Assembly (NCBI GenBank): GCA_020631355.1
Contig: JAHDHL010000001.1
Coordinates: 483,616-547,615, forward strand
DNA length: 64,000 nucleotides
Direction of reading: 5' to 3'
Source: Saprospiraceae bacterium
GTDB taxonomy: Bacteria > Bacteroidota > Bacteroidia > Chitinophagales > Saprospiraceae
The notes below the pieces were generated by a model that was not told where the DNA came from, did no database searches, and worked only from the letters and a program-made list of their open reading frames with translations. Positions 1-64,000 of the stretch are shown here, piece by piece. Each line of letters starts with the position of its first letter. Within the stretch, counting starts at the first letter, position 1. The translations under genes were made by a program, and so were the position numbers.

Positions 1-317
1 TCCTTTAGTGTGATTGAAAACTTGAAGTAAAAGGTACTCTAATAGATAAGACGTATTTTCAAGATATAAGTTGCTAATTCAAACGTGCAATAATAATACC
101 TTCATTCCAATATAGTATGAATTAGGCTTATTTGTCAAATTAATAACCTTTCAATAACAATTAGATATCTCATAACATTACATGTTATTAGTTGTTTATA
201 CTAATAATCAAGTTATAATAACCCTCCATTATATATCAAAATTAGTGTTTCCCATACCTCATTAAAAGTCATCCACGGAGAATCGAAACCTCTTGGAGGA
301 AAGAATAGTTGTAATTG
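1..317. other. Non-coding region upstream of polA
   Basis: AT-rich stretch with stop codons in all frames and no open frame of useful length. I see no tRNA, no strong hairpin and no repeat. It may contain the end of a transcript that begins outside the window. The only likely signal is the promoter candidate just downstream of it. Confidence 0.5.
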
Positions 318-349
318 TTGCCAAGCTCTGTGTTACATTACTATTTTTA
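318..349 (+). promoter_or_regulatory. Candidate polA promoter (Bacteroidota type)
   Basis: TTG at 318-320 is followed after 21 bases by TATTTTTA at 342-349, which matches the phylum's -7 consensus TAnnTTTG at 7 of 8 positions. The start codon of polA is 24 bases further on, giving a short leader. The M1 peptidase gene at 54239 is preceded by the same TATTTTTACG string at 54189, which lends some support. Confidence 0.45.
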
Positions 350-373
350 CGACGCAATTAAAATGCAACTCTT

Positions 374-3199
374 ATGTCAGACGAAAAGAAACTCTTCCTT
401 CTCGATGGTCATGCTTTGGTTTATCGGGCTCATTACGCATTCATCAAGCGCCCACTTATTAATTCCAAGGGATTGAATACTTCTGCTATCACTGGATTTA
501 CCCGAACACTTTGGGAAATCATTTCCAAGCAGAAACCATCACATTTGGCCGTTTCTTTTGACATATCGGACAAAACCGTATTCAGGCGTGAAATGTTTCC
601 TGAATACAAAGCCAACAGGGAGGAACAACCAGAAGATATTACTACGGCATTCCCTTACATTCGAAAGATTGTACAAGGGATGAACATTCCTATTTTGGAA
701 AAATCAGGTTTTGAAGCGGATGATGTTATCGGCACTGTAGCCAAGCAAGCTGAAAAGGAGGGATTCAAGGTTTACATGATGACACCTGATAAGGATTATG
801 CCCAATTAGTCAGTGAAAATATCTTCATGTACAAACCTGCCAGATTCGGAAACGGAGTGGAAATACTGGGAGTCCCTGAAGTATTGGAAAAATGGGGTAT
901 CAATAAGGTAGAACAAGTCATTGATGTTCTGGGCTTACAGGGGGACTCTGTTGATAACATCCCTGGCATTCCTGGCATCGGAGCCAAAACAGCTGTTAAA
1001 TTATTAGCCAAATACGGCTCTGTAGAGGGATTGATAGAACACAGTCATGAACTTAAAGGCAAGCAGAAAGAGAATGTGGAAAACTTTGCGGAACAAGGGC
1101 TTCTTTCCAAAAAACTAGCCACTATCATTCTTGATGTACCCGTAAAATTCGATGCGAATGCGTGTAAGGTTTCCGAATTCAATAAAGAAGCGCTTACTGA
1201 GGTTTTCAAGGAAGTCGAATTCAGAACCTTGGCCAATCAGATACTTGGTATTACCCAACAAGCCAAACCAAAGGCTAGTTCTTCGGCAGCTCCCAATAAG
1301 GCAGGAACACAAGGAAGCCTTTTCGGAGACACCCCTGCAGCAGGCCCTGTTTTCCCTCCTGTCAAGGAAAATATTGTAGCCAATAAGAATATTGAAAATA
1401 CAGAACATGATTATAAAATCATGTCTAGTGAGGAAGAAATCAACCAATTGATTAAGATACTCTCAGGACAAAAAATCATCTGTTTTGATACGGAAACAAC
1501 AGGGTTGGATGCTAATAATTCTGAACTTGTAGGCTTGGCTTTTTCGGTTAAGGCCAATGAGGCTTATTATGTCCCCATCCCCGAAAACCAAGAAGAAGCA
1601 CAAGCAATCATTAATCGATTCAAATCCACTCTTGAAAACGAGGATATCATTAAGGTGGGGCAGAATATCAAGTATGATTATCTTATCCTTAAATGGTATG
1701 ACGTATCCATGAAAGGCAGGGTATTCGATACAATGATTGCACATTACCTACTTGAACCCGAACTGAGACACAACCTGAACTACCTATCCGAATCCTACTT
1801 GGATTATTCACCTGTACCCATTGAAAGTCTTATCGGAAAGAAAGGCAAGAATCAATTATCCATGAGGGATGTTCCTTTTGAAAAAATCAAGGAATATGCA
1901 GGAGAGGATGCAGATTTGACACTACAACTGAAAGATATCCTAGAAAAGGAAATCAAAAAAGAGGGTTTGGATGAATTGTACTGGAAAACAGAAGCACCCC
2001 TGATTGATGTTCTCGTCGAAATCGAACACAATGGAATCAAGGTTGATGCAGAATTCCTTGCGGAGTATTCCAATGAATTGGCCAAAAAGATTGCCTTGGC
2101 TGAAATCTCCATACATGACTCTGCAGGTATGAGATTCAATATCGCTTCTCCCAAGCAAGTTGGGGAAGTATTATTCGATCATATGAAAATCCCTTATCGT
2201 TGGCGAAAAACCAAATCGGGTCAGTACTCTACGAATGAGGAAAAAATGACGGAACTTGCCGAGGAACATCCTATAGTGGCAGATATCCTTAAATATCGTG
2301 GATTGACCAAACTCAAATCCACATATGTGGATGCATTACCCAAATTGATTAATCCAAAAACAGGGAGGGTTCATTCATCTTTCAGTCAAGCATTAACTGC
2401 CACCGGAAGACTCAGCTCCAAGGATCCCAATCTCCAGAATATTCCTATCAGAACACCAGAAGGTAGAAAAGTGAGGGAAGCATTCGTGCCCAGAAATGAG
2501 GATTTTCTTTTGCTTGCAGCTGATTATTCGCAAATTGAATTGAGACTGATTGCTGAAATCAGCGAGGACGAAGCAATGCTGGATGCGTTCATCCAGGGTC
2601 ATGACATCCATAAGGCAACAGCAGCAAAGGTATATGGAGTTGCTCTGGACGAAGTTACGGCGGACCAACGGAGGAATGCTAAGACAGTCAACTTTTCCAT
2701 CATCTATGGTGCCGGTGCCACAAACCTTTCCAAGCAATTGGGTATTAAACGTACTGAGGCCAGTGAATTGATCGAAAACTATTTCAAACAGTATCAGGGA
2801 CTCAAAAAATACATGGACAACCAAGTGGCGATTGCCAGAGAGAAAGGGTACGTTGAAACACTTTTGGGAAGAAGAAGGTATCTCAGGGACATCAATTCAA
2901 GGAATGGGATGATTCGGAGCCATGCAGAAAGGAATGCCATCAACACACCGATTCAGGGAACTGCTGCGGATATGATTAAAATGGCGATGATTAGTATCCA
3001 TAAAACTTTCCAAGAGAAACAATTCAAATCCAAAATGATTCTTCAGGTTCATGATGAATTGGTTTTTGATGCGCATAAAGATGAAATCGAAGCCATCAAA
3101 CCTATCATAGAACAACATATGAAAGATGCCATACCCGGATTGAAAGTCCCTATATTAGTGGGAATGGACTTAGGTAACAATTGGCTTGAAGCACACTAA
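374..3199 (+). CDS. polA: DNA polymerase I
   Basis: Repair and Okazaki-fragment-processing polymerase of full length (941 residues). Residues 1 to about 290 form the 5' nuclease domain, with acidic residues in ADDVIG (115-120) and GDSVDN (190-195). A linker rich in Ala, Ser and Pro (about 295-345) follows. The 3'-5' proofreading domain keeps DTE (372-374) and the YAGEDAD motif, so proofreading should be active. The polymerase domain shows motif A (DYSQIELR), motif B (RRNAKTVNFSIIYG) and motif C (QVHDELV). The pyroglutamyl peptidase gene starts at the base after the stop, so the two are probably co-transcribed. Confidence 0.98.
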   Translation: MSDEKKLFLLDGHALVYRAHYAFIKRPLINSKGLNTSAITGFTRTLWEIISKQKPSHLAVSFDISDKTVFRREMFPEYKANREEQPEDITTAFPYIRKIVQGMNIPILEKSGFEADDVIGTVAKQAEKEGFKVYMMTPDKDYAQLVSENIFMYKPARFGNGVEILGVPEVLEKWGINKVEQVIDVLGLQGDSVDNIPGIPGIGAKTAVKLLAKYGSVEGLIEHSHELKGKQKENVENFAEQGLLSKKLATIILDVPVKFDANACKVSEFNKEALTEVFKEVEFRTLANQILGITQQAKPKASSSAAPNKAGTQGSLFGDTPAAGPVFPPVKENIVANKNIENTEHDYKIMSSEEEINQLIKILSGQKIICFDTETTGLDANNSELVGLAFSVKANEAYYVPIPENQEEAQAIINRFKSTLENEDIIKVGQNIKYDYLILKWYDVSMKGRVFDTMIAHYLLEPELRHNLNYLSESYLDYSPVPIESLIGKKGKNQLSMRDVPFEKIKEYAGEDADLTLQLKDILEKEIKKEGLDELYWKTEAPLIDVLVEIEHNGIKVDAEFLAEYSNELAKKIALAEISIHDSAGMRFNIASPKQVGEVLFDHMKIPYRWRKTKSGQYSTNEEKMTELAEEHPIVADILKYRGLTKLKSTYVDALPKLINPKTGRVHSSFSQALTATGRLSSKDPNLQNIPIRTPEGRKVREAFVPRNEDFLLLAADYSQIELRLIAEISEDEAMLDAFIQGHDIHKATAAKVYGVALDEVTADQRRNAKTVNFSIIYGAGATNLSKQLGIKRTEASELIENYFKQYQGLKKYMDNQVAIAREKGYVETLLGRRRYLRDINSRNGMIRSHAERNAINTPIQGTAADMIKMAMISIHKTFQEKQFKSKMILQVHDELVFDAHKDEIEAIKPIIEQHMKDAIPGLKVPILVGMDLGNNWLEAH

Positions 3200-3793
3200 A
3201 TGATGAAGATTCTATTAACCGGTTTTGGGCAGTTCGGAGATTTTGATACCAATCCGTCCACCTTGGTCGTGGAGGCATTCGAAATGCCAGGGATTCAAAT
3301 AAGGAAAGCTTTTTTTGAAGTGAATCAGCCCGCTATTGATAGCCGATACAATAATATTCTGGATTCATTCCAACCCGATTTGATCTTGAATATCGGCTTA
3401 AATGCCGCATCAGGCGCTATCAACATCGAAACGTTTGCTATCAATAGCCTAAAGGATTCGAATCATTTCATGGATAATGATAAGGAAATAGCATTCAAGA
3501 CCAGATTGGATACCAATTCCATCTCTCAGGTCGTTTGTGACAAAGGAATCCCTTGTATTCGTTCCAATTATGCGGGAAGTTACTATTGTAATTATATTTT
3601 CTACCAATCCCTATCGTGGTGTAGTAACAATGGCGGCAATGCACTATTCATCCACATACCTTTCAATTCAAGACTCGCGGCAGAAATATGCAAGGAAAAG
3701 AAAATCGCCTACCCTTCACTACCATTATCAATGCTCATTGAGGCGCTGACCCTTATCATAGATGAAGTATCTAAAGAAGTCCCCATTTCCTAG
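3200..3793 (+). CDS. pcp: Pyroglutamyl-peptidase I (peptidase C15)
   Basis: Cytosolic cysteine peptidase that removes N-terminal pyroglutamate from peptides. The N-terminus MKILLTGFGQFGDFDTNPS matches the family. The catalytic triad can be traced: Glu in the IETFAINS segment, Cys in AGSYYCNYIFYQSL, and His in LFIHIPF. Length (197 residues) is near the usual 200-215. It begins directly after the polA stop, with a second in-frame ATG at 3203. Its stop and the stop of the convergent lipoprotein gene share the palindrome CTAG at 3790-3793. Confidence 0.9.
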   Translation: MMKILLTGFGQFGDFDTNPSTLVVEAFEMPGIQIRKAFFEVNQPAIDSRYNNILDSFQPDLILNIGLNAASGAINIETFAINSLKDSNHFMDNDKEIAFKTRLDTNSISQVVCDKGIPCIRSNYAGSYYCNYIFYQSLSWCSNNGGNALFIHIPFNSRLAAEICKEKKIAYPSLPLSMLIEALTLIIDEVSKEVPIS

Positions 3794-4701
3794 GGTAATT
3801 GACTGACCATCTCGGCGTAGAGATTTGTTTCTTCGTACTCATTATCATTACAAGGAGTCTCATGAATAAGAAGATTGTCCATTCTCGTTTCTAGTGTGAA
3901 TTCCGGTGGCTTGGCATAGGTGAGGCTTGGTGGCTTATTATTCAACCAAACGAATTCGATATTCTCATCCGTTTCAGCTTTCTGAATGATTTCCCTCAAA
4001 CCATTAGGAGGATATAAATAATTATCACATATCATATTCACAGCATAGACATCCGCATCGAAAACGATGGACGGGTCATAGCTTGCTATCTTGGCCTCAT
4101 GTATCATATCGAAATTCAGAACAGAATCCCCCTCAATAGCATCTAAGAATATCTTGGTACCAAGCCCTCTATTATTGATGAATGAGAATTTCATTTTTTG
4201 CATGATAAGGCTGAGGCTTGTCGGAGCACCATCATTTTCCCTATTGATATAATAGGCTTCATGAGCCAATAATTCTATCAATTGGTGTTCACCATCCAAA
4301 TACTTAAGTAAGCCTGTAGTCAGGAGAATTTTACCACCGGGTAGGGTGTAGGCATTCTGAATTTCATCATCATCCAGAACCAGGACTTCCCATCCATAGA
4401 AATCCCTGATATCCGTTCGGGTCTCTACCATTTGTAGGGCCTGATTCAGATAAGCATATACTTCAGGATAATCAGAAAAGGATAGGAATGGATAGACATT
4501 GGGATTATCTATGATTTCTTGGAAAAGGATATTCCCCAAGTCCCTTTCATTTGCTGCATTCAAGACTGGATTATAGGAATCGAGATCATTCCTTCGACAC
4601 GATTGGAGAATAATTAGTACGAAGACGCCCAGAACCAAAGAGGCCAAATAGCCTTTGGATAGCCAAGTCATTGTTGATGTGCTTTGTTTAGATACCCCCA
4701 T
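3790..4701 (-). CDS. Lipoprotein related to M48 metallopeptidases, zinc motif degenerate
   Basis: An N-terminal hydrophobic segment ends in a lipobox-like LQSC (Cys35), so it is likely a membrane lipoprotein. Residues about 105-160 follow the M48 pattern: NAYTLPGGKILLTTGLL, then a helix with AHEAYY in place of the HExxH zinc motif (His147, Glu148, but Tyr151 instead of the second His). The downstream acidic zinc-ligand position reads FDADVYA, with Asp215 where Glu is usual. It is about 40 bases downstream of a paralogue with the same defect. I infer a non-catalytic or altered-metal member of the M48 fold. Confidence 0.65.
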   Translation of the reverse strand: MGVSKQSTSTMTWLSKGYLASLVLGVFVLIILQSCRRNDLDSYNPVLNAANERDLGNILFQEIIDNPNVYPFLSFSDYPEVYAYLNQALQMVETRTDIRDFYGWEVLVLDDDEIQNAYTLPGGKILLTTGLLKYLDGEHQLIELLAHEAYYINRENDGAPTSLSLIMQKMKFSFINNRGLGTKIFLDAIEGDSVLNFDMIHEAKIASYDPSIVFDADVYAVNMICDNYLYPPNGLREIIQKAETDENIEFVWLNNKPPSLTYAKPPEFTLETRMDNLLIHETPCNDNEYEETNLYAEMVSQLP

Positions 4702-4752
4702 AGTACATTTATGTACTGATGAAGATAATGAATTTTAGTTTTTTATTGAAAT

Positions 4753-5676
4753 CTAGGGTAACATGTCAAGAAATTCCGCATACTCATTCTTATTCAATGT
4801 GATATTTTCAGAACCACAACTGCCCGGATGAGCCTGCATGTCAATATTGTCTAATCTTTCATCCCTAAAAGGCCCGGTCAATGATGTTCCCTGACTGATT
4901 AGGGTATTGGGTACAGGTGGCTTATTCTCAAACCATTGGAATGTTGTAATGGATGGTGTATCCTCCACTTCAAGAATCATTTCCTTGATTCCATAACCCG
5001 AATACAAATAATTCTCACAAATCATATTCAATGCAAAATCATCCGCTTCTATCACTTCGTAAGGTTCGTAGACCTGCTCCATAATAAACTCTACCATTTC
5101 ACTTCCCTCCTCAGAATTACCAGCAATCACCTCTAGAAAAATCCTGGTACCCAATGAACCATACTTAGGACTTTCCTTAAGTTTCTGCATGGCAAGACTC
5201 AATTCGCCTTGGCTATTCTGATTAATCCTATCCGCATAAAAAGCCTCATGCGCCACAAGGGAGAACAACTTGTGTTCAGAATCAATGAATTTCAAGAATC
5301 CAGTGGTAATGTAAATCTTTCCGCCAGGTAGTGTAAAAGCATTTTTGGTATCATCATCATCAAACATGATAATCTCCCATTCGAACTTATCCCTGATTTC
5401 GGTCTTCACCTCAATCATTCGGATAACCTCATCCAAATAATCATACGCTTCGGGATAATCATTTCTGCTAAGTACCGGAAAGTCACCAGGATTGGCTTGG
5501 ATGACTTGATGTAATGCTACACCCAGACGCCCCTCGTCATTAGCGGATAATACCGGATTGAACATATCCAGATTATCGTCTTTGCAAGAATTGGCAGTTA
5601 GTAGTATGATGAAACATACTGCCAAAAGCCTAATTGTGTGTTTTGTCCATCTCATAACTCTCAAAATCTTTCGCAT
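4753..5676 (-). CDS. Lipoprotein related to M48 metallopeptidases (paralogue)
   Basis: Tandem paralogue of the gene at 3790-4701, first in the pair's transcription order. The signal segment ends in TANSC with Cys31 as the probable lipidated residue. It has NAFTLPGGKIYITTGFL followed by VAHEAFY (His143, Glu144, Tyr147), so the second His of HExxH is absent. The downstream IEADDFAL keeps the acidic ligand Glu210. The ATG at 5676 is used here; an internal Met at residue 8 is possible. The function is unknown, but the shared loss of one zinc ligand argues against ordinary M48 proteolysis. Confidence 0.65.
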   Translation of the reverse strand: MRKILRVMRWTKHTIRLLAVCFIILLTANSCKDDNLDMFNPVLSANDEGRLGVALHQVIQANPGDFPVLSRNDYPEAYDYLDEVIRMIEVKTEIRDKFEWEIIMFDDDDTKNAFTLPGGKIYITTGFLKFIDSEHKLFSLVAHEAFYADRINQNSQGELSLAMQKLKESPKYGSLGTRIFLEVIAGNSEEGSEMVEFIMEQVYEPYEVIEADDFALNMICENYLYSGYGIKEMILEVEDTPSITTFQWFENKPPVPNTLISQGTSLTGPFRDERLDNIDMQAHPGSCGSENITLNKNEYAEFLDMLP

Positions 5677-5806
5677 TTTCTATAACCATCATTAGCTTTG
5701 TGTGTTTCCTAGTCGTATCTGGGGTCAGATGATGGCATACTTTTAAGATGTAATGTAAATAGGCCAATAATTATGCCAAGCGACACTAATTACACTCATT
5801 TTACCA

Positions 5807-5859
5807 ACAATTAGAAAAGAGTAGTTGTTTTATGCAGTACAACAACCATTCCTAATTGT
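5807..5859. repeat. Nested inverted repeat upstream of uvrA
   Basis: ACAATTAG (5807-5814) pairs with CTAATTGT (5852-5859), and inside it GTTGT (5824-5828) pairs with ACAAC (5839-5843). It lies in the 237-base gap between the divergent lipoprotein and uvrA genes, about 45 bases before the uvrA -7 element. It could be an operator for either gene. I cannot identify the binding protein. Confidence 0.4.
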
Positions 5860-5901
5860 AAATCAGCACATTGTGTAATTTTAACAATATTCACACATAT
5901 A

Positions 5902-5909
5902 TATATTTG
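5902..5909 (+). promoter_or_regulatory. Candidate -7 element of uvrA (TATATTTG)
   Basis: Exact match to TAnnTTTG, with no convincing TTG at the usual upstream spacing. The uvrA ATG begins only four bases after it, so transcription from this element would start at or just beside the start codon. Confidence 0.5.
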
Positions 5910-5913
5910 TTTA

Positions 5914-8763
5914 ATGGACAAGGTATCTGAAAATGAATTAGAAAGGGACCTAATCGCTGTCACAGGCGCCAAGGTTCACAACCTCAAGGATGTCAGCTTA
6001 AAAATCCCGAGGAACAAATTAGTCGTTATCACAGGAATCAGTGGCAGTGGAAAATCTTCCTTGGCTTTCGATACCATATATGCAGAGGGACAAAGAAGGT
6101 ATATGGAAACTTTCTCCGCCTATGCCCGCCAATTCATTGGTGATATGGAACGACCCGATGTGGAAAAAATCACCGGATTGAGTCCTGTCATTTCCATTGA
6201 ACAAAAAACCACAGGCAGGAATCCTAGATCAACAGTCGGTACCATCACTGAAATCTATGATTTTCTCCGGTTGCTTTATGCCAGGGTAGCGAATGCCTAC
6301 TCTTACAATACCGGTAAGAAAATGATCAAGTTCACAGAGGAACAGATTGTCATTCACATCCTGGAACATTTCTCGAAGAAGAAAGCTGCCATTCTTGCTC
6401 CTCTTGTAAGAGGTAGGAAAGGGCACTATCGAGAACTATTCGATCAATACAGAAAACAAGGATACACCAAAGTAAGGGTCGACGGAGAAATCATTGATCT
6501 GGTACCGGCATTACAAGTAGATCGTTATAAAGTTCATGACATCGAACTGGTCATTGATAGGCTCAAAATTTCTGAGGATAGACGCGACCGAATAACGAAT
6601 TCCCTCAGAACAGCCCTGAAACTCGGAAAGGGATTCATCATGGTAGAGAACATTGACGACGATTCCCTATCCCAATATTCCAAAAATCTCATGTGTCCGG
6701 ATTCCGGTATATCCTATGAGGAACCTTCACCTAATGCGTTCTCATTCAATTCCCCGTACGGAGCCTGTCCGAGTTGCAAAGGTTTGGGACACTTACAGGA
6801 AGTTGATATCAAACTGATCATACCTGACTACGACAAAAGCATCAATGAGAAGGGTATTGCACCACTTGGGGAAGTCAGGGACAACCATTCTTTCAAGCAA
6901 CTAAGGGCTATTGCCAAGGAATATAAATTCTCTTTTGCCACTCCTATCAAAGACATCCCCAAAGAAGCCATGGACATGATTCTCCACGGTGGCAACAGTA
7001 AGATGGCCCTAAAGATGAAGTTTGGAAAAGGTTCTGACCACAATTACTACCTCGCCAATGAGGGACTCATGAAAATGCTGGCCAGATGGTACAAGGATAC
7101 ATCTTCGGACGGTGTCAGAAGATGGGCAGAAGCCTATATGACTACAAAAACTTGCTCAACATGTGATGGAGAAAGATTAAGAAAAGAATCCTTGTACTTC
7201 AAAATCAACGATAAGAATATTTCCCAATTGAGCAGAATGGATATCTCAGACCTGCATGCGTGGTTAGAAGAAGCAGAAAAACATCTTTCTGCTAGACAAG
7301 CCAGCATCGCCAAGGATATTCTCAAGGAATTGAAACTCAGGCTAGGCTTCCTGTTGCACGTTGGCCTGGACTACCTAACCCTCAATCGTCCGGCAGGAAC
7401 CCTTTCCGGAGGAGAAGCCCAACGTATCCGACTCGCTACCCAGATTGGGTCGCAATTGACAGGTATTACCTATATCCTGGATGAACCCAGCATCGGATTA
7501 CACCAAAGGGATAACCAAAGATTAATAGAAGCACTAAAGGAACTTGCTGAAATTGGAAATTCGGTCTTGGTAGTCGAGCACGATAAGGACATCATGCTCG
7601 CATCCGACTACCTGATAGACCTAGGGCCCGGAGCAGGAAAACACGGAGGAGAACTTGTAGCGCAGGGACACCCCAGTATATTCTCAACGATGGATACCAT
7701 TACGGCTTCCTACCTTAATAATTCATTGAGGATTGAGATTCCTGCCATCAGGAGAAAAGGAAATGGAAATTTCCTTGAGCTCAAGGGTGCCTCAGGCAAC
7801 AATCTTAAGAAAGTCAACATTAAAATACCTCTGGGGACGTTTACTTGTGTGACCGGAGTTTCAGGAAGTGGGAAGTCCACACTCATCAACGAAACATTAT
7901 ACCCCATCCTCCGACAACATTTCTACAAAAGCAAGAAGAACCCCTTGGCATATGACAGCATCAAGGGACTGGAGCACCTTGACAAGGTGATAGAAATCGA
8001 CCAGTCTCCGATTGGACGTACACCCCGTTCCAATCCAGCAACATACATTGGTGTGTTTGACCATATCCGAAAGCTATTTGCCAATATACCCGAATCAAAG
8101 ATACGTGGTTACAAGGCCGGAAGATTCTCATTCAATGTGAAAGGTGGCCGTTGCGAGGTATGCCACGGTGGAGGAAAAAGGGTAATAGAAATGAATTTCC
8201 TCCCTGACGTATATGTGGATTGCGAAACTTGTATGGGGAAGCGTTACAATAGGGAAACACTGGAAATCATGTTCAAGGGAAAGAACGTCTCCGATGTTCT
8301 CAACATGACTGTTGATGAAGCTGTGGATTTCTTCGAAAGCATTCCCTCAATTTACAGGAAAGTCAAAACACTCAAGGATGTTGGGCTAGGGTACATTACC
8401 CTAGGGCAATCTGCTGTCACCCTTTCAGGAGGTGAAGCACAAAGAGTGAAACTGGCGGAAGAATTATCCAAAAGGGATACGGGAAAAACCATCTACATCC
8501 TTGATGAACCCACAACAGGATTACACTTTGCGGATATCAAGCAACTACTTAAGGTATTGAACCAATTAGCACAAAAGGGCAACACCATTCTTGTTATCGA
8601 ACACAATCTGGATGTCATAAAGGTAGCGGACTACATTATCGATATGGGCCCTGAGGGTGGAAAGAGAGGTGGACAGGTTGTGGTGCACGGAACACCTGAA
8701 AAAGTGGCAAAATCCAAGAAAAGTCATACGGGGCATTTCCTTATCGAAGAACTGAAGCACTAG
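5914..8763 (+). CDS. uvrA: UvrABC excinuclease subunit A
   Basis: Damage-recognition ATPase of nucleotide excision repair, full length at 949 residues. Two ABC modules are visible. The first has Walker A GISGSGKSS (41-49), signature LSGGEAQRI and LDEPSIGLH. The second has GVSGSGKST, LSGGEAQRV and LDEPTTGLH. Zinc-binding cysteine pairs occur as CPSCKGLG, CSTCDGE, and CEVCHGGGKR with CETCMGKRYN. It stands alone with its own promoter candidate and is divergent from the M48-like lipoprotein pair. Confidence 0.98.
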   Translation: MDKVSENELERDLIAVTGAKVHNLKDVSLKIPRNKLVVITGISGSGKSSLAFDTIYAEGQRRYMETFSAYARQFIGDMERPDVEKITGLSPVISIEQKTTGRNPRSTVGTITEIYDFLRLLYARVANAYSYNTGKKMIKFTEEQIVIHILEHFSKKKAAILAPLVRGRKGHYRELFDQYRKQGYTKVRVDGEIIDLVPALQVDRYKVHDIELVIDRLKISEDRRDRITNSLRTALKLGKGFIMVENIDDDSLSQYSKNLMCPDSGISYEEPSPNAFSFNSPYGACPSCKGLGHLQEVDIKLIIPDYDKSINEKGIAPLGEVRDNHSFKQLRAIAKEYKFSFATPIKDIPKEAMDMILHGGNSKMALKMKFGKGSDHNYYLANEGLMKMLARWYKDTSSDGVRRWAEAYMTTKTCSTCDGERLRKESLYFKINDKNISQLSRMDISDLHAWLEEAEKHLSARQASIAKDILKELKLRLGFLLHVGLDYLTLNRPAGTLSGGEAQRIRLATQIGSQLTGITYILDEPSIGLHQRDNQRLIEALKELAEIGNSVLVVEHDKDIMLASDYLIDLGPGAGKHGGELVAQGHPSIFSTMDTITASYLNNSLRIEIPAIRRKGNGNFLELKGASGNNLKKVNIKIPLGTFTCVTGVSGSGKSTLINETLYPILRQHFYKSKKNPLAYDSIKGLEHLDKVIEIDQSPIGRTPRSNPATYIGVFDHIRKLFANIPESKIRGYKAGRFSFNVKGGRCEVCHGGGKRVIEMNFLPDVYVDCETCMGKRYNRETLEIMFKGKNVSDVLNMTVDEAVDFFESIPSIYRKVKTLKDVGLGYITLGQSAVTLSGGEAQRVKLAEELSKRDTGKTIYILDEPTTGLHFADIKQLLKVLNQLAQKGNTILVIEHNLDVIKVADYIIDMGPEGGKRGGQVVVHGTPEKVAKSKKSHTGHFLIEELKH

Positions 8764-8834
8764 CAAATCACATGTTATTTGGTCATATCGATGCAAGTTG
8801 GATATTTTCCATACTGTTTCATATGGCATTTTCC

Positions 8835-8842
8835 TATATTTG
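8835..8842 (+). promoter_or_regulatory. Candidate -7 element (TATATTTG) of the NUC1 nuclease gene
   Basis: Exact TAnnTTTG match 24 bases before the start codon at 8867. No clear TTG is seen at the expected -33 spacing. Confidence 0.45.
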
Positions 8843-8866
8843 TTTCCCGTTTCATAAAATTAAGAT

Positions 8867-9781
8867 ATGAATCAATTCAAATACACGCTTCTTCTTGCTG
8901 GTTTCATCTTATTCCTTTCATCCTGTAGGGATGAGACGCCAGTGGTTTTCAACCAATCAGATTGCCCATCAGGGGATATTACGAATCTTCATCTTTTATT
9001 GGGTAATCCTAGTGAAGCAACCACCAACGAAAACAACCCTAACAATTACCTGATGCAAATGGAAGAATATGCCATTTCGTACAGTAGGGATAGGGCCATT
9101 CCCAATTGGGTTAGTTGGCATTTGAGCGACGAGTGGTTTGAGGGGAACGGAACGAGACAAAATGATTTCCGAGCGAATCCATTCTTTCCTGCAGACTGGA
9201 ATGTACCCAATAGCGAAAGTTTCTCAGGAACAGGTTTCAATAGGGGACACAATTGTCCATCCGCTGACCGCCTTTGTTCCGACAACTTCAATTCAGCTAC
9301 TTTTTTCATGTCCAATATGATACCACAAGCTCCATTACACAATCAGGAAACATGGAAGCATTGGGAATGCTACTTCAGGTATTTGGTGGATGATGATAAA
9401 GAGATGTATGTCGTAATGGGGAACTATGGCCAAGGCGGACTCGGTGATAATGGGTATGCAGAAACTTTCGAGGATGAGAATGGACTAGTCATTACCGTAC
9501 CTGAATCCATATGGAAAGTAGCCATTCTGATTCCTAAGGGAGATGACAACGACCTGGATTTCATTGATGCCCAAAGCACTGTGATTGCCATTGATATCCC
9601 TAATACCAATACGGTGGCGAATTTTGAATGGGATGACCCACAATTCATCACGACAGTGGATGAGATTGAACAGAGAATGGGAACAGGTTTTGACCTTTTC
9701 TCAAATCTACCCAGTAATGTTCAAGATGCCTTGGAAAGCACCACACACAGTACAGATCCGAGTTTTACGCCCTGTTGGTAA
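8867..9781 (+). CDS. DNA/RNA non-specific endonuclease (NUC1 family), lipoprotein
   Basis: Predicted exported sugar-non-specific nuclease. The N-terminus has a hydrophobic segment ending in LSSC, with Cys20 as the probable lipidated residue. The catalytic motif is NRGHNCPSADR (RGH at 126-128, His as general base), followed by SNMIPQAPLHNQETWKHWE, which holds the metal-binding Asn and Glu region. At 304 residues it is typical of Bacteroidota homologues. It likely degrades extracellular nucleic acid for nutrients or biofilm DNA. Its 3' end overlaps the convergent gene at 9765 by 17 bases. Confidence 0.88.
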   Translation: MNQFKYTLLLAGFILFLSSCRDETPVVFNQSDCPSGDITNLHLLLGNPSEATTNENNPNNYLMQMEEYAISYSRDRAIPNWVSWHLSDEWFEGNGTRQNDFRANPFFPADWNVPNSESFSGTGFNRGHNCPSADRLCSDNFNSATFFMSNMIPQAPLHNQETWKHWECYFRYLVDDDKEMYVVMGNYGQGGLGDNGYAETFEDENGLVITVPESIWKVAILIPKGDDNDLDFIDAQSTVIAIDIPNTNTVANFEWDDPQFITTVDEIEQRMGTGFDLFSNLPSNVQDALESTTHSTDPSFTPCW

Positions 9782-10442
9782 CGATAAGGAACTCATGAAT
9801 CATTAAACGGTTTTCGCCCTGATAATGATTATCTTCCAAACGAGCATTGGATAAGGAAATGATTTCCTCATCCTTATTGAGGAAAGTACCTATTGTCTTG
9901 GTCACTTTCGCATAACGTTCCAGGTCATGACTAGATGAAATATTCTTGGCATCCACACTTTCCAAAAACCTTCTGAAATCCTTGAATCTGTAAAGGGTAT
10001 GATTCTCAGGATACCTATTCGTGAGATACATCATTACTACCTTGTGGGTATGATAATGGTCATTCTCCTTGGCATGCGGGAATTTTTCCTTGTAGATTTT
10101 GAGTAATTCCTCACAATAGAACAAGAATCTATCCACACGACCATCCACTCCTTTTGATTCATTGAACAAGTCCCTGAATGCCAATCGGACATATTCAGGT
10201 TCAGCCTTGATGAATTTCAACATCATTTCCTTGGGAAAGAAATCACGTCCTTTCCACTGCCTTCTTGATGTCAGATTATTCAGACTCGCATTATACATGG
10301 CATGTAAATCATCAGCTTCCGTATTCCAATGTTCCTGGAAATACTTGATGGATTCCCATTTATACAATTCACGATGACAATTCTCAGACTCTAGGTAAGT
10401 CTTGTATTGTGATATTTTATCCTGGAGTTTCTTCAAGTTCAT
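9765..10442 (-). CDS. Uncharacterised protein resembling the N-terminal region of McrB-like AAA proteins
   Basis: 225 residues, charged, with no signal peptide or membrane segment. From memory, the start (KWESIKYFQEHWNTEADDLHAM) and the later segments PKEMMLKFI, RLAFRDLFNE and YLTNRYPENHTLYRF resemble an N-terminal domain found in Bacteroidota McrB-type restriction ATPases. No AAA ATPase domain follows, so this would be a stand-alone version. Its ATG overlaps the stop of the upstream DUF3089 gene by four bases, which implies translational coupling. The identification is tentative. Confidence 0.5.
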   Translation of the reverse strand: MNLKKLQDKISQYKTYLESENCHRELYKWESIKYFQEHWNTEADDLHAMYNASLNNLTSRRQWKGRDFFPKEMMLKFIKAEPEYVRLAFRDLFNESKGVDGRVDRFLFYCEELLKIYKEKFPHAKENDHYHTHKVVMMYLTNRYPENHTLYRFKDFRRFLESVDAKNISSSHDLERYAKVTKTIGTFLNKDEEIISLSNARLEDNHYQGENRLMIHEFLIVTNRA

Positions 10443-11584
10443 AACGCTTGGTTTTTCTTGTAAGCCAGATATCGTTCCTTGATGTTTTCCCTAAGATTCA
10501 TATAGAATAGGTTGTAATCATAATTATGGAGATTACCACCCGGAAGCACCATTCTTCTCAATAATGGGTTCTTGGGTTTACTGACATAAAGGAATCCATC
10601 CTTACGCAACTGCGTGGTCATATCCTCCATTTCGGGTGCTTTCAGTCCTATCGGGTTCAAACCGACCAATTCATCCGTTCCGAAATTCTTGAGATTGATT
10701 TTCTTAGGGTCTTCATGTACAAGGATGGCACAACCCAGATGCTGTTCAGCGTTTACTTTCTCATCCTTGGTATTCCAAGAAACAGGATTGACCCCAACAG
10801 GTTTCTTATGAGCTCTCCTAATCCACTTTTTCTTATCGGGATAATAAATTTCCACTTTATCCAATAAGTGAGGTGGCTTCCCTGAATCCAGAAAGGTATC
10901 ATAGGCAATGACACATCCCGTATCAATTGCAGAAGTAGCCATTCTAATATTCTTAAAACGACCTTTCTCGAATTTCTCTATCGGGAACTGGAAGCCGATA
11001 CAATATGCAGCCACCATCCTACTGAAGCATTCGTGGCCATCCACGAACTCCTCCAATAACCTGATGGAATGACAGGTTCCTTGACTATGGGAACCGATGA
11101 AGAACGGACGGCCATTGTTCTCATATTCCAAATAATACTTGAAAGCATCCAAAACATCCTCATAGGCCAACTCCAATGCCTTACGGCTATTGTCATTGCC
11201 TTTCAAAAAGGAATGAAAGGTTGCCTGCCTATATCTTGGTGCAAAGATTCGGCAACATCCGTTGAATACGGATGATTGCATGGGAATGATGGACAAGTCG
11301 ACCATTTCCGTAGCCTGATTGTGCTTGAAATCATAATTCCAATTATTCGGACGAAAGTAGGTCGTAGGATGCAAAAAAAACACGTCCGCCTCTAGTGGTA
11401 AATCATCTGCTCCGACTCCCTCAGGCTTAAAGTGGGACAAGTCCTCCTTATCAGGGTGGGCAGCCCAGTATTCCAGCTTGGAATAATCAGGTGGTGCAGG
11501 GGCCAATGCCCTGTCGAATTTATGTTGGGGCTGTATGCTTTTCACCCACTTTTTGAATGCAAGGAGTTCTTTTAAAAATCCCAT
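10439..11584 (-). CDS. DUF3089 alpha/beta-hydrolase-like protein
   Basis: Family hallmarks are ADVFFLHPTTYF, the FAPRYRQATF segment and a nucleophile elbow GSHSQGT (Ser in HSQG), all expected of DUF3089 serine hydrolases. I chose the ATG at 11584 (381 residues, beginning MGFLKELLAFKKW). The longer frame's TTG at 11632 coincides with the -33 element of a good promoter, so it should lie upstream of the transcript. The gene is coupled by a four-base overlap to the uncharacterised gene at 9765. The substrate is unknown. Confidence 0.75.
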   Translation of the reverse strand: MGFLKELLAFKKWVKSIQPQHKFDRALAPAPPDYSKLEYWAAHPDKEDLSHFKPEGVGADDLPLEADVFFLHPTTYFRPNNWNYDFKHNQATEMVDLSIIPMQSSVFNGCCRIFAPRYRQATFHSFLKGNDNSRKALELAYEDVLDAFKYYLEYENNGRPFFIGSHSQGTCHSIRLLEEFVDGHECFSRMVAAYCIGFQFPIEKFEKGRFKNIRMATSAIDTGCVIAYDTFLDSGKPPHLLDKVEIYYPDKKKWIRRAHKKPVGVNPVSWNTKDEKVNAEQHLGCAILVHEDPKKINLKNFGTDELVGLNPIGLKAPEMEDMTTQLRKDGFLYVSKPKNPLLRRMVLPGGNLHNYDYNLFYMNLRENIKERYLAYKKNQAL

Positions 11585-11601
11585 CCGGATGTTCTTTTCC
11601 G

Positions 11602-11632
11602 CAAAGGTAATGGTAGATGAAAGTTTATACAA
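11602..11632 (-). promoter_or_regulatory. Promoter of the DUF3089 gene (TTG-N20-TACCTTTG)
   Basis: On the minus strand TTG (11632-11630) is followed after 20 bases by TACCTTTG (11609-11602), an exact TAnnTTTG. The ATG at 11584 is 17 bases beyond the element, giving a leader of roughly ten bases. This is one of the two best promoters in the window because both elements and the spacing fit. Confidence 0.65.
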
Positions 11633-11765
11633 GGGAACCGTTCATTATTCTCTTTCCTAGGAAACTGCTTCATCCTAACAACTATCAAATTGGTATTTCC
11701 AACAAAACAAGAACAAGAAGTATCCAAATCCAACTATTTTTATGTCAAACATCTTAAAATAGAAC

Positions 11766-13883
11766 GTGGACTCCCTGGTTGTATCAAAAGTGATGAGTGG
11801 TATTCCCTCCCAGAATAGGGCTTATTCCCTCCAACAAGGAATGGAAATGGGGGATAGGTGTCAAGCCTTGATACTAGATGCAAGATTACATCATCATATA
11901 CCTGATGAAGTCTGGACGCTGACGAAACTCAAAGTGCTGAGTGCAGAGAATATTCCATGCCATACCCTACCTAACGACCTCCAAGTCTTGGAGCAATTGG
12001 AGGTATTGAATTTATTGGGTTGCGGTACTACTGCTATTCCGAAGACCATTAAGAACATCCCACTCAAGGCTCTTTTAATGAGTGGCGGACAATACAATTA
12101 TATCCCTCAGATTATTTACGAAATAAAATCAATGATTGCTTTGGTAATTAATGATTACCAATTAAAACAAATAAATCCGGGAATAGAACATTTAGACTCA
12201 CTAGAAGAATTATCCTTATCAGGAAATAATCTAGAAGAAATTCCTGATTTTTTATTTCAATTAAATCAAATTAAAATTCTCGATTTATCTAAAAATAAAT
12301 TAAGGAAAATACCAAAAAAAATAGGTTCAATAAAAAATATACGTCATTTGAATTTGAGCCAAAATTCAATATTAAAAATACCAGAAGAAATTATTCATTT
12401 AAATAGAATCAATTCAATTGATTTATCATTTAATGAAATAAAATTAATTCCAGATATTTTTAAAAATAATTATTTAATACAAAAAATAAATTTGAGTAAT
12501 AATTCAATTACCCAAGTAAACCCTAATTTATTCCAAGAATCATTATTCCATTTAAATCTCTCTAATAATAAAATTGAAAAAATCCCTGACTCCATACAAT
12601 CATCCTATAAAATCAAGAAATTAAACCTTAGCAAAAACCCATTACAAAGCATACATCAAAACATCACATACTTACAACAACTATATGATTTGGATTTACA
12701 TCAATGCCCCTTGCCCCAATTCCCGATAGGATTAGTAGGGCTGGATAAACTGGAGCAAATCAGGGGATGGGATGCCAGAACCAGAAAAACATTGCTGACA
12801 TTCATCAAACATGCCGTAAAGGAAAAATGGGATTTCAGCAAAAGGGAAATGTTTTGGCGAAGCTATGAGAGCGAATCCTTAGACAGACCACAATACATCC
12901 AATTATTGAACTCAGGGTTCAAACCTTTTATGGAAAAGGCAAAAAATGCACTCGTATCCATTCCTGAATCTCTCACGAATCCTAAGCTATATATAGCAGG
13001 GCGTACGAAAACCCAAAAATCGACCATTGTGGAAAAGCTGCTAAGTACAGGGATCGAAATTTCTAAAACACCTGATTTCAGTTGCAATACCATCCTATTG
13101 GGGAATGGGAGATATGCAAAAGACATCCCAGAAGATTGGAAAGGAATTTTTGTTTCAGAATCGTTCATCATCGAACATTATAACATCACCTCAAGCACCA
13201 TAAAAAAAGAACTCAGTGACTCTGCGATTGAGAATGTCAAACGTTTGCTTTTATCGAACGAAAGCAACAGGGAATTGGGGCTACAATTATTACAAGAGAA
13301 ACAGATAAGTGAAAGTTTACTCGCAACTATTTTTTTTATCATGGTTGTTTCGGAGCACAACCATCACAGACAACTCGCCAGACAAATCATAAAAAACAAT
13401 ACGAGAACCGATTTATTAATCTACACTAAAAAAGAAATTCACAAGGAATATTACATCTACGATTTATTACAAAAAATAAAAAGTATTAATAAAAAAGAAT
13501 TATCATATTTATTTTTTAACCACAATCATAAAGGATGGAAATTTATTCAAGAAAATTACGACCCTAATATATTATTAGAAATAAAAAATTCGAAATCCAT
13601 TAATTTATCTTATTCGAGGATAAAAGAAATTCCGCCATTAATTCAAAATTCACCTATAAAAAGAATTGACTTATCCAATAATCTTATTCATTCTATATCA
13701 AAAAAAGAAATAATATTACTTCAATCATTTATTGAAATCAACCTATCCGATAATCCAATACATGATTTTGATTTCGAATTATTATCCTCTCCGAATCTTA
13801 GACGCATTTATGTAAAGCATTGTGGTTTTGACTCAGAGGAAATTCGTAGAAAAAAGGCAAAATGGGTAACTGTATTCCTATAA
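11766..13883 (+). CDS. Leucine-rich-repeat protein with a BRCT-like middle region
   Basis: 705 residues from a GTG at 11766; an ATG at 11793 is an equally possible start. Residues about 30-330 are LRRs of the LxxLxLSxNxLxxIP type, and a second LRR block occupies about 600-690. Between them, a segment near residue 405 (LYIAGRTKTQKSTIVEKLL, then CNTILLGNGRYA) resembles a BRCT fold as seen in NAD-dependent ligases, though this is only a resemblance. No signal peptide is seen, so it is likely cytoplasmic. The DNA of the LRR blocks (about 12110-12620 and 13380-13800) is much richer in A+T than the rest of the gene. Its 3' end overlaps suhB by six bases. Confidence 0.75.
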   Translation: MDSLVVSKVMSGIPSQNRAYSLQQGMEMGDRCQALILDARLHHHIPDEVWTLTKLKVLSAENIPCHTLPNDLQVLEQLEVLNLLGCGTTAIPKTIKNIPLKALLMSGGQYNYIPQIIYEIKSMIALVINDYQLKQINPGIEHLDSLEELSLSGNNLEEIPDFLFQLNQIKILDLSKNKLRKIPKKIGSIKNIRHLNLSQNSILKIPEEIIHLNRINSIDLSFNEIKLIPDIFKNNYLIQKINLSNNSITQVNPNLFQESLFHLNLSNNKIEKIPDSIQSSYKIKKLNLSKNPLQSIHQNITYLQQLYDLDLHQCPLPQFPIGLVGLDKLEQIRGWDARTRKTLLTFIKHAVKEKWDFSKREMFWRSYESESLDRPQYIQLLNSGFKPFMEKAKNALVSIPESLTNPKLYIAGRTKTQKSTIVEKLLSTGIEISKTPDFSCNTILLGNGRYAKDIPEDWKGIFVSESFIIEHYNITSSTIKKELSDSAIENVKRLLLSNESNRELGLQLLQEKQISESLLATIFFIMVVSEHNHHRQLARQIIKNNTRTDLLIYTKKEIHKEYYIYDLLQKIKSINKKELSYLFFNHNHKGWKFIQENYDPNILLEIKNSKSINLSYSRIKEIPPLIQNSPIKRIDLSNNLIHSISKKEIILLQSFIEINLSDNPIHDFDFELLSSPNLRRIYVKHCGFDSEEIRRKKAKWVTVFL

Positions 13884-14675
13884 CAATCTTGCAGCTATGA
13901 TTGTACGCAATTGTTCGTGGATATGACGATTCGTTGCAACAATCTGTCCTCCGAAGATATAATCATCGCCCCCATTAAAATCCGTAACCACTCCTCCTGC
14001 TTCCTGAACAATCAAAACTCCGGCTGACACATCCCAAGCATTGAGCTTATGCTCATAGAATCCCTCAAACTTACCGCAGGCCACATAAGCCAAGTCAATG
14101 GCTGCCGAGCCCAATCGACGCAATCCCCTTGTTTTGAGTGTTATTTCGTGCAGGACATCCATGTATCCCCGAACCATCTCATTCGCACCATATGGAAACC
14201 CGGTTACAAACAAGGACTGAACAAAGTCCTCTTGTTGGCTGACTTGGATACTTTGGCCATTCATATAAGCACCTCCATCTTTCCATGCATAGAATAACTG
14301 GTCATGCATTATATCCAGAACCCATCCGCACTGCATCTCATCCCCTTTCATCAAACCAATACTTATAGAAAACAATGGAATCTGGTGCAGGAAATTCGTC
14401 GTACCATCCAAAGGATCAATAATCCATTTCCATTCGGTTGTCCCTTGCTCGACCGTCCCTTCTTCCGTAATGAAAGATGCCTTTGGAAGAACAGGCCCCA
14501 AGGCTTTAACCAAGCGTTCCTCCGCAGTCTTATCCACATAACTCACTAAATTATTCAAGGACTTATGTTCGATTTCCTCCAATCTGACCTTTCCAGCCGC
14601 ATCCTTTATGAATGCGCCTACCTCCCGAATAATCGGTTTTACCTCATTAATGACTACTTCCAAATTCTTTTCCAT
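13878..14675 (-). CDS. suhB: Inositol-1-monophosphatase family protein
   Basis: Mg-dependent phosphatase of the IMPase/SuhB family, 265 residues. Metal-binding motifs are EEGTVEQG, DPLDGTTNFLHQIP and the C-terminal NAWDVSAGVLIVQEAGG. These are the three classical motifs, so activity on inositol phosphate or a similar sugar phosphate is expected. The gene symbol follows the family. An alternative substrate such as 3'-phosphoadenosine phosphate cannot be excluded from motifs alone. Confidence 0.85.
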   Translation of the reverse strand: MEKNLEVVINEVKPIIREVGAFIKDAAGKVRLEEIEHKSLNNLVSYVDKTAEERLVKALGPVLPKASFITEEGTVEQGTTEWKWIIDPLDGTTNFLHQIPLFSISIGLMKGDEMQCGWVLDIMHDQLFYAWKDGGAYMNGQSIQVSQQEDFVQSLFVTGFPYGANEMVRGYMDVLHEITLKTRGLRRLGSAAIDLAYVACGKFEGFYEHKLNAWDVSAGVLIVQEAGGVVTDFNGGDDYIFGGQIVATNRHIHEQLRTIIAARLL

Positions 14676-14713
14676 GAACCAAAGGTAAGGTTTATGAATA
14701 TGGTATAAAAAGA

Positions 14714-14742
14714 AAGGGCTTCACCCTTAGGATGAAGCCCTT
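14714..14742 (-). terminator. Rho-independent terminator of the outer-membrane protein gene
   Basis: AAGGGCTTCA (14714-14723) pairs perfectly with TGAAGCCCTT (14733-14742), giving ten base pairs with a nine-base loop. On the minus strand it is followed by a T-rich tail (TTCTTTTTA). It lies 24 bases after the stop of the minus-strand gene ending at 14766. Confidence 0.85.
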
Positions 14743-14765
14743 CGATTATCATCGAATTCTTATTA

Positions 14766-15842
14766 TTAGAAGTTGAATTTCACTCCTACATTGATTCCGA
14801 TACTTGAATTATTATCTCTCCTTGCCAATTGGTCCTCAGGAAGATTCTCATTGAATTGTGAATTGAACATCGGATTATTGGACATACTGTTCAATTGATC
14901 CACATAGATAAAATGCTGCTCTGCCACAGGTACTTCGCTGATATTCTCATAAAGGCCAAGATTACCGAAATCCAATGTACCTATATCTACACCAGGAATC
15001 AGGTTGATGGCTTGTATCCCTGTATTGATTGTATTCTCTAGTTCTGACAAACTCATCGGAGACCCCTCGAGATCGTAAACACCATCATACCTCAATACTT
15101 TTGTCTCCTTGGACTTGATGGTCAAGGCAGTCATATTCAATTCCCCGAAAATGGAAATCTTATCACTTATTTGGTAATCAACACCCACAGTAGCATCAAA
15201 CCCCACAGAGAATTGACCGAATGATTCTGCTTCCGCATCAACTGTTCCTACTAGAGAAACACCCTCTGTTGTAAACCCGGGAATCGGAAAACCTGCGATG
15301 GATGTTGGGATGGAAGTCGTCGTCAAACTACCATCAACAGTTGTCTTTGTCTTACCCATTACCGGAACTACCATTCCGACCTTAGCATAGGGTACCACTT
15401 TACCATTACCACCTCTGATAACTACGGCAGGTATCAATCTCAACTGTGTGGATTGGTGTGTATATCTCTCAAAAATATATGCATCTAATAGAGTGAATTC
15501 GGATCCTCCTCCCTCGAGTCCTAATGGTAGGTTTTCCGCTTGTACCTCAGAGAATTTCTTTGCTCCCATGGTGTAGTTCACGCCTAGTTCCAAACCGACA
15601 TAATCATTGAACATATAGCCCAAACCAGCACCGAAATTCAAACCTGGTGCAGTGGAACCATAGATATTGGACATTTGCTCCCTATCCTGATCCACACCCT
15701 GTACAGTATGTACTGCCTCAAAAGCATAACCGACATTCGCCCTTACGAATAGTCCGCCTTTCTTCCCTTCATCCTGTGCTTGGATGGACAGAATGGAAAC
15801 ACAGAAAAATAGTATGGTTAAAATGAATTGTTGTTTGTTCAT
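14766..15842 (-). CDS. Outer-membrane beta-barrel protein
   Basis: 358 residues with a signal peptide ending near SIQAQ, then alternating strands typical of an OmpA/PorT-like barrel, for example GAGLGYMFNDYVGLELGVNYT. It ends in phenylalanine (GVKFNF), the usual outer-membrane insertion signal. A large loop region contains repeated Gly, Thr and Pro. The specific function is unknown. A second barrel gene lies 87 bases upstream on the same strand, and a strong terminator follows this one. Confidence 0.75.
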   Translation of the reverse strand: MNKQQFILTILFFCVSILSIQAQDEGKKGGLFVRANVGYAFEAVHTVQGVDQDREQMSNIYGSTAPGLNFGAGLGYMFNDYVGLELGVNYTMGAKKFSEVQAENLPLGLEGGGSEFTLLDAYIFERYTHQSTQLRLIPAVVIRGGNGKVVPYAKVGMVVPVMGKTKTTVDGSLTTTSIPTSIAGFPIPGFTTEGVSLVGTVDAEAESFGQFSVGFDATVGVDYQISDKISIFGELNMTALTIKSKETKVLRYDGVYDLEGSPMSLSELENTINTGIQAINLIPGVDIGTLDFGNLGLYENISEVPVAEQHFIYVDQLNSMSNNPMFNSQFNENLPEDQLARRDNNSSIGINVGVKFNF

Positions 15843-15929
15843 AACACTTGTTTAGTATGATTTTAAAAATGTTGGACGATACAAAGTTAGTGTTGGACTT
15901 TGTTTCTACCATCCTATTTTGGTTAAATA

Positions 15930-16802
15930 TTAGAAATTAAAGCCAAGTGACACCTGAAATGATAGGTTTCTGTCCTTATCTGCTCTATTCTCGGATGGAT
16001 TTTGTTGTGAAAAATCTGCTCTGTCATTCGTAGAATCCAACAAACCATAATTGGCCCTGAATCCAATACTGATGCCTTTTGTAGCGAATAAGGTCACATC
16101 GGCATTAAGTCCCATATCGAATGTCTTGAATAGATTTCCATTATCCATATCCTGAAAATAGTAGGCTCCTAGTGAAGTAGGGTATTCTAATATGGTTCCT
16201 CCTCCATTGATGGGCAACGTAGCTGTTTCATCGGATTTCACCTCACCGGGTTCATCCCGATTATAATTATAATCCAAGGATGTCGAGATACTTTGTTCTT
16301 CGTTTCCTAAATCAGTCCAAGTCAGTTTGGCTCCGCCGCTTCCTGTGGATGCTACTAAAAACCCAAACTCCATTCCTGCTGAAACCTTGATTCGCTTCAC
16401 CGGATAATAATATAGCATGACAGGAAAACTAATATAGGATTGACTGATTGAAATTCCATCTTTCCTTGTTCCGTCAATCGTAACAGGGGATCCCAAACTC
16501 GTGCTCAAAGCCAAACTACCCGGTCCCTCATAACGATATTTTCCGCCTTTAATAGAAAATTGGAACTCAGGAGAGACTCCGAATTTATCGGCGATGATGT
16601 CATAATTAAATACGATTCCGGCGTGGAACCCTGTCGAATAACCGCCACTTTCCAGTTCCATTCCTTGTGCATCGGCCTCACGGTCACCTATGATAGTGGA
16701 GAAATTGAGACCTGCCTTGATTCCATAGGAAAAATTATCCTGCCCCATCATTAGCGTAGTGGTCAACAAGGATACGATAAGTACTAATAATCTTGATTTC
16801 AT
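15930..16802 (-). CDS. PorT-like outer-membrane beta-barrel protein
   Basis: 290 residues with a signal peptide (ending near TLMMGQ) and the start of a barrel, YGIKAGLNFSTI, that is typical of the Bacteroidota PorT/outer-membrane beta-barrel family. The C-terminus is FQVSLGFNF, again ending in Phe. It is probably in the same transcript as the barrel gene downstream. Its role is unknown; members range from secretion accessory proteins to porins. Confidence 0.75.
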   Translation of the reverse strand: MKSRLLVLIVSLLTTTLMMGQDNFSYGIKAGLNFSTIIGDREADAQGMELESGGYSTGFHAGIVFNYDIIADKFGVSPEFQFSIKGGKYRYEGPGSLALSTSLGSPVTIDGTRKDGISISQSYISFPVMLYYYPVKRIKVSAGMEFGFLVASTGSGGAKLTWTDLGNEEQSISTSLDYNYNRDEPGEVKSDETATLPINGGGTILEYPTSLGAYYFQDMDNGNLFKTFDMGLNADVTLFATKGISIGFRANYGLLDSTNDRADFSQQNPSENRADKDRNLSFQVSLGFNF

Positions 16803-16837
16803 GGTAATATTTTAAGTATTCTATCTTCAAACGATTC

Positions 16838-16855
16838 CCAAGCAGAATTGCTTGG
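16838..16855 (-). terminator. Weak terminator-like hairpin after the GNAT gene
   Basis: CCAAGCA (16838-16844) and TGCTTGG (16849-16855) form a perfect seven-base-pair stem with a four-base loop, just after the stop of the minus-strand acetyltransferase gene. It lacks a good T-tract, so termination is uncertain. Confidence 0.35.
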
Positions 16856-16863
16856 TCAACTAT

Positions 16864-17415
16864 TCATTTTAACCCGAATTCATCTCTTAGAATGGAATAT
16901 AAATGCAAATCATGATAGGCCTCTCGGATTCTCAGACCTTTCCTCATCACTCCCTCAAAATACAAGCCTAGCCTTTCCGGAATGGCCAAACTTGGTTGAT
17001 TCTCGGCAGCTACCCTGATAATGATTCGATTCAATCCCATTTGCTCAAAACCATACCGTATCATCCGTTTACAGGATTTTGTCATAATACCATTCCCCAT
17101 GACCTCCTTTGAAAGCCAGTAACCTATTTCGCCCTCATTATTCACTCTGTCAATCCTTACAAAAGAAATAGCACCACATAATCGGTTCTGATAAAAAATC
17201 CAAGTATTCAACTGCTGCCCCCCCATATTGAGCTGATGGGCTGATTTCATATAATCCCTTGTATTTTCCTCCTTTTTAGTCACATCCACCCAGGGCAACC
17301 ATTCCCTCAAATAACTCCGTTGCTGATTGACAATGGAAAAAATGGCGGATACATATTCTTCATCACATCCTCTGAGTTCTATTTCATCATCAACCTTGAG
17401 TATCTTGCTTTTCAT
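16864..17415 (-). CDS. GNAT-family N-acetyltransferase (RimJ/RimL type)
   Basis: 183 residues, cytosolic. It has the RimL-like layout: LREWLPWVDVTKKEENT near the start, GEIGYWLSKEVMGNGIMTKSC around the acetyl-CoA-binding motif A, and NRIIIRVAAENQPSLAIPERLG with EGVMRKGLRI at the end. It likely acetylates a ribosomal-protein or other N-terminus, though the target cannot be read from sequence. A hairpin separates it from the barrel gene downstream. Confidence 0.85.
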   Translation of the reverse strand: MKSKILKVDDEIELRGCDEEYVSAIFSIVNQQRSYLREWLPWVDVTKKEENTRDYMKSAHQLNMGGQQLNTWIFYQNRLCGAISFVRIDRVNNEGEIGYWLSKEVMGNGIMTKSCKRMIRYGFEQMGLNRIIIRVAAENQPSLAIPERLGLYFEGVMRKGLRIREAYHDLHLYSILRDEFGLK

Positions 17416-17539
17416 TATGGGTCGGTATTTTTAGTTATTAGAATAAAAGTAAATGAATGTTTTCATACAATTAGCATGAAACTAGGAACAACATCGGATT
17501 AGCTTCCATCAACAACAACAAAAAAGTAAGCTAAAACAT

Positions 17540-17547
17540 TACTTTTG
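17540..17547 (+). promoter_or_regulatory. Candidate -7 element (TACTTTTG) of mvaD
   Basis: Exact TAnnTTTG match 25 bases before the mvaD ATG. No TTG at the expected -33 position. Confidence 0.45.
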
Positions 17548-17572
17548 TACAAGAAAATCCAACAATTCGGTT

Positions 17573-18661
17573 ATGATTGATTACAAGAATCCTAAACTCA
17601 TTCTAGACTCCTCAAACGTAAAGGAGGGAAAGATTTCCTGGCAGAGCCCATCCAATATTGCATTGGTCAAATATTGGGGAAAACATGGTATCCAACTCCC
17701 AAGGAATCCCTCTATCAGCCTTACGCTCGATGAGGCTCATACCAAAACCTTTATGAGTTATAGTCCAAAGAAAAACCTGGATGTGGATATCGATCTGGAT
17801 TTTTACTTTGAGGGTCAACCCAATCAGGCTTTTGCTAATAAGATTGTAAAATTCCTTTCTGGATTGTCGGAAATATTCCCCTTTGTAAAGCAACTGAAAT
17901 TCAAGATTGAGTCAGAGAATTCCTTTCCACATTCATCCGGTATCGCTTCGTCTGCATCAAGTATGAGTGCACTGGCACTATGCCTATGCACATTGGAGTC
18001 CGATTTATTCGGAACACTAAAGGATGATAAGGAATTCAGAAGAAAAGCATCATACATTTCCAGATTGGGTTCTGGTTCTGCTTGCCGCTCCGTTTATGCG
18101 CATGCAGGATTATGGGGAACAAGCGGTTCCATAAAGGATTCTTCGGATTTGTATGCCATTCCCTACCAAGATGAGATTCATAAAATTTTCAAAACATTCC
18201 ATGATGACATCCTCATTGTTTCACAAGGAGAAAAAGCAGTCTCAAGTAGGGCAGGGCATGCCTTAATGGATGGGAATGATTATGCCGCTCCCAGATACAA
18301 ACAGGCCAATCAGAGATTGCACAGATTATTGGCCGCCATGAAATCAGGGGACTTGGAAACATTCGGCAATATTACAGAGAATGAAGCCCTGACACTCCAC
18401 GCGCTTATGATGACCAGTAACCCTGCCTATATTTTGATGAAACCCAATTCCTTAGAGATGATTAATCGAATTAGGAATTTCAGAGCGGATACCGGACATC
18501 CCATCTATTTCACCTTGGATGCAGGACCCAATATCCACTTATTATATCCTGATAACATTTACTTCGATGTCAAGGATTTCATTCAGACTGAATTGGTTCC
18601 TTTATGTGAAAATGGTATGATGATACCAGACAAGGTAGGTTTGGGTCCATTACAATTATGA
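17573..18661 (+). CDS. mvaD: Diphosphomevalonate decarboxylase
   Basis: GHMP-kinase-fold enzyme that converts mevalonate diphosphate to isopentenyl diphosphate in the mevalonate pathway. Diagnostic segments are SPSNIALVKYWGKHG near residue 25, NPSISLTLD, and the phosphate loop HSSGIASSASSMSALAL. The later RLGSGSACRSV and the catalytic-Asp region ILIVSQGEKAVSSRAGHALM also fit. Length (362) fits bacterial homologues. Its presence implies that this organism makes isoprenoids from mevalonate. kptA follows after about 65 bases on the same strand. Confidence 0.92.
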   Translation: MIDYKNPKLILDSSNVKEGKISWQSPSNIALVKYWGKHGIQLPRNPSISLTLDEAHTKTFMSYSPKKNLDVDIDLDFYFEGQPNQAFANKIVKFLSGLSEIFPFVKQLKFKIESENSFPHSSGIASSASSMSALALCLCTLESDLFGTLKDDKEFRRKASYISRLGSGSACRSVYAHAGLWGTSGSIKDSSDLYAIPYQDEIHKIFKTFHDDILIVSQGEKAVSSRAGHALMDGNDYAAPRYKQANQRLHRLLAAMKSGDLETFGNITENEALTLHALMMTSNPAYILMKPNSLEMINRIRNFRADTGHPIYFTLDAGPNIHLLYPDNIYFDVKDFIQTELVPLCENGMMIPDKVGLGPLQL

Positions 18662-18726
18662 TGCGTTTCTAAGGAACCTTGGAACTATTCCCTGTAATAG
18701 ATAGTTTAAAAGCAAAACGAACTATC

Positions 18727-19275
18727 ATGAATGAAAAGAAAACAAAGAATATCAGTAAGTTCCTGAGCCTTCTTCTCAGGCATAAACCAGAAACCATTGG
18801 ACTCACACTAGATGAACAAGGTTGGGCTTCAGTAGATGAATTATTATCCAAACTGGAACAGAATCGAAAAGGTATTTCTTTTGAGGAACTGGGGTATGTT
18901 GTAGAAAACAACAATAAGAAACGATTCACTTTCAACGAAGACCAGTCCAAAATCAGGGCTAGCCAAGGGCATTCCCTTAAGCTAGATTTAGGCTACACGG
19001 CAATCGAACCACCTGAATTCCTATATCACGGAACAGCTACTCGTTTCATTGAAAGTATTGAAAAAACAGGATTGGAAAAACGCAACAGACACCATGTTCA
19101 TCTATCTGCGGAATTAGCCACAGCAAAGGATGTCGGTGGTCGGCATGGAAAACCTGTTATCCTTATTGTCAAATCCAAGGATATGCATCTTAGTGGTCAT
19201 GAGTTCTACCAATCCAAGAATGGCGTTTGGCTAACCGATCATGTTCCTGTGAACTTCATCCAGTTTCCTGATTAA
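18727..19275 (+). CDS. kptA: RNA 2'-phosphotransferase (Tpt1/KptA)
   Basis: Transfers an internal RNA 2'-phosphate to NAD. The ATG at 18727 gives 182 residues starting MNEKKTKNISKFLSLLLRHKP, the normal family length and N-terminus; an upstream TTG at 18679 is not needed. Conserved elements are LLLRHKPETIGL, the winged-helix GWASVDELL, FLYHGT, the HHVHLS motif and the DVGGRHGKP motif with catalytic Arg and His residues. Bacteria lack the tRNA splicing that the eukaryotic enzyme serves, so its physiological substrate here is open. Confidence 0.92.
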   Translation: MNEKKTKNISKFLSLLLRHKPETIGLTLDEQGWASVDELLSKLEQNRKGISFEELGYVVENNNKKRFTFNEDQSKIRASQGHSLKLDLGYTAIEPPEFLYHGTATRFIESIEKTGLEKRNRHHVHLSAELATAKDVGGRHGKPVILIVKSKDMHLSGHEFYQSKNGVWLTDHVPVNFIQFPD

Positions 19276-19339
19276 ACGTCATGTTTACAAGCATTCGATA
19301 ATGAATGACTAAGTTGGGAATCAAATACAAAAATTGGAA

Positions 19340-20434
19340 ATGATACATTCGAATCAAATCATCCTACTCATTCTGGTTCTAAGCAGCCTCATATCATGCA
19401 ACAGTCAAGTCAAAATCGAGGATACTCAGCCTGGGACCAAAACCTTTGAACGGAGTAGTATCACTTCTGAACTTGACAATGAAATATGGGTAATTCATCA
19501 GAATCAGAATGGGAATTTTTGGTTCGGAAGTAATGGGAATGGTGTTTACCAACTTGACGGAAAGGAACTGAAGCAATACACCGTAAATGATGGATTAGTG
19601 GATAATCAAATACGTGGCATCCAAGAAGATAGCAATGGTCATATATACTTGGAAACACCCAGTGGTGTAAGCAAATTTGATGGCACAAAATTCATTACCC
19701 TGAAGATATTGGAACCAACCAATAGTAAATGGAAGAATAACCCAACCGATTTATGGTTCAATTGCAATGGTAATCATTTATATCGTTTTGATGGTGAATC
19801 GCTTCACGATTTGCAACTCCCCGAAATGGATCTGACGCTATTGAACATAGATTTTGATAAGCATATGGAGGATTTGAATTACAGTCCCTATTCTGTTTAT
19901 GGTATTGATAAGGATAAAGAAGGAAATATTTGGTTCGGAACCGTTAAGGCAGGCGCTTTTCGGTTCGATGGCAAGTCATTCTTGTGGATAGGGGAGCAGG
20001 AACTCTCCACCCTCCCAGATGGCAGAGTACCGGGTGTCCGTTCAATGATCCAAGACAACGACGGTTATTTATGGCTCAGTAATTTTTATAGCAAATACAA
20101 AATCACGCCCGGTTCCCCAAAAGGATATGAAAAATTAAAAGCCACTAGTCTCCCCAAGGATATCATTCAGGATAAAATCCTTTATTTCAACTCTGGTATT
20201 TCCGATCATGAGGGCAATCTATGGATGACAACCTACAGTGGTGGTGTTTGGAAATATGATGGGAATGCACTTTCAAACCAAGAAATTCACAATGGAAAGG
20301 AAACTGTGTTATTGGTTTCTATTTATGAAGACAACAATGGAACAATTTGGCTAGGAACAAACAATGATGGAGTATATAAACAAAATGGGCAACGTTTTGA
20401 AAAATTCAAAATTGACAATACAATCAGTCACTAA
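19340..20434 (+). CDS. Lipoprotein with two-component-regulator propeller repeats
   Basis: The ATG at 19340 gives a signal segment ending in SLISC, with the Cys lipidated, so 364 residues are anchored in the envelope. Repeats of the Reg_prop type are visible: NIWFGTVKAGAFRFDGKSF, GNFWFGSNGNGVYQLDGKEL and TIWLGTNNDGVYKQNGQRF, building a beta propeller. Such propellers usually precede histidine kinases. Here the protein ends after the propeller, so it is a stand-alone sensor-like or binding protein. No kinase gene is adjacent. Confidence 0.75.
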   Translation: MIHSNQIILLILVLSSLISCNSQVKIEDTQPGTKTFERSSITSELDNEIWVIHQNQNGNFWFGSNGNGVYQLDGKELKQYTVNDGLVDNQIRGIQEDSNGHIYLETPSGVSKFDGTKFITLKILEPTNSKWKNNPTDLWFNCNGNHLYRFDGESLHDLQLPEMDLTLLNIDFDKHMEDLNYSPYSVYGIDKDKEGNIWFGTVKAGAFRFDGKSFLWIGEQELSTLPDGRVPGVRSMIQDNDGYLWLSNFYSKYKITPGSPKGYEKLKATSLPKDIIQDKILYFNSGISDHEGNLWMTTYSGGVWKYDGNALSNQEIHNGKETVLLVSIYEDNNGTIWLGTNNDGVYKQNGQRFEKFKIDNTISH

Positions 20435-20679
20435 TCTGATCTTAGATACTCATTGCTTTCTAGCATTTTCACCCCAACACAAATTCTGAAAAAATAAGAT
20501 AATCCATATTTCAGAAAGAAATCTGAGGCGTAACGACTTATCAACAATATCACTTAATTTCCCATTTATGATATATTGATTGAATTTGAATTGTCATTCG
20601 ATAGACCATACATACATTGATTTGTAATCCTTTGGAAAACGATGTACAACTAAGCTACGTTTTCGTTTATCTTAAACCT

Positions 20680-22203
20680 ATGAAGTCATTCATTCCATAT
20701 CTTTTGCTTTGTATTACATCCTGCTGTTTGGGACAAGCCAATATCCTTTGGGAAAAGGAAATTGGTGGAGGAGAGGACGATTGGGGTTATGGTCTTTGCC
20801 TTTCTGATGATGGCATGTATGTATTTGCAGGTGTAACGGCATCCTATGATGAAGAAGTTCCTGATTCCATTGGAGGTACTGATATCTGGGTAGGCAAAAT
20901 GAGCCCCGACAGTACGCTAATCTGGTCATACACCTATGGTGGCACCTCTAACGACAGAGCCAATGATATCCAAAAATCCTTTGACGGAGGATATTACTTC
21001 ACTGGATTTACCGAGTCAATTGATGTTGATATTACCAATAATAATGGAAGCAAGGATTTAGTCATTAGTAAATTATACCCTGATGGTACCATTGAATGGC
21101 TACAATCCTTTGGTGGTACTTCGGATGAAATAGGCAATACGGTCATACCCTTGGATGATGGTGGTGTAATCGTGGCAGGAACTGCATTTTCAGATGATGG
21201 TGATGTTACTAACCATATAGGATCAGCTGATTTTTGGGTCATCAGATTAGATGCTGATGGTAATATCATCTGGGATAATTGTTTTGGTGGCAATATGGAA
21301 GACCGTGCTAGAAAAATCATCAAGACCCAAGATGGGAATTTCGTAATTCTAGGTACTGCATTTTCTCAGGATGGAAATGTGAGTAACCCATTAGGAGGTG
21401 TTGACTTTTGGCTTATCAAAATCAATATTGACGGGCAACTCATCTGGGAAAGGAGCCTTGGTGGCAGTTCGGCTGACCAAGGCTCGGACCTCATAGAAAC
21501 TTCAGATGGCAATCTAATCATAACCGGAGAGGTCCTTTCCAACAATGGTGACGTAGATGGGAATCACGGCCTAACGGATGCATGGGTAGCCAAATTGGAT
21601 ACGAATGGGAATCTCATCTGGCAAAATGCACTTGGAGGAACCATGGTGGATTACTTCCTATCCATAAAGGAAGCAGATGATGGCGGCTTTGTTGCTACAG
21701 GAAATACATTCTCTGATAATGGGGATGTCAGTATCAATCTTGGAGCATCTGATGTTTGGCTTGTCAAACTGGATGCCAATGGGAATTTACTCTGGGAACA
21801 GTCCATTGGTTATGATTTGAACGAAATTGGTAACGAAATCCTCTCTGTTGGTGAGGATATCATCATATTCGGTGGTATACAGGTAGACCACCTCAGGCAT
21901 GGGAATTCCGATGCATATATCGTCAAATTAAGAGCACCTCTGAATTCCATCATTCCTATTCATGATGCCTTACAACTCAGGGTTTTTCCAAATCCCAGTT
22001 CAGAATGGATTCATCTTAGCCATGATGATATCATCCTTGATTTCCAATTGTTCCATAGCAATGGCCAACTCGTCAAAACCTATTCCATTCGTCAAAATCA
22101 ATTCAGCCTAAATATACAGGGAGTTCCCTTGGGTGAATATTTTGGAATTGCTACCTTAGGTAATGGACAACAAGTTTCCATTCCTATCATCATCACGAAC
22201 TAG
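20680..22203 (+). CDS. Secreted repeat protein with type IX secretion C-terminal domain
   Basis: The ATG at 20680 gives a signal peptide (ending near CCLGQ), then about eight repeats of roughly 50 residues. The repeats have the pattern WVxKLDxxGNLIWxxxxGGxxxDxxxxI followed by DGGxxxxGxTxSxDGDV, a beta-propeller-like array. The last 75 residues (from LRVFPNPSSEW, with GQLVKTYSI and LPLGEYF-like strands) form a type A sorting domain recognised by the Por/type IX secretion system. It should be exported across the outer membrane. The Nramp gene starts three bases after its stop. Confidence 0.82.
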   Translation: MKSFIPYLLLCITSCCLGQANILWEKEIGGGEDDWGYGLCLSDDGMYVFAGVTASYDEEVPDSIGGTDIWVGKMSPDSTLIWSYTYGGTSNDRANDIQKSFDGGYYFTGFTESIDVDITNNNGSKDLVISKLYPDGTIEWLQSFGGTSDEIGNTVIPLDDGGVIVAGTAFSDDGDVTNHIGSADFWVIRLDADGNIIWDNCFGGNMEDRARKIIKTQDGNFVILGTAFSQDGNVSNPLGGVDFWLIKINIDGQLIWERSLGGSSADQGSDLIETSDGNLIITGEVLSNNGDVDGNHGLTDAWVAKLDTNGNLIWQNALGGTMVDYFLSIKEADDGGFVATGNTFSDNGDVSINLGASDVWLVKLDANGNLLWEQSIGYDLNEIGNEILSVGEDIIIFGGIQVDHLRHGNSDAYIVKLRAPLNSIIPIHDALQLRVFPNPSSEWIHLSHDDIILDFQLFHSNGQLVKTYSIRQNQFSLNIQGVPLGEYFGIATLGNGQQVSIPIIITN

Positions 22204-22206
22204 TAC

Positions 22207-23406
22207 ATGTTAAGTCGTCTTAGAAAATACTTCGGACCTAGCACTTTAGTAGCCGCAGCTTTCATCGGTCCGGGTACGCTCACTGTCTGCACCATGGCAG
22301 GAGTGAAGACGGGTTATGAATTACTCTGGGCTTTGATTTTTGCGGTCATATCCACGGTCATTCTTCAGGAGATGGCAGCCAGACTGGGGCTCGTTACCCA
22401 AAAAGGTTTGGGCGAAGCAATCCGCAAGGAGTTTTCCACACCCATTGCAAGAGTAGCAAGTATTCTTGTTGTTTTTTCTGCTATTATCATTGGAAACGCA
22501 GCTTATGAAGCTGGAAATATAGGTGGCGCTGTATTGGGGTTGGATACCATCCATTCCTTTTCATCCAATATATATCCCATCATAATCGGGGCCATTGCTT
22601 TCGCACTTCTATGGACAGGTTCGTATCAATTGATTGAAAGATTCTTGATCGCATTGGTTCTTACGATGAGCTTGGTGTTTCTTGTCACGGCTATCTTAGT
22701 CCAACCGAATCTGAGTCAACTCGGTCGGGGTATGTTCATTCCTTCTATTCCTGACCCTCTTTTGGTCTTGGGAATCATCGGAACAACTGTTGTTCCTTAT
22801 AACCTATTCCTACATGCCTCATCCATCTCTGAAAAATGGAAAGACCAAAGCGAACTCAAAACAGTAAGGATAGAAAACGCCATTGCCATTATCATCGGTG
22901 GGTTCATATCTGTTTGTATCATTATCACATCAGCAGCCATGATGGGTAATGGTGAAGTCAGTAATGCAGCTGATATGGCCCTCCAATTAGAACCACTCTT
23001 AGGTTCGTGGGCCAAATACTTTTTTGCATTGGGACTATTCTCTGCGGGATTGTCATCAGCCATTACAGCTCCATTAGCTGCAGCTTATGCTGCGAGGGGA
23101 ATATTCGGATGGGATAATCATTTCAAGGATATGAAATTCAAGATGGTATGGATGTTCATCCTAGGGATTGGAATCTTATTTTCTTTCCTTGGATTCAAAC
23201 CCATACTCGTCATTCAGTTCGCACAGATTGCAAATGCTATCTTGCTTCCTATCATTGCTATCTTTCTTATTTATATCATGAATAAGGAATCCATTCTTGG
23301 AACATTCAAGAATGGATTCTTACAAAATATATTATCGGGTATCGTTGTTTTGACTACGGTTGCACTCAGCATCAAATCACTGAATAGCCTATTCAGTTTT
23401 ATTTGA
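22207..23406 (+). CDS. Nramp-family transporter with non-canonical metal-site residues
   Basis: Inner-membrane protein of 399 residues with about 11 membrane segments of the Nramp fold. In canonical Nramp transporters segment 1 carries DPGN and segment 6 carries MPH. Here the corresponding positions read GPGT (21-24) and VPY (in GTTVVPYNLFLHASS). The metal-coordinating Asp and Asn of segment 1 and the Met of segment 6 are therefore absent. The gene follows the type IX-secreted protein after three bases and overlaps the convergent haem-binding gene by eight. I do not assign mntH because Mn or Fe transport is doubtful. Confidence 0.8.
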   Translation: MLSRLRKYFGPSTLVAAAFIGPGTLTVCTMAGVKTGYELLWALIFAVISTVILQEMAARLGLVTQKGLGEAIRKEFSTPIARVASILVVFSAIIIGNAAYEAGNIGGAVLGLDTIHSFSSNIYPIIIGAIAFALLWTGSYQLIERFLIALVLTMSLVFLVTAILVQPNLSQLGRGMFIPSIPDPLLVLGIIGTTVVPYNLFLHASSISEKWKDQSELKTVRIENAIAIIIGGFISVCIIITSAAMMGNGEVSNAADMALQLEPLLGSWAKYFFALGLFSAGLSSAITAPLAAAYAARGIFGWDNHFKDMKFKMVWMFILGIGILFSFLGFKPILVIQFAQIANAILLPIIAIFLIYIMNKESILGTFKNGFLQNILSGIVVLTTVALSIKSLNSLFSFI

Positions 23407-23839
23407 TTTGGCTTTTCATCCATTCCGCAATATCCTTCTTATCCTTATCCCCAAGCTTCGCTTCCGGATGTAACCAAGTATAGGATTTCAATGGCATATG
23501 GTTATCCATCATTTCCTCTATGGACTCCTCCAACTTATGATTCCTCTTGTCCTCACTGTATGAAGCCCATTCCGCAAAATTCAACTTCTGTCTTCCAGCC
23601 TTGATGTGACCCTTGATCCAAAAGGATAACGGGGCAACATTCGTGTACCAAGGATATTTTGTCTCATAAGAATGACAATCATAACAAGCTGCCTTTACTA
23701 ATTGTCCCACATGCTCGGACGCAGGATTCATAACCAAAATATCATCATTCGAATTGTGTTCCGGAACGGATTTATCTATCCTGAAGAATTGCATGATGAC
23801 TAATAATACAACTATACCAATACCGATTTTCTTCTTCAT
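23399..23839 (-). CDS. Haem-binding domain protein (PF14376 type), membrane-anchored
   Basis: 146 residues. It has a single N-terminal hydrophobic helix, then a cytochrome-like ACYDCHSYET motif (Cys52, Cys55, His56) for covalent haem attachment in the periplasm. The tail matches the Haem_bd family: YPWYTNVAPLSFWIKGHI and MPLKSYTWLHPEA, where a Met could serve as distal ligand. It is probably involved in respiratory electron transfer or haem sensing. It stands alone and converges on the Nramp gene. Confidence 0.85.
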   Translation of the reverse strand: MKKKIGIGIVVLLVIMQFFRIDKSVPEHNSNDDILVMNPASEHVGQLVKAACYDCHSYETKYPWYTNVAPLSFWIKGHIKAGRQKLNFAEWASYSEDKRNHKLEESIEEMMDNHMPLKSYTWLHPEAKLGDKDKKDIAEWMKSQIK

Positions 23840-24035
23840 TTCATTGTCTTTTTACAAGGAGCATGAATTATCCCTGAACACTTCTTCCAGTTGGATGCTC
23901 ATTCATTCCTCTTTTATCCACTCAAATATAATCTTTCAAACCATAATCCATCAAATACATAGTAACATGCAATGGGATTAGTCCATCAATATCCTGACTT
24001 TAATATTATGCTAACTTTAGGTTCAAACCCTACAT

Positions 24036-24067
24036 TTGTAGTTCACCCTACATTACCCTTATCTTTG
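24036..24067 (+). promoter_or_regulatory. Promoter of the PD40/OmpA gene (TTG-N21-TATCTTTG)
   Basis: TTG at 24036-24038 and TATCTTTG at 24060-24067 (exact TAnnTTTG) are 21 bases apart. The start codon is at 24127, so the leader would be about 50 bases. A second TAnnTTTG (TACATTTG, 24031-24038) overlaps the TTG. Confidence 0.55.
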
Positions 24068-24126
24068 AAAGCATCCAACCTACAATCCGATTGAATTACA
24101 TATTTCCCATTCATAAAGTTGTCAAC

Positions 24127-27100
24127 ATGAAGCATTTCTTGGCTGTAGTTTTTTTCCTTTTCCTTTTTCTATCTCAATCATTTACCCAGAAAATCCATTG
24201 GGCTGATGAAGTAGAGGCTGTATCAAGTGAGTATAATGACCCTTACAGGTACTTTGCCAAGGAACAAATCCTGGGTGTTCCCAATGCCATAAGTGAAAAG
24301 GATTTGAGTCCTTGGGCATGGCAACCCAAAAAGCCCAATGCAGGAAAGGAATATATCCGTGTCAGTTACAATAACGCAGTAAGGGGTGTGAGGCAAGTTT
24401 ACATATCCGAAAGTAGGGCACCAGGCGCAATCACGAAAATCATTCTACATGAGAAAAGTGGCAAAAAGCATGTTGTCTACGAAAATAAATTCCCGAAAGG
24501 GTTATTCAAACCTTTCCGAATGTTCAGGGTTACATTTCCTCCTACGAGCTACTACGTCAAGGAAGTTACCGTTGAGATGAATACCAAGGCTGTTCCGGGT
24601 GCCAACTTGGATGCGATAGGCATCACTGATTATTATGGGGAAATTAAGATTAAGAAACAAATCAATAACATCCAGTATGCGTCTACTGTACCCAACAAGG
24701 AGAATCTTGGTAGGCAGGTCAATTCTAACTATGCAGAAAGATTGCCCATCATTTCCCCGGATGGTAATACACTTTATTTCACGCGTAAATTCCACCCTGA
24801 CAATATGGGTGCTGAAAACAGGGATGACATTTGGGTATCACAAAGGATGCCCAATGGAAATTGGGGATACGCAGAGAATATTGGAGAGCCTCTGAATAAT
24901 ACGGACCACAATTATGTAGTGGCCATCAATCCTACAGGAACGAGCATTTATCTAGGAAATAAGTACCGTTCCAAAAGCCAGGGACTTTCTATGTCCAGTC
25001 CCAAGAGAGGTGCTTGGGCTAAGCCATTCGATTTGAAAATCGCTAATTTCTATAATAATAATGTATTTGCAGAATACCATGTGAGTGTGGATGAAAAGGT
25101 TCTTCTTCTATCCATTGAAAGAACGGATGGATATGGAGAGAGGGATCTCTATGTATCATTCCATAAAGGAGAGGGTTCCTGGAGTCAACCTAAAAACCTG
25201 GGCAGTACCATCAATACCAATAATATTGAAAACAGTGTTTTTCTTGCAGCTGATGGTAAGACGCTTTATTTCTGTAGTAATGGCCATTATAATTATGGTG
25301 GACTGGATGTCTTCGTAAGTGAAAGGTTGGATGATTCATGGACCAACTGGACTGAACCCAAAAATCTGGGTCCCAAAATCAACACCAATGGAAATGACCT
25401 CAACTTCACGATACCCGCATCTGGTGAATATGCTTATTTCTCATCTGACGATAACAGTTTCGGAATGTCCGACTTGTTCAGAATCAGACTACCTGAGGAA
25501 GCCAAACCTGATCCCGTTATGCTCGTAACAGGAAGGATTGTTGACGCTACTACCAATCAGCCCATCCAAGCCAAGGTAAAATATAATCCACTTGAAAAAA
25601 TCAAAAAAGAGGAGGATAAGGAAATTGCAGCTGGTGATGATGGTTCCTATCAAGTAGTATTGCCATATGGTAAGGATATGGAGGTATATGCTGACCTGGA
25701 TGGTTATTATGCCATTAGTGAGAGTATGGAACTAGGTGATGAAAACCTGGAAGAACTGGATGGTGATGACCCCAATGACCCCTTGCTTAAAAAATTCGAA
25801 TACCAAGAGACTCCTCCCTCTAAGGAGGAATTGGCATTGGAGCGTAAATTGGCACAATTAGAACAAGAACTGGCTGATCTGAAAAAGAAAAAATCCGAAC
25901 CCTTGGCCTATGATGCTCCTTACACCAAAACCCAAGCACAACAATCAGTCTACCCACAACCCAAACCCCGTACTTATTCACAACCTAAATATAATCCTCG
26001 TCCAAAGGATTCAGAATTGGATTACCTCAAGCAGAAGTATTATGACCAGATGAGGAACAAACCCCAAGCCAATACCCCACAAAGAGATCCAGCCAATAAG
26101 AATGGTAAGGAAGTCAACGATATGTATTCCAAACTTTACGGCAAAAAGGATAGGGAGGAAGAAGAACGTAGGAATCCGACCAAAAATCCAGCTAGTAAGG
26201 ATGATAAGGAAGTCAATGATATGTATTCCAAATTATATGGTAAAAAGGATAAGGAGGAAAAACCCAAAAAGGATCCTTTTGCGCCATCTGAAACCGAACC
26301 CACAGAACCCACCGAAACTGCTACTACCGAACCATCAGAACCCGTCGAACAACCAGGAAAAGAAGCAGGGGAACCAGAAGAAATCGCAGCTACTGAGCCT
26401 GATGAAGATTTCGAGGGTTCGGGTAAGGATTATTATGAAATTCCATCATTCGAGGACTTCGAACAAGAAGTCCGTCAGGAAATGAGACAAGAACTAACCC
26501 AACAAATCAGAGCTGAGTTGAGAAAGGAACTCATGGATGAAATCAAGCGTGAACTTGAAAAGGATGCCAATCAAGACGAGGAAGAATTATTGGATGATGT
26601 TGTTTCCGAAGTCAAAAGGGAAAACCAGAAAGAATTATCAGAAATACCTAGATTGGAAGCAGATGTGAGCAATGATAATGAAATTGAATTGGAGCTGAAA
26701 CAACTCATCGTTGCTGAGATGAAAGAGGAACTCAAGGAAGAATTAGAAGCTCCCATCAAGGAAGAACTCAAGAATGAAGTTTCCCTGAAAGTCAAGGAAA
26801 AAGAAAAGGATGAGACACAAAAGAAAATGGACGAATGGAAGAAACGAAGACAAAACTCCAGTTCATCCAGACCTGTGGCCCAGGCCAAACCTAAGAAAGA
26901 CCCAGAATATGTGGAATTGAATCAGGATATAAAGGTGGTTCCGATTAAGGTAGGACAGGTCATTCCCATGAATAATATTTTCTTCGATGCCAACAAATCA
27001 TCCATCAAGGAACAATCTAATACGGAATTACAACGTGTCCTTACTTTCCTTACGACCAATGGCAACCTTGTTGTGGAGGTAGGCGGACATACCAATGGTT

Positions 27101-27306
27101 GGTGTAGTAGTTCGTTCGCAGATGAACTTTCAAGAGGACGTGCTAGGGAAGTGATGGAATATTTCGTTGAGAATGGTGTCCCAAGACATCGCATACAATA
27201 CAGAGGATATGGTAAAACCATGCCCATTGCAACGAATGACACCCTAGCTGGTCGAAAGAAGAACCAAAGGGTAGAATTAAAAATCCTTGAAATTCTGAAT
27301 GATTAG
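24127..27306 (+). CDS. Large PD40/OmpA envelope protein
   Basis: The ATG at 24127 gives 1059 residues with a signal peptide ending near SQSFTQ. Order of regions: an N-terminal beta domain; WD40-like PD40 repeats (for example LPIISPDGNTLYFTR and VFLAADGKTLYFCSN); a carboxypeptidase-regulatory-like domain (VTGRIVDATTNQPIQAKV); a long charged Pro/Glu/Lys-rich and coiled-coil linker with a 33-residue repeat; and a C-terminal OmpA domain. The OmpA domain (NNIFFDANKSSI, GHTNGWCSSSFADELSRGRA) should bind peptidoglycan. It is similar in layout to gliding or type IX secretion envelope proteins. A strong bidirectional terminator follows. Confidence 0.85.
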   Translation: MKHFLAVVFFLFLFLSQSFTQKIHWADEVEAVSSEYNDPYRYFAKEQILGVPNAISEKDLSPWAWQPKKPNAGKEYIRVSYNNAVRGVRQVYISESRAPGAITKIILHEKSGKKHVVYENKFPKGLFKPFRMFRVTFPPTSYYVKEVTVEMNTKAVPGANLDAIGITDYYGEIKIKKQINNIQYASTVPNKENLGRQVNSNYAERLPIISPDGNTLYFTRKFHPDNMGAENRDDIWVSQRMPNGNWGYAENIGEPLNNTDHNYVVAINPTGTSIYLGNKYRSKSQGLSMSSPKRGAWAKPFDLKIANFYNNNVFAEYHVSVDEKVLLLSIERTDGYGERDLYVSFHKGEGSWSQPKNLGSTINTNNIENSVFLAADGKTLYFCSNGHYNYGGLDVFVSERLDDSWTNWTEPKNLGPKINTNGNDLNFTIPASGEYAYFSSDDNSFGMSDLFRIRLPEEAKPDPVMLVTGRIVDATTNQPIQAKVKYNPLEKIKKEEDKEIAAGDDGSYQVVLPYGKDMEVYADLDGYYAISESMELGDENLEELDGDDPNDPLLKKFEYQETPPSKEELALERKLAQLEQELADLKKKKSEPLAYDAPYTKTQAQQSVYPQPKPRTYSQPKYNPRPKDSELDYLKQKYYDQMRNKPQANTPQRDPANKNGKEVNDMYSKLYGKKDREEEERRNPTKNPASKDDKEVNDMYSKLYGKKDKEEKPKKDPFAPSETEPTEPTETATTEPSEPVEQPGKEAGEPEEIAATEPDEDFEGSGKDYYEIPSFEDFEQEVRQEMRQELTQQIRAELRKELMDEIKRELEKDANQDEEELLDDVVSEVKRENQKELSEIPRLEADVSNDNEIELELKQLIVAEMKEELKEELEAPIKEELKNEVSLKVKEKEKDETQKKMDEWKKRRQNSSSSRPVAQAKPKKDPEYVELNQDIKVVPIKVGQVIPMNNIFFDANKSSIKEQSNTELQRVLTFLTTNGNLVVEVGGHTNGWCSSSFADELSRGRAREVMEYFVENGVPRHRIQYRGYGKTMPIATNDTLAGRKKNQRVELKILEILND
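26089..26258 (+). repeat. Two-copy in-frame repeat in the PD40/OmpA linker
   Basis: The segments starting at 26089 and 26188 are near-identical over about 70 bases, with a period of 99 bases (33 residues). Both encode KEVNDMYSKLYGKKD flanked by Lys/Glu-rich residues. This looks like a recent intragenic duplication that lengthens the periplasmic linker. Confidence 0.8.
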
Positions 27307-27320
27307 AAAATAGCCTATCC

Positions 27321-27373
27321 AAAACAAAAATAGCCTTGGTACGAATGATTCGCATCAAGGCTATTTTTGTTTT
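27321..27373. terminator. Strong bidirectional terminator
   Basis: An 18-base arm (27321-27338) pairs perfectly with 27356-27373 around a 17-base loop. It has an A-run on one side and T-runs on the other, so it should work on both strands. It lies between the convergent stops of the PD40/OmpA gene (27306) and the purF-like gene (27395). Confidence 0.9.
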
Positions 27374-27394
27374 TATAAGTATCAGGTATGCTTA

Positions 27395-29287
27395 CTAGTA
27401 AGCTCTCTTGTTCTTTCCTTCCATGAAATTCATGAATGCGCGATTCACTACTCGGTTTCCACCCGGCGTAGGATAATTTCCAGAAAAATACCAATCCCCA
27501 CTGTTTTTCGGACAAGCTCGATGCAATCCTTCTATGGATTGATAAATAACCTCCACTTCTGGTTCTATACCCGGAGGTGTGATGATTTCAGCAATTTTCT
27601 GGGAAATCTGCTCAGGAGTATAGGTATCATACAACTCAATAATCTGGTTTTGGATCTCCTCTACCGATAAGTATTCATTCTCCTTACAACGGGCATAAGC
27701 TGCATGTAACAAATGTTCTTTCTTATCATCCCTCAATAATTCACACAAGGCACGGAATGCTACGAAATCATTCATCTTAGACATATCTATCCCATAACAA
27801 TCCGGATAACGAATCTGTGGAGCTGCCGAAAGGATAATGATACGCTTAGGTCTGAGTCTTGATGCAATTCTGATGATGCTTTTCTTCAATGTGGTTCCCC
27901 TTACGATGGAATCATCCAATAAAACAAGGGTATCCACATAGTTTTCCACAATTCCGTAAGTCACATCATATGCATGCGTCACCAATTCATCCCTCGAACT
28001 GTCATCAGCAATGAAAGTCCTTAACTTAGCATCCTTTACAATCAATTTTTCCACACGGATATGGCTGCCCAGAATCTTGGTCAATTGCTTATCATCTATC
28101 TCCTTACCCAAAGCCTTGATCTGATCCACCTTGATGCCATTCAGTTTCCGTTCCAATCCTTGTATCAATCCCAAAAAGGACGTTTCGGCCGTATTGGGGA
28201 TAAAACTGAATACCGTATGATCCAAATCACCATTCACAGCTTCATAAACGCGATCAGCTAATTCCTCACCCAGTTTTTTTCGTTCCAGATATATATCCCT
28301 ATCGGTTCCTCTTGAGAAATAAATCGATTCGAATGAACAGGAAGTCTGTTCTTTTTTCTCTGTGAATTGGTCTACACTGAATCGACCATCATTCTTCACG
28401 ATAACAGCATGGGCTGGTGGTAATTCCTTGATTTCGGAAATATGGACATCAAAGGTCGTTTGGATAGCAGGACGCTCGGAAGCTACCACCACAACCTCAT
28501 CATCCTTGTAATAATAGGCGGGGCGAATTCCTCCCGGATCACGCATAACGAATGCATCACCATGACCAATCATACCGCACATCACATATCCACCATCAAA
28601 ATCCTTGGCTGAACGCTGCAGAATCTTCAATACATCCAATTCCTTGAAAATCCTTTCATTGATATGTGGATTCTCAATTCCTTGATCCTTGTATCTGTAG
28701 TATAATTCCTCCACTTCCATATCCAAGAAGTGGCCGATTTTCTCCAATACCGTAACCGTATCTGATTTCTCTTTGGGGTACTGGCCTATTCCCGTAAGGG
28801 TATCGAATAACTCATCCACATTGGTGAGATTGAAATTACCCGCCAAGACCAGATTACGGGATATCCAATTATTCTGTCTCAGGAATGGATGGCAGGACTC
28901 AATACTATTGATGCCATGGGTTCCGTATCTCAGGTGCCCCATCAACAACTCTCCCGTAAAGGGCAAATTTTCCTTGAGCCAACCAGGGTGTGCCAACTTA
29001 TCCTTGTGCTGATTGAAGTAATTCGTGTGGATGTGATTGAAGATTTCCTCAATGGAGTCCTTGTTATTACTACGATGCCTGCTGATATACCTTCGTCCCG
29101 GTTCGATACCCAGTTTGAGGGTTGCTATTCCTGCACCATCCTGTCCTCTGTTCCTTTCCTTTTGCATCAGGAGGAACAACTTGTTCAGCCCATAAAGTGC
29201 AGTACCATATTTTCGATGGTAATAAGAAAGTGGTTTCAATAATCTAATGAATGCAATTCCGCATTCGTGTTTGATCTGGTCACTCAT
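27395..29287 (-). CDS. purF: Amidophosphoribosyltransferase (long Bacteroidota form)
   Basis: Class II glutamine amidotransferase fused to a phosphoribosyltransferase; catalyses the first committed step of purine synthesis from PRPP and glutamine. The nucleophile should be Cys9 in KHECGIAF after removal of an eight-residue propeptide. Glutaminase motifs RNRGQDGAGI and LRYGTHG follow. The PRPP loop is VLLDDSIVRGTTLKKSI. At 630 residues it is longer than the 470-510 of most PurF proteins, as I recall for Bacteroidota homologues, which may be a paralogue. No other pur gene is adjacent. Confidence 0.85.
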   Translation of the reverse strand: MSDQIKHECGIAFIRLLKPLSYYHRKYGTALYGLNKLFLLMQKERNRGQDGAGIATLKLGIEPGRRYISRHRSNNKDSIEEIFNHIHTNYFNQHKDKLAHPGWLKENLPFTGELLMGHLRYGTHGINSIESCHPFLRQNNWISRNLVLAGNFNLTNVDELFDTLTGIGQYPKEKSDTVTVLEKIGHFLDMEVEELYYRYKDQGIENPHINERIFKELDVLKILQRSAKDFDGGYVMCGMIGHGDAFVMRDPGGIRPAYYYKDDEVVVVASERPAIQTTFDVHISEIKELPPAHAVIVKNDGRFSVDQFTEKKEQTSCSFESIYFSRGTDRDIYLERKKLGEELADRVYEAVNGDLDHTVFSFIPNTAETSFLGLIQGLERKLNGIKVDQIKALGKEIDDKQLTKILGSHIRVEKLIVKDAKLRTFIADDSSRDELVTHAYDVTYGIVENYVDTLVLLDDSIVRGTTLKKSIIRIASRLRPKRIIILSAAPQIRYPDCYGIDMSKMNDFVAFRALCELLRDDKKEHLLHAAYARCKENEYLSVEEIQNQIIELYDTYTPEQISQKIAEIITPPGIEPEVEVIYQSIEGLHRACPKNSGDWYFSGNYPTPGGNRVVNRAFMNFMEGKNKRAY

Positions 29288-29509
29288 TATTCTCCCTGTT
29301 TGAGATAAGCGGCAAAGTTAAGTCCATTTTTAACAATCAACAAACCCTGAAACCCTAGGATGTGAATAACTTGGGGATAATAATTTTGAACGACATAGCT
29401 TTTTCAAGTATCTTGAAATAATTAAGCTTTTTCTTTCATTTTCCCTTACGGGAAACAACATAAATACCAGCCTCGTCATCTATATGATTAAATACCAAAA
29501 TTCTGGAGT

Positions 29510-29833
29510 ATGGCTTTAAGGACTAATTTATTCAAAACACCCAAGCACCGTAAATACGGTTATGTCCCCAGATATTATAATCCGGACAAGGAGGCTTTGG
29601 AAGAAAAAATCAAGAAAGCGGAACTCCTGGCCGAGGATAGTATAGAGGGTACCAAGGCGAGGATTAAGCACCAAATGAGGAAAGGGCGGAGCAACGGTGA
29701 ATATAAGAGCGAACGAAGAAAGGCCATGATTCGGTCGAATCTATTACTAATTGCCATTATAATCATCCTTTTAGTAGGTGGATTCATGGCTTTAGAAGTA
29801 TATTTGCCAAGCTTAATTGAGTCTTTGGACTAA
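29510..29833 (+). CDS. Small single-pass membrane protein upstream of mutL
   Basis: 107 residues: a basic start containing KHRKYGYVPRYYNPDKEALEEKI, a charged helical stretch, then one membrane helix (NLLLIAIIIILLVGGFMAL) near the C-terminus. The basic residues preceding the helix predict a cytoplasmic N-terminus. Similar small proteins with a PRYYxPxKEExEERI segment are common in Bacteroidota and have no known function. mutL begins about 100 bases downstream on the same strand. Confidence 0.65.
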   Translation: MALRTNLFKTPKHRKYGYVPRYYNPDKEALEEKIKKAELLAEDSIEGTKARIKHQMRKGRSNGEYKSERRKAMIRSNLLLIAIIIILLVGGFMALEVYLPSLIESLD

Positions 29834-29932
29834 ATCCCATCCAGATGGCATATCTGATTTTTATCACAAGTGTTTTAATCTGATATTGGGATATTTGTTG
29901 TAGTAAAATTGTTTATAAATACTATTTGCTGA

Positions 29933-31795
29933 ATGGCAGATGTCATACAACTCTTGCCCGATTCCATTGCCAATCAAATAGCTGCTGGGGAGGTCATCCA
30001 AAGACCAGCATCTGTGGTAAAGGAATTGATGGAAAATGCGGTGGATGCAGGGGCTACCCAAATCAAGTTGGTAGTCAAGGATGCAGGCAAGACCCTCATA
30101 CAGGTCATTGACAATGGCTGTGGTATGTCCGAGACAGATGCCAGAATGTGCTTTGAAAGGCATGCTACTTCGAAAATCAAGCGAGCCAAGGACTTATTCT
30201 CCATCAGGACCATGGGTTTCAGGGGTGAGGCCATGGCTTCCATTGCGGCCATTGCCCATATCGAAACCAGAACAAGAAGAAGTAATGACGAAGTAGGAAC
30301 CCGTATTGTCATCGAGGGTTCAAAGGTTATTACCCAGGAATCCTGCCAGTGCGCTCCAGGCACCGTATTCGCCGTAAAGAATCTTTTTTATAATGTTCCC
30401 GCCAGAAGGAATTTCCTGAAGTCGAATACAGTGGAGATGAAACATATCATCGACGAATTCCAACGTATCGCATTGGCACATCCTGATATATTCTTTTCAT
30501 TGCATCATAACGGATCTGAAATGTTCCATCTGCAAGCCAGTAATCTCAGGCAAAGGATTGTGGGTTTGTTGGGACAACATACCAATAAGAAACTGGTTCC
30601 CGTGGAGGAAGAAACGGATGTGGTCAATATCCGAGGTTATGTGGGCAAGGCCGAATTTGCAAAGAAAACCAGAGGAGAACAATTCTTTTTTGTCAATAAT
30701 CGATTCATCAAAAGCGGTTATCTCAACCATGCTGTAATGACAGCGTATGAGGACCTTCTCCAAAAGGATCATTATCCTCTATATGTACTGTATGTGGATA
30801 TTGACCCGGCCAGAGTAGATATCAATGTCCATCCTACCAAACAGGAAATTAAGTTCGATGATGAACGACTCATTTATAATTACCTCAAGGTAACCATCAG
30901 GCATGCATTGGCACAATATAATGTGACTCCTACATTGGACTTCGATACGAATCCTACATTCTCTAATCTCCAACCTCGTTATCCCAAGAAAGAACAGAAG
31001 CCAACAGCTAATCCCAGTCCTAAGAAAGAACCACAGAATATGGTTTTTTCATCCTCCATCAATAAGGACCATAGACATGAGAATAATCTCAAGCATTGGC
31101 AAAAGCTATATGACGGATTGGACAATGAGGAAACCGATTCCAATGATGAGCCCAAAGAATCCATTACCATACAGAGTAAGGCTTCCGAAAATACCGGAAT
31201 GGATGATAAGGATGGAACATTCTCCAAAGAAGAAATCCAACCTTACCAAATCCATAACACCTATATTGTCAGTCCGATTCGTTCGGGTTTCATGCTGATT
31301 GACCAACAGGCTGCCCATGAGCGGATTCTCTTTGAGAAATATCTTGAAGTCCTTGAAGAACAGAAACCTGTTACGCAGAAGGAATTGTTCACCAAAACCA
31401 TCAAGGTATCACCCGCTGATGCTCCCGTATTGAAATCCATGTTGGAACAAATCAATATGCTTGGGTTTGATATCAGGGAATTTGGTCAGGATACATTCGT
31501 GGTACATGGTGTTCCTGCAAATATCCTTAAGGGAATCAATGAACAGGAATTGATTGATTCCATGATTGAACAATACAAGAGGAACTTGGATATTAATCCT
31601 AATATCCAGGAGAATATCGCCCGTTCATTGGCTTATAGTGCAGCCATCAAAAAAGGCAAATCATTGACCAGCCAAGAAATGCGTGTCATCATAGATCAAC
31701 TGTTTGCCTGCAAGATGCCGTACAAAAGCCCAGGAGGAAGAAACTGCTTTACTACTTTCGACATGGAGGACTTGGATAAACGTTTCCAAGGCTAG
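29933..31795 (+). CDS. mutL: DNA mismatch repair protein MutL
   Basis: GHKL ATPase that links mismatch recognition to strand removal; 620 residues. N-terminal motifs are ENAVDAGA, DNGCGMSE, ATSKI and GFRGEAMASIAAIA. The C-terminal dimerisation domain carries DQQAAHERILFE in place of the endonuclease motif DQHAxxExxxxE, so Gln replaces His while the acidic residues remain. It also carries ACKMPYKSPGGRNCF near the end. A linker rich in Pro, Lys and Ser (about 345-440) separates the domains. Latent nicking activity is plausible but the His change is worth testing. Confidence 0.96.
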   Translation: MADVIQLLPDSIANQIAAGEVIQRPASVVKELMENAVDAGATQIKLVVKDAGKTLIQVIDNGCGMSETDARMCFERHATSKIKRAKDLFSIRTMGFRGEAMASIAAIAHIETRTRRSNDEVGTRIVIEGSKVITQESCQCAPGTVFAVKNLFYNVPARRNFLKSNTVEMKHIIDEFQRIALAHPDIFFSLHHNGSEMFHLQASNLRQRIVGLLGQHTNKKLVPVEEETDVVNIRGYVGKAEFAKKTRGEQFFFVNNRFIKSGYLNHAVMTAYEDLLQKDHYPLYVLYVDIDPARVDINVHPTKQEIKFDDERLIYNYLKVTIRHALAQYNVTPTLDFDTNPTFSNLQPRYPKKEQKPTANPSPKKEPQNMVFSSSINKDHRHENNLKHWQKLYDGLDNEETDSNDEPKESITIQSKASENTGMDDKDGTFSKEEIQPYQIHNTYIVSPIRSGFMLIDQQAAHERILFEKYLEVLEEQKPVTQKELFTKTIKVSPADAPVLKSMLEQINMLGFDIREFGQDTFVVHGVPANILKGINEQELIDSMIEQYKRNLDINPNIQENIARSLAYSAAIKKGKSLTSQEMRVIIDQLFACKMPYKSPGGRNCFTTFDMEDLDKRFQG

Positions 31796-31867
31796 GAATG
31801 TTTCTTATCATATAGGATGTTGATATGTCTATCCACATTTTATTCTTTATTAATATCAAGTAATATT

Positions 31868-32203
31868 ATGGCTCAGCAATATTTCAATAAGGAGGATCTT
31901 AAAAAATTCGGTAATATTACCGATTGGCAAGAAAAGATGGGAAAGAAATTCTTTGATTGGTACGGAGAGGTATTCAAGGAAGGTGCATTGACCCAAAGAG
32001 AAAAATCGCTGATAGCTCTTGCTGTAGCCCATGCCATCCAATGTCCTTACTGTATTGATGCTTATTCGGATTCTTGTATCAAGAAAGGTGCTGATGAGGA
32101 ACAAATGATGGAAGCTGTACATGTTGCATCAGCCATCAAGGCAGGTACCACATTGGTCTATGGAGTACAGATGATGAATCATGTTGAGGATAAGATGATG
32201 TAA
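31868..32203 (+). CDS. AhpD-like carboxymuconolactone decarboxylase-family protein
   Basis: I use the ATG at 31868, which gives 111 residues starting MAQQYFNKEDLKKFGNIT. The ATG at 31817 adds a non-conserved hydrophobic tail. The redox motif is QCPYCIDAY (CxxC) with the downstream EAVHVASAIKAG helix, as in AhpD-like peroxidase-family proteins. It particularly resembles the version found next to arsenosugar-biosynthesis genes, although no arsS radical-SAM gene is present here. A SAM methyltransferase gene follows after about 20 bases. Confidence 0.75.
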   Translation: MAQQYFNKEDLKKFGNITDWQEKMGKKFFDWYGEVFKEGALTQREKSLIALAVAHAIQCPYCIDAYSDSCIKKGADEEQMMEAVHVASAIKAGTTLVYGVQMMNHVEDKMM

Positions 32204-32226
32204 TTTTAGGAAGAACTGAAAACAGA

Positions 32227-32985
32227 ATGGATATGAAGAAAATCATTGACAATTTTTCAAATCAGGCATCCATTTATAAAAAATTCAGGCCTACCTATCC
32301 CAAAGCATTGTATGATATTATCCTTGCACAAGTAAACCATCTTGGGATTTGTTGGGATTGTGGTACTGGAAACGGGCAGGCTGCTTCATTCCTTTCCCAC
32401 TATTTCGAGGAAGTTTGGGCTACGGATATTTCCGAGCGACAAATTTCGAATGCTATCCAGAAAGATAATATCCAATACAGTGTACAAAGGGCGGAACAAA
32501 CCCAATTCCCTGATCAATCCATTGATTTGATTACGGTAGGACAGGCCATGCACTGGTTTGACTTCGATGCTTTCCATCAGGAAGCCAATCGTGTTTTGAA
32601 GCAAGGAGGAATTATGGCTATCTGGGGATATGGATTACTCAGGATACAGTCCGATATCGACCTTATCATTGATGAATTTTATGAAGATATCATTGGCCCA
32701 TATTGGAATGAGGAAAGAAAACACATTGACGCCCATTATGAGACAATTCCATTTCCTTATACCTCCATTCCTGTAAGTCAATCCTTTTACATTGAAGCGG
32801 AATGGGATCTAAAACATCTGGAGGGATACCTCGGTTCTTGGTCCAGTGTACAACGATATATGAAACAGACCGGACTACCCAATCCTGTGGCTGAGAGCAT
32901 TGAACGTATTCGGACACATTGGAAAGAGGGACAACAACAAACAGTACGATTCCCTCTATTCCTCCAACTTGGAATCAAGCAATAA
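32227..32985 (+). CDS. Class I SAM-dependent methyltransferase
   Basis: 252 residues with a Rossmann methyltransferase core. Motif I is CWDCGTGNGQAASFL (around residue 40), then an acidic residue after strand 2 (VWATDIS), and DLITVGQAMHWFDFDAFHQEANRVLKQGG for motifs II to III. This AMHW signature is shared with small-molecule methyltransferases of the Methyltransf_11 group. The start could be the ATG at 32233. It is likely co-transcribed with the AhpD-like gene, which invites a shared pathway, but the substrate is unknown. Confidence 0.8.
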   Translation: MDMKKIIDNFSNQASIYKKFRPTYPKALYDIILAQVNHLGICWDCGTGNGQAASFLSHYFEEVWATDISERQISNAIQKDNIQYSVQRAEQTQFPDQSIDLITVGQAMHWFDFDAFHQEANRVLKQGGIMAIWGYGLLRIQSDIDLIIDEFYEDIIGPYWNEERKHIDAHYETIPFPYTSIPVSQSFYIEAEWDLKHLEGYLGSWSSVQRYMKQTGLPNPVAESIERIRTHWKEGQQQTVRFPLFLQLGIKQ

Positions 32986-32988
32986 GCC

Positions 32989-34428
32989 TTATCTCAGAAG
33001 ATTTTCCATAATGGCTTTCATTTCCAGTAAATCTCCTTTGGGAGGAGTCTTGGCAAAATTCCCATACTTATCAATCAAGTAATATTGGGGTAGGGCCCTT
33101 ACATTGTAATCCTGTGCCATCGTAGAACCCACGCCGTCCTCCAGGTATACATGTACGCCTTGGTATCCTTTCTTAGCAATGGTTGCATCCCATGATTCCT
33201 TACTCCTATCAAAGGAAATATTCAAGAAGATGAATCCCTTGGCTTCCATTTCTGCCTGTAGATCTTTCATCTTATCCATTTTCTTCATGCAGGAATGGCA
33301 CCAGGATGCCCAAAAGTTAATGAATACGGGCTTCCCCTTGTACACATCCAAATCTGCCACACCTCCATCCTTGGTGAGTAGGTTGAACTTAGGAGCAGGA
33401 CTTCCGATATGATACTTGATGGCTTTTTGGTAGGCTATCGTAATCTTATCATTGAAATCGTAGTAAGTATTATTCAGGAGAAAATCATTGTACTTATCCA
33501 AGATGACATCGACTTTCTTACCGTACAGGGCCTTGGCTATGATATCCGAACGAAAATAGGCCAGCGCCCACGAATCCAAATAATTGGGTGCGAGTTCGTA
33601 TTGCTTATTGATGATACCGGATACATCATTATTATACAAATTCATGTATTTGTAATTGACATATGCCTTTAGGAATTCCCGATAATAAAAACTACCTATC
33701 TGATTGGTTTGTACAGGAATATCTGCTATCTGGTCAAAGAAGTCAGGCGTAACATAATGCTTGTTCTTGAATATGGTTCCATAGCATAACATATAGTATC
33801 CATATTCGTAGAATATTTCATCCATCATGTATTTCTTGAATTCTTTTGTCAATTTACCCGGATGGTTCTGGTCATACATTTGCAAGGCGGATAACCGATG
33901 TTCCCTTCTTAGTTTCATTGAATTCGAAAACCCATCCTTGGACATTCGTTGCATCATATCATCCAATTTCGGAGGCACCAGAAACCAATACAATCCTGAG
34001 CGATATTGAGTGTATTCAAACTCATTCTTATTGCGGGGAAACTGCTTCTGATATTCTTCCATGAATACATTATTGGCTCCACTACGGCCACTATATGTGG
34101 TACCATATGGAAATGTATTCGCATCACCATCTATATATAAGGTATCATTGGGTTCGAGATATACCTCAGCCACATTACGGGAATATACTAACTTGGCTTT
34201 CATCGGGCGGTCTATCTGGATAGCAAAGGCAAAGGTATTATCACTCAATACAGTAGATTGGTACTGGACAGAACCTCCACTGATATACCGTTCATCCACA
34301 ACGATTTCTATCTTATTCACATAACTGGTATTCACCATTTTGCCATATACCAATGTGTTCTGTGCCTGACTTCCTAAACAGGACAACAACACGATAAGGA
34401 GTGATGAAAAGAACGGAAGGTATTTCAT
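32989..34428 (-). CDS. TlpA-type thiol-disulfide oxidoreductase, exported
   Basis: The ATG at 34428 gives a clean signal peptide (MKYLPFFSSLLIVLLSCLGS) and a 479-residue product; the longer frame to 34482 adds an unlikely N-tail. A long N-terminal region precedes the C-terminal thioredoxin fold, as in Bacteroidota DUF4369-type TlpA proteins. The active site is ASWCHSCMKKM (CHSC), with GKPVFINFWAS before it and the cis-Pro segment VRALPQYYLID after it. It probably reduces periplasmic disulfides, for example during cytochrome c maturation. Confidence 0.82.
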   Translation of the reverse strand: MKYLPFFSSLLIVLLSCLGSQAQNTLVYGKMVNTSYVNKIEIVVDERYISGGSVQYQSTVLSDNTFAFAIQIDRPMKAKLVYSRNVAEVYLEPNDTLYIDGDANTFPYGTTYSGRSGANNVFMEEYQKQFPRNKNEFEYTQYRSGLYWFLVPPKLDDMMQRMSKDGFSNSMKLRREHRLSALQMYDQNHPGKLTKEFKKYMMDEIFYEYGYYMLCYGTIFKNKHYVTPDFFDQIADIPVQTNQIGSFYYREFLKAYVNYKYMNLYNNDVSGIINKQYELAPNYLDSWALAYFRSDIIAKALYGKKVDVILDKYNDFLLNNTYYDFNDKITIAYQKAIKYHIGSPAPKFNLLTKDGGVADLDVYKGKPVFINFWASWCHSCMKKMDKMKDLQAEMEAKGFIFLNISFDRSKESWDATIAKKGYQGVHVYLEDGVGSTMAQDYNVRALPQYYLIDKYGNFAKTPPKGDLLEMKAIMENLLR

Positions 34429-34628
34429 ATGAGCATCGTTATTTTGAATAAAATACGCAAAATAATTAAAAAATAACATCAAATAATTTGCATAAATTTT
34501 GATTTACCCCTAACTTTATCTTGTAACTACGTCAGGGATAAGGATTTACACTACAATATAGACGCATTGTTTGTTTGAAAGTATGCTTTTAAATCCACAA
34601 TTTCCCGTAAGGAAAAGTTAAACAAAAC

Positions 34629-35936
34629 ATGAACGATTATCTCGCCAGATTTCATAAAATGGTGGAATCCCTCAACCACCATCCCAAAGTGCAGCTCCTG
34701 CACTTTCATACTTTCCCTCCTGCTTCAGATGAAAACATCAAAAAAGTAGAGGAACAACTGGGTTATCCACTACATTCTTCCATTATTTCCTTTTATCAAC
34801 AAACCAATGGATTACAACTGAGCTGGATATTCAAATCCAATGAGCAATTCGATTCCCATTCGCATCAACTCCAAGAAAGTCCACTCGATTTCGAACATCA
34901 GTATATGGACTATCATCCAGAAGATGGCTCGGTTATGATTCTTCCTATAGAACAAGCTTTCCTAAAGGATTGGCACGACCAAGTTTACTTTGATTTCATG
35001 GATGATGATGACGAGGAATCCTTTATGAATCAATCCTATGGACTACTCAATTTTTCAAAAAGAATCAAACCTTTCGATTGTTTCAATAAGTATTACGATA
35101 TGGCATTCTTCCTTGATGGGTCCAGTAATCCTCCTGTTATACTAGGGGACGACCATCAGGCTTGTTATACTGATTCCAAGGTCACTGATTTCGAATCCTA
35201 TCTCGAGTTCGTTTTGGCTAATAAGGGAGTTGTGAATCGAAGGAAAGGTTTTTATTATCAATACCAAGGCCACAAGGATGATTTTGTATCATCTCCGCAT
35301 GCTTTTTGGACAATGGACAAGGTTCTAGATTTAGATGCATTGTTGCTCAAGGATACATTTCCCTTATCCGACCAAGCTGGTAGTAGTACCACTAATCTCA
35401 AGACGGGTACCATGCAACAAATGGCTTTTTCCAGTAAGCCACTTACCATCACCCAGCTCAGATCCATCATTGAAAAGCATCACCTGTTCCTTGCCAGTGG
35501 AGGAGCCGGAGGAAAATGGCAAACAGTAAATGTCGCTGGATTGGTCATAGGAATCTATTCCCATTCCAATAAGAACCAAGACGGAGAACAAGCCGCATTT
35601 GATAGAAAGCACATTCCTGCGAGATTGGATTTGGTGGAAACAGATTTTCCATTCGCTAACTTTTGCGGATGCTATGCCAAGAGAGTTGATTTTTCTGAAT
35701 CAGATCTCAGTTATTCCCTTTTCACCGATTCCTCACTGGAAGAATGCATATTTGCTGATTCGAATCTGAGTGGCGTTGATTTTTCAAGGGCCAATCTCAA
35801 AGGCGCCAGCTTTATGAATGCCAACCTCCAAGGTGCGGATTTTGAAAATTGTGATTTGACGAATGCTGATTTTACAGGAGCCAACCTTGAGGGTAGTAGG
35901 TTCCCGGGTGCTAAATTAAGGGGAGTCAAAATATAG
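34629..35936 (+). CDS. SUKH (SMI1/KNR4)-domain protein with C-terminal pentapeptide repeats
   Basis: 435 residues, cytoplasmic. The N-terminal 190 residues match the SUKH fold, with DENIKKVEEQLGYPLHSSIISFYQQTNGL and the later PPVILGDD segment. After a middle region of unclear fold, residues about 335-435 are pentapeptide repeats of the A(D/N)LxG type, for example FSRANLKGASFMNANLQGADF. SUKH proteins are often immunity proteins against contact-dependent toxins, and pentapeptide repeats can mimic DNA. No toxin gene lies nearby, so immunity is only a possibility. Confidence 0.75.
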   Translation: MNDYLARFHKMVESLNHHPKVQLLHFHTFPPASDENIKKVEEQLGYPLHSSIISFYQQTNGLQLSWIFKSNEQFDSHSHQLQESPLDFEHQYMDYHPEDGSVMILPIEQAFLKDWHDQVYFDFMDDDDEESFMNQSYGLLNFSKRIKPFDCFNKYYDMAFFLDGSSNPPVILGDDHQACYTDSKVTDFESYLEFVLANKGVVNRRKGFYYQYQGHKDDFVSSPHAFWTMDKVLDLDALLLKDTFPLSDQAGSSTTNLKTGTMQQMAFSSKPLTITQLRSIIEKHHLFLASGGAGGKWQTVNVAGLVIGIYSHSNKNQDGEQAAFDRKHIPARLDLVETDFPFANFCGCYAKRVDFSESDLSYSLFTDSSLEECIFADSNLSGVDFSRANLKGASFMNANLQGADFENCDLTNADFTGANLEGSRFPGAKLRGVKI

Positions 35937-35951
35937 GCCAGATGATTTGAT

Positions 35952-35959
35952 TATATTTG
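35952..35959 (+). promoter_or_regulatory. Candidate -7 element (TATATTTG) directly before the BCCT gene
   Basis: Exact TAnnTTTG that ends three bases before the ATG at 35963, nearly the same arrangement as in front of uvrA. It would give a leaderless or near-leaderless transcript. No TTG at the usual -33 spacing. Confidence 0.4.
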
Positions 35960-35962
35960 GGA

Positions 35963-37489
35963 ATGAAGCATATTAAACTTCCTGTATTCATTCCCCCTTT
36001 CCTTATTCTGATTCTTTCTGCAGTTTATAGTTTTTCCAATCCTGAATCTTTCCTTAGCCAAACTACGAAAATCAATACTTGGATACTGGATACCTTTGGG
36101 CCCTTGTTTTCAGTAGCAGCATTGTGTTTCCTTATCATATGTGTTGTTGCCTACATTTCACCTCTTGGGCGTAAGAGAATCGGAGGCCCTGAAGCACAAC
36201 CACTCTTTAGTCGCTGGAAGTGGTTTTCTGTCACCTTATGTACCACTATTGCCACAGGTATTTTGTTTTGGGGAACAGCCGAACCACTCTACCATCTACA
36301 TGGACCACCAACAGGTATGGGTATAGAAGCCAATAGTCCTGAAGCCATTACCTTTTCCATGTCAACCATGTACATGCATTGGTCTTTCATTCCTTATGGA
36401 ATCTATACCATCGCCAGCCTTATGTTTGCCTTGATGTACTACAACCAACAACAACCTTTCAGTCTAGGAGCGATGTTGTATCCCATATTAGGACATCGGG
36501 CACAGGGAAAACTGGGTAATATCATTGATGCAATCTGCCTCTATACCTTGGTAGCCGGAATGGCTGCTTCATTAGGTACTGGCATACTCATGCTGACAGG
36601 AGGGATGGACCGGATTATGGGTATTCCATATGGCAAATTCACCATGGGAATTGTAGCATCCCTTATTGTTATCACATTCATTGTATCCGCAGCAAGTGGA
36701 CTTATGAAAGGGATTCGTATTCTTTCTGATTTGAATGTCAAGATATTCATTGGCTTAGCTGTATTCGTATTCATATTCGGACCTACTACAACCATATTAT
36801 CTGTTGGGTGGGAGGGTATTCAAGAATTTATAATTCACTTTTTTGACAGGAGTCTGATAGGTGTTGCAGGAGGTGATCATACATGGGCTAAGAGCTGGAC
36901 GATCTTTTACTGGGCTAATTGGTTGGCATGGACTCCTATATCAGCCATGTTCCTAGGTCGGATAGCAAAAGGGTACACTGTCAGGGAATTCATCCATTTC
37001 AATCTTATTTTCCCATCCCTTTTTGCCTGTGCCTGGATGATGATATTCAGTGGTTCTTCCTTGGGGCTTGACATAGCGACCGAGGCCACACCCATGTATG
37101 ATGTACTAAAAGAAGAAGGTGGTTCCAGTAAGGTCATCTTTGCTTTATTGGAAGCATTACCCTTAACTACCATTATGAGTATCATGTTTTTGGCTGTGGC
37201 CTTTATTTCCTTTGTTACCGCAGCGGACTCCAACACTTCTGTCATGGGTGGTATCAGTACCAACATTCTTCATAATGAGGACGGGGCCACTTCACCATTA
37301 TCCATAAAAATCATCTGGGGAAGTCTAATCGGAGTTGTTGCTTATGTAATGGTCGCTTTTTCTGACAATGGGATTGAGGGTATCAAGATGCTATCCAATC
37401 TCGGTGGATTACCCGCTTTGTTCCTAGTCATACTTATTGCCATCGGCATGATAAAAACCATTATCCAACACGATAAGATAAATGGTTAA
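35963..37489 (+). CDS. BCCT-family betaine/carnitine/choline transporter
   Basis: The ATG at 35963 gives 508 residues (a TTG at 35957 adds two). About 12 membrane helices are expected. The family segment FWGTAEPLYHLHGPP, the WSFIPYGIYTI helix, and TIFYWANWLAWTPISAMFLGRIAKG with its conserved aromatic Trp cage are all present. It likely takes up a quaternary-ammonium osmolyte such as glycine betaine with Na or H, consistent with a saline habitat. The long C-terminal osmosensory tail of BetP is absent. Confidence 0.9.
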   Translation: MKHIKLPVFIPPFLILILSAVYSFSNPESFLSQTTKINTWILDTFGPLFSVAALCFLIICVVAYISPLGRKRIGGPEAQPLFSRWKWFSVTLCTTIATGILFWGTAEPLYHLHGPPTGMGIEANSPEAITFSMSTMYMHWSFIPYGIYTIASLMFALMYYNQQQPFSLGAMLYPILGHRAQGKLGNIIDAICLYTLVAGMAASLGTGILMLTGGMDRIMGIPYGKFTMGIVASLIVITFIVSAASGLMKGIRILSDLNVKIFIGLAVFVFIFGPTTTILSVGWEGIQEFIIHFFDRSLIGVAGGDHTWAKSWTIFYWANWLAWTPISAMFLGRIAKGYTVREFIHFNLIFPSLFACAWMMIFSGSSLGLDIATEATPMYDVLKEEGGSSKVIFALLEALPLTTIMSIMFLAVAFISFVTAADSNTSVMGGISTNILHNEDGATSPLSIKIIWGSLIGVVAYVMVAFSDNGIEGIKMLSNLGGLPALFLVILIAIGMIKTIIQHDKING

Positions 37490-37573
37490 GTCTGATGCAT
37501 CAAATTTTGAAAACTACTGGACTAGAATAATTGTACGATTCTTAGTTTTATGTAACATCATAATTTAAAAACC

Positions 37574-38299
37574 ATGAAAGATTGGTATCGAATATGTTTC
37601 CTTTTAATTATTGGAATATATTTTTCTTGCAATGAAAATCATAATGGTAACCAGATTGCTTTTTCCAAGAACGAAATCCAGATAGATGGGAATCCATCGG
37701 ATGTCAGTTGGCAAAAAGTGGAATGGCGGCAAATGAATCATAAGTGGTTAGGACCGGATATTCCCAAGGAGGATTTCCAAGGAAAATTCAAATTACTCTG
37801 GGATGAGGACCACCTGTATGTATTGGCTGAAATCGTAGATGATACCTTAATTGATATCAATGAAGATGGTCTGGAGTTCTATTGGAATGACGATTGTTTT
37901 GAAGTTTTTGTAGATGAGGATGCCTCGGGAGGGGAACATACTTTCAACTATAATGCCTTTGCCTACCATTTGAGTCTGGATAACAAGGTTGTTGATATCG
38001 GTCGGGATAGTATTCCTCATTATTATGATCATGTTAAATATGTCAGAAAGACGGAGGGCAATACATCCATTTGGGAATTATCCATTGATATTTATGATGA
38101 CGAATACGATATGACACCATCCTATCCCAAAATGAAATTATCAGAACATAAGGAAATGGGAATTGCCATAGCCTATTGTGATAATGACCACAGTGAGGAA
38201 AGGGAACATTTCTTCGGAAGTATGCACATTGATGGAGAGGATAAGAACAGGACATGGAAAGATGCCAGCCTGTTCGAAAAATTCGTATTGGCGAAATAG
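37574..38299 (+). CDS. Lipoprotein with a CBM9-like carbohydrate-binding domain
   Basis: 241 residues. A hydrophobic start ends in IYFSC, so it is a probable lipoprotein. The rest matches the family 9 carbohydrate-binding fold found in Bacteroidota: IQIDGNPSDVSWQKVEW, FKLLWDEDHLYVLAEIVDDTL, then DDCFEVFVDEDASGGEHTFNYN. It could help capture sugars at the cell surface, but no glycosidase or SusCD genes are adjacent. Confidence 0.78.
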   Translation: MKDWYRICFLLIIGIYFSCNENHNGNQIAFSKNEIQIDGNPSDVSWQKVEWRQMNHKWLGPDIPKEDFQGKFKLLWDEDHLYVLAEIVDDTLIDINEDGLEFYWNDDCFEVFVDEDASGGEHTFNYNAFAYHLSLDNKVVDIGRDSIPHYYDHVKYVRKTEGNTSIWELSIDIYDDEYDMTPSYPKMKLSEHKEMGIAIAYCDNDHSEEREHFFGSMHIDGEDKNRTWKDASLFEKFVLAK

Positions 38300-38309
38300 G
38301 AATTATCGC

Positions 38310-39365
38310 CTATTCCAATTCCTCATTATAATACACCTTATAATAGTGCATGCCCTTATCGGGATCGAATCCTTTTTCTACGAATTGGCGAGTGGAATCG
38401 GGGTCCTTGAAATCCAACTTAACCTGGATTCCCGTATCCAGTTTGATGAAGTTCTTAATGGCCCTTTTCTGTTCCCTCAGTACGGGCTTTGAAATCGGAA
38501 TATTATCAGGAATATTGATTTCGTATTCGTCCTCATACTTTTTCTTGTATTCCTTGAAATCCTTTTTCATTACCTCATCCGACTCAAAGAGGGTATCCTG
38601 AAAGTTATCATCAACGATTTCCTCATTCAGTGTAAAATACTGGATGGAATCACTCAGGAATTCGATTTGGTCTTTCTTACCTGATTTTTCCTTGATGACC
38701 TCATCCGCAAAGGATTTGCACATATCTATATAGGAACGAGTATCAAAATTCTTATCCTGTACATAATCGACACCTAGGAATTCGGCTTTCCAGTAGCTGG
38801 CATCATAATTATTATTATCCACACTGAATACCCTGTACCCGTCATCATCCCAAACATTCACAACCAAAGCTCCCTTGTCCAATTTCCTAAGGCTAATTCC
38901 TTCATTGGCATTGACGATAACCCTTTCGGAGGATTCCGTGAGTGTAAGGAATGCATCCTTCCTCTCGGATTTGAAAATTCCGATGGCCTGCACCAATTCA
39001 TCCTCAATCAGAATATCATCAAAAAGAACGACAAACAAATCCCCTGACTTGATTTGTGGATGGTTACTCTGCTCGTAGAGATGATTCAGTATATCTATCG
39101 AAGCAGAATAGAACTGTTCGTTATCCTCGAAAACCTTTTTTACCAAACCATTCAATAAATGATAGGACATATCCACACTATGGGAAAAGTGGTAGGTATC
39201 TGCAATTTGCTTGAAAGGTTTCAAGAAATACTTATTCAACACTTCCTCCAAATGCTCATCCAATACCAACAAATCCGTGGAGGTAAAATTCTTCTCACTC
39301 CGATTCTTATTACCTACTCGGTGTGCAATGATTTTGGAGGTCTGTATATTATTGAGTTTCAGCAT
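38310..39365 (-). CDS. Nucleoid-associated protein, NdpA family
   Basis: 351 residues, cytoplasmic, acidic and basic patches mixed. It fits the 37-kDa nucleoid-associated family (PF04245), with recognisable segments IIAHRVGNK at the start, FVVLFDDILIEDELVQAIGIFKSE in the middle, and the DPDSTRQFVEKGFDPDKG C-terminal region. The biological role is poorly known even in E. coli YejK. It is monocistronic and preceded by the sucB terminator. The C-terminal tail contains many aromatic residues before the stop. Confidence 0.75.
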   Translation of the reverse strand: MLKLNNIQTSKIIAHRVGNKNRSEKNFTSTDLLVLDEHLEEVLNKYFLKPFKQIADTYHFSHSVDMSYHLLNGLVKKVFEDNEQFYSASIDILNHLYEQSNHPQIKSGDLFVVLFDDILIEDELVQAIGIFKSERKDAFLTLTESSERVIVNANEGISLRKLDKGALVVNVWDDDGYRVFSVDNNNYDASYWKAEFLGVDYVQDKNFDTRSYIDMCKSFADEVIKEKSGKKDQIEFLSDSIQYFTLNEEIVDDNFQDTLFESDEVMKKDFKEYKKKYEDEYEINIPDNIPISKPVLREQKRAIKNFIKLDTGIQVKLDFKDPDSTRQFVEKGFDPDKGMHYYKVYYNEELE

Positions 39366-39410
39366 GAGTATATTGAATGATATGGGTATGATTGACTTGT
39401 AGCAGGGATG

Positions 39411-39447
39411 AAAAAACCTCCGAGTCTTAAAGATATACTCGGAGGTT
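39411..39447 (-). terminator. Rho-independent terminator of sucB
   Basis: AACCTCCGAGT (39415-39425) pairs perfectly with ACTCGGAGGTT (39437-39447), an 11-base-pair stem with an 11-base loop. On the minus strand it is followed by a run of six T, 29 bases after the sucB stop. Confidence 0.92.
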
Positions 39448-39475
39448 CTCTGATTTCCTATTTAGAATGGGAATA

Positions 39476-40738
39476 TTATAAATCCAACAATAGGGTAGTT
39501 GGGTCTTCCAATAATTTCTTCACTTTCACAAGGAACGTAACAGAAGTCGAACCATCTATAATCCTATGGTCATATGACAAAGCCAAATACATCATCGGAC
39601 GAATTTTGACTTCCCCATTGATTGCCATCGGACGTTGTTGGATGGTGTGCATTCCTAAGATGGCAGATTGTGGTTCGTTCAGGATGGGCGTACTCATCAT
39701 GGAACCGAACACACCTCCATTCGTAATGGTAAACGTACCACCTTTCATTTCATCCAATGTCAATGTACCATTCCTTGCCTTGCCTGCCAATTCCTTGATC
39801 TTCAGTTCGATTTCGTGGAATTGCAGTGATTCCGCGTTCTTAACCGGAGGAACCACCAATCCGTTTGGTGTGGAAATAGCGATGGAAATGTCAGCATAAT
39901 CATGATAGATGATCTGATTGTTTTCCGTATCAATGAATGCATTCACATCCGGCATTTCCAAGAGTGTTTTGGCACAAGCCTTGGCGAACAAGGACATGAA
40001 TCCTAGTTTCACACCATACTTTTCCACAAAACGTTCCTGATATTTCTTACGCAATGCCATGATTTCAGTCAAGTCCACTTCATTGAAAGTGGTTAACATG
40101 GCTGTATTATTCTTGGCAGAAACCAATCGCTTAGCGATGGTTCTACGCATACGACTCATTTTCTTTGTATGCTCATTCCTACTGAATGCGGCAGGTGCAG
40201 CTGGTGTGGGTGCATCCTCTTTCTTAGGGGATGACTTCGGAGTTTCCTTAGCAGGAGCGGATTTCTTAGCTTCGATAGCTTTCATCACATCCTCCTTGGT
40301 GATTCTACCATCCTTTCCGGTGCCTTTGATATCACCAGCCGTAAGGCCATTCTCCTCCATTAATTTTGCAGCAGCGGGGGATGGATGTCCCGTAGCATAA
40401 TTTTCTTTCTGAGGTTCAGCGGCAGGGGCAGGTGTTTCCTTAGGTTCCTCTTTCTTGGGAGCTGCCTCGTTTTTAGGAGCATCACCTCCATCCTTGGCAA
40501 ATGATGTATCAATCCTTGCTACAAGTGCACCAATAGCCAAGTCATCTTCTTCCGCAGCTACCCATATGAGTTTACCGGCAGCTTCTGCAGGGAATTCCAA
40601 TGTTGCCTTATCAGATTCGAACTCACAGATGGATTCGTCCATTTCGACATAGGCTCCATCTTCTTTCAACCATTGAGAGAGTGTTACTTCCGAGATGGAT
40701 TCCCCAATGGTAGGAACCCTCATTTCTATTATGCTCAT
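39476..40738 (-). CDS. sucB: Dihydrolipoyllysine succinyltransferase (2-oxoglutarate dehydrogenase E2)
   Basis: Core acyltransferase of the oxoglutarate dehydrogenase complex, 420 residues. The lipoyl domain carries Lys44 in ESDKATLEF. An Ala/Pro/Lys-rich linker follows, and the E3-binding domain contains [16 protein letters not shown]. The catalytic domain ends with [12 protein letters not shown], in which His and Asp act in catalysis. [11 protein letters not shown] near the start is typical of the succinyl rather than the acetyl form. sucA is not adjacent, so the complex's genes are dispersed. A hairpin lies in its leader. Confidence 0.93.
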
Positions 40739-40816
40739 TTATTCTTAAACTTTAGACGCTAGACTTTCAGAGTGGTAATTCCTAAGTATCACGAGTGAAA
40801 GGAATAGCAAACTTTT

Positions 40817-40848
40817 AAAAAGATACACTGAAGATCATGTATCTTTTT
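40817..40848 (-). promoter_or_regulatory. Terminator-like hairpin in the sucB leader
   Basis: AAAAAGATACA (40817-40827) pairs perfectly with TGTATCTTTTT (40838-40848), 11 base pairs and a ten-base loop, with T-runs on both strands. It lies between the candidate sucB -7 element and the sucB start, so it could act as an attenuator. It could equally be a terminator for an unseen transcript. Confidence 0.5.
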
Positions 40849-40879
40849 TGATGATGGAGAATATCAATTCATCCGAATG

Positions 40880-40887
40880 CAAATGTA
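40880..40887 (-). promoter_or_regulatory. Candidate -7 element (TACATTTG) of sucB
   Basis: On the minus strand TACATTTG runs from 40887 to 40880, an exact TAnnTTTG. It would give a leader of about 135 bases before the sucB ATG, containing the hairpin at 40817-40848. No TTG at the expected spacing. Confidence 0.4.
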
Positions 40888-41003
40888 CGTTTTTTTGAAT
40901 GCTGTGTAAAGTACTTTTGAGGCTATTGGACATTTTGTTTATTTTGTCACTTAGGTATATTGACAAATGAATTTTCTGAATCTTCCTGCGCAAACATTTA
41001 ATC

Positions 41004-41492
41004 ATGAACTTGAAGTTATTATTTCCTCTCTTATTATTGGTTGGCCTATTGAGCTGCGGGCCTCAAATCTCAGATATGGAACAGAAAGAAATGGACCAAA
41101 TAGAATACAGATTCAGTGATAGTTCAACACCTCCCATGTACCATCGGAGCTATACTATTACGATTAATGCCCAACAAGTCGAATGTGTGGTGGATGTCTA
41201 TGGAACAGAACTGGCAAACGAGACTTACCCCATTGATGAAACCCGTTTCAGGGAGTTGGTAACAAAAACTTCCTCATTAGGTAGGGCAGTCAATAAAACA
41301 ACGGATGGTGCTACGGGAACCAAAGGGTATCGCATATCCCTATCCAAGAAAAATACGGTTTTTTATTGGGCCTATTGGGACAGTCTGCAGGAAGTGAATC
41401 AGGGAAAACTTGATTTTATTGAGGAAGTCAAGGCGATGGTCCCCAACCTATCTGACCTATTGGCTAGACAAATAAATGAGGATGACAACTAA
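41004..41492 (+). CDS. Uncharacterised lipoprotein
   Basis: 162 residues with a short signal segment ending in GLLSC (Cys18), so a lipoprotein. The mature part is beta-rich, with YHRSYTITINAQQVECVVDVYG and GYRISLSKKNTVFYWAYW. I do not recognise a family. It is monocistronic, with a strong bidirectional hairpin separating it from the convergent rpoN gene. Confidence 0.7.
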   Translation: MNLKLLFPLLLLVGLLSCGPQISDMEQKEMDQIEYRFSDSSTPPMYHRSYTITINAQQVECVVDVYGTELANETYPIDETRFRELVTKTSSLGRAVNKTTDGATGTKGYRISLSKKNTVFYWAYWDSLQEVNQGKLDFIEEVKAMVPNLSDLLARQINEDDN

Positions 41493-41502
41493 TCCCAAAA
41501 GA

Positions 41503-41528
41503 AAAGGCACTGAATAATCAGTGCCTTT
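41503..41528. terminator. Bidirectional terminator between the lipoprotein gene and rpoN
   Basis: AAAGGCACTGA (41503-41513) pairs perfectly with TCAGTGCCTTT (41518-41528), 11 base pairs with an ATAA loop. It sits between convergent stops at 41492 and 41553. T-tracts are short, so efficiency on either strand is moderate. Confidence 0.8.
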
Positions 41529-41552
41529 CCAGTAGTTAGAATTATGTGCTTA

Positions 41553-43112
41553 TTATAATTCCTTTCTCAATCTCGCTACGGAAATACCTAATTGTTCCCT
41601 ATACTTGGCAACGGTACGCCTAGCGATATTATATCCTCTTTCCTGAAGTAGGGCCTTGAGCTTTTCGTCGGAAAGGGGTCTTCTTTTATTTTCATTCTCG
41701 ATGATATCCGTAAGGATTTTCTTTACTTCCAGAGTAGATACTTCTTCACCATCCTGTGTTTGAAGTGACTCGGAAAAGAATGCCTTGAGTCTTTTGGTAC
41801 CAAACTCGGTCTGTACATACTTGGAATTGGCAACCCTTGAAACTGTTGAGATATCCAAGCCTGTCATGTCTGCAATATCCTTAAGGATCATTGGACGCAG
41901 CTTTCGTTCGTCTCCTGTGACAAAATAGTCGTATTGCAACTGAAGAATCGTATACATGGTACGATACATGGTTTGCTGCCTTTGTTTGATTGCATCAATG
42001 AACCATTTAGCTGAGTCGATCTTCTGCTTGATGAACATGACAGCTTCTCTTTGGCTCTTATTTGCTTTCTTACCTTTTTGCTTGGAAACCGTATAGGTCT
42101 GGAGCATATCCTTATATCCGTCGTTGATACGCAGGTCTGGAGCATTCCTAGAATTCAATTCCAATTCCAGTTCACCATCCCTATTCGTAATGGTAAAATC
42201 AGGAACGATATAATGAACTGCACGAGAGTTGGCACCGGAGGAATAACCACTAGCAGGCTTGGGGTTCAACTTCAAAATTTCCTCAATACCCTTTTTCAGT
42301 TGTCTCTCATTAATATTCAATTGTCTTTGTAGACGAGCATAATGTTTTTTGGAAAACTCAGCGAAATGATCCTCAATGATTTTCAATGCCAATCTAAGTG
42401 AAGCCTTTTCTTCATAGGCGTATTCCTCATTATCATTCTTACGATGCAATTGGATGGCCAAAGCCTCTTGCAAGGTTCTGGCACCGATACCCGGAGGATC
42501 CAGTTTTTGGATACGCTTCAGTGTACGTTCTATTTCTTCCTCTGATGAGAAAATATTCTGCGCAAACATCAAGTCATCCACAATGGCAGTAGGTTCCCTC
42601 CTAAGGTAACCGTCATCATCTATGCTACCTATGATTTGCTCGGCAATGGTGTATTCCCTTTCGTCCTTGAAACGAATCAATCCCAATTGGCGCTCCAAAT
42701 GCTCATGGAAACTATTCTCCACTGACATTGGCATTGTCTTTTCCTCATCATCTGCGGAATAGTTACTGATATTCAACTTATAACTGGAAACATCATCTTC
42801 GATGTATTCATTTAGATATTCATCCAATTCGATGGCCTCATCCTTATGAGCTTCGTATTCAGGTTCCTCGTACTCAGTGGAAGCACTCTCATCCTTGGAT
42901 TCCATGAAATGATCAGTATTGTGCAAATCATCCGCATCATTATCCAAATCATTTTCCTGATCCTCACTTTCCTCTAATGCCGGATTGGCTTCCAACTCCT
43001 CCTTGATACGCTGTTCTAATGTAGCAGTAGGTATCTGAAGCAGCTTCATCAACTGTATTTGTTGAGGAGATAGTTTCTGTAACTGCTTCTGGCTTAAATT
43101 TTGCTTTATCAT
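41553..43112 (-). CDS. rpoN: RNA polymerase sigma-54 factor
   Basis: 519 residues. The N-terminal activator-interacting region I begins MIKQNLSQKQLQKLSPQQIQ and includes LEQRIKEELEANPALEE. A long acidic region II follows, rich in Asp and Glu (about 50-125). The core-binding domain is next, and the RpoN box ARRTVAKYREQLGI close to the C-terminus recognises the -24 element. Sigma-54 needs enhancer-binding activators, none of which is encoded in this window. recX lies upstream on the same strand. Confidence 0.96.
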   Translation of the reverse strand: MIKQNLSQKQLQKLSPQQIQLMKLLQIPTATLEQRIKEELEANPALEESEDQENDLDNDADDLHNTDHFMESKDESASTEYEEPEYEAHKDEAIELDEYLNEYIEDDVSSYKLNISNYSADDEEKTMPMSVENSFHEHLERQLGLIRFKDEREYTIAEQIIGSIDDDGYLRREPTAIVDDLMFAQNIFSSEEEIERTLKRIQKLDPPGIGARTLQEALAIQLHRKNDNEEYAYEEKASLRLALKIIEDHFAEFSKKHYARLQRQLNINERQLKKGIEEILKLNPKPASGYSSGANSRAVHYIVPDFTITNRDGELELELNSRNAPDLRINDGYKDMLQTYTVSKQKGKKANKSQREAVMFIKQKIDSAKWFIDAIKQRQQTMYRTMYTILQLQYDYFVTGDERKLRPMILKDIADMTGLDISTVSRVANSKYVQTEFGTKRLKAFFSESLQTQDGEEVSTLEVKKILTDIIENENKRRPLSDEKLKALLQERGYNIARRTVAKYREQLGISVARLRKEL

Positions 43113-43289
43113 GACAACGGTTTTAGTCTGTAGTGCTGTTTAAATAATTAACTACGGTTTGTATTTCATAGAGGCAGGGTGCATTTGTTTTCCATAAGGT
43201 CTATTCGTTAAAGATTCTTTAAACTCTAACTATAGTTTTCATTTGAAAATCGGGATTAATAACAAAAACCATGCCACAAATATAACCGC

Positions 43290-43778
43290 TTATTTAGTAG
43301 TTGTCAATACCTTGATGCAATTTTGTATTAAAAAAGATTCATATCCTTTCCTGTAAGCATAATCAAATAACTTCTTGCGTCTTATATATACATTATTTTC
43401 CTTAAGTGAATTATTCTTCTTTTCTATCAGGCCAAATAATTTTTTCTCATACTCATCATCGTCTATCTCTGCCATTCCTTTCTTGATACAATAAGCAGAA
43501 ATCTGTCTGGCTTTCAATTCTTGTAATATCTTGCGTTTTCCCCAGTGCTTCATCCTGAATTTGCCTCTGGCATAACTCTGGGCAAATCGTTCTTCATTCA
43601 GAAAGTTCTCAGCAATGAGTTCCGCTATGATCTGTTCCAAATCATCGCCATATATTCCCAAGTCCAACAACTTGGACCGGACCTCCTTGTGACATCGATC
43701 CTGATAAGCACAATACTTTTGTAATTTTTCCAAAGCATCGAGCTTGCTTACATACTTTTTCTTCTTATCGTTTTTCAT
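43290..43778 (-). CDS. recX: Regulatory protein RecX
   Basis: Modulator of RecA filaments. The ATG at 43778 gives 162 residues starting MKNDKKKKYVSKLDALEKL, close to the normal RecX length; the upstream frame to 43865 is probably untranslated. Three-helix RecX repeats are visible: LLDLGIYGDDLEQIIAELIAENFLNEERFAQSYARGKFRMKHWGKRKILQELK matches motif order. recA is not adjacent, which is common outside Proteobacteria. Confidence 0.85.
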   Translation of the reverse strand: MKNDKKKKYVSKLDALEKLQKYCAYQDRCHKEVRSKLLDLGIYGDDLEQIIAELIAENFLNEERFAQSYARGKFRMKHWGKRKILQELKARQISAYCIKKGMAEIDDDEYEKKLFGLIEKKNNSLKENNVYIRRKKLFDYAYRKGYESFLIQNCIKVLTTTK

Positions 43779-43919
43779 AGCTCCAAACTGCCTAAAATAG
43801 TCATAAACCCAAATAGGAAATCTATTTGGTGAACGGCATACTTTATAACAATAAAATATGGCCAATAGTTATGTGTGACAGAAGTTTATGTAAGCAATCT
43901 GGTTAATTCACATCTTATG

Positions 43920-45050
43920 TTAATAACTTTTATTTCTGAGTAAGAAATTAACATAAAGTGCCGCGCCAAATAAAATTAGGGCAACAGCCTGATGCAATAC
44001 GCCTAAAACAAGCGGAGCATCATTCTGATAATTGATTATTGTGAAGACTCCAAGGAGGAATTGAATTACTAACAATGTTATCAACATATTGTTTCCTGTC
44101 CTTAATTTGCGTGGAATATCCAGTTTCCGCAATTTGTTGAATAGCACTAAAACCATGATAACCAGCACATAAGCCAATCCTCTATGACTTACTTGTATCC
44201 AAGCTTTAGGAGTAGAATGTATCTCGTAATTAACAAAGTTATCAACATCCATCTGGTTTGAATTGAATAATTGTTTCACGAGCTGATCACCATTTACGAA
44301 AGCAGGAAAATGAGGGTGAACAACCCCCGCTTTTGTCCCTGCTACAAGGCCTCCGAGCAGGATTTGAATTACTAACATAGTTATCAACACCCATGAAAAT
44401 TTCCTGATTTTTGGTAGATCCAGGTCCATTTTTTCAGGATGTTTCACAATGAGATAAGTCCACCACAAATAACCGAAAAGCGCAGTTGCCACAACCAAAT
44501 GGAGTATCAGACGATAGGCACTTACCCGGGTTCGTAATATATCGGAGTTGAGTTCTGCTTCTGTATTCTGGATACCACTGTCTACCATTAGCCATCCCAT
44601 TATGGCGGCTGTAGCGGCAAGGAGTATCACTACGCCCAGCCGCATGATGATTCTCTTGGAGAAATATCGCTTTGATAGGAAGTAAATGAATGGAATGATA
44701 AAGATGAATCCCATAGAACGAGCCCAGAAGCGATGAAACCATTCCCAGAAATAGATGTATTTGAACTCTGAGAGCGTCATATCTGGATTCTTTATGTTAA
44801 ACTGGTGTTTGGCTCCTACCTTGTACTTTTCGAACGTCAGCTCCCATTGTTCTTGATTCAGGGGAGGAATCGTTCCTTCTATGATTTCCCATTCGGTAAT
44901 GGAAAGACCTGAATCTGTAAGGCGAGTAATCCCTCCTATCACGATTTGCCCTAAAACCAGGACCAATCCTAGGAATAACCAGGGAGCAATCCACTTGCGT
45001 CCTCTTTCTTGTGCTTCTACATCTGTAAGTAATCCAACTCTATTTTCCAT
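43920..45050 (-). CDS. ctaA: Haem A synthase (COX15/CtaA)
   Basis: Inner-membrane enzyme that oxidises haem O to haem A for cytochrome oxidase; 376 residues with about eight helices. Diagnostic stretches are GGITRLTDSGLSITEW, EWFHRFWARSMGFIF with a haem-ligating His, and the second-half HRGLAYVLV and LGVLHQAVALILFG. The two halves are related, and two helices (LVIQILLGG and LVIQFLLGV) are encoded by a near-identical 31-base direct repeat. The product feeds an aa3-type oxidase. It borders the candidate origin region. Confidence 0.93.
   Translation of the reverse strand: MENRVGLLTDVEAQERGRKWIAPWLFLGLVLVLGQIVIGGITRLTDSGLSITEWEIIEGTIPPLNQEQWELTFEKYKVGAKHQFNIKNPDMTLSEFKYIYFWEWFHRFWARSMGFIFIIPFIYFLSKRYFSKRIIMRLGVVILLAATAAIMGWLMVDSGIQNTEAELNSDILRTRVSAYRLILHLVVATALFGYLWWTYLIVKHPEKMDLDLPKIRKFSWVLITMLVIQILLGGLVAGTKAGVVHPHFPAFVNGDQLVKQLFNSNQMDVDNFVNYEIHSTPKAWIQVSHRGLAYVLVIMVLVLFNKLRKLDIPRKLRTGNNMLITLLVIQFLLGVFTIINYQNDAPLVLGVLHQAVALILFGAALYVNFLLRNKSY
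44056..44389 (-). repeat. 31-base direct repeat inside ctaA
   Basis: 44056-44086 and 44359-44389 agree at 28 of 31 positions. They encode corresponding helices in the two related halves of haem A synthase, so the protein's internal pseudo-symmetry explains much of the similarity. The high nucleotide identity suggests recent conversion or constraint. Confidence 0.75.
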
Positions 45051-45693
45051 AATGATTGAAATCTAATTGAACGAAAACATTTGATTCTACAAAGATGAAT
45101 CAAAACAGAATCATTTTGTTTATTCCAATAAAAAGGTTTCCTGTGATTGTATTAATTAATATTGAGTATAAATTTTAAAAAAAGCCCTCATCATCAGTAG
45201 TGTTAATTCGTTGAAAGAAATCGACCCGGGGATTATGATTTTAAAAAGCTAACAATCACCGGTACTGATTAACGCAATATCAACACCACTTTTCTCTGTC
45301 TATGAAATAGTTATGGATTTATAAACAGCTTGTTAGTATGTTTTCCCCGGTAAAAGTTTTTACAGTGTATAAAACTAATAACTGTTTATCACCGGGGAAA
45401 ACCTATGTGTAAACTCACATTTTGGGTGTTGATTCAGAAGTGCTTTCTTATTAACTTAGGATGAGTGTGAATCATGGTGGAAAACTAAGGAGTTATTCTA
45501 CATGTTATTCTATATGTAATGTGAATTAGGAAATCAGCTAAGCAGAAGATAATTATATCTTTACACATATGAAAAAATATAACTGTTAGTAATCTGTTTT
45601 CCACGCTTGCAATGATTTGTTTTTGATAAATGTTGGTATAAATGAACCGGTGTGGAAAGACCGGAACGTTGTATAATCTTGAATGTATCCGGT
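45051..45693. other. Candidate chromosomal replication origin (oriC)
   Basis: Non-coding stretch of about 640 bases. Contents: a very AT-rich run at 45151-45183; CCGG-centred motifs repeated at least seven times, including CCGGGGA; a long inverted repeat at 45340-45402; and three 9-mers one mismatch from the DnaA-box variant TTTTCCACA (45476-45484 and 45651-45659 on the minus strand, 45597-45605 on the plus strand). In sampled rows the + strand changes from C-rich to G-rich across it. Three parS-like sites lie 8-9 kb to the right. No dnaA gene is present, and no canonical TTATCCACA occurs here. Confidence 0.55.
45340..45402. repeat. 12-base perfect inverted repeat with 39-base spacer
   Basis: GTTTTCCCCGGT (45340-45351) and ACCGGGGAAAAC (45391-45402) are exact reverse complements. 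The spacer holds a smaller inverted pair, AGTTTT (45355-45360) and AAAACT (45371-45376). It is far from any stop codon, so it is unlikely to be a terminator. It may be a protein-binding or cruciform element of the candidate origin. Confidence 0.8.
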
Positions 45694-46362
45694 ATGTGTG
45701 GAAGGTTTTCGAACAAATTAACAGAGGAAAAGCTTGAGGCTTATATGGCTAAGGTGAAACTGAAATATGCACTTCAGCCTAACTATAATATAGCGCCAAG
45801 TCATTCTGCTTATGTTGTGAAGCAATCGAATCCTAATGAAATATCGGAGATGAGTTGGGGAATTTTTCCTTACGGAAAGACTACCGGAAACCTACTTATC
45901 AATGCCCGGAGTGAAACAATTTTTGAGAAACCAACATTCAAATATGCGATTCGTAACCGGAGATGTTTGGTTTTGGGAGATTCATTTTATGAATGGAAGA
46001 AGTCAGGAAAAGATCGTATTCCGTACCGGATATCATGGAAAGATGATGGAATGATGGTGTTTGCCGGACTGTATAATGAGTGGATAAATAATGGAAATCA
46101 GTTTTCTGGATTCGTTATTCTCACATCAGCTCCCAATTTGGAAATGTCTACTGTCCACAATCGAGCACCTGTATTGTTGAAAACTGAGGAAGAACAATTA
46201 TCCTGGATTTCGGATATTTCATATTCAAAAATTCAGGAACTGACACAACCATTACCTGATGAATTGCTTCATATATATAGGGTGTCCCAAGCAGTGAATA
46301 AACCCATTAATAATTCATTAGATTTGCATCGGGAAATTCCTGAACAACCTACATTATTTTAG
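45694..46362 (+). CDS. SOS response-associated peptidase (SRAP, YedK/HMCES)
   Basis: Protects abasic sites in single-stranded DNA by forming a covalent thiazolidine crosslink through its N-terminal Cys. The start must be the ATG at 45694, since only this places Cys at position 2 (MCGRFSN) for exposure after Met removal. Other hallmarks are NYNIAPSH, NARSETIFEKP, RCLVLGDSFYEWKK and a His in STVHNRAPVLL. It leads a tight operon with dtd, the MazG-like gene and the M50 protease (gaps of 3-14 bases). Confidence 0.93.
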   Translation: MCGRFSNKLTEEKLEAYMAKVKLKYALQPNYNIAPSHSAYVVKQSNPNEISEMSWGIFPYGKTTGNLLINARSETIFEKPTFKYAIRNRRCLVLGDSFYEWKKSGKDRIPYRISWKDDGMMVFAGLYNEWINNGNQFSGFVILTSAPNLEMSTVHNRAPVLLKTEEEQLSWISDISYSKIQELTQPLPDELLHIYRVSQAVNKPINNSLDLHREIPEQPTLF

Positions 46363-46369
46363 AATATAT

Positions 46370-46822
46370 ATGCGAGTAGTTATTCAGCGTGTAAGTGAGG
46401 CATCGGTTACCATTGATGGAAAAGTGAAATCTTCCATTAGTATGGGATTGTTAATATTATTGGGAATCGAATCTGAAGATGGTTTGGATGATATCCAATG
46501 GTTGAGCAGGAAAATTTCGGGCTTACGAATTTTCAATGATGAGAACGGAGTGATGAATAAATCAGTGATGGATGTAAATGGTGAAATCATTGTTGTGAGT
46601 CAATTCACCTTACATGCAAGTACGAAAAAAGGAAATCGTCCAAGTTATATCAAGGCTGCCAAACCTGAAGTTTCCATTCCATTGTATGAGAAATTTGTAG
46701 ATGTATTGAAGGAGACATCTGGAATTGAGGTGCAGACGGGAGAGTTTGGAGCTGATATGAAAGTAAGACTTTTGAACGATGGACCTGTTACCATTTTGAT
46801 GGATTCCAAGAATAAAGAATAA
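46370..46822 (+). CDS. dtd: D-aminoacyl-tRNA deacylase
   Basis: Hydrolyses D-amino acids wrongly attached to tRNA. The 150-residue product has the Dtd features MRVVIQRVSEASVTI at the start, SQFTLHASTKKGNRPSY with the SQFTL active-site motif, and NDGPVTILMDS containing the cross-subunit Gly-Pro motif. It sits seven bases after the SRAP stop and three bases before the MazG-like gene. Confidence 0.95.
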   Translation: MRVVIQRVSEASVTIDGKVKSSISMGLLILLGIESEDGLDDIQWLSRKISGLRIFNDENGVMNKSVMDVNGEIIVVSQFTLHASTKKGNRPSYIKAAKPEVSIPLYEKFVDVLKETSGIEVQTGEFGADMKVRLLNDGPVTILMDSKNKE

Positions 46823-46825
46823 ATC

Positions 46826-47164
46826 ATGACGATAGCCGAAGCACAAAAAATTGTTGATGAATGGATTAATACCATTGGTATCCGATATTATAATGAATTG
46901 ACAAATACGGCAATTCTTACTGAAGAAGTTGGGGAAGTTGCTCGATTGATGGCAAGAATTTATGGTGAACAATCGTTTAAGACACAAGCCCAGGCTGATT
47001 CTGCAAAAGAGGATTTGGCTGGAGAAATGGCCGATGTACTTTTTGTACTTATTTGTTTAGCGAACCAAACCGGGATTGATTTGACAGAGGCACTGACTCG
47101 AAGTTTGGATAAGAAGACGAAAAGGGACAAGGATCGTCATGCCAATAATGAAAAACTAAAGTAG
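46826..47164 (+). CDS. MazG-like nucleotide pyrophosphohydrolase
   Basis: 112 residues in the all-alpha NTP pyrophosphatase fold. The metal-binding pattern is EEVGEVARLMAR followed by EDLAGEMADVLFVLICLAN, equivalent to ExxE and ExxD. It likely removes non-canonical NTPs, or dUTP/dCTP-type nucleotides. It is part of the operon with SRAP, dtd and the M50 protease. Confidence 0.88.
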   Translation: MTIAEAQKIVDEWINTIGIRYYNELTNTAILTEEVGEVARLMARIYGEQSFKTQAQADSAKEDLAGEMADVLFVLICLANQTGIDLTEALTRSLDKKTKRDKDRHANNEKLK

Positions 47165-47177
47165 TTCTAATTATCAT

Positions 47178-48326
47178 ATGGGACCATCTATACAAATAGC
47201 GAAAATTCTAGGGATACCAATCAAATTGCATTGGACCTTTGTTTTTTTGATTCCACTGGGTATGTACCTGATGGAGATGCCCAATTTTGGTTCGGAGAAT
47301 CTTTTGTTTTTTTCAGTGCTATTTATTCTGATTAGTATCTGTGTTATTCTACATGAATATGGACATGCCTTGGCTGCCAAGTATTATGGAATAAAAACGG
47401 ATGATATTATTTTGTCTCCTTTATTTGGTGTAGCAAGAATTCAAAAATTACCAGATAGTCCATTGGGGGAATTTATTGTTGCTGTTGCGGGACCAGCTGT
47501 AAATATTTTAATTGGAATTATTTTCTTTATTTATTTACAAATAGTCAACCCTGAGTTTCTTTCCATTTTTGGTTATGAAATTTATCACTCCTTATTCTCA
47601 GAAGGTAAAAGGGTCGCTCAATTACCTGATGGATTTTCTAAGATTAATTTGGCCATAGCTATTTTGATATTGGTGAATTTAGGATTGGTTGTATTTAATT
47701 TGATTCCTGCATTTCCAATGGATGGTGGTCGAATGTTTAGGGCTATTCTTCATAGTTTCACTGATAAGTTGACTGCAACTAAGGTTGCAACATTCCTGGG
47801 TAAGTTCATATCTATCTTAATTATCTTATTATCAATACGTTATCATCAATACGGTATCGCATTGATTGGTGTTTTCATATATTATATGGCTGCCAGTGAG
47901 TTTAGGATGGTAAAAGGTGAGGCATTCCGTAATCAATTCCATATAGGTGATATGATGAAAACAGAATTCACTCGTTTGGATTCATTCACTACAAGAAAGC
48001 AAATAGAATATTTATTATATAGATCCCATGAAAAAAATTATTTGGTATTTGATCAAGAAAATAATTTAAAGGGCATATTAATAAAAGATAAAATTATAGA
48101 ATGGTTGGATAGTGAGAATTATTCATTTGAAAATGAAATAGACAATTATCTGATTATGGATTTTCCTACATTAAATGAAAATATGATTACGGATGAGGCA
48201 TTAGAAATAATGCGTACTTCTAATATTCGTTTTTTACCGATAGAAAAAGAAAATGAAATTATAGGTGTACTAAGTCGAAGTGTTATTTATGAATTCATGG
48301 AATTAAAAAAGAGGATTAGGTATTAG
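47178..48326 (+). CDS. Site-2-type membrane metalloprotease (M50) with CBS domains
   Basis: Intramembrane zinc protease of 382 residues. HEYGH (His59, Glu60, His63) sits in a membrane helix, and the third ligand lies in FPMDGGRMFRA. Several other hydrophobic helices surround these. Residues about 255-380 form two CBS motifs (IGDMMKTEFTRLD... and LIMDFPTLNENMITDEALEIM) that may sense adenine nucleotides. The DNA coding the CBS part is more AT-rich. It ends the housecleaning operon and converges with nadK. Confidence 0.92.
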   Translation: MGPSIQIAKILGIPIKLHWTFVFLIPLGMYLMEMPNFGSENLLFFSVLFILISICVILHEYGHALAAKYYGIKTDDIILSPLFGVARIQKLPDSPLGEFIVAVAGPAVNILIGIIFFIYLQIVNPEFLSIFGYEIYHSLFSEGKRVAQLPDGFSKINLAIAILILVNLGLVVFNLIPAFPMDGGRMFRAILHSFTDKLTATKVATFLGKFISILIILLSIRYHQYGIALIGVFIYYMAASEFRMVKGEAFRNQFHIGDMMKTEFTRLDSFTTRKQIEYLLYRSHEKNYLVFDQENNLKGILIKDKIIEWLDSENYSFENEIDNYLIMDFPTLNENMITDEALEIMRTSNIRFLPIEKENEIIGVLSRSVIYEFMELKKRIRY

Positions 48327-48336
48327 TACCCATTTC

Positions 48337-49224
48337 CTAATTTCTAGCATCTTTTCCCCAATCCAATTTATTTCTGATAGTCCATAAAAATTCCTTATCT
48401 GGAAACTTGATAAGGTCAATAGTGAAGTTGGCTTTCTTGATAGCGAAATTGTAATTGGAAGTTACAGTCTCGAATCTATTATCCAGTGTACATAGGAAAT
48501 TATCACTACGTCCTTCGACTTCGAAAGAGATGACCGATTCATCGGAAATAACAATTGGGCGAACATTCAGATTATGTGGAGCTACAGGTGTAACCACAAA
48601 ATTTCCTGAATTGGGAAACACAATCGGTCCGCCACAACTCAAGGAATATCCCGTAGATCCAGTTGGCGTAGCTACGATAATTCCATCAGCCCAATAAGAA
48701 TTCAGAAATGCACCATCTATATAGGTATGGATGGTAATCATGGATGAGGTGTCTCTTTTCAGAATCGTAAAATCATTCAGAGCAAAATTGGAACCATCAA
48801 AAATATCATCGGGATCAGTATCCAAATGAAGGAGGCGTCGTTGGTCCAGACTGAAATTCTTACTACAAAGATTATCAATACACGTCTTAATGTATGCCTT
48901 ATTGACACTTGCTAAAAAACCAAGTCGTCCGAGATTGATACCCACGATGGGTACATCAAAATCCTGAATAAGCATGGATGCATGTAGAATGGTGCCATCA
49001 CCTCCAAGGGTAATGAAGAAGTCAATTCCTTCCCGGACCTTGAAGTCGAGACTACTATCGAATTTACCAACAGGTCTGGGTAGGTTGATTTTTTTGTTGA
49101 CTTCCTCCAAGAAGGGCGTATATACCAAAGCCGTGATATCATACTCATCGAGTACGTCAAAAAGGTGTTGCACATATGCAACATCCTTGTCCTTAAGTGT
49201 ACGGCTATATACTACAACTTGCAT
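48337..49224 (-). CDS. nadK: NAD kinase
   Basis: Phosphorylates NAD to NADP, cytosolic, 295 residues. The family signature GGDGTIL is at 74-80, with Asp76 as the base, and NLGRLGFLASV and PTGSTGYSLSCGGPIV follow. Its ATG directly follows the stop of the BamA-like gene with no gap. It belongs to a minus-strand operon folA, BamA-like, nadK; the co-location may link NADPH supply with dihydrofolate reductase. Confidence 0.95.
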   Translation of the reverse strand: MQVVVYSRTLKDKDVAYVQHLFDVLDEYDITALVYTPFLEEVNKKINLPRPVGKFDSSLDFKVREGIDFFITLGGDGTILHASMLIQDFDVPIVGINLGRLGFLASVNKAYIKTCIDNLCSKNFSLDQRRLLHLDTDPDDIFDGSNFALNDFTILKRDTSSMITIHTYIDGAFLNSYWADGIIVATPTGSTGYSLSCGGPIVFPNSGNFVVTPVAPHNLNVRPIVISDESVISFEVEGRSDNFLCTLDNRFETVTSNYNFAIKKANFTIDLIKFPDKEFLWTIRNKLDWGKDARN

Positions 49225-50646
49225 TTAGAAGAATAGACTGAAATGTAAATATACTCCTTTTTCACCCAATCGATTGGTACTATATTCAACTTGAATCACC
49301 TTATCAATATAAATAACAAAATCTATTCCTATACCTCCGCCCCAAAGTAGTTCGTTGGAAAGTGGATTACCAATATTATAGTAGGGATCATTGACATATC
49401 CCAAATCGGAATTGATACTAAGGTATAATTGGAAAGGCATCAGCTTAAAGGATTTCAAAGGCATGATTTTTCCCCACTTGATTTTCTTGTTCAGGATTTC
49501 GTATCGAATACTACTTTTGAGGTATGCATAGTCCAATCCATCAATGACGTAGAATTCATATCCTCTTATGAAATCTTCCTCGTATCCCAAGGCCTTATTA
49601 TTATAGTAGTCTGGTTTCTGCCGTTGCAACTGAACCCTACCTTTGGATAAGAGTGCGAGACTATACTTCTTCTTTTTTCCGAATTGTAAATATTCTGCAA
49701 AAGTACCTGTAAGGAATAATGCATTCCTACCTTTGAAAATTCCGAATCCCTCTTTTGTAATTACACCCTCTGCAAAATGGCCCTTGAGTGGATAAGCTCT
49801 AATATCCCTTTTGTCTAATTGGTAAGTATAGGAAAGAGAGAAGAATTGTTGTTTACTTTTTCCATCCAAGAAAAAATCAGGATTTAGGATGTGAATGGAA
49901 TCCGCAACATTCCGATGGAAATAGGTGGCTTCAATCTTGTGACTCTCATACAGTCCTGGTCTATAAGTTGAGCCGACTCCAAATCTATACCGTCTCAGTA
50001 AATGACGATTATCATCCCGATAAAATTGAACATCATTTTCTAGGGTCCTTATCCCAACTTCCTTATTTCTGGTAAAGAGGAAATTGGTGTTGAGTCCGAA
50101 TGTCTTGGCTTCATTGATGAATGGTAATGTATATTCCAATTCGTACTTTTGGGTATATCCCAATTGGATGACTCCCTTGAGCAAATCCCTTCTACCACTC
50201 ACATTGGAATGGTATAACCTGACTCCATAATCTACCCGTTTGAATGAATGGTTATATTGTTGCCACCAGACGTTGAAGTTCCGATCGGCCAATTCGAATA
50301 TGGGAATGGGGTAGATATACCATGCTTCCTTTACATTAATAATTATAGTAATATGATTTGCGGCATCCCATTCACCAACATTGATTTCGACATCAAGGAA
50401 AAGACTCGTATTCAGAAGCAGTGTCTGATTCTTGGCCAAACGATTAGATAGATTTCCGAGTTGTATCGTATCACCAATTTGAAAATCCAATTCTCTTATA
50501 ATGGTTTCATCTCTTGTCTTATCATTTCCATCTATTTGGAATTTTAGAATTACAACCCGATTGGTTGTGTCAGATTGGCAAGTGACATGAGTTGTCAGTA
50601 TAAGTAAGGCGGAACTAAGTATTATATGTAGGAGAAAATTTCTCAA
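49225..50646 (-). CDS. BamA/TamA-family outer-membrane protein (POTRA plus barrel)
   Basis: 473 residues with a signal peptide ending near THVTCQ. A short POTRA-like part (VVILKFQIDGNDKTRDETIIRELDF, then LLLNTSLFLDVEI) precedes a 16-strand-type barrel, with repeats such as YTQKYELEYTLPFINEAKTFG. It ends in aromatic Phe residues (LHFSLFF), as expected for outer-membrane insertion. It is shorter than true BamA, so it is probably an accessory member such as a patatin-free two-domain Omp85 protein. The start lies 11 bases after the folA stop. Confidence 0.82.
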   Translation of the reverse strand: MRNFLLHIILSSALLILTTHVTCQSDTTNRVVILKFQIDGNDKTRDETIIRELDFQIGDTIQLGNLSNRLAKNQTLLLNTSLFLDVEINVGEWDAANHITIIINVKEAWYIYPIPIFELADRNFNVWWQQYNHSFKRVDYGVRLYHSNVSGRRDLLKGVIQLGYTQKYELEYTLPFINEAKTFGLNTNFLFTRNKEVGIRTLENDVQFYRDDNRHLLRRYRFGVGSTYRPGLYESHKIEATYFHRNVADSIHILNPDFFLDGKSKQQFFSLSYTYQLDKRDIRAYPLKGHFAEGVITKEGFGIFKGRNALFLTGTFAEYLQFGKKKKYSLALLSKGRVQLQRQKPDYYNNKALGYEEDFIRGYEFYVIDGLDYAYLKSSIRYEILNKKIKWGKIMPLKSFKLMPFQLYLSINSDLGYVNDPYYNIGNPLSNELLWGGGIGIDFVIYIDKVIQVEYSTNRLGEKGVYLHFSLFF

Positions 50647-50657
50647 TTGATAATAAT

Positions 50658-51167
50658 CTAAGATTCCTCTTTCTGAATTTTTTCAAAAATATTGAAAGTA
50701 TAGGAATGTTCATTTTTCTCATCAGGCTGGTAACTATCCTTAACGATATGATTCCAATTGCTAAAATCAATTTCAGGAAAGAATGTATCACCTCCCTCAA
50801 CTTCGAGATCAACTTCAGTCAAGTAGAGTCGGTCCCAATATTCCATACTCTGTTTATAGATTTCCCCGCCACCAATAATGAAAACTTCTTCTTCATTATT
50901 ATCGTATGCCATTTCCAATGCCTGCTCTATGGAATTCGTTATGACACAACCCGTAGCTATGAAAAAGGGTTGGCGCGTAATTACAATATTGGTTCTTTTG
51001 GGAAGTGGACGACCTATGGAGGTGAAAGTTTTTCTTCCCATGATGATATGACGATTCAATGTGGTTGCCTTGAAATATTTCAGGTCAGCAGGAAGATACC
51101 ATGGGATGTCATTATTCTTTCCCATTACATTATCCTTGGCAACGGCTACGATAGCTGAAACAATCAT
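50658..51167 (-). CDS. folA: Dihydrofolate reductase
   Basis: Reduces dihydrofolate with NADPH, 169 residues. Start MIVSAIVAVAKDNVMGKNNDIPW contains the Met20-loop region, and the active-site Asp is in YLPADLKYFK. IIMGRKTFTSIGRPLPKRTNIV and FIIGGGEIYKQSM are the cofactor-binding motifs. thyA is not adjacent. The gene is the first of the folA, BamA-like, nadK operon and is divergent from thrB. Confidence 0.96.
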   Translation of the reverse strand: MIVSAIVAVAKDNVMGKNNDIPWYLPADLKYFKATTLNRHIIMGRKTFTSIGRPLPKRTNIVITRQPFFIATGCVITNSIEQALEMAYDNNEEEVFIIGGGEIYKQSMEYWDRLYLTEVDLEVEGGDTFFPEIDFSNWNHIVKDSYQPDEKNEHSYTFNIFEKIQKEES

Positions 51168-51331
51168 ATTGAAATAATTTTAAATTGAGGTGAAAGGAAA
51201 TAATCGACTTTCAATGCGAAGATACAGCGACTCAAAAGAATGGTGTGGTTTTTACTTATATAAATTATGATTTTGGGTTTGTTGTTGTACTAAAGTCAAT
51301 GTGTATATATGACTTTATTTTTTACATGTTC

Positions 51332-51339
51332 TATCTTTG
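51332..51339 (+). promoter_or_regulatory. Candidate -7 element (TATCTTTG) of thrB
   Basis: Exact TAnnTTTG match 37 bases before the thrB ATG. A TTG at the usual upstream spacing was not found. Confidence 0.45.
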
Positions 51340-51376
51340 ATAGAATAGTATATAAAATGTAATTATATTGTTATAA

Positions 51377-52312
51377 ATGAGTAAGACAGGAATCAAAGTT
51401 TTTGCTCCAGCATCAGTTGGCAACATGGTTGTTGGCTTTGATATAATGGGGTTTGCATTAGATCGTCCGGGAGATGAAATTATAGTAAGACTCTCTGACC
51501 AACCAGGTTTGAGAATATCACAGATATATGGTGCTAAGGGAAAAATACCAAAAGCGACCAATCTTAATACAGCGGGAGTTGCGGCCCAAAAATTCTTAGA
51601 TCACATAGGTGAATCTGATAGGGGAATTGAAATGGAGATTTGGAAGAAGATGCCATTTGCAAGTGGACTGGGTTCAAGTGCTGCAAGTGCGGTGGCTGGG
51701 GTAATGGCCGTAAATGAATTATTGAAAAGGCCATTACAGAAAAGAGAACTTTTACCATTTGCATTAGCAGGGGAACAAGTTGCGAGCAAGGCCTTACATG
51801 GAGATAATGTTGCTCCATCTCTTTTGGGTGGAATTATCTTTATTCGGAATAATGAAGAAATGGATGTGCATCGGATTCCTAGTCCAAGAGGAATTTATGC
51901 TACAGTGATTCATCCTAAGATAGAAATCAAAACTGCAGAGGCTAGGGGAGTATTGAGTGATACGATTACAATGAAACAACACATTCTGCAAAGTGGAAAT
52001 TTGGGTGGACTTATCATTGGGTTATATAATTCTGATTTTGATCTTATAGGTAGGTCGCTTCAGGATTTAATTGTAGAACCTCAACGGTCCAAATTAATTC
52101 CTGGGTTTGATTCAGTTCAAACATCAGCTTTGAATGCTGGTGCATTGGGTTGTAGTATTTCAGGTGCAGGACCATCCATAGTTGCTTTGAGTGCAAATAG
52201 TCTAATTGCAGAAAATGTAGGGGAAGCGATGACTAAGGTTTTTCATGATATGAAAATTGAATCAGAGTTATTTATCTCTACAATTAACCAAGAGGGAGCA
52301 TTTAAATTTTAA
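51377..52312 (+). CDS. thrB: Homoserine kinase
   Basis: GHMP kinase that phosphorylates homoserine in threonine synthesis; 311 residues. APASVGNMVVGFDIMGFAL is the N-terminal motif, FASGLGSSAASAVAGVMA the phosphate loop, and CSISGAGPSIVAL the C-terminal motif. thrC starts two bases after its stop. The usual third partner thrA is not upstream; folA is divergent there instead. Confidence 0.95.
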   Translation: MSKTGIKVFAPASVGNMVVGFDIMGFALDRPGDEIIVRLSDQPGLRISQIYGAKGKIPKATNLNTAGVAAQKFLDHIGESDRGIEMEIWKKMPFASGLGSSAASAVAGVMAVNELLKRPLQKRELLPFALAGEQVASKALHGDNVAPSLLGGIIFIRNNEEMDVHRIPSPRGIYATVIHPKIEIKTAEARGVLSDTITMKQHILQSGNLGGLIIGLYNSDFDLIGRSLQDLIVEPQRSKLIPGFDSVQTSALNAGALGCSISGAGPSIVALSANSLIAENVGEAMTKVFHDMKIESELFISTINQEGAFKF

Positions 52313-52314
52313 TA

Positions 52315-53619
52315 ATGAAACTATATAGTACAAAGAATAAGACCCAATTCGTTGACTTGGATAGAGCGGTATTAAAAGGTTTACCAGATGATAATGGTTT
52401 ATTCATGCCCGAATACATAAGACCATTACCAACCGAATTCATCCAGAACTTGAAAGACTATTCTTTTCAAGAGATATCTTACAAGGTTTGTCAGCATCTT
52501 TTCAATGGATTTATTCCTGATAATGACTTAAAGGATATTGTATATGATGCTATAAACTTCCCTGCTCCTTTAGTGAAATTAGATAATCAAAAGTACATCT
52601 TAGAATTATTTCATGGTCCATCTTTAGCATTCAAGGATTTTGGGGCAAGATTTATGGCTCGTTTGATGAGTTATTTTGATAAAAAGAATGATGAAGAACT
52701 CGTGATTTTGGTAGCAACATCGGGTGATACTGGAGGTGCAGTGGCTGCTGGATTCTATCAAACTCCTGGAATAAGGGTTGTTATTCTTTATCCGAGTGGT
52801 AAAGTCAGTCATTTGCAGGAACAACAATTAACTACACTGGGGCATAATATTACTGCATTGGAAGTTGATGGGACGTTCGATGATTGCCAAGCAATGGTAA
52901 AGGAAGCATTTTTAGATAAGGATTTGACATCTAATATAAGGTTGACATCAGCTAATTCTATCAATATAGCTCGACTTATACCTCAGTCTTTTTATTATTT
53001 CGAAGCATATAAGCAATTAGAAAATCCATCTAATGTTATTTTTTGCATACCATCAGGTAACTTTGGTAACCTAACTGCAGGGTTATTTGCATCTAAAATG
53101 GGGCTTCCGATTAAGCAATTTATTGCAGCAACTAATGATAATAATGTAGTCCCATCATATTTATCCAGTGGTGAGTATGTCCCAAGACCAAGTACAAGGA
53201 CTATTTCTAATGCTATGGATGTAGGTAATCCATCTAATTTTGCTAGGATGCAAGACCTATTTGGTTTCACGTGGAACAATATGAAGCAGGAAATATCTGG
53301 TTTTTCTTATACTGATAAGGAAACTGAAAGTGGAATGAAAGAAGTATTAGACCACTATAACTATGTAATTGACCCACATGGAGCAGTAGGGTATAGGGCT
53401 TTAAAAGAGTATCAAGAGACAAATCCCGATACTCAAGGTGTGATTTTGGAGACTGCACACCCATCAAAGTTCTTACCTGATGTCGAGAGAGTGCTTGGAA
53501 ATGCACCTGTAGTACCTGAAAGATTGGCTGAAATTGCTGATAAAAAGAAAGAATCAGTATTCACTGAGAATGATTATAGTGTATTCAAAAGGTATTTATT
53601 GGATAATTATGTAGGGTAG
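52315..53619 (+). CDS. thrC: Threonine synthase
   Basis: PLP enzyme that converts O-phosphohomoserine to threonine; 434 residues. The PLP lysine is in FHGPSLAFKDFGARF, ATSGDTGGAVAAGF holds the phosphate-binding Ser/Thr, and IPSGNFGNLTAG is the Gly-rich loop. Two parS-like sites overlap it: one within codons around residue 317 (FTWNN) and one across the stop codon. A terminator follows inside the convergent DUF6702 gene. Confidence 0.96.
   Translation: MKLYSTKNKTQFVDLDRAVLKGLPDDNGLFMPEYIRPLPTEFIQNLKDYSFQEISYKVCQHLFNGFIPDNDLKDIVYDAINFPAPLVKLDNQKYILELFHGPSLAFKDFGARFMARLMSYFDKKNDEELVILVATSGDTGGAVAAGFYQTPGIRVVILYPSGKVSHLQEQQLTTLGHNITALEVDGTFDDCQAMVKEAFLDKDLTSNIRLTSANSINIARLIPQSFYYFEAYKQLENPSNVIFCIPSGNFGNLTAGLFASKMGLPIKQFIAATNDNNVVPSYLSSGEYVPRPSTRTISNAMDVGNPSNFARMQDLFGFTWNNMKQEISGFSYTDKETESGMKEVLDHYNYVIDPHGAVGYRALKEYQETNPDTQGVILETAHPSKFLPDVERVLGNAPVVPERLAEIADKKKESVFTENDYSVFKRYLLDNYVG
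53263..53278. other. parS-like ParB-binding site 1 (inside thrC)
   Basis: GGTTTCACGTGGAACA matches the widespread parS sequence TGTTTCACGTGGAACA at 15 of 16 positions, with only the first base different. It lies inside the thrC reading frame, which is compatible because parS sites often lie within coding sequence. Confidence 0.85.
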
Positions 53620-53633
53620 TTTCACGTGGAACA
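53618..53633. other. parS-like ParB-binding site 2 (over the thrC stop)
   Basis: AGTTTCACGTGGAACA matches TGTTTCACGTGGAACA at 15 of 16 positions. It overlaps the thrC stop codon TAG (53617-53619) and lies three bases from the convergent DUF6702 gene. Confidence 0.87.
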
Positions 53634-53635
53634 TC

Positions 53636-54124
53636 CTATTCTAATGATAATTGATATTTAGAGTGTCCTTTTTCTAAGAGGGCACTCTTTGTTTTTTTAT
53701 CAATATTGATATTTAAAAGGTGCTTTTGGTCTTTGAAAGTGTCGAATAGTAGTGTATTCTTTATTTTGAAATCCTTTATTTTTTTGACTTTCGATGCTTC
53801 TAGGTATATCCAAATAATATCATCTTCGTATTCTTTACCTAAATAATTAATCTCAATATCCTTTTTATTGATAGAAATAGCTACGTTTTTAAGTATATAT
53901 TCTTCTATATAACCATCAGAATTACTCAACTCTTCCTCTGTATTAAGGTTTAATTTAAAGGATTTACCCTTTGATACTGCTTTGTCAAGATCATCAGTAA
54001 ATAGCTTTATTGATGTTTCTAAGCTCTTATTCTCCTTATTGTAATAGATTTCGCCATATCCGAAGTGATAATCATGACTTAATTGAATGGATGTAAGGAC
54101 TAGAAAGTAGAGTAAATAAGGCAT
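53636..54124 (-). CDS. DUF6702 family exported protein
   Basis: 162 residues with a short hydrophobic start and a His-Asp-Tyr-His-Phe segment that begins the DUF6702 pattern (HDYHFGYGEIYYNKENKSLETSIKLFTDDL). The middle is a beta-rich NKKDIEINYLGKEYEDDIIWIYLE. Such genes commonly sit beside M1 aminopeptidases in Bacteroidota, as here (divergent, 115 bases apart). It lies between parS sites 2 and 3. The function is unknown. Confidence 0.75.
   Translation of the reverse strand: MPYLLYFLVLTSIQLSHDYHFGYGEIYYNKENKSLETSIKLFTDDLDKAVSKGKSFKLNLNTEEELSNSDGYIEEYILKNVAISINKKDIEINYLGKEYEDDIIWIYLEASKVKKIKDFKIKNTLLFDTFKDQKHLLNINIDKKTKSALLEKGHSKYQLSLE
53660..53698 (+). terminator. thrC terminator inside the convergent gene's 3' end
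   Basis: AGAGTGTCC (53660-53668) pairs with GGGCACTCT (53680-53688), nine base pairs with one G-T wobble, followed on the + strand by a T-rich tail (TTGTTTTTTT). It therefore terminates the threonine operon within the last codons of the DUF6702 gene. Confidence 0.75.
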
Positions 54125-54134
54125 AATTCATTGT

Positions 54135-54150
54135 TGTTTCACGTGAAACC
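54135..54150. other. parS-like ParB-binding site 3
   Basis: TGTTTCACGTGAAACC contains a perfect 14-base palindrome GTTTCACGTGAAAC (54136-54149) and matches parS TGTTTCACGTGAAACA at 15 of 16 positions. It lies in the 115-base divergent gap between the DUF6702 and M1 peptidase genes. It is the best of the three sites. Confidence 0.92.
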
Positions 54151-54238
54151 AAGACAAAAATTCATCGAAACAGATGGGAGAAAAGTCTTATTTTTACGTT
54201 GTAATTTCCTAGAAAGGATGATTTAAATAAAATATTCA

Positions 54239-56581
54239 ATGATGCGATTACACTTTAAAGTTATTACTTCTTTAGTATTACTGCTACTATTTAACCATAT
54301 ATTAATATATGGACAAGTAGATAATACTAATAAAAGTAAGTTTAAACAGTTGGGCCAAGAGCTTCCAACACCCAATTCTTACCGTGCTGCTTCTGGCGCA
54401 CCAGGCCATGAGTATTGGCAACAAAAGGCAGATTATGTAATTCAATTAGAATTAGATGATGAAAAGCAGCGAATCTATGGTGAAGAATCCATTACATATT
54501 TCAATAATTCTCCTGATGAATTAAGGTATTTATGGTTGCAGTTGGACCAAAATATGCGTGCGAAAGACTCTGATACGTATAAAACAGCGACGAATGGAAT
54601 GAATGAGGAGATGAATATTGGTCAATTAGGTAGGATGATGAATGATTTTGATGGTGGTTTTAAGCTGGATTTTGTCCAGGATGCCAATGGTAAAGCATTG
54701 GATTATACCGTCAATAAAACCATGATGAGAATTGATTTACCTAATGTAATGAAGACTGGAGATTCTTTTACATTTAATGTAAAGTGGTGGTATAATATCA
54801 ACGATCGAATGAAAATCGGTGGTCGTTCTGGATATGAATACTTTGCTGAAGATGATAATTACCTTTATACTATTGCACAATTCTTTCCAAGAATGTGTGT
54901 TTATGACGATGTAAATGGATGGCAACATAAACAATTTTTGGGTAGAGGTGAGTTTGCTTTGACATTCGGAGATTATGAAGTAGACATTACTGTACCAGAA
55001 GATCACCTTGTTGCGGCTACTGGAACCCTTGAAAATCCTACAGATGTAATGTCTGATAATATGCTTAAGCAATGGGAAAAAGCAAAGAATTCTTTTGAGG
55101 ATATAGTCATTATCTCTGATCAAAAGGATGCAGAAAAGAGAGAAAAGACAAAGAAAAAAGGGAAGAAGACATGGAAATTCAAGGCTGAAAATGTTCGTGA
55201 TTTTGCTTTTGCATCATCAAGAAAGTTCATCTGGGATGCTATGGCAGTGAAGATGAGCGATGGTAGAGTAGTAATGGCTGAATCCATGTACCCTAAAGAG
55301 GGGAATCCTTTATGGGAACAATACTCAACAAAAGCTGTAGCTCATACACTGAAATGGTATTCTCATTATACTATTGATTATCCTTATCCTGTTGCGTGGT
55401 CAATTCATGCCAAGAGTATTGGTATGGAATACCCTATGATTTGCTTCAATTTTGGTCGTCCTGAAAAAGATGGTACTTATACAGCAAGAACAAAATATGG
55501 GATGATAGGTGTAATAATCCATGAGGTTGGACATAATTTCTTCCCGATGATTATCAATTCGGATGAAAGACAATGGACTTGGATGGATGAAGGTTTGAAC
55601 AGTTTTGTACAGTATTTGGCCCAAAATGAATGGGAAAGAAACTTCCCATCAAGGAGAGGACCAGCATATAAGATTGTTAATTACATGAAAGGTGATAAGG
55701 AAAACATTGTACCTATCATGACTAACTCTGAATCCATACTTCAGTTTGGTAATAATGCATATGGTAAACCAGCTACAGCATTGAATATTTTAAGAGAAAC
55801 TGTAATGGGGCGAGAATTATTCGATCATGCATTTAAGGAGTATTGTAGAAGATGGGCATTCAGACATCCATCTCCAGCTGACTTTTTCCGTTCTATGGAG
55901 GACGCTTCTGGTGTAGATTTGGATTGGTTTTGGAGAGGTTGGTTCTATACAACTGACCATTGTGATATTGCTATTTCTGATGTAAAGTGGTACCAAGTGG
56001 ACTCTCAAAATCCCTTAAAGGAAAGTATTACTGATAAGGCGAAAAGAGATGCTGCTACAGTGAATATTTCAGATATCAGAAATAAGGAGTCAATCAAGAA
56101 AACCCAGGATGAAATTGACCCTAGTCTACGTGATTTCTATTCTACTTATGATCCACTAAATCCTGATGCTATAGATACAAAAGAGTATAAGGAATACTTG
56201 GCTTCTCTATCCAAGGAGGAAAGAGCACTTTTGGATGCAGGTCTGAATTTCTATGAAATTTCATTTGAGAATATTGGTGGACTTATTATGCCACTTATCA
56301 TAGAGTTTGAATATACAGATGGTACCAAGGAAGTAGAACGAATTCCTGCAGAAGTATGGAAGAGTAGAAATGAAAAGATTTCAAAAGTATTCATCAAGAC
56401 TAAGGAGGTTAAGCAAATTACCCTTGATCCATTTTTAGAAACTGCAGATACAGATACAAGCAATAATTATTATCCTGAAAAGAAAGAAGCTTCAAGGTTT
56501 GAATTATTCAAGCAGAAGTCATTCTCTAGGGAAAATCCAATGCAGAGAGCTGAAAGAGCTAAGAAAGTAAAGAATCCTTAG
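54239..56581 (+). CDS. M1-family metallopeptidase
   Basis: Exported aminopeptidase of 780 residues with a signal peptide ending near ILIYGQ. The zinc motif is HEVGHN (His428, Glu429, His432), and the third ligand Glu451 is in MDEGLNSF. The substrate-binding motif appears as IGMEYPM in place of GAMEN. It probably trims peptides in the periplasm or at the cell surface. The start could also be the second ATG at 54242. A terminator follows it. Confidence 0.93.
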   Translation: MMRLHFKVITSLVLLLLFNHILIYGQVDNTNKSKFKQLGQELPTPNSYRAASGAPGHEYWQQKADYVIQLELDDEKQRIYGEESITYFNNSPDELRYLWLQLDQNMRAKDSDTYKTATNGMNEEMNIGQLGRMMNDFDGGFKLDFVQDANGKALDYTVNKTMMRIDLPNVMKTGDSFTFNVKWWYNINDRMKIGGRSGYEYFAEDDNYLYTIAQFFPRMCVYDDVNGWQHKQFLGRGEFALTFGDYEVDITVPEDHLVAATGTLENPTDVMSDNMLKQWEKAKNSFEDIVIISDQKDAEKREKTKKKGKKTWKFKAENVRDFAFASSRKFIWDAMAVKMSDGRVVMAESMYPKEGNPLWEQYSTKAVAHTLKWYSHYTIDYPYPVAWSIHAKSIGMEYPMICFNFGRPEKDGTYTARTKYGMIGVIIHEVGHNFFPMIINSDERQWTWMDEGLNSFVQYLAQNEWERNFPSRRGPAYKIVNYMKGDKENIVPIMTNSESILQFGNNAYGKPATALNILRETVMGRELFDHAFKEYCRRWAFRHPSPADFFRSMEDASGVDLDWFWRGWFYTTDHCDIAISDVKWYQVDSQNPLKESITDKAKRDAATVNISDIRNKESIKKTQDEIDPSLRDFYSTYDPLNPDAIDTKEYKEYLASLSKEERALLDAGLNFYEISFENIGGLIMPLIIEFEYTDGTKEVERIPAEVWKSRNEKISKVFIKTKEVKQITLDPFLETADTDTSNNYYPEKKEASRFELFKQKSFSRENPMQRAERAKKVKNP

Positions 56582-56608
56582 TAACTGATTGATTATCAAT
56601 AGATTAAC

Positions 56609-56642
56609 AGAGGTACTGCTTTAGGGTAGTGCCTCTTTTTTA
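56609..56642 (+). terminator. Terminator of the M1 peptidase gene
   Basis: GAGGTACTGC (56610-56619) pairs with GTAGTGCCTC (56626-56635), ten base pairs with two G-T wobbles. It is followed by a run of six T. It lies 28 bases after the stop at 56581. Confidence 0.85.
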
Positions 56643-56744
56643 TTTAATTAATTGAAAATCAGATAGTTATGATTGTTTTTGATAAAAAATAGATATCAGT
56701 TGTTCTCAATACGCTACATGTATATATCTAATCAGCCAATTCAT

Positions 56745-56752
56745 TATTTTTG
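56745..56752 (+). promoter_or_regulatory. Candidate -7 element (TATTTTTG) of hutH
   Basis: Exact TAnnTTTG match 29 bases before the hutH ATG. No clear TTG at -33. Confidence 0.4.
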
Positions 56753-56781
56753 TAATCCTAATTATAGACGAAGCATAGATA

Positions 56782-58296
56782 ATGAAACCAAACCACCATT
56801 ACATATCTACCCAATCTCTTTCGATTACAGATATTGAAAATATCATCAATGAGAATAAGACACTGAGTCTTTCTGAGGACGCTATTCAAAAAATTCAGAA
56901 TTGTAGGGATTATCTAGATAAGAAGTTAAACGATAATGAAACTGCATTTTATGGTATCAATACAGGATTCGGTTCTTTGTGTAATGTAATTATCGAAGGA
57001 GAAGAATTAGAAGAACTTCAGCATAATCTGGTAAAGAGTCATGCATGTGGAATGGGGGAGGAGGTACCCCAACATTTGGTGAAGTTGATGATTCTTCTGA
57101 AAATTCAAAGTTTATCATACGGACATTCAGGAGTAAGAATAGAAGTCGTACAAAGACTCATTGATTTTTATAATGCGAATGCTCTTCCTATAATTTATCA
57201 ATTGGGTTCACTTGGTGCTTCTGGAGACTTGGCCCCTTTGGCACATATGAGTTTGGCATTGATAGGTGAGGGGGAAATGAATTTTCAGGGTTCAAGAATT
57301 GAGGCAAAATTGGTTCATGAAAAAATGAATTGGAATGCCCTCCGCTTACAATCCAAGGAAGGGATAGCATTGTTGAATGGAACACAATTTTCCTTAGGAT
57401 ATGGATTATGGAGTTCTATGATGTCTAACCGACTATCCAAACTTTCGGATTTGATTGGTGCTATGTCATTGGATGCATTCGATGGAAGAATTGAACCATT
57501 CGATGATAGGGTACATCAGAATAGGCCGCACCCCTGGCAAATTTTTACTGCCAAACGTTTTCGGGATTTATTGGAAGGAAGTGAAATTATTACACAAGAA
57601 AAAACAGCCGTTCAAGATCCATATGCTTTTCGATGTATTCCTCAGGTTCATGGTGCAAGTAAAAGTACAATTGATTATGTACGAGGAGTGATGGAAACCG
57701 AATTGAATTCCGTAACGGATAACCCCAATATTTTTCCTGAAACAGATGCGATAATTTCCGGTGGAAATTTTCATGCTCAACCATTGGCCTTGGCTTCTGA
57801 TTTTTTAGCGATTGCACTTGCCGAACTTGGAAATATTTCTGAACGTAGGGTTTATCAATTAATCGGCGGGCAAAGAGGTTTGCCCGTTTTCATGACAGAA
57901 GGTGCCGGCCTCCATTCTGGTTTTATGATTAGCCAATATACAGCTGCTTCGATAGTAAGTCAGAATAAACAACTTTGTACTCCCGCATCCGTCGATTCCA
58001 TAGTTTCATGTAATGGTCAAGAAGATCATGTAAGTATGGCCGCTAATGCAGGTACCAAATTGTATAAGGTCGTCCAAAATGTAGAATCATTGCTATCAAT
58101 AGAGTTGATGGTTGCGGCCAAGGGATTAGAATTTAGGCATCCTAAAAAATCATCTCCACGAATAGAGCAACTATTATCAGATTACAGAAAGCATGTTACA
58201 TCATTGAAAGAAGATAGGATACTATACAAAGACATGCATCAAAGCGTTCATTTTTTGAGGCATCTGGATTTATCATCATATCTACCTTCTGAATGA
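56782..58296 (+). CDS. hutH: Histidine ammonia-lyase
   Basis: Converts histidine to urocanate, the first step of histidine degradation; 504 residues. The Ala146-Ser147-Gly148 triad in GSLGASGDLAPLAH should cyclise to the MIO cofactor. FYGINTGFG carries the catalytic Tyr58, and GGNFHAQPLAL is the later conserved loop. No hutU, hutI or hutG is adjacent. The stop overlaps the start of the next gene by four bases (ATGA). Confidence 0.93.
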   Translation: MKPNHHYISTQSLSITDIENIINENKTLSLSEDAIQKIQNCRDYLDKKLNDNETAFYGINTGFGSLCNVIIEGEELEELQHNLVKSHACGMGEEVPQHLVKLMILLKIQSLSYGHSGVRIEVVQRLIDFYNANALPIIYQLGSLGASGDLAPLAHMSLALIGEGEMNFQGSRIEAKLVHEKMNWNALRLQSKEGIALLNGTQFSLGYGLWSSMMSNRLSKLSDLIGAMSLDAFDGRIEPFDDRVHQNRPHPWQIFTAKRFRDLLEGSEIITQEKTAVQDPYAFRCIPQVHGASKSTIDYVRGVMETELNSVTDNPNIFPETDAIISGGNFHAQPLALASDFLAIALAELGNISERRVYQLIGGQRGLPVFMTEGAGLHSGFMISQYTAASIVSQNKQLCTPASVDSIVSCNGQEDHVSMAANAGTKLYKVVQNVESLLSIELMVAAKGLEFRHPKKSSPRIEQLLSDYRKHVTSLKEDRILYKDMHQSVHFLRHLDLSSYLPSE

Positions 58297-59423
58297 AATG
58301 GCATAATGTCAAAATAGTAGGAATTCTAATTCTAGTATTTTCTTCTTTTTCCCTAAAAGGACAAATTGGGAAGAATTGGGCATTTGAGAGTAATACCTAT
58401 GTGGGACAAATTACAAAACACACCCCAAAGATATTATTTGATGTTAATCGACTAGCCGTAGGTCAGGATTTTAATTTCAAGAAGCAAACCTACGGAAATG
58501 ACAAATGGAGTCAGTTTCAACGATACCCAGATTTGGGGATTTCCCTGTTGTATTTTAATCTGGGAGATAAGGAAGTTTTGGGACAAGCCATTGGTATCAT
58601 GCCCAATGCTACTGTAAAATTACTTCGAACCCAAAAAGGCTTTATCAATTTTCAAATCGGATGGGGGCTAGGATATGTAAACAAATTTTATCATCCTGTA
58701 GATAATCCGACAAACAACGCCTTGGGTTCTGCCTGGAATAATTTAGTACTCTTTAAATTTGATGGAGGTGTTCACATCAATAATTATTGGTCTACACAGA
58801 TGGGATTCAGTCTTACCCATTATTCGAATGGTGCTTCCCAACTTCCCAATTTTGGAATTAATGTCATAGCCGCGAATATTGGTTTACGATATACACCCAA
58901 CCCCGTAAAAAGAGAAGATTACATATTCGATGAGCATCATTTGAATGTACCCGAGAAAAGATGGGGTGGACAAGTTCATTTTGATTTGGCTTACAGGGAA
59001 TATGGAAAAAGTGGTGGTCCCCGATATCCAATCTATGTATTGTCTTCTTCAGGGATGTTTCATTTTAATGCTGTGAATCGAATGCATTTGGGATTAGAGA
59101 TGGAATACAATTCTGGTGTTTATCATTTTTTGAAACATAGCTCCTTGAATCCTGATTTGCAATATGCCAAACAGCAATCTTACCGAACGATGGTATTTGC
59201 AGCTCACGAATTCACAATGGGTGATGTTGGTATGTATATATTACTTGGGACTTATCTCCAATCGAAAGAACAAATTCCTGGTCGGATTTATAACAAGCTT
59301 TCTGCAAGATATTACTTCAAACCCGTAGGTAAACCTGCTACAAGATTTTTTGTGGCAGTCTATTTGAAATCCCATTTATCAGTTGCTGAATACTTGGCAT
59401 TTGGTGTGGGTGCTTCCCTTTGA
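58293..59423 (+). CDS. PagL/acyloxyacyl-hydrolase-like outer-membrane protein
   Basis: 376 residues with a signal peptide (ending near SLKGQ) and barrel strands. The motif THYSNGASQLPN resembles the His-Ser catalytic pair of PagL-type lipid A 3-O-deacylases and of the Bacteroidota acyloxyacyl hydrolase family. If active it would trim a fatty acid from lipid A in the outer membrane. It is translationally coupled to hutH by a four-base overlap, an unexpected partner. The lack of a mapped Glu makes activity uncertain. Confidence 0.7.
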   Translation: MKWHNVKIVGILILVFSSFSLKGQIGKNWAFESNTYVGQITKHTPKILFDVNRLAVGQDFNFKKQTYGNDKWSQFQRYPDLGISLLYFNLGDKEVLGQAIGIMPNATVKLLRTQKGFINFQIGWGLGYVNKFYHPVDNPTNNALGSAWNNLVLFKFDGGVHINNYWSTQMGFSLTHYSNGASQLPNFGINVIAANIGLRYTPNPVKREDYIFDEHHLNVPEKRWGGQVHFDLAYREYGKSGGPRYPIYVLSSSGMFHFNAVNRMHLGLEMEYNSGVYHFLKHSSLNPDLQYAKQQSYRTMVFAAHEFTMGDVGMYILLGTYLQSKEQIPGRIYNKLSARYYFKPVGKPATRFFVAVYLKSHLSVAEYLAFGVGASL

Positions 59424-59575
59424 TTATTTCTAATCATACGAATTTCCAGATTATCATAATTTCAATTCTACTGTAAATCAGCGATTTCGAAGAAATTTTA
59501 AATTTTTTTGAAAAAAGTGCATTTTATTTTATGGAAAATCTGTGGATTTGGACTCTTATAAATAGATACTTTTAG

Positions 59576-59733
59576 TTGCCGATTTTATAGAGTTAACTGG
59601 AGTCTTTCATGATCTCTCTATGAACACATGATTTTCTCGGACTTAAAAAATTATACTTCAGTTAATTACTCTAAAAAATGAATCACTCTCTATATTTTCA
59701 AGCATAACTGGCGCCCACCGGTTATGCTTTTTT
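59576..59733 (+). ncRNA. Candidate structured small RNA or long 3' leader region
   Basis: Fills the roughly 300-base gap after 59423. The outer helix is TTTT-TAGAGT-TAACTG (59583-59599) pairing with CAGTTA-ACTCTA-AAAA (59659-59677), 16 base pairs with small bulges. Inside it are AGTC/GACT (59601-59604 with 59640-59643) and TCATG/CATGA (59607-59611 with 59627-59631). A strong Rho-independent terminator closes the 3' end. A weak promoter-like TACTTTTA lies at 59567-59574. No known family was recognised. Confidence 0.45.
59700..59733 (+). terminator. Strong + strand terminator before the isomerase gene
   Basis: 59700-59711 pairs with 59718-59729, 12 base pairs with one T-G wobble and a six-base loop, followed by a T-run on the + strand. 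It lies about 280 bases after the nearest + strand stop (59423) and overlaps the 3' end of the minus-strand gene. The T-run is poor on the minus strand, so a + strand transcript seems intended. Confidence 0.85.
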
Positions 59734-60492
59734 ATTGGGCTTTAGTCGACCTACCATTTTTTGAAGAATGAATTTGGGTTCATCAGAATGCCAGTGAGCA
59801 ATAGTTACTTTTCTTTCTTCCTCGGTTACTTTCAATTTACCTAATAATTCTCTCCTCAAAACTTTCTTCGTTTTGTACAAGGTAGAACTAGGTAATTTCA
59901 AATATTGCTTCATTTTCTTTTCGGCATTAGCAAGTACTTCTTCTTGGGATACAATTTCATCTACCAAGTGAATGGCCAGTGCTTCCTGAGGATTGAAAAG
60001 TTTTCCTTCAAGTACCGCTTGATACGCTTTACCCATTCCTATCCAGAATGCATATAATTCAAGAAATCCATGTGGCAATAAAATCCCAACAGGTACTTCG
60101 TTCAGTCCAATCATGAATTTTGAATCTTCAGCCATAACTCGATAATCACTAGCTATCGCAATAAGACAACCACCAGCTGGACTATAGCCGGTTATAGCAG
60201 AAATCAATATTTTCTGAAAAGCTGCTAATTCATAGATCAAACTTGAAAAGCTATACCAGAATTCTAACATTTCTCCTTCATTATAGGTGATGAGCTCTAC
60301 CACATCCAAACCTGCAGAGAAAAAATTTCTTTGTCCTGTTAGTACAATACCCCTTAGACTATCATCATTTTCTACTTGCTCCAAAAGTAATCTGAGTTCG
60401 GATATCAAGTCTGCATTCAATGCATTAGCACGACCCCGATTCATCTGTGCAACGATATATCCTTCCTTCTTTTCAATAATGATATTATTCAT
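59722..60492 (-). CDS. Enoyl-CoA isomerase/hydratase, ECI1-like
   Basis: Crotonase-fold protein; the ATG at 60492 (MNNIIIEKKEG) gives 256 residues, removing a nine-residue tail. RANALNADLI, FFSAGLDVVEL and GYSPAGGCLIAIASDYRVM form the oxyanion and CoA-binding regions. GLNEVPVGILLPHGF resembles the GLNETQLGI signature of mitochondrial delta3,delta2-enoyl-CoA isomerase more than that of hydratases. A role in unsaturated fatty acid oxidation is likely. No other beta-oxidation genes are adjacent. Confidence 0.82.
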   Translation of the reverse strand: MNNIIIEKKEGYIVAQMNRGRANALNADLISELRLLLEQVENDDSLRGIVLTGQRNFFSAGLDVVELITYNEGEMLEFWYSFSSLIYELAAFQKILISAITGYSPAGGCLIAIASDYRVMAEDSKFMIGLNEVPVGILLPHGFLELYAFWIGMGKAYQAVLEGKLFNPQEALAIHLVDEIVSQEEVLANAEKKMKQYLKLPSSTLYKTKKVLRRELLGKLKVTEEERKVTIAHWHSDEPKFILQKMVGRLKPNKKA

Positions 60493-60715
60493 GAATCCAA
60501 TTTTGTGATGAACAAACAAAATAGAAAACTTTCATGTGGATTTTAAGTAGCTTGGATTTAAACTTCACACTATAATAAAAGTCTTATATTTAACGGATTA
60601 CTAGCAAAGATTGAATCCGCAGTGATTGCTATTGTGGACAAAATTCAGCAATTTTACATTAGGCCTAACCTGGACACCACTCTACTACACACTTCTTATT
60701 CACAAATGTTGATAA

Positions 60716-61606
60716 ATGAAAAATTTTATCATTTTTCTGTCTTTACTCATCTTGGCATTCGGTTGTACAGATAAGGAAACCATTTTCGAAGACCAACATG
60801 TTATCGAGGTAATCGAAGGAAATGAACCTCCTCCTTATAGTGGCGTCACTACTGTCCAACTTAATAATTATATCAATAAGGTTTTCATAGATCTTATCGG
60901 TCGTGAACCCAATAGTAGCGAATTACAGAATATAGCAGATTTGCTTCGGTCGGATAATATAAGTAATCAGGTTGTTGACCAGTTTCTGAATTCAATCATG
61001 TCTACGAATGATTATTACAATAGACTCAATGATATATATTTTGGTGCTATGCTGAATTCAACGGATAGCACAGATATTGCTTTCCGCCTTGAGGTGATGA
61101 CTGTCCAGCTAGCCGCGACGACTGACCCACTCGAACAGTTTTATTTTCAGAATGAAATTATAAAACTAACCAATCTGCAAAGTGCAAAGGATGAATATCA
61201 ATCTGGTGAGATTGGTATCAATGATTACATGTCTAGAATTGTGAATAATTTTTTCTATGACCAAATTAATATGGGAACTGAAAATTTTGTTCTAGCCTGT
61301 TTTGAGAATTTTTTCAAGAGACTTCCAACCGAGGAAGAATTGGAAAGTAGTATTACAATGGTCAATGGATTTCCTGCCCAACTTCTATTTACGGATGGGG
61401 CAACCAAGGATTCATTTATAGGAATCCTAACGGATAATGATGAATATTATCAGGGATTGGGAATAGATGTATATGTTCAATTATTAGCCCGGAATCCAGA
61501 TTCTCCTGAAATGGGTGAAGCAATGAATAACCTGAGTCAAGGAGTTTGGACATATCAGGAATTACAAAAAGAAATCATTAAATCGGAAGAATACAAAGGA
61601 TTTTAA
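60716..61606 (+). CDS. DUF1549-like lipoprotein
   Basis: 296 residues with a signal segment ending in LAFGC (Cys17), so a lipoprotein. It contains two copies of a helical motif: YINKVFIDLIGREPNSSELQNI and FENFFKRLPTEEELESSI. These resemble the DUF1549 helical repeat known from Planctomycetes surface proteins, though the match is short. It opens the cassette of four same-strand genes that ends with the aminotransferase. The function is unknown. Confidence 0.65.
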   Translation: MKNFIIFLSLLILAFGCTDKETIFEDQHVIEVIEGNEPPPYSGVTTVQLNNYINKVFIDLIGREPNSSELQNIADLLRSDNISNQVVDQFLNSIMSTNDYYNRLNDIYFGAMLNSTDSTDIAFRLEVMTVQLAATTDPLEQFYFQNEIIKLTNLQSAKDEYQSGEIGINDYMSRIVNNFFYDQINMGTENFVLACFENFFKRLPTEEELESSITMVNGFPAQLLFTDGATKDSFIGILTDNDEYYQGLGIDVYVQLLARNPDSPEMGEAMNNLSQGVWTYQELQKEIIKSEEYKGF

Positions 61607-61651
61607 AATTGAATAATTAATTATTTAATCCTTGGATTATTTTTCAATTTT
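61605..61651 (+). other. Nested hairpin between the two DUF1549-like genes
   Basis: AAAATTGAA (61605-61613) pairs with TTCAATTTT (61643-61651), and inside it TAATCC (61626-61631) pairs with GGATTA (61634-61639). It begins at the stop codon of the upstream gene. It may act as a partial terminator or RNA-stability element in the cassette. Confidence 0.4.
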
Positions 61652-61659
61652 ATTCATAA

Positions 61660-62190
61660 ATGAAAATAAATATGAATCGATTTTATTATTTAATTTATTT
61701 TCTGTCTTTTTCTTTTTTCTTTTTTTCTTGTAAAAAGGAAACCGAAATTATTCAGCAACCTATCGTTGATGATTATATTTTTAATGTAGATAGCGAACCT
61801 GTTTATCAATCCAGTGCAGAAAAAACCAAGGAGAAAACATCAGAGCAATATGTCTCCATACTCTATTCTAATTTATTCCAACAAAGTATTCCTCAGGAAG
61901 ATTTAACGGATTTATCACTGATTCGTACGGCATTAGGAGATAAACAATTAGCAGATGAGTTGATAATCAATGGATTAGTTAATAACTCAGATGTAATTAT
62001 ACCTACTAATGAACAAATGAGAGACAATGTCGATGAATTCATTGATGGTGTATATCTCCGTTTCTTCTTGCGAAAGCCTACTGCTTATGAAAAAGTAGAA
62101 CTCAAACAAGAGATAGAAAATGATTTGGAATTAACTCCTGAATTCATTTATACAGCATTCGCTATTTCTAATGAATATAAATTCTATTAA
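61660..62190 (+). CDS. Small DUF1549-like lipoprotein
   Basis: 176 residues; hydrophobic start ending in FFFSC (near residue 24) marks it as a lipoprotein. It has one FIDGVYLRFFLRKPTAYEKVEL motif similar to the helical repeat in the gene upstream. The DNA is very AT-rich, particularly after the stop. It is the second gene of the cassette. The start may instead be the Met at 61672. No function can be assigned. Confidence 0.65.
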   Translation: MKINMNRFYYLIYFLSFSFFFFSCKKETEIIQQPIVDDYIFNVDSEPVYQSSAEKTKEKTSEQYVSILYSNLFQQSIPQEDLTDLSLIRTALGDKQLADELIINGLVNNSDVIIPTNEQMRDNVDEFIDGVYLRFFLRKPTAYEKVELKQEIENDLELTPEFIYTAFAISNEYKFY

Positions 62191-62279
62191 AAGAATTAAT
62201 TCTAATTTAATGGAAAAAAATAATTCGATTATTAATTTAATTCGAATTAAATATCTCAACATTTCATTATTTATTTTTT

Positions 62280-63623
62280 ATGAAAAGAAGAGGATTTTTA
62301 AAAAAAGCAGCATTAACTACAGGTGCAATTATTTCAGCTCCTTACATTTTACCTTCAGGTAGATTGTTTGCAAATACAGGTACACGGGTTGCGAATCATG
62401 TAGTATATGTATTGTTTGCCGGAGGCATCAGGCATCAGGAATCCATCGGTCAGCAATTCCTTTCCAATCAAGGTTTTCCAACCGAAGGTAATATCATGAA
62501 TAATATGTTGTCAGGAAATGCACCTACCGCATTTACTGAAATATATGACCCTTGGACTCCGATAGTATCCAATCCATTATCCAGTCAGGGAACACTTTTT
62601 CAGGAAGTAACCTACAGTGTAGGTCCGACAGGCCATTTCAACGGACATACCGTTGCCATGACGGGAAATTATACAGAAACAGGATTGAATCTGGTGGAAA
62701 ACCCAGAATTTCCTACGGTCTTCGAATATTATAGAAAACATTCAGACCCAGTCCACAGTGCCATGAATGCATGGTGGATTTCTGAGGGTTTGAATCCATA
62801 TTATACATTGAATTATAGTAGGCATCCTTTGTATGGTCCTATGTATGGAGCTAATTATTTACGTCCGAATACCATTTTTGGTGGAGAGGGTAGACAACAA
62901 TTGAGTTCTATTAATATTTATCATCCTGATGAAATATCCAAGATTGCAAGGATTAAGCAATTATTGGATAACAACTTCGATCAATCAACAGGTGTGCTAC
63001 CCGGAATCATAAATACTCCGGAAGATAGAGAACTGATTAAGAGCTTTATAGATACCAGAATCGAGGCAGTTTCTAACTATACAATGGAAATCGCTACACC
63101 TGGAAATGATTACAGTAAACTGAATGGTGACTTATATACCGTATCGGCCGCTTGGCAGGTTTTGGATGAATTCGCACCTGAGTTGATGGTAGTAAACATG
63201 ACCAATTCTGATGTTTGCCATGACAATTTTACGGGTTATGTCAGAAATCTACATAGAGCAGATTATGGAGTAGGGTGGTTGTGGAATAAGATTCAGTCGC
63301 ATCCTATTTTGGCCAATGATACCATTATGGTTTGTATGCCGGAACATGGCAGAAACTTATTGGCCAATAATATTTTTGATGGTAATGGATTAGAATCATA
63401 TGACCATTCTGCAAATGATGAGGATAGTAATTCAAGGAGAATCTTCTCACTCATTGTTGGTCCATCAGGCAAGGTAGTCCAAGGCCAACAATTAGGAACA
63501 GAAGGTGCTCCAGCAGCAGAAGCAATTGATATGGTACCGACTATTGGACACATCTTAGGATTCAAGGACGATGTTCCATCCTATTTATTCCAAGGACGGG
63601 CATTAGAAGAAGCATTTGTATAA
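62280..63623 (+). CDS. Tat-exported DUF1501/sulfatase-fold protein
   Basis: 447 residues with a twin-arginine signal, KRRGFLKKAALTTGAIISAP. The remainder follows the alkaline-phosphatase/sulfatase superfamily form found in DUF1501 proteins: GHFNGHTVAMTGNYTETG, then NMTNSDVCHDNFTGYVRNLHRAD and VCMPEHGRN. A metal-binding His is present in MPEHGRN. In Planctomycetes, DUF1501 genes accompany DUF1549 genes, as the lipoprotein neighbours here suggest. The substrate is unknown. Confidence 0.72.
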   Translation: MKRRGFLKKAALTTGAIISAPYILPSGRLFANTGTRVANHVVYVLFAGGIRHQESIGQQFLSNQGFPTEGNIMNNMLSGNAPTAFTEIYDPWTPIVSNPLSSQGTLFQEVTYSVGPTGHFNGHTVAMTGNYTETGLNLVENPEFPTVFEYYRKHSDPVHSAMNAWWISEGLNPYYTLNYSRHPLYGPMYGANYLRPNTIFGGEGRQQLSSINIYHPDEISKIARIKQLLDNNFDQSTGVLPGIINTPEDRELIKSFIDTRIEAVSNYTMEIATPGNDYSKLNGDLYTVSAAWQVLDEFAPELMVVNMTNSDVCHDNFTGYVRNLHRADYGVGWLWNKIQSHPILANDTIMVCMPEHGRNLLANNIFDGNGLESYDHSANDEDSNSRRIFSLIVGPSGKVVQGQQLGTEGAPAAEAIDMVPTIGHILGFKDDVPSYLFQGRALEEAFV

Positions 63624-63624
63624 G

Positions 63625-64000
63625 ATGACGGATTGGAATCATATAAGAAAGCAGTTTCGAGCATTCAATGACTCGGTATATGTGAATACCGCAGCAACGG
63701 GACTCATCCCGGACAGTACGATTGATAGAGTAACACAACTCTATGATTATCATGCTCGTAGGGGTGCAGTGGCAGCTGAGAGTTGGGTTGATGAAATGGA
63801 TGAGGTACGTGCTAAGGTAGCAAGGATGATTGGAGCTGAAACAGAAGAAATTGCAATAGTACCCAATATGTCCACAGGGATGAATTGGTTGGCAATGATG
63901 TTGAAATCACTTGGTCGGATTGCCGTTCCGGTTGAGGATTTTCCATCCTTGTATTCTCCTTGGGAAATCCATGGGCATAAGTTGGAACGCATCAGTAATA
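63625..64000 (+). CDS. Class V aminotransferase, partial at the window edge
   Basis: Starts one base after the upstream stop (MTDWNHIRKQFRAFND) and runs off the window; 125 codons are visible. VYVNTAATGLIPDSTIDRV is the class V N-terminal motif, and IAIVPNMSTGMNWLAMML is the PLP phosphate-binding segment. The closest resemblance is to kynureninase or isopenicillin-epimerase-like cysteine desulfurase relatives. The PLP lysine is not visible. Tight spacing implies it is coupled to the DUF1501 gene. Confidence 0.82.
   Translation, partial: MTDWNHIRKQFRAFNDSVYVNTAATGLIPDSTIDRVTQLYDYHARRGAVAAESWVDEMDEVRAKVARMIGAETEEIAIVPNMSTGMNWLAMMLKSLGRIAVPVEDFPSLYSPWEIHGHKLERISN

Follow-up and report, generated by a model that had tools for sequence, protein, structure and literature searches.

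The intergenic interval at 45051-45693 of the window (the whole analysed stretch of 64 kb, bases 483,616-547,615 of contig C134) is, with a probability of about 0.92, the chromosomal replication origin (oriC) of this Saprospiraceae genome, where a DnaA-box array and a DnaA-trio module would open the adjoining AT-rich DNA. The interval has a skew minimum, a composition switch seen in the genes of both strands, a conserved module, and box slots at fixed positions, and the DnaA of this genome has a canonical domain IV. A sequence-only reading had proposed an origin here, and the proposal is supported by the skew minimum, the module, the boxes at fixed offsets, and the closed genome of a relative (G088). 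The interval and its neighbouring genes are as follows.

45051..45693, no strand: putative oriC interval, cox15 to the SRAP gene, with the skew minimum at 45,296
43920..45050, minus strand: cox15/ctaA (heme A synthase; Pfam PF02628), left flank kept across the family
45694..46362, plus strand: SRAP (YedK/HMCES-type) gene (Pfam PF02586), right flank
46370..46822, plus strand: dtd, D-aminoacyl-tRNA deacylase (Pfam PF02580), next gene to the right of SRAP

Location of the skew minimum

The genome comprises 6.16 Mb in 142 contigs, and the skew was followed over all of contig C134 and part of contig C66. Summed along the 64-kb window, G-C is lowest at 45,296, and the cumulative GC-skew minimum of the entire contig C134 (583,027 bases), at base 528,911, is the same position. 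The proposed switch from C-rich to G-rich DNA is thereby confirmed; of the check that had been suggested for it, a whole-chromosome minimum near 45.3 kb, the part made on contig C134 gave a position inside the interval. A single change point fitted to the skew in 3-kb blocks falls best on the boundary between blocks at the interval, with a mean of -0.068 to its left and +0.087 to its right (Mann-Whitney p 2e-8, for blocks that are not fully independent). The blocks are negative in 81% of cases on the left and positive in 78% on the right. The G+C content also changes: it is ~0.40 on the left of the origin and ~0.35 on the right, where it remains low as far as the window end (44000-64000).

Conserved module and AT-rich DNA

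Along the minus strand, in the direction from SRAP to cox15, come box-like sites and then CTTTCAACG, AATTAACA, the triplets CTA CTG ATG ATG, AGGGC, and TTTTTTTAAAATTTA. Mismatches are counted from the DnaA-box consensus TTATCCACA.

45209..45217, minus strand: DnaA-box slot of the putative unwinding module, offset -13, CTTTCAACG, 4 mismatches
45201..45208, minus strand: conserved spacer AATTAACA of 8 bases between box and trios, from alignments
45189..45200, minus strand: DnaA-trio-like triplets CTA CTG ATG ATG (other strand 3'-GAT GAC TAC TAC-5'), from the relatives' alignment and the definition in PMC8287927
45150..45182, no strand: AT-rich stretch adjoining the trios, likely unwinding element, from the duplex stability of relatives
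45337..45405, no strand: inverted repeat with 15-nt arms (45337-45351 and 45391-45405), 93% complementary

Slot -13 reads TTATCTACA or TTATCCACA in many relatives, and in 17 of 49 the box there departs from the consensus at no more than one base. The middle base of the triplets, T (A on the other strand), at offsets 8, 11, and 14 is kept in 49/49, 49/49, and 48/49 relatives, respectively, and the positions flanking it are more variable.

The AT-rich DNA and inverted repeats that had been noticed in the interval are both present. With 69% A+T, the interval ranks in the top 1.5% among stretches of 643 bases in contig C134, and when duplex stability is averaged over 47 relatives the sharpest minimum lies beside the trios, at offset about +40, as would suit the AT-rich unwinding region of an oriC. 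In the interval itself, the 50 bases of lowest stability lie at 45544-45598, away from the trios. A degenerate box-like TTTTCCCCG occurs in both arms of the inverted repeat. Rfam and tRNA scans of the window gave no matches. Elsewhere in the window, positions 12001-14000 have a G+C content of 0.31 and are strongly unstable DNA.

DnaA boxes on fixed slots

Among 49 relatives, boxes that differ from the consensus at one base or none accumulate at these offsets from the module: -13, -71, -82, -125, -137, -167, -198, -281, -298, -310, -325, and -390, and each of these 12 slots has one preferred orientation. Slot -281 is filled most often (22/48 relatives). The relatives' own agreement with the slots is circular because the slots were chosen from them; the window was left out of that definition. 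Its box-like sites at the slots, apart from the one in the module, include the following.

45277..45285, plus strand: slot -82, ATATCAACA, 2 mismatches
45393..45401, minus strand: slot -198, within an arm of the inverted repeat, TTTTCCCCG, 3 mismatches
45476..45484, minus strand: slot -281, TTTTCCACC, 2 mismatches
45494..45514, plus strand: slot pair -298 and -310, TATTCTACA and TATTCTATA, 3 and 4 mismatches
45520..45528, minus strand: slot -325, TAATTCACA, 2 mismatches
45597..45605, plus strand: further box-like site at offset -401, TTTTCCACG

At the same offset of -401, a same-genus relative (L012) has TTTTCCACA, as reverse complement. Over the 12 slots the window accumulates 46 mismatches, compared with 64.5 (sd 4.4) for the array displaced by 395 different shifts. 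Across both strands of the contig, 31,456 positions give 66.3 (sd 4.0), with none as low as the window and a minimum of 48, and in 5,000 simulated sequences it is 65.0 (sd 4.0), with a minimum of 51. When the box orientations are swapped, the score of the window itself becomes 64. Since three of the 49 relatives belong to the same genus, the match partly reflects shared descent; the sequence between the slots is poorly alignable.

As to the DnaA-box-like 9-mers of the sequence-only reading, ten with 2 mismatches occur in the interval against 3.5 expected. The consensus search found no box with 0-1 mismatch in the interval, and the density alone is not unique, as other stretches of the contig reach 12. 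It is the position on the family slots, not the density, that makes these 9-mers significant. A consensus box search alone was discarded as a guide to the window, being misleading where nothing falls within one mismatch.

The weakness of the boxes could also mean that the interval is an origin that has decayed, with another initiator, another DnaA-box consensus, or a second origin in use, and in most of the listed relatives the 700 bases upstream of the module do hold several boxes no more than one mismatch from the consensus, where this genome has none. Such decay is nevertheless improbable. The DnaA domain IV motif GGRDHSTV is intact and the same as in relatives with good boxes, which argues for the usual DnaA-box specificity, and the weak boxes are kept at the right places and in the right orientations, a retention that decay would erase.

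The module in the family

The genome is assigned to Saprospiraceae because the named relatives retrieved by its cox15 protein belong mostly to that family, the nearest being L133 (Saprospiraceae bacterium MAG-67). In a first comparison, the module was found to be kept beside cox15 in eight relatives. A sequence-only profile of the module (R1) has matches at E<=0.1 in 132 of 150 sampled family genomes, a count inflated by chance matches, and at E<1e-4 in about 55 of the 150. All 30 best R1 loci adjoin cox15, with SRAP or dtd on the other side in most. In the present genome the module is the sole strong R1 match (E 4e-16; next listed 0.015). The relatives very probably share this start site, in the same gene neighbourhood and with DnaA boxes at fixed positions.

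cox15 and the SRAP gene are transcribed divergently, and the SRAP gene keeps its place beside the origin in most family loci examined. Proteins of the SRAP (YedK/HMCES) type protect abasic sites in single-stranded DNA, and a functional tie between this gene and the origin may be guessed at. An adjacent dnaA, which is common for an oriC and is not required, is absent; dnaA lies at 391,420 of contig C66, apart from the interval. No skew switch was seen around dnaA, where the sampled skew is negative to the end of contig C66.

The closed genome of G088 (4,345,237 bases) has the module at 2,052,304-2,052,360, between cox15 and SRAP, and a local skew minimum at 2,052,643, about 300 bases from it. 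Its skew is negative in 7/7 sampled stretches from 1 to 1.82 Mb and positive in 7/7 from 2.3 Mb on. dnaA is at base 617, ~2 Mb from the module, and near the terminus, to judge from a second turn of the sampled skew close to base 1. Haliscomenobacter hydrossis (G156), with a genome of 8,371,686 bases (PMC3156403), has dnaA at 544 and the module at 3.80 Mb; its skew is weak, with a local minimum about 19 kb from the module. G024 has its local minimum about 77 kb away. The module and the skew minimum therefore coincide exactly in 2 of the 4 genomes tested, and approximately or not at all in the other 2. In three of four closed family genomes examined (G088, G093, and G156) dnaA is the deposited start, and the module lies at least 2 Mb away. 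The present result would place the origin in a large family in which the numbering of closed genomes starts at dnaA, and coverage-based growth-rate estimates in metagenomes depend on the right origin. H. hydrossis also has two weak DnaA AAA+ family matches with identical scores (G156:C1:619629 and 2925939), perhaps a repeated mobile-element helper protein.

Other causes of the composition switch

It is very improbable that the interval is a mere divergent promoter region of cox15 and SRAP whose skew shift comes from gene orientation, although it probably holds promoters too. The two genes do diverge, and 29 genes to the right of the interval are on the plus strand and 9 on the minus strand. 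However, the third-codon-position skew is -0.112 in plus genes and -0.109 in minus genes on the left, and +0.141 and +0.084, respectively, on the right. This reversal in the genes of both strands, as the sequence-only reading had noticed, shows that gene orientation is not the cause of the switch. Moreover, the switch ends a skew run of 528 kb, and a promoter region predicts neither the 12-slot DnaA-box array nor a module that recurs beside nadA or nadD.

Least credible of all is that the switch is a boundary left by a misassembly or by a recent inversion or insertion, with the true origin elsewhere, as might be suspected from the 142-contig assembly, the fall in G+C from ~0.40 to 0.35, and the two relatives whose local skew minima lie away from the module, because the gene order and the module around the interval are the same across the family, the sole run of N in contig C134 (at 49,516) is 479 kb from the interval, and the module is unique in the genome.

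Comparison with known systems

The interval resembles the DnaA-dependent bacterial oriC in its skew minimum, AT-rich intergenic DNA, DnaA-box-type sites, and adjacent unwinding region. It differs in the distant dnaA, in having only weak boxes, and in box positions that are conserved family-wide. The origins predicted by Ori-Finder and listed in DoriC are likewise based on skew, indicator genes, and boxes, and oriC is not always near dnaA according to Ori-Finder (PMC10225481).

A further likeness is to the basal unwinding system (BUS) of Bacillus subtilis oriC (PMC8287927, PMC6669920), made up of DnaA-box, spacer, and DnaA-trios; shared are a box followed by NAN triplets, a conserved middle base, and AT-rich DNA beyond. 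By definition a BUS has, within 16 bases of a box, three or more NAN triplets, and this box is either the sole one, with at most 2 mismatches from TTATCCACA, or belongs to a pair with up to 2 and 4 mismatches (PMC8287927). Here the triplets CTA CTG ATG ATG follow after 8 bases, within the definition; the box CTTTCAACG, with 4 mismatches, falls outside it, and the strict published rule skips this site. The boxes of relatives are within the mismatch limit. The B. subtilis triplets are repeated GAT, whereas those of the window are GAT GAC TAC TAC. By this analogy we infer that the module is homologous to the BUS and may work like one, outside the strict rule. The BUS rule applied to the interval gives seven matches, none at the conserved module, and these were judged to be chance. 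Origins away from dnaA and modules of the BUS type are already known; a literature search, mostly without subscription journals, found no paper on a Saprospiraceae origin or on family-conserved box positions.

Proposed mechanism

On the model of the B. subtilis system, from which DnaA binding, oligomer growth, opening, and helicase loading are all taken over, DnaA from the distant gene would bind the array of mostly weak boxes over ~400 bases on the SRAP side, and the bound DnaA would assemble into an oligomer. The oligomer would extend from the slot at 45209-45217 onto CTA CTG ATG ATG and stretch this strand. The AT-rich stretch on the cox15 side would then open, allowing helicase loading and the start of two forks. 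Against an oriC count the lack of any box with at most one mismatch, the 4 mismatches of the module box, the skew minima of G156 and G024 off the module, and the position of the least stable DNA elsewhere in the interval. The relatives offer natural variants in which the DnaA-trio rule can be tested, with the middle base fixed and the outer bases free, and in which it can be asked if box position outweighs box strength.

Similar modules beyond the family

At even odds, Saprospiraceae origins in general are arrays of fixed geometry, with about a dozen boxes whose distances and orientations relative to a box-spacer-trio module are set; the geometry would be better conserved than the box sequence, and the present genome would run on weak boxes only. 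A similar module, its triplets altered and their middle bases the same, would extend to other families of the order and to one or more further groups of the class. The order's other families yield full-length matches to a second profile, built from family sequences alone (R2), and most of those inspected have box clusters upstream. The flanking genes outside the family, where identified, are nadA (L302, L306, and L316) and a nadD-type nucleotidyltransferase (L316 and L318), not cox15. In these loci the flanking genes have changed and the similar module has stayed. The triplet middle base is kept in 18, 17, and 13 of 18 out-of-family loci, and ATG changes to ATA or GTA. These 18 are best or full-length matches, and their agreement is partly built in because the model by which they were picked includes these columns.

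Across the phylum, R1 matches beyond the family are mostly partial and have no boxes, and a phylum-wide signature is therefore not claimed. The exception is L105, which belongs to a different group of the class and did not enter the R2 build; it has 14 boxes with at most one mismatch in the 600 bases upstream of a similar module; from this arrangement, the site is probably an origin. The genome of L105 is G+C-rich, and the DnaA boxes upstream of its module are dense (L105:1-3071).
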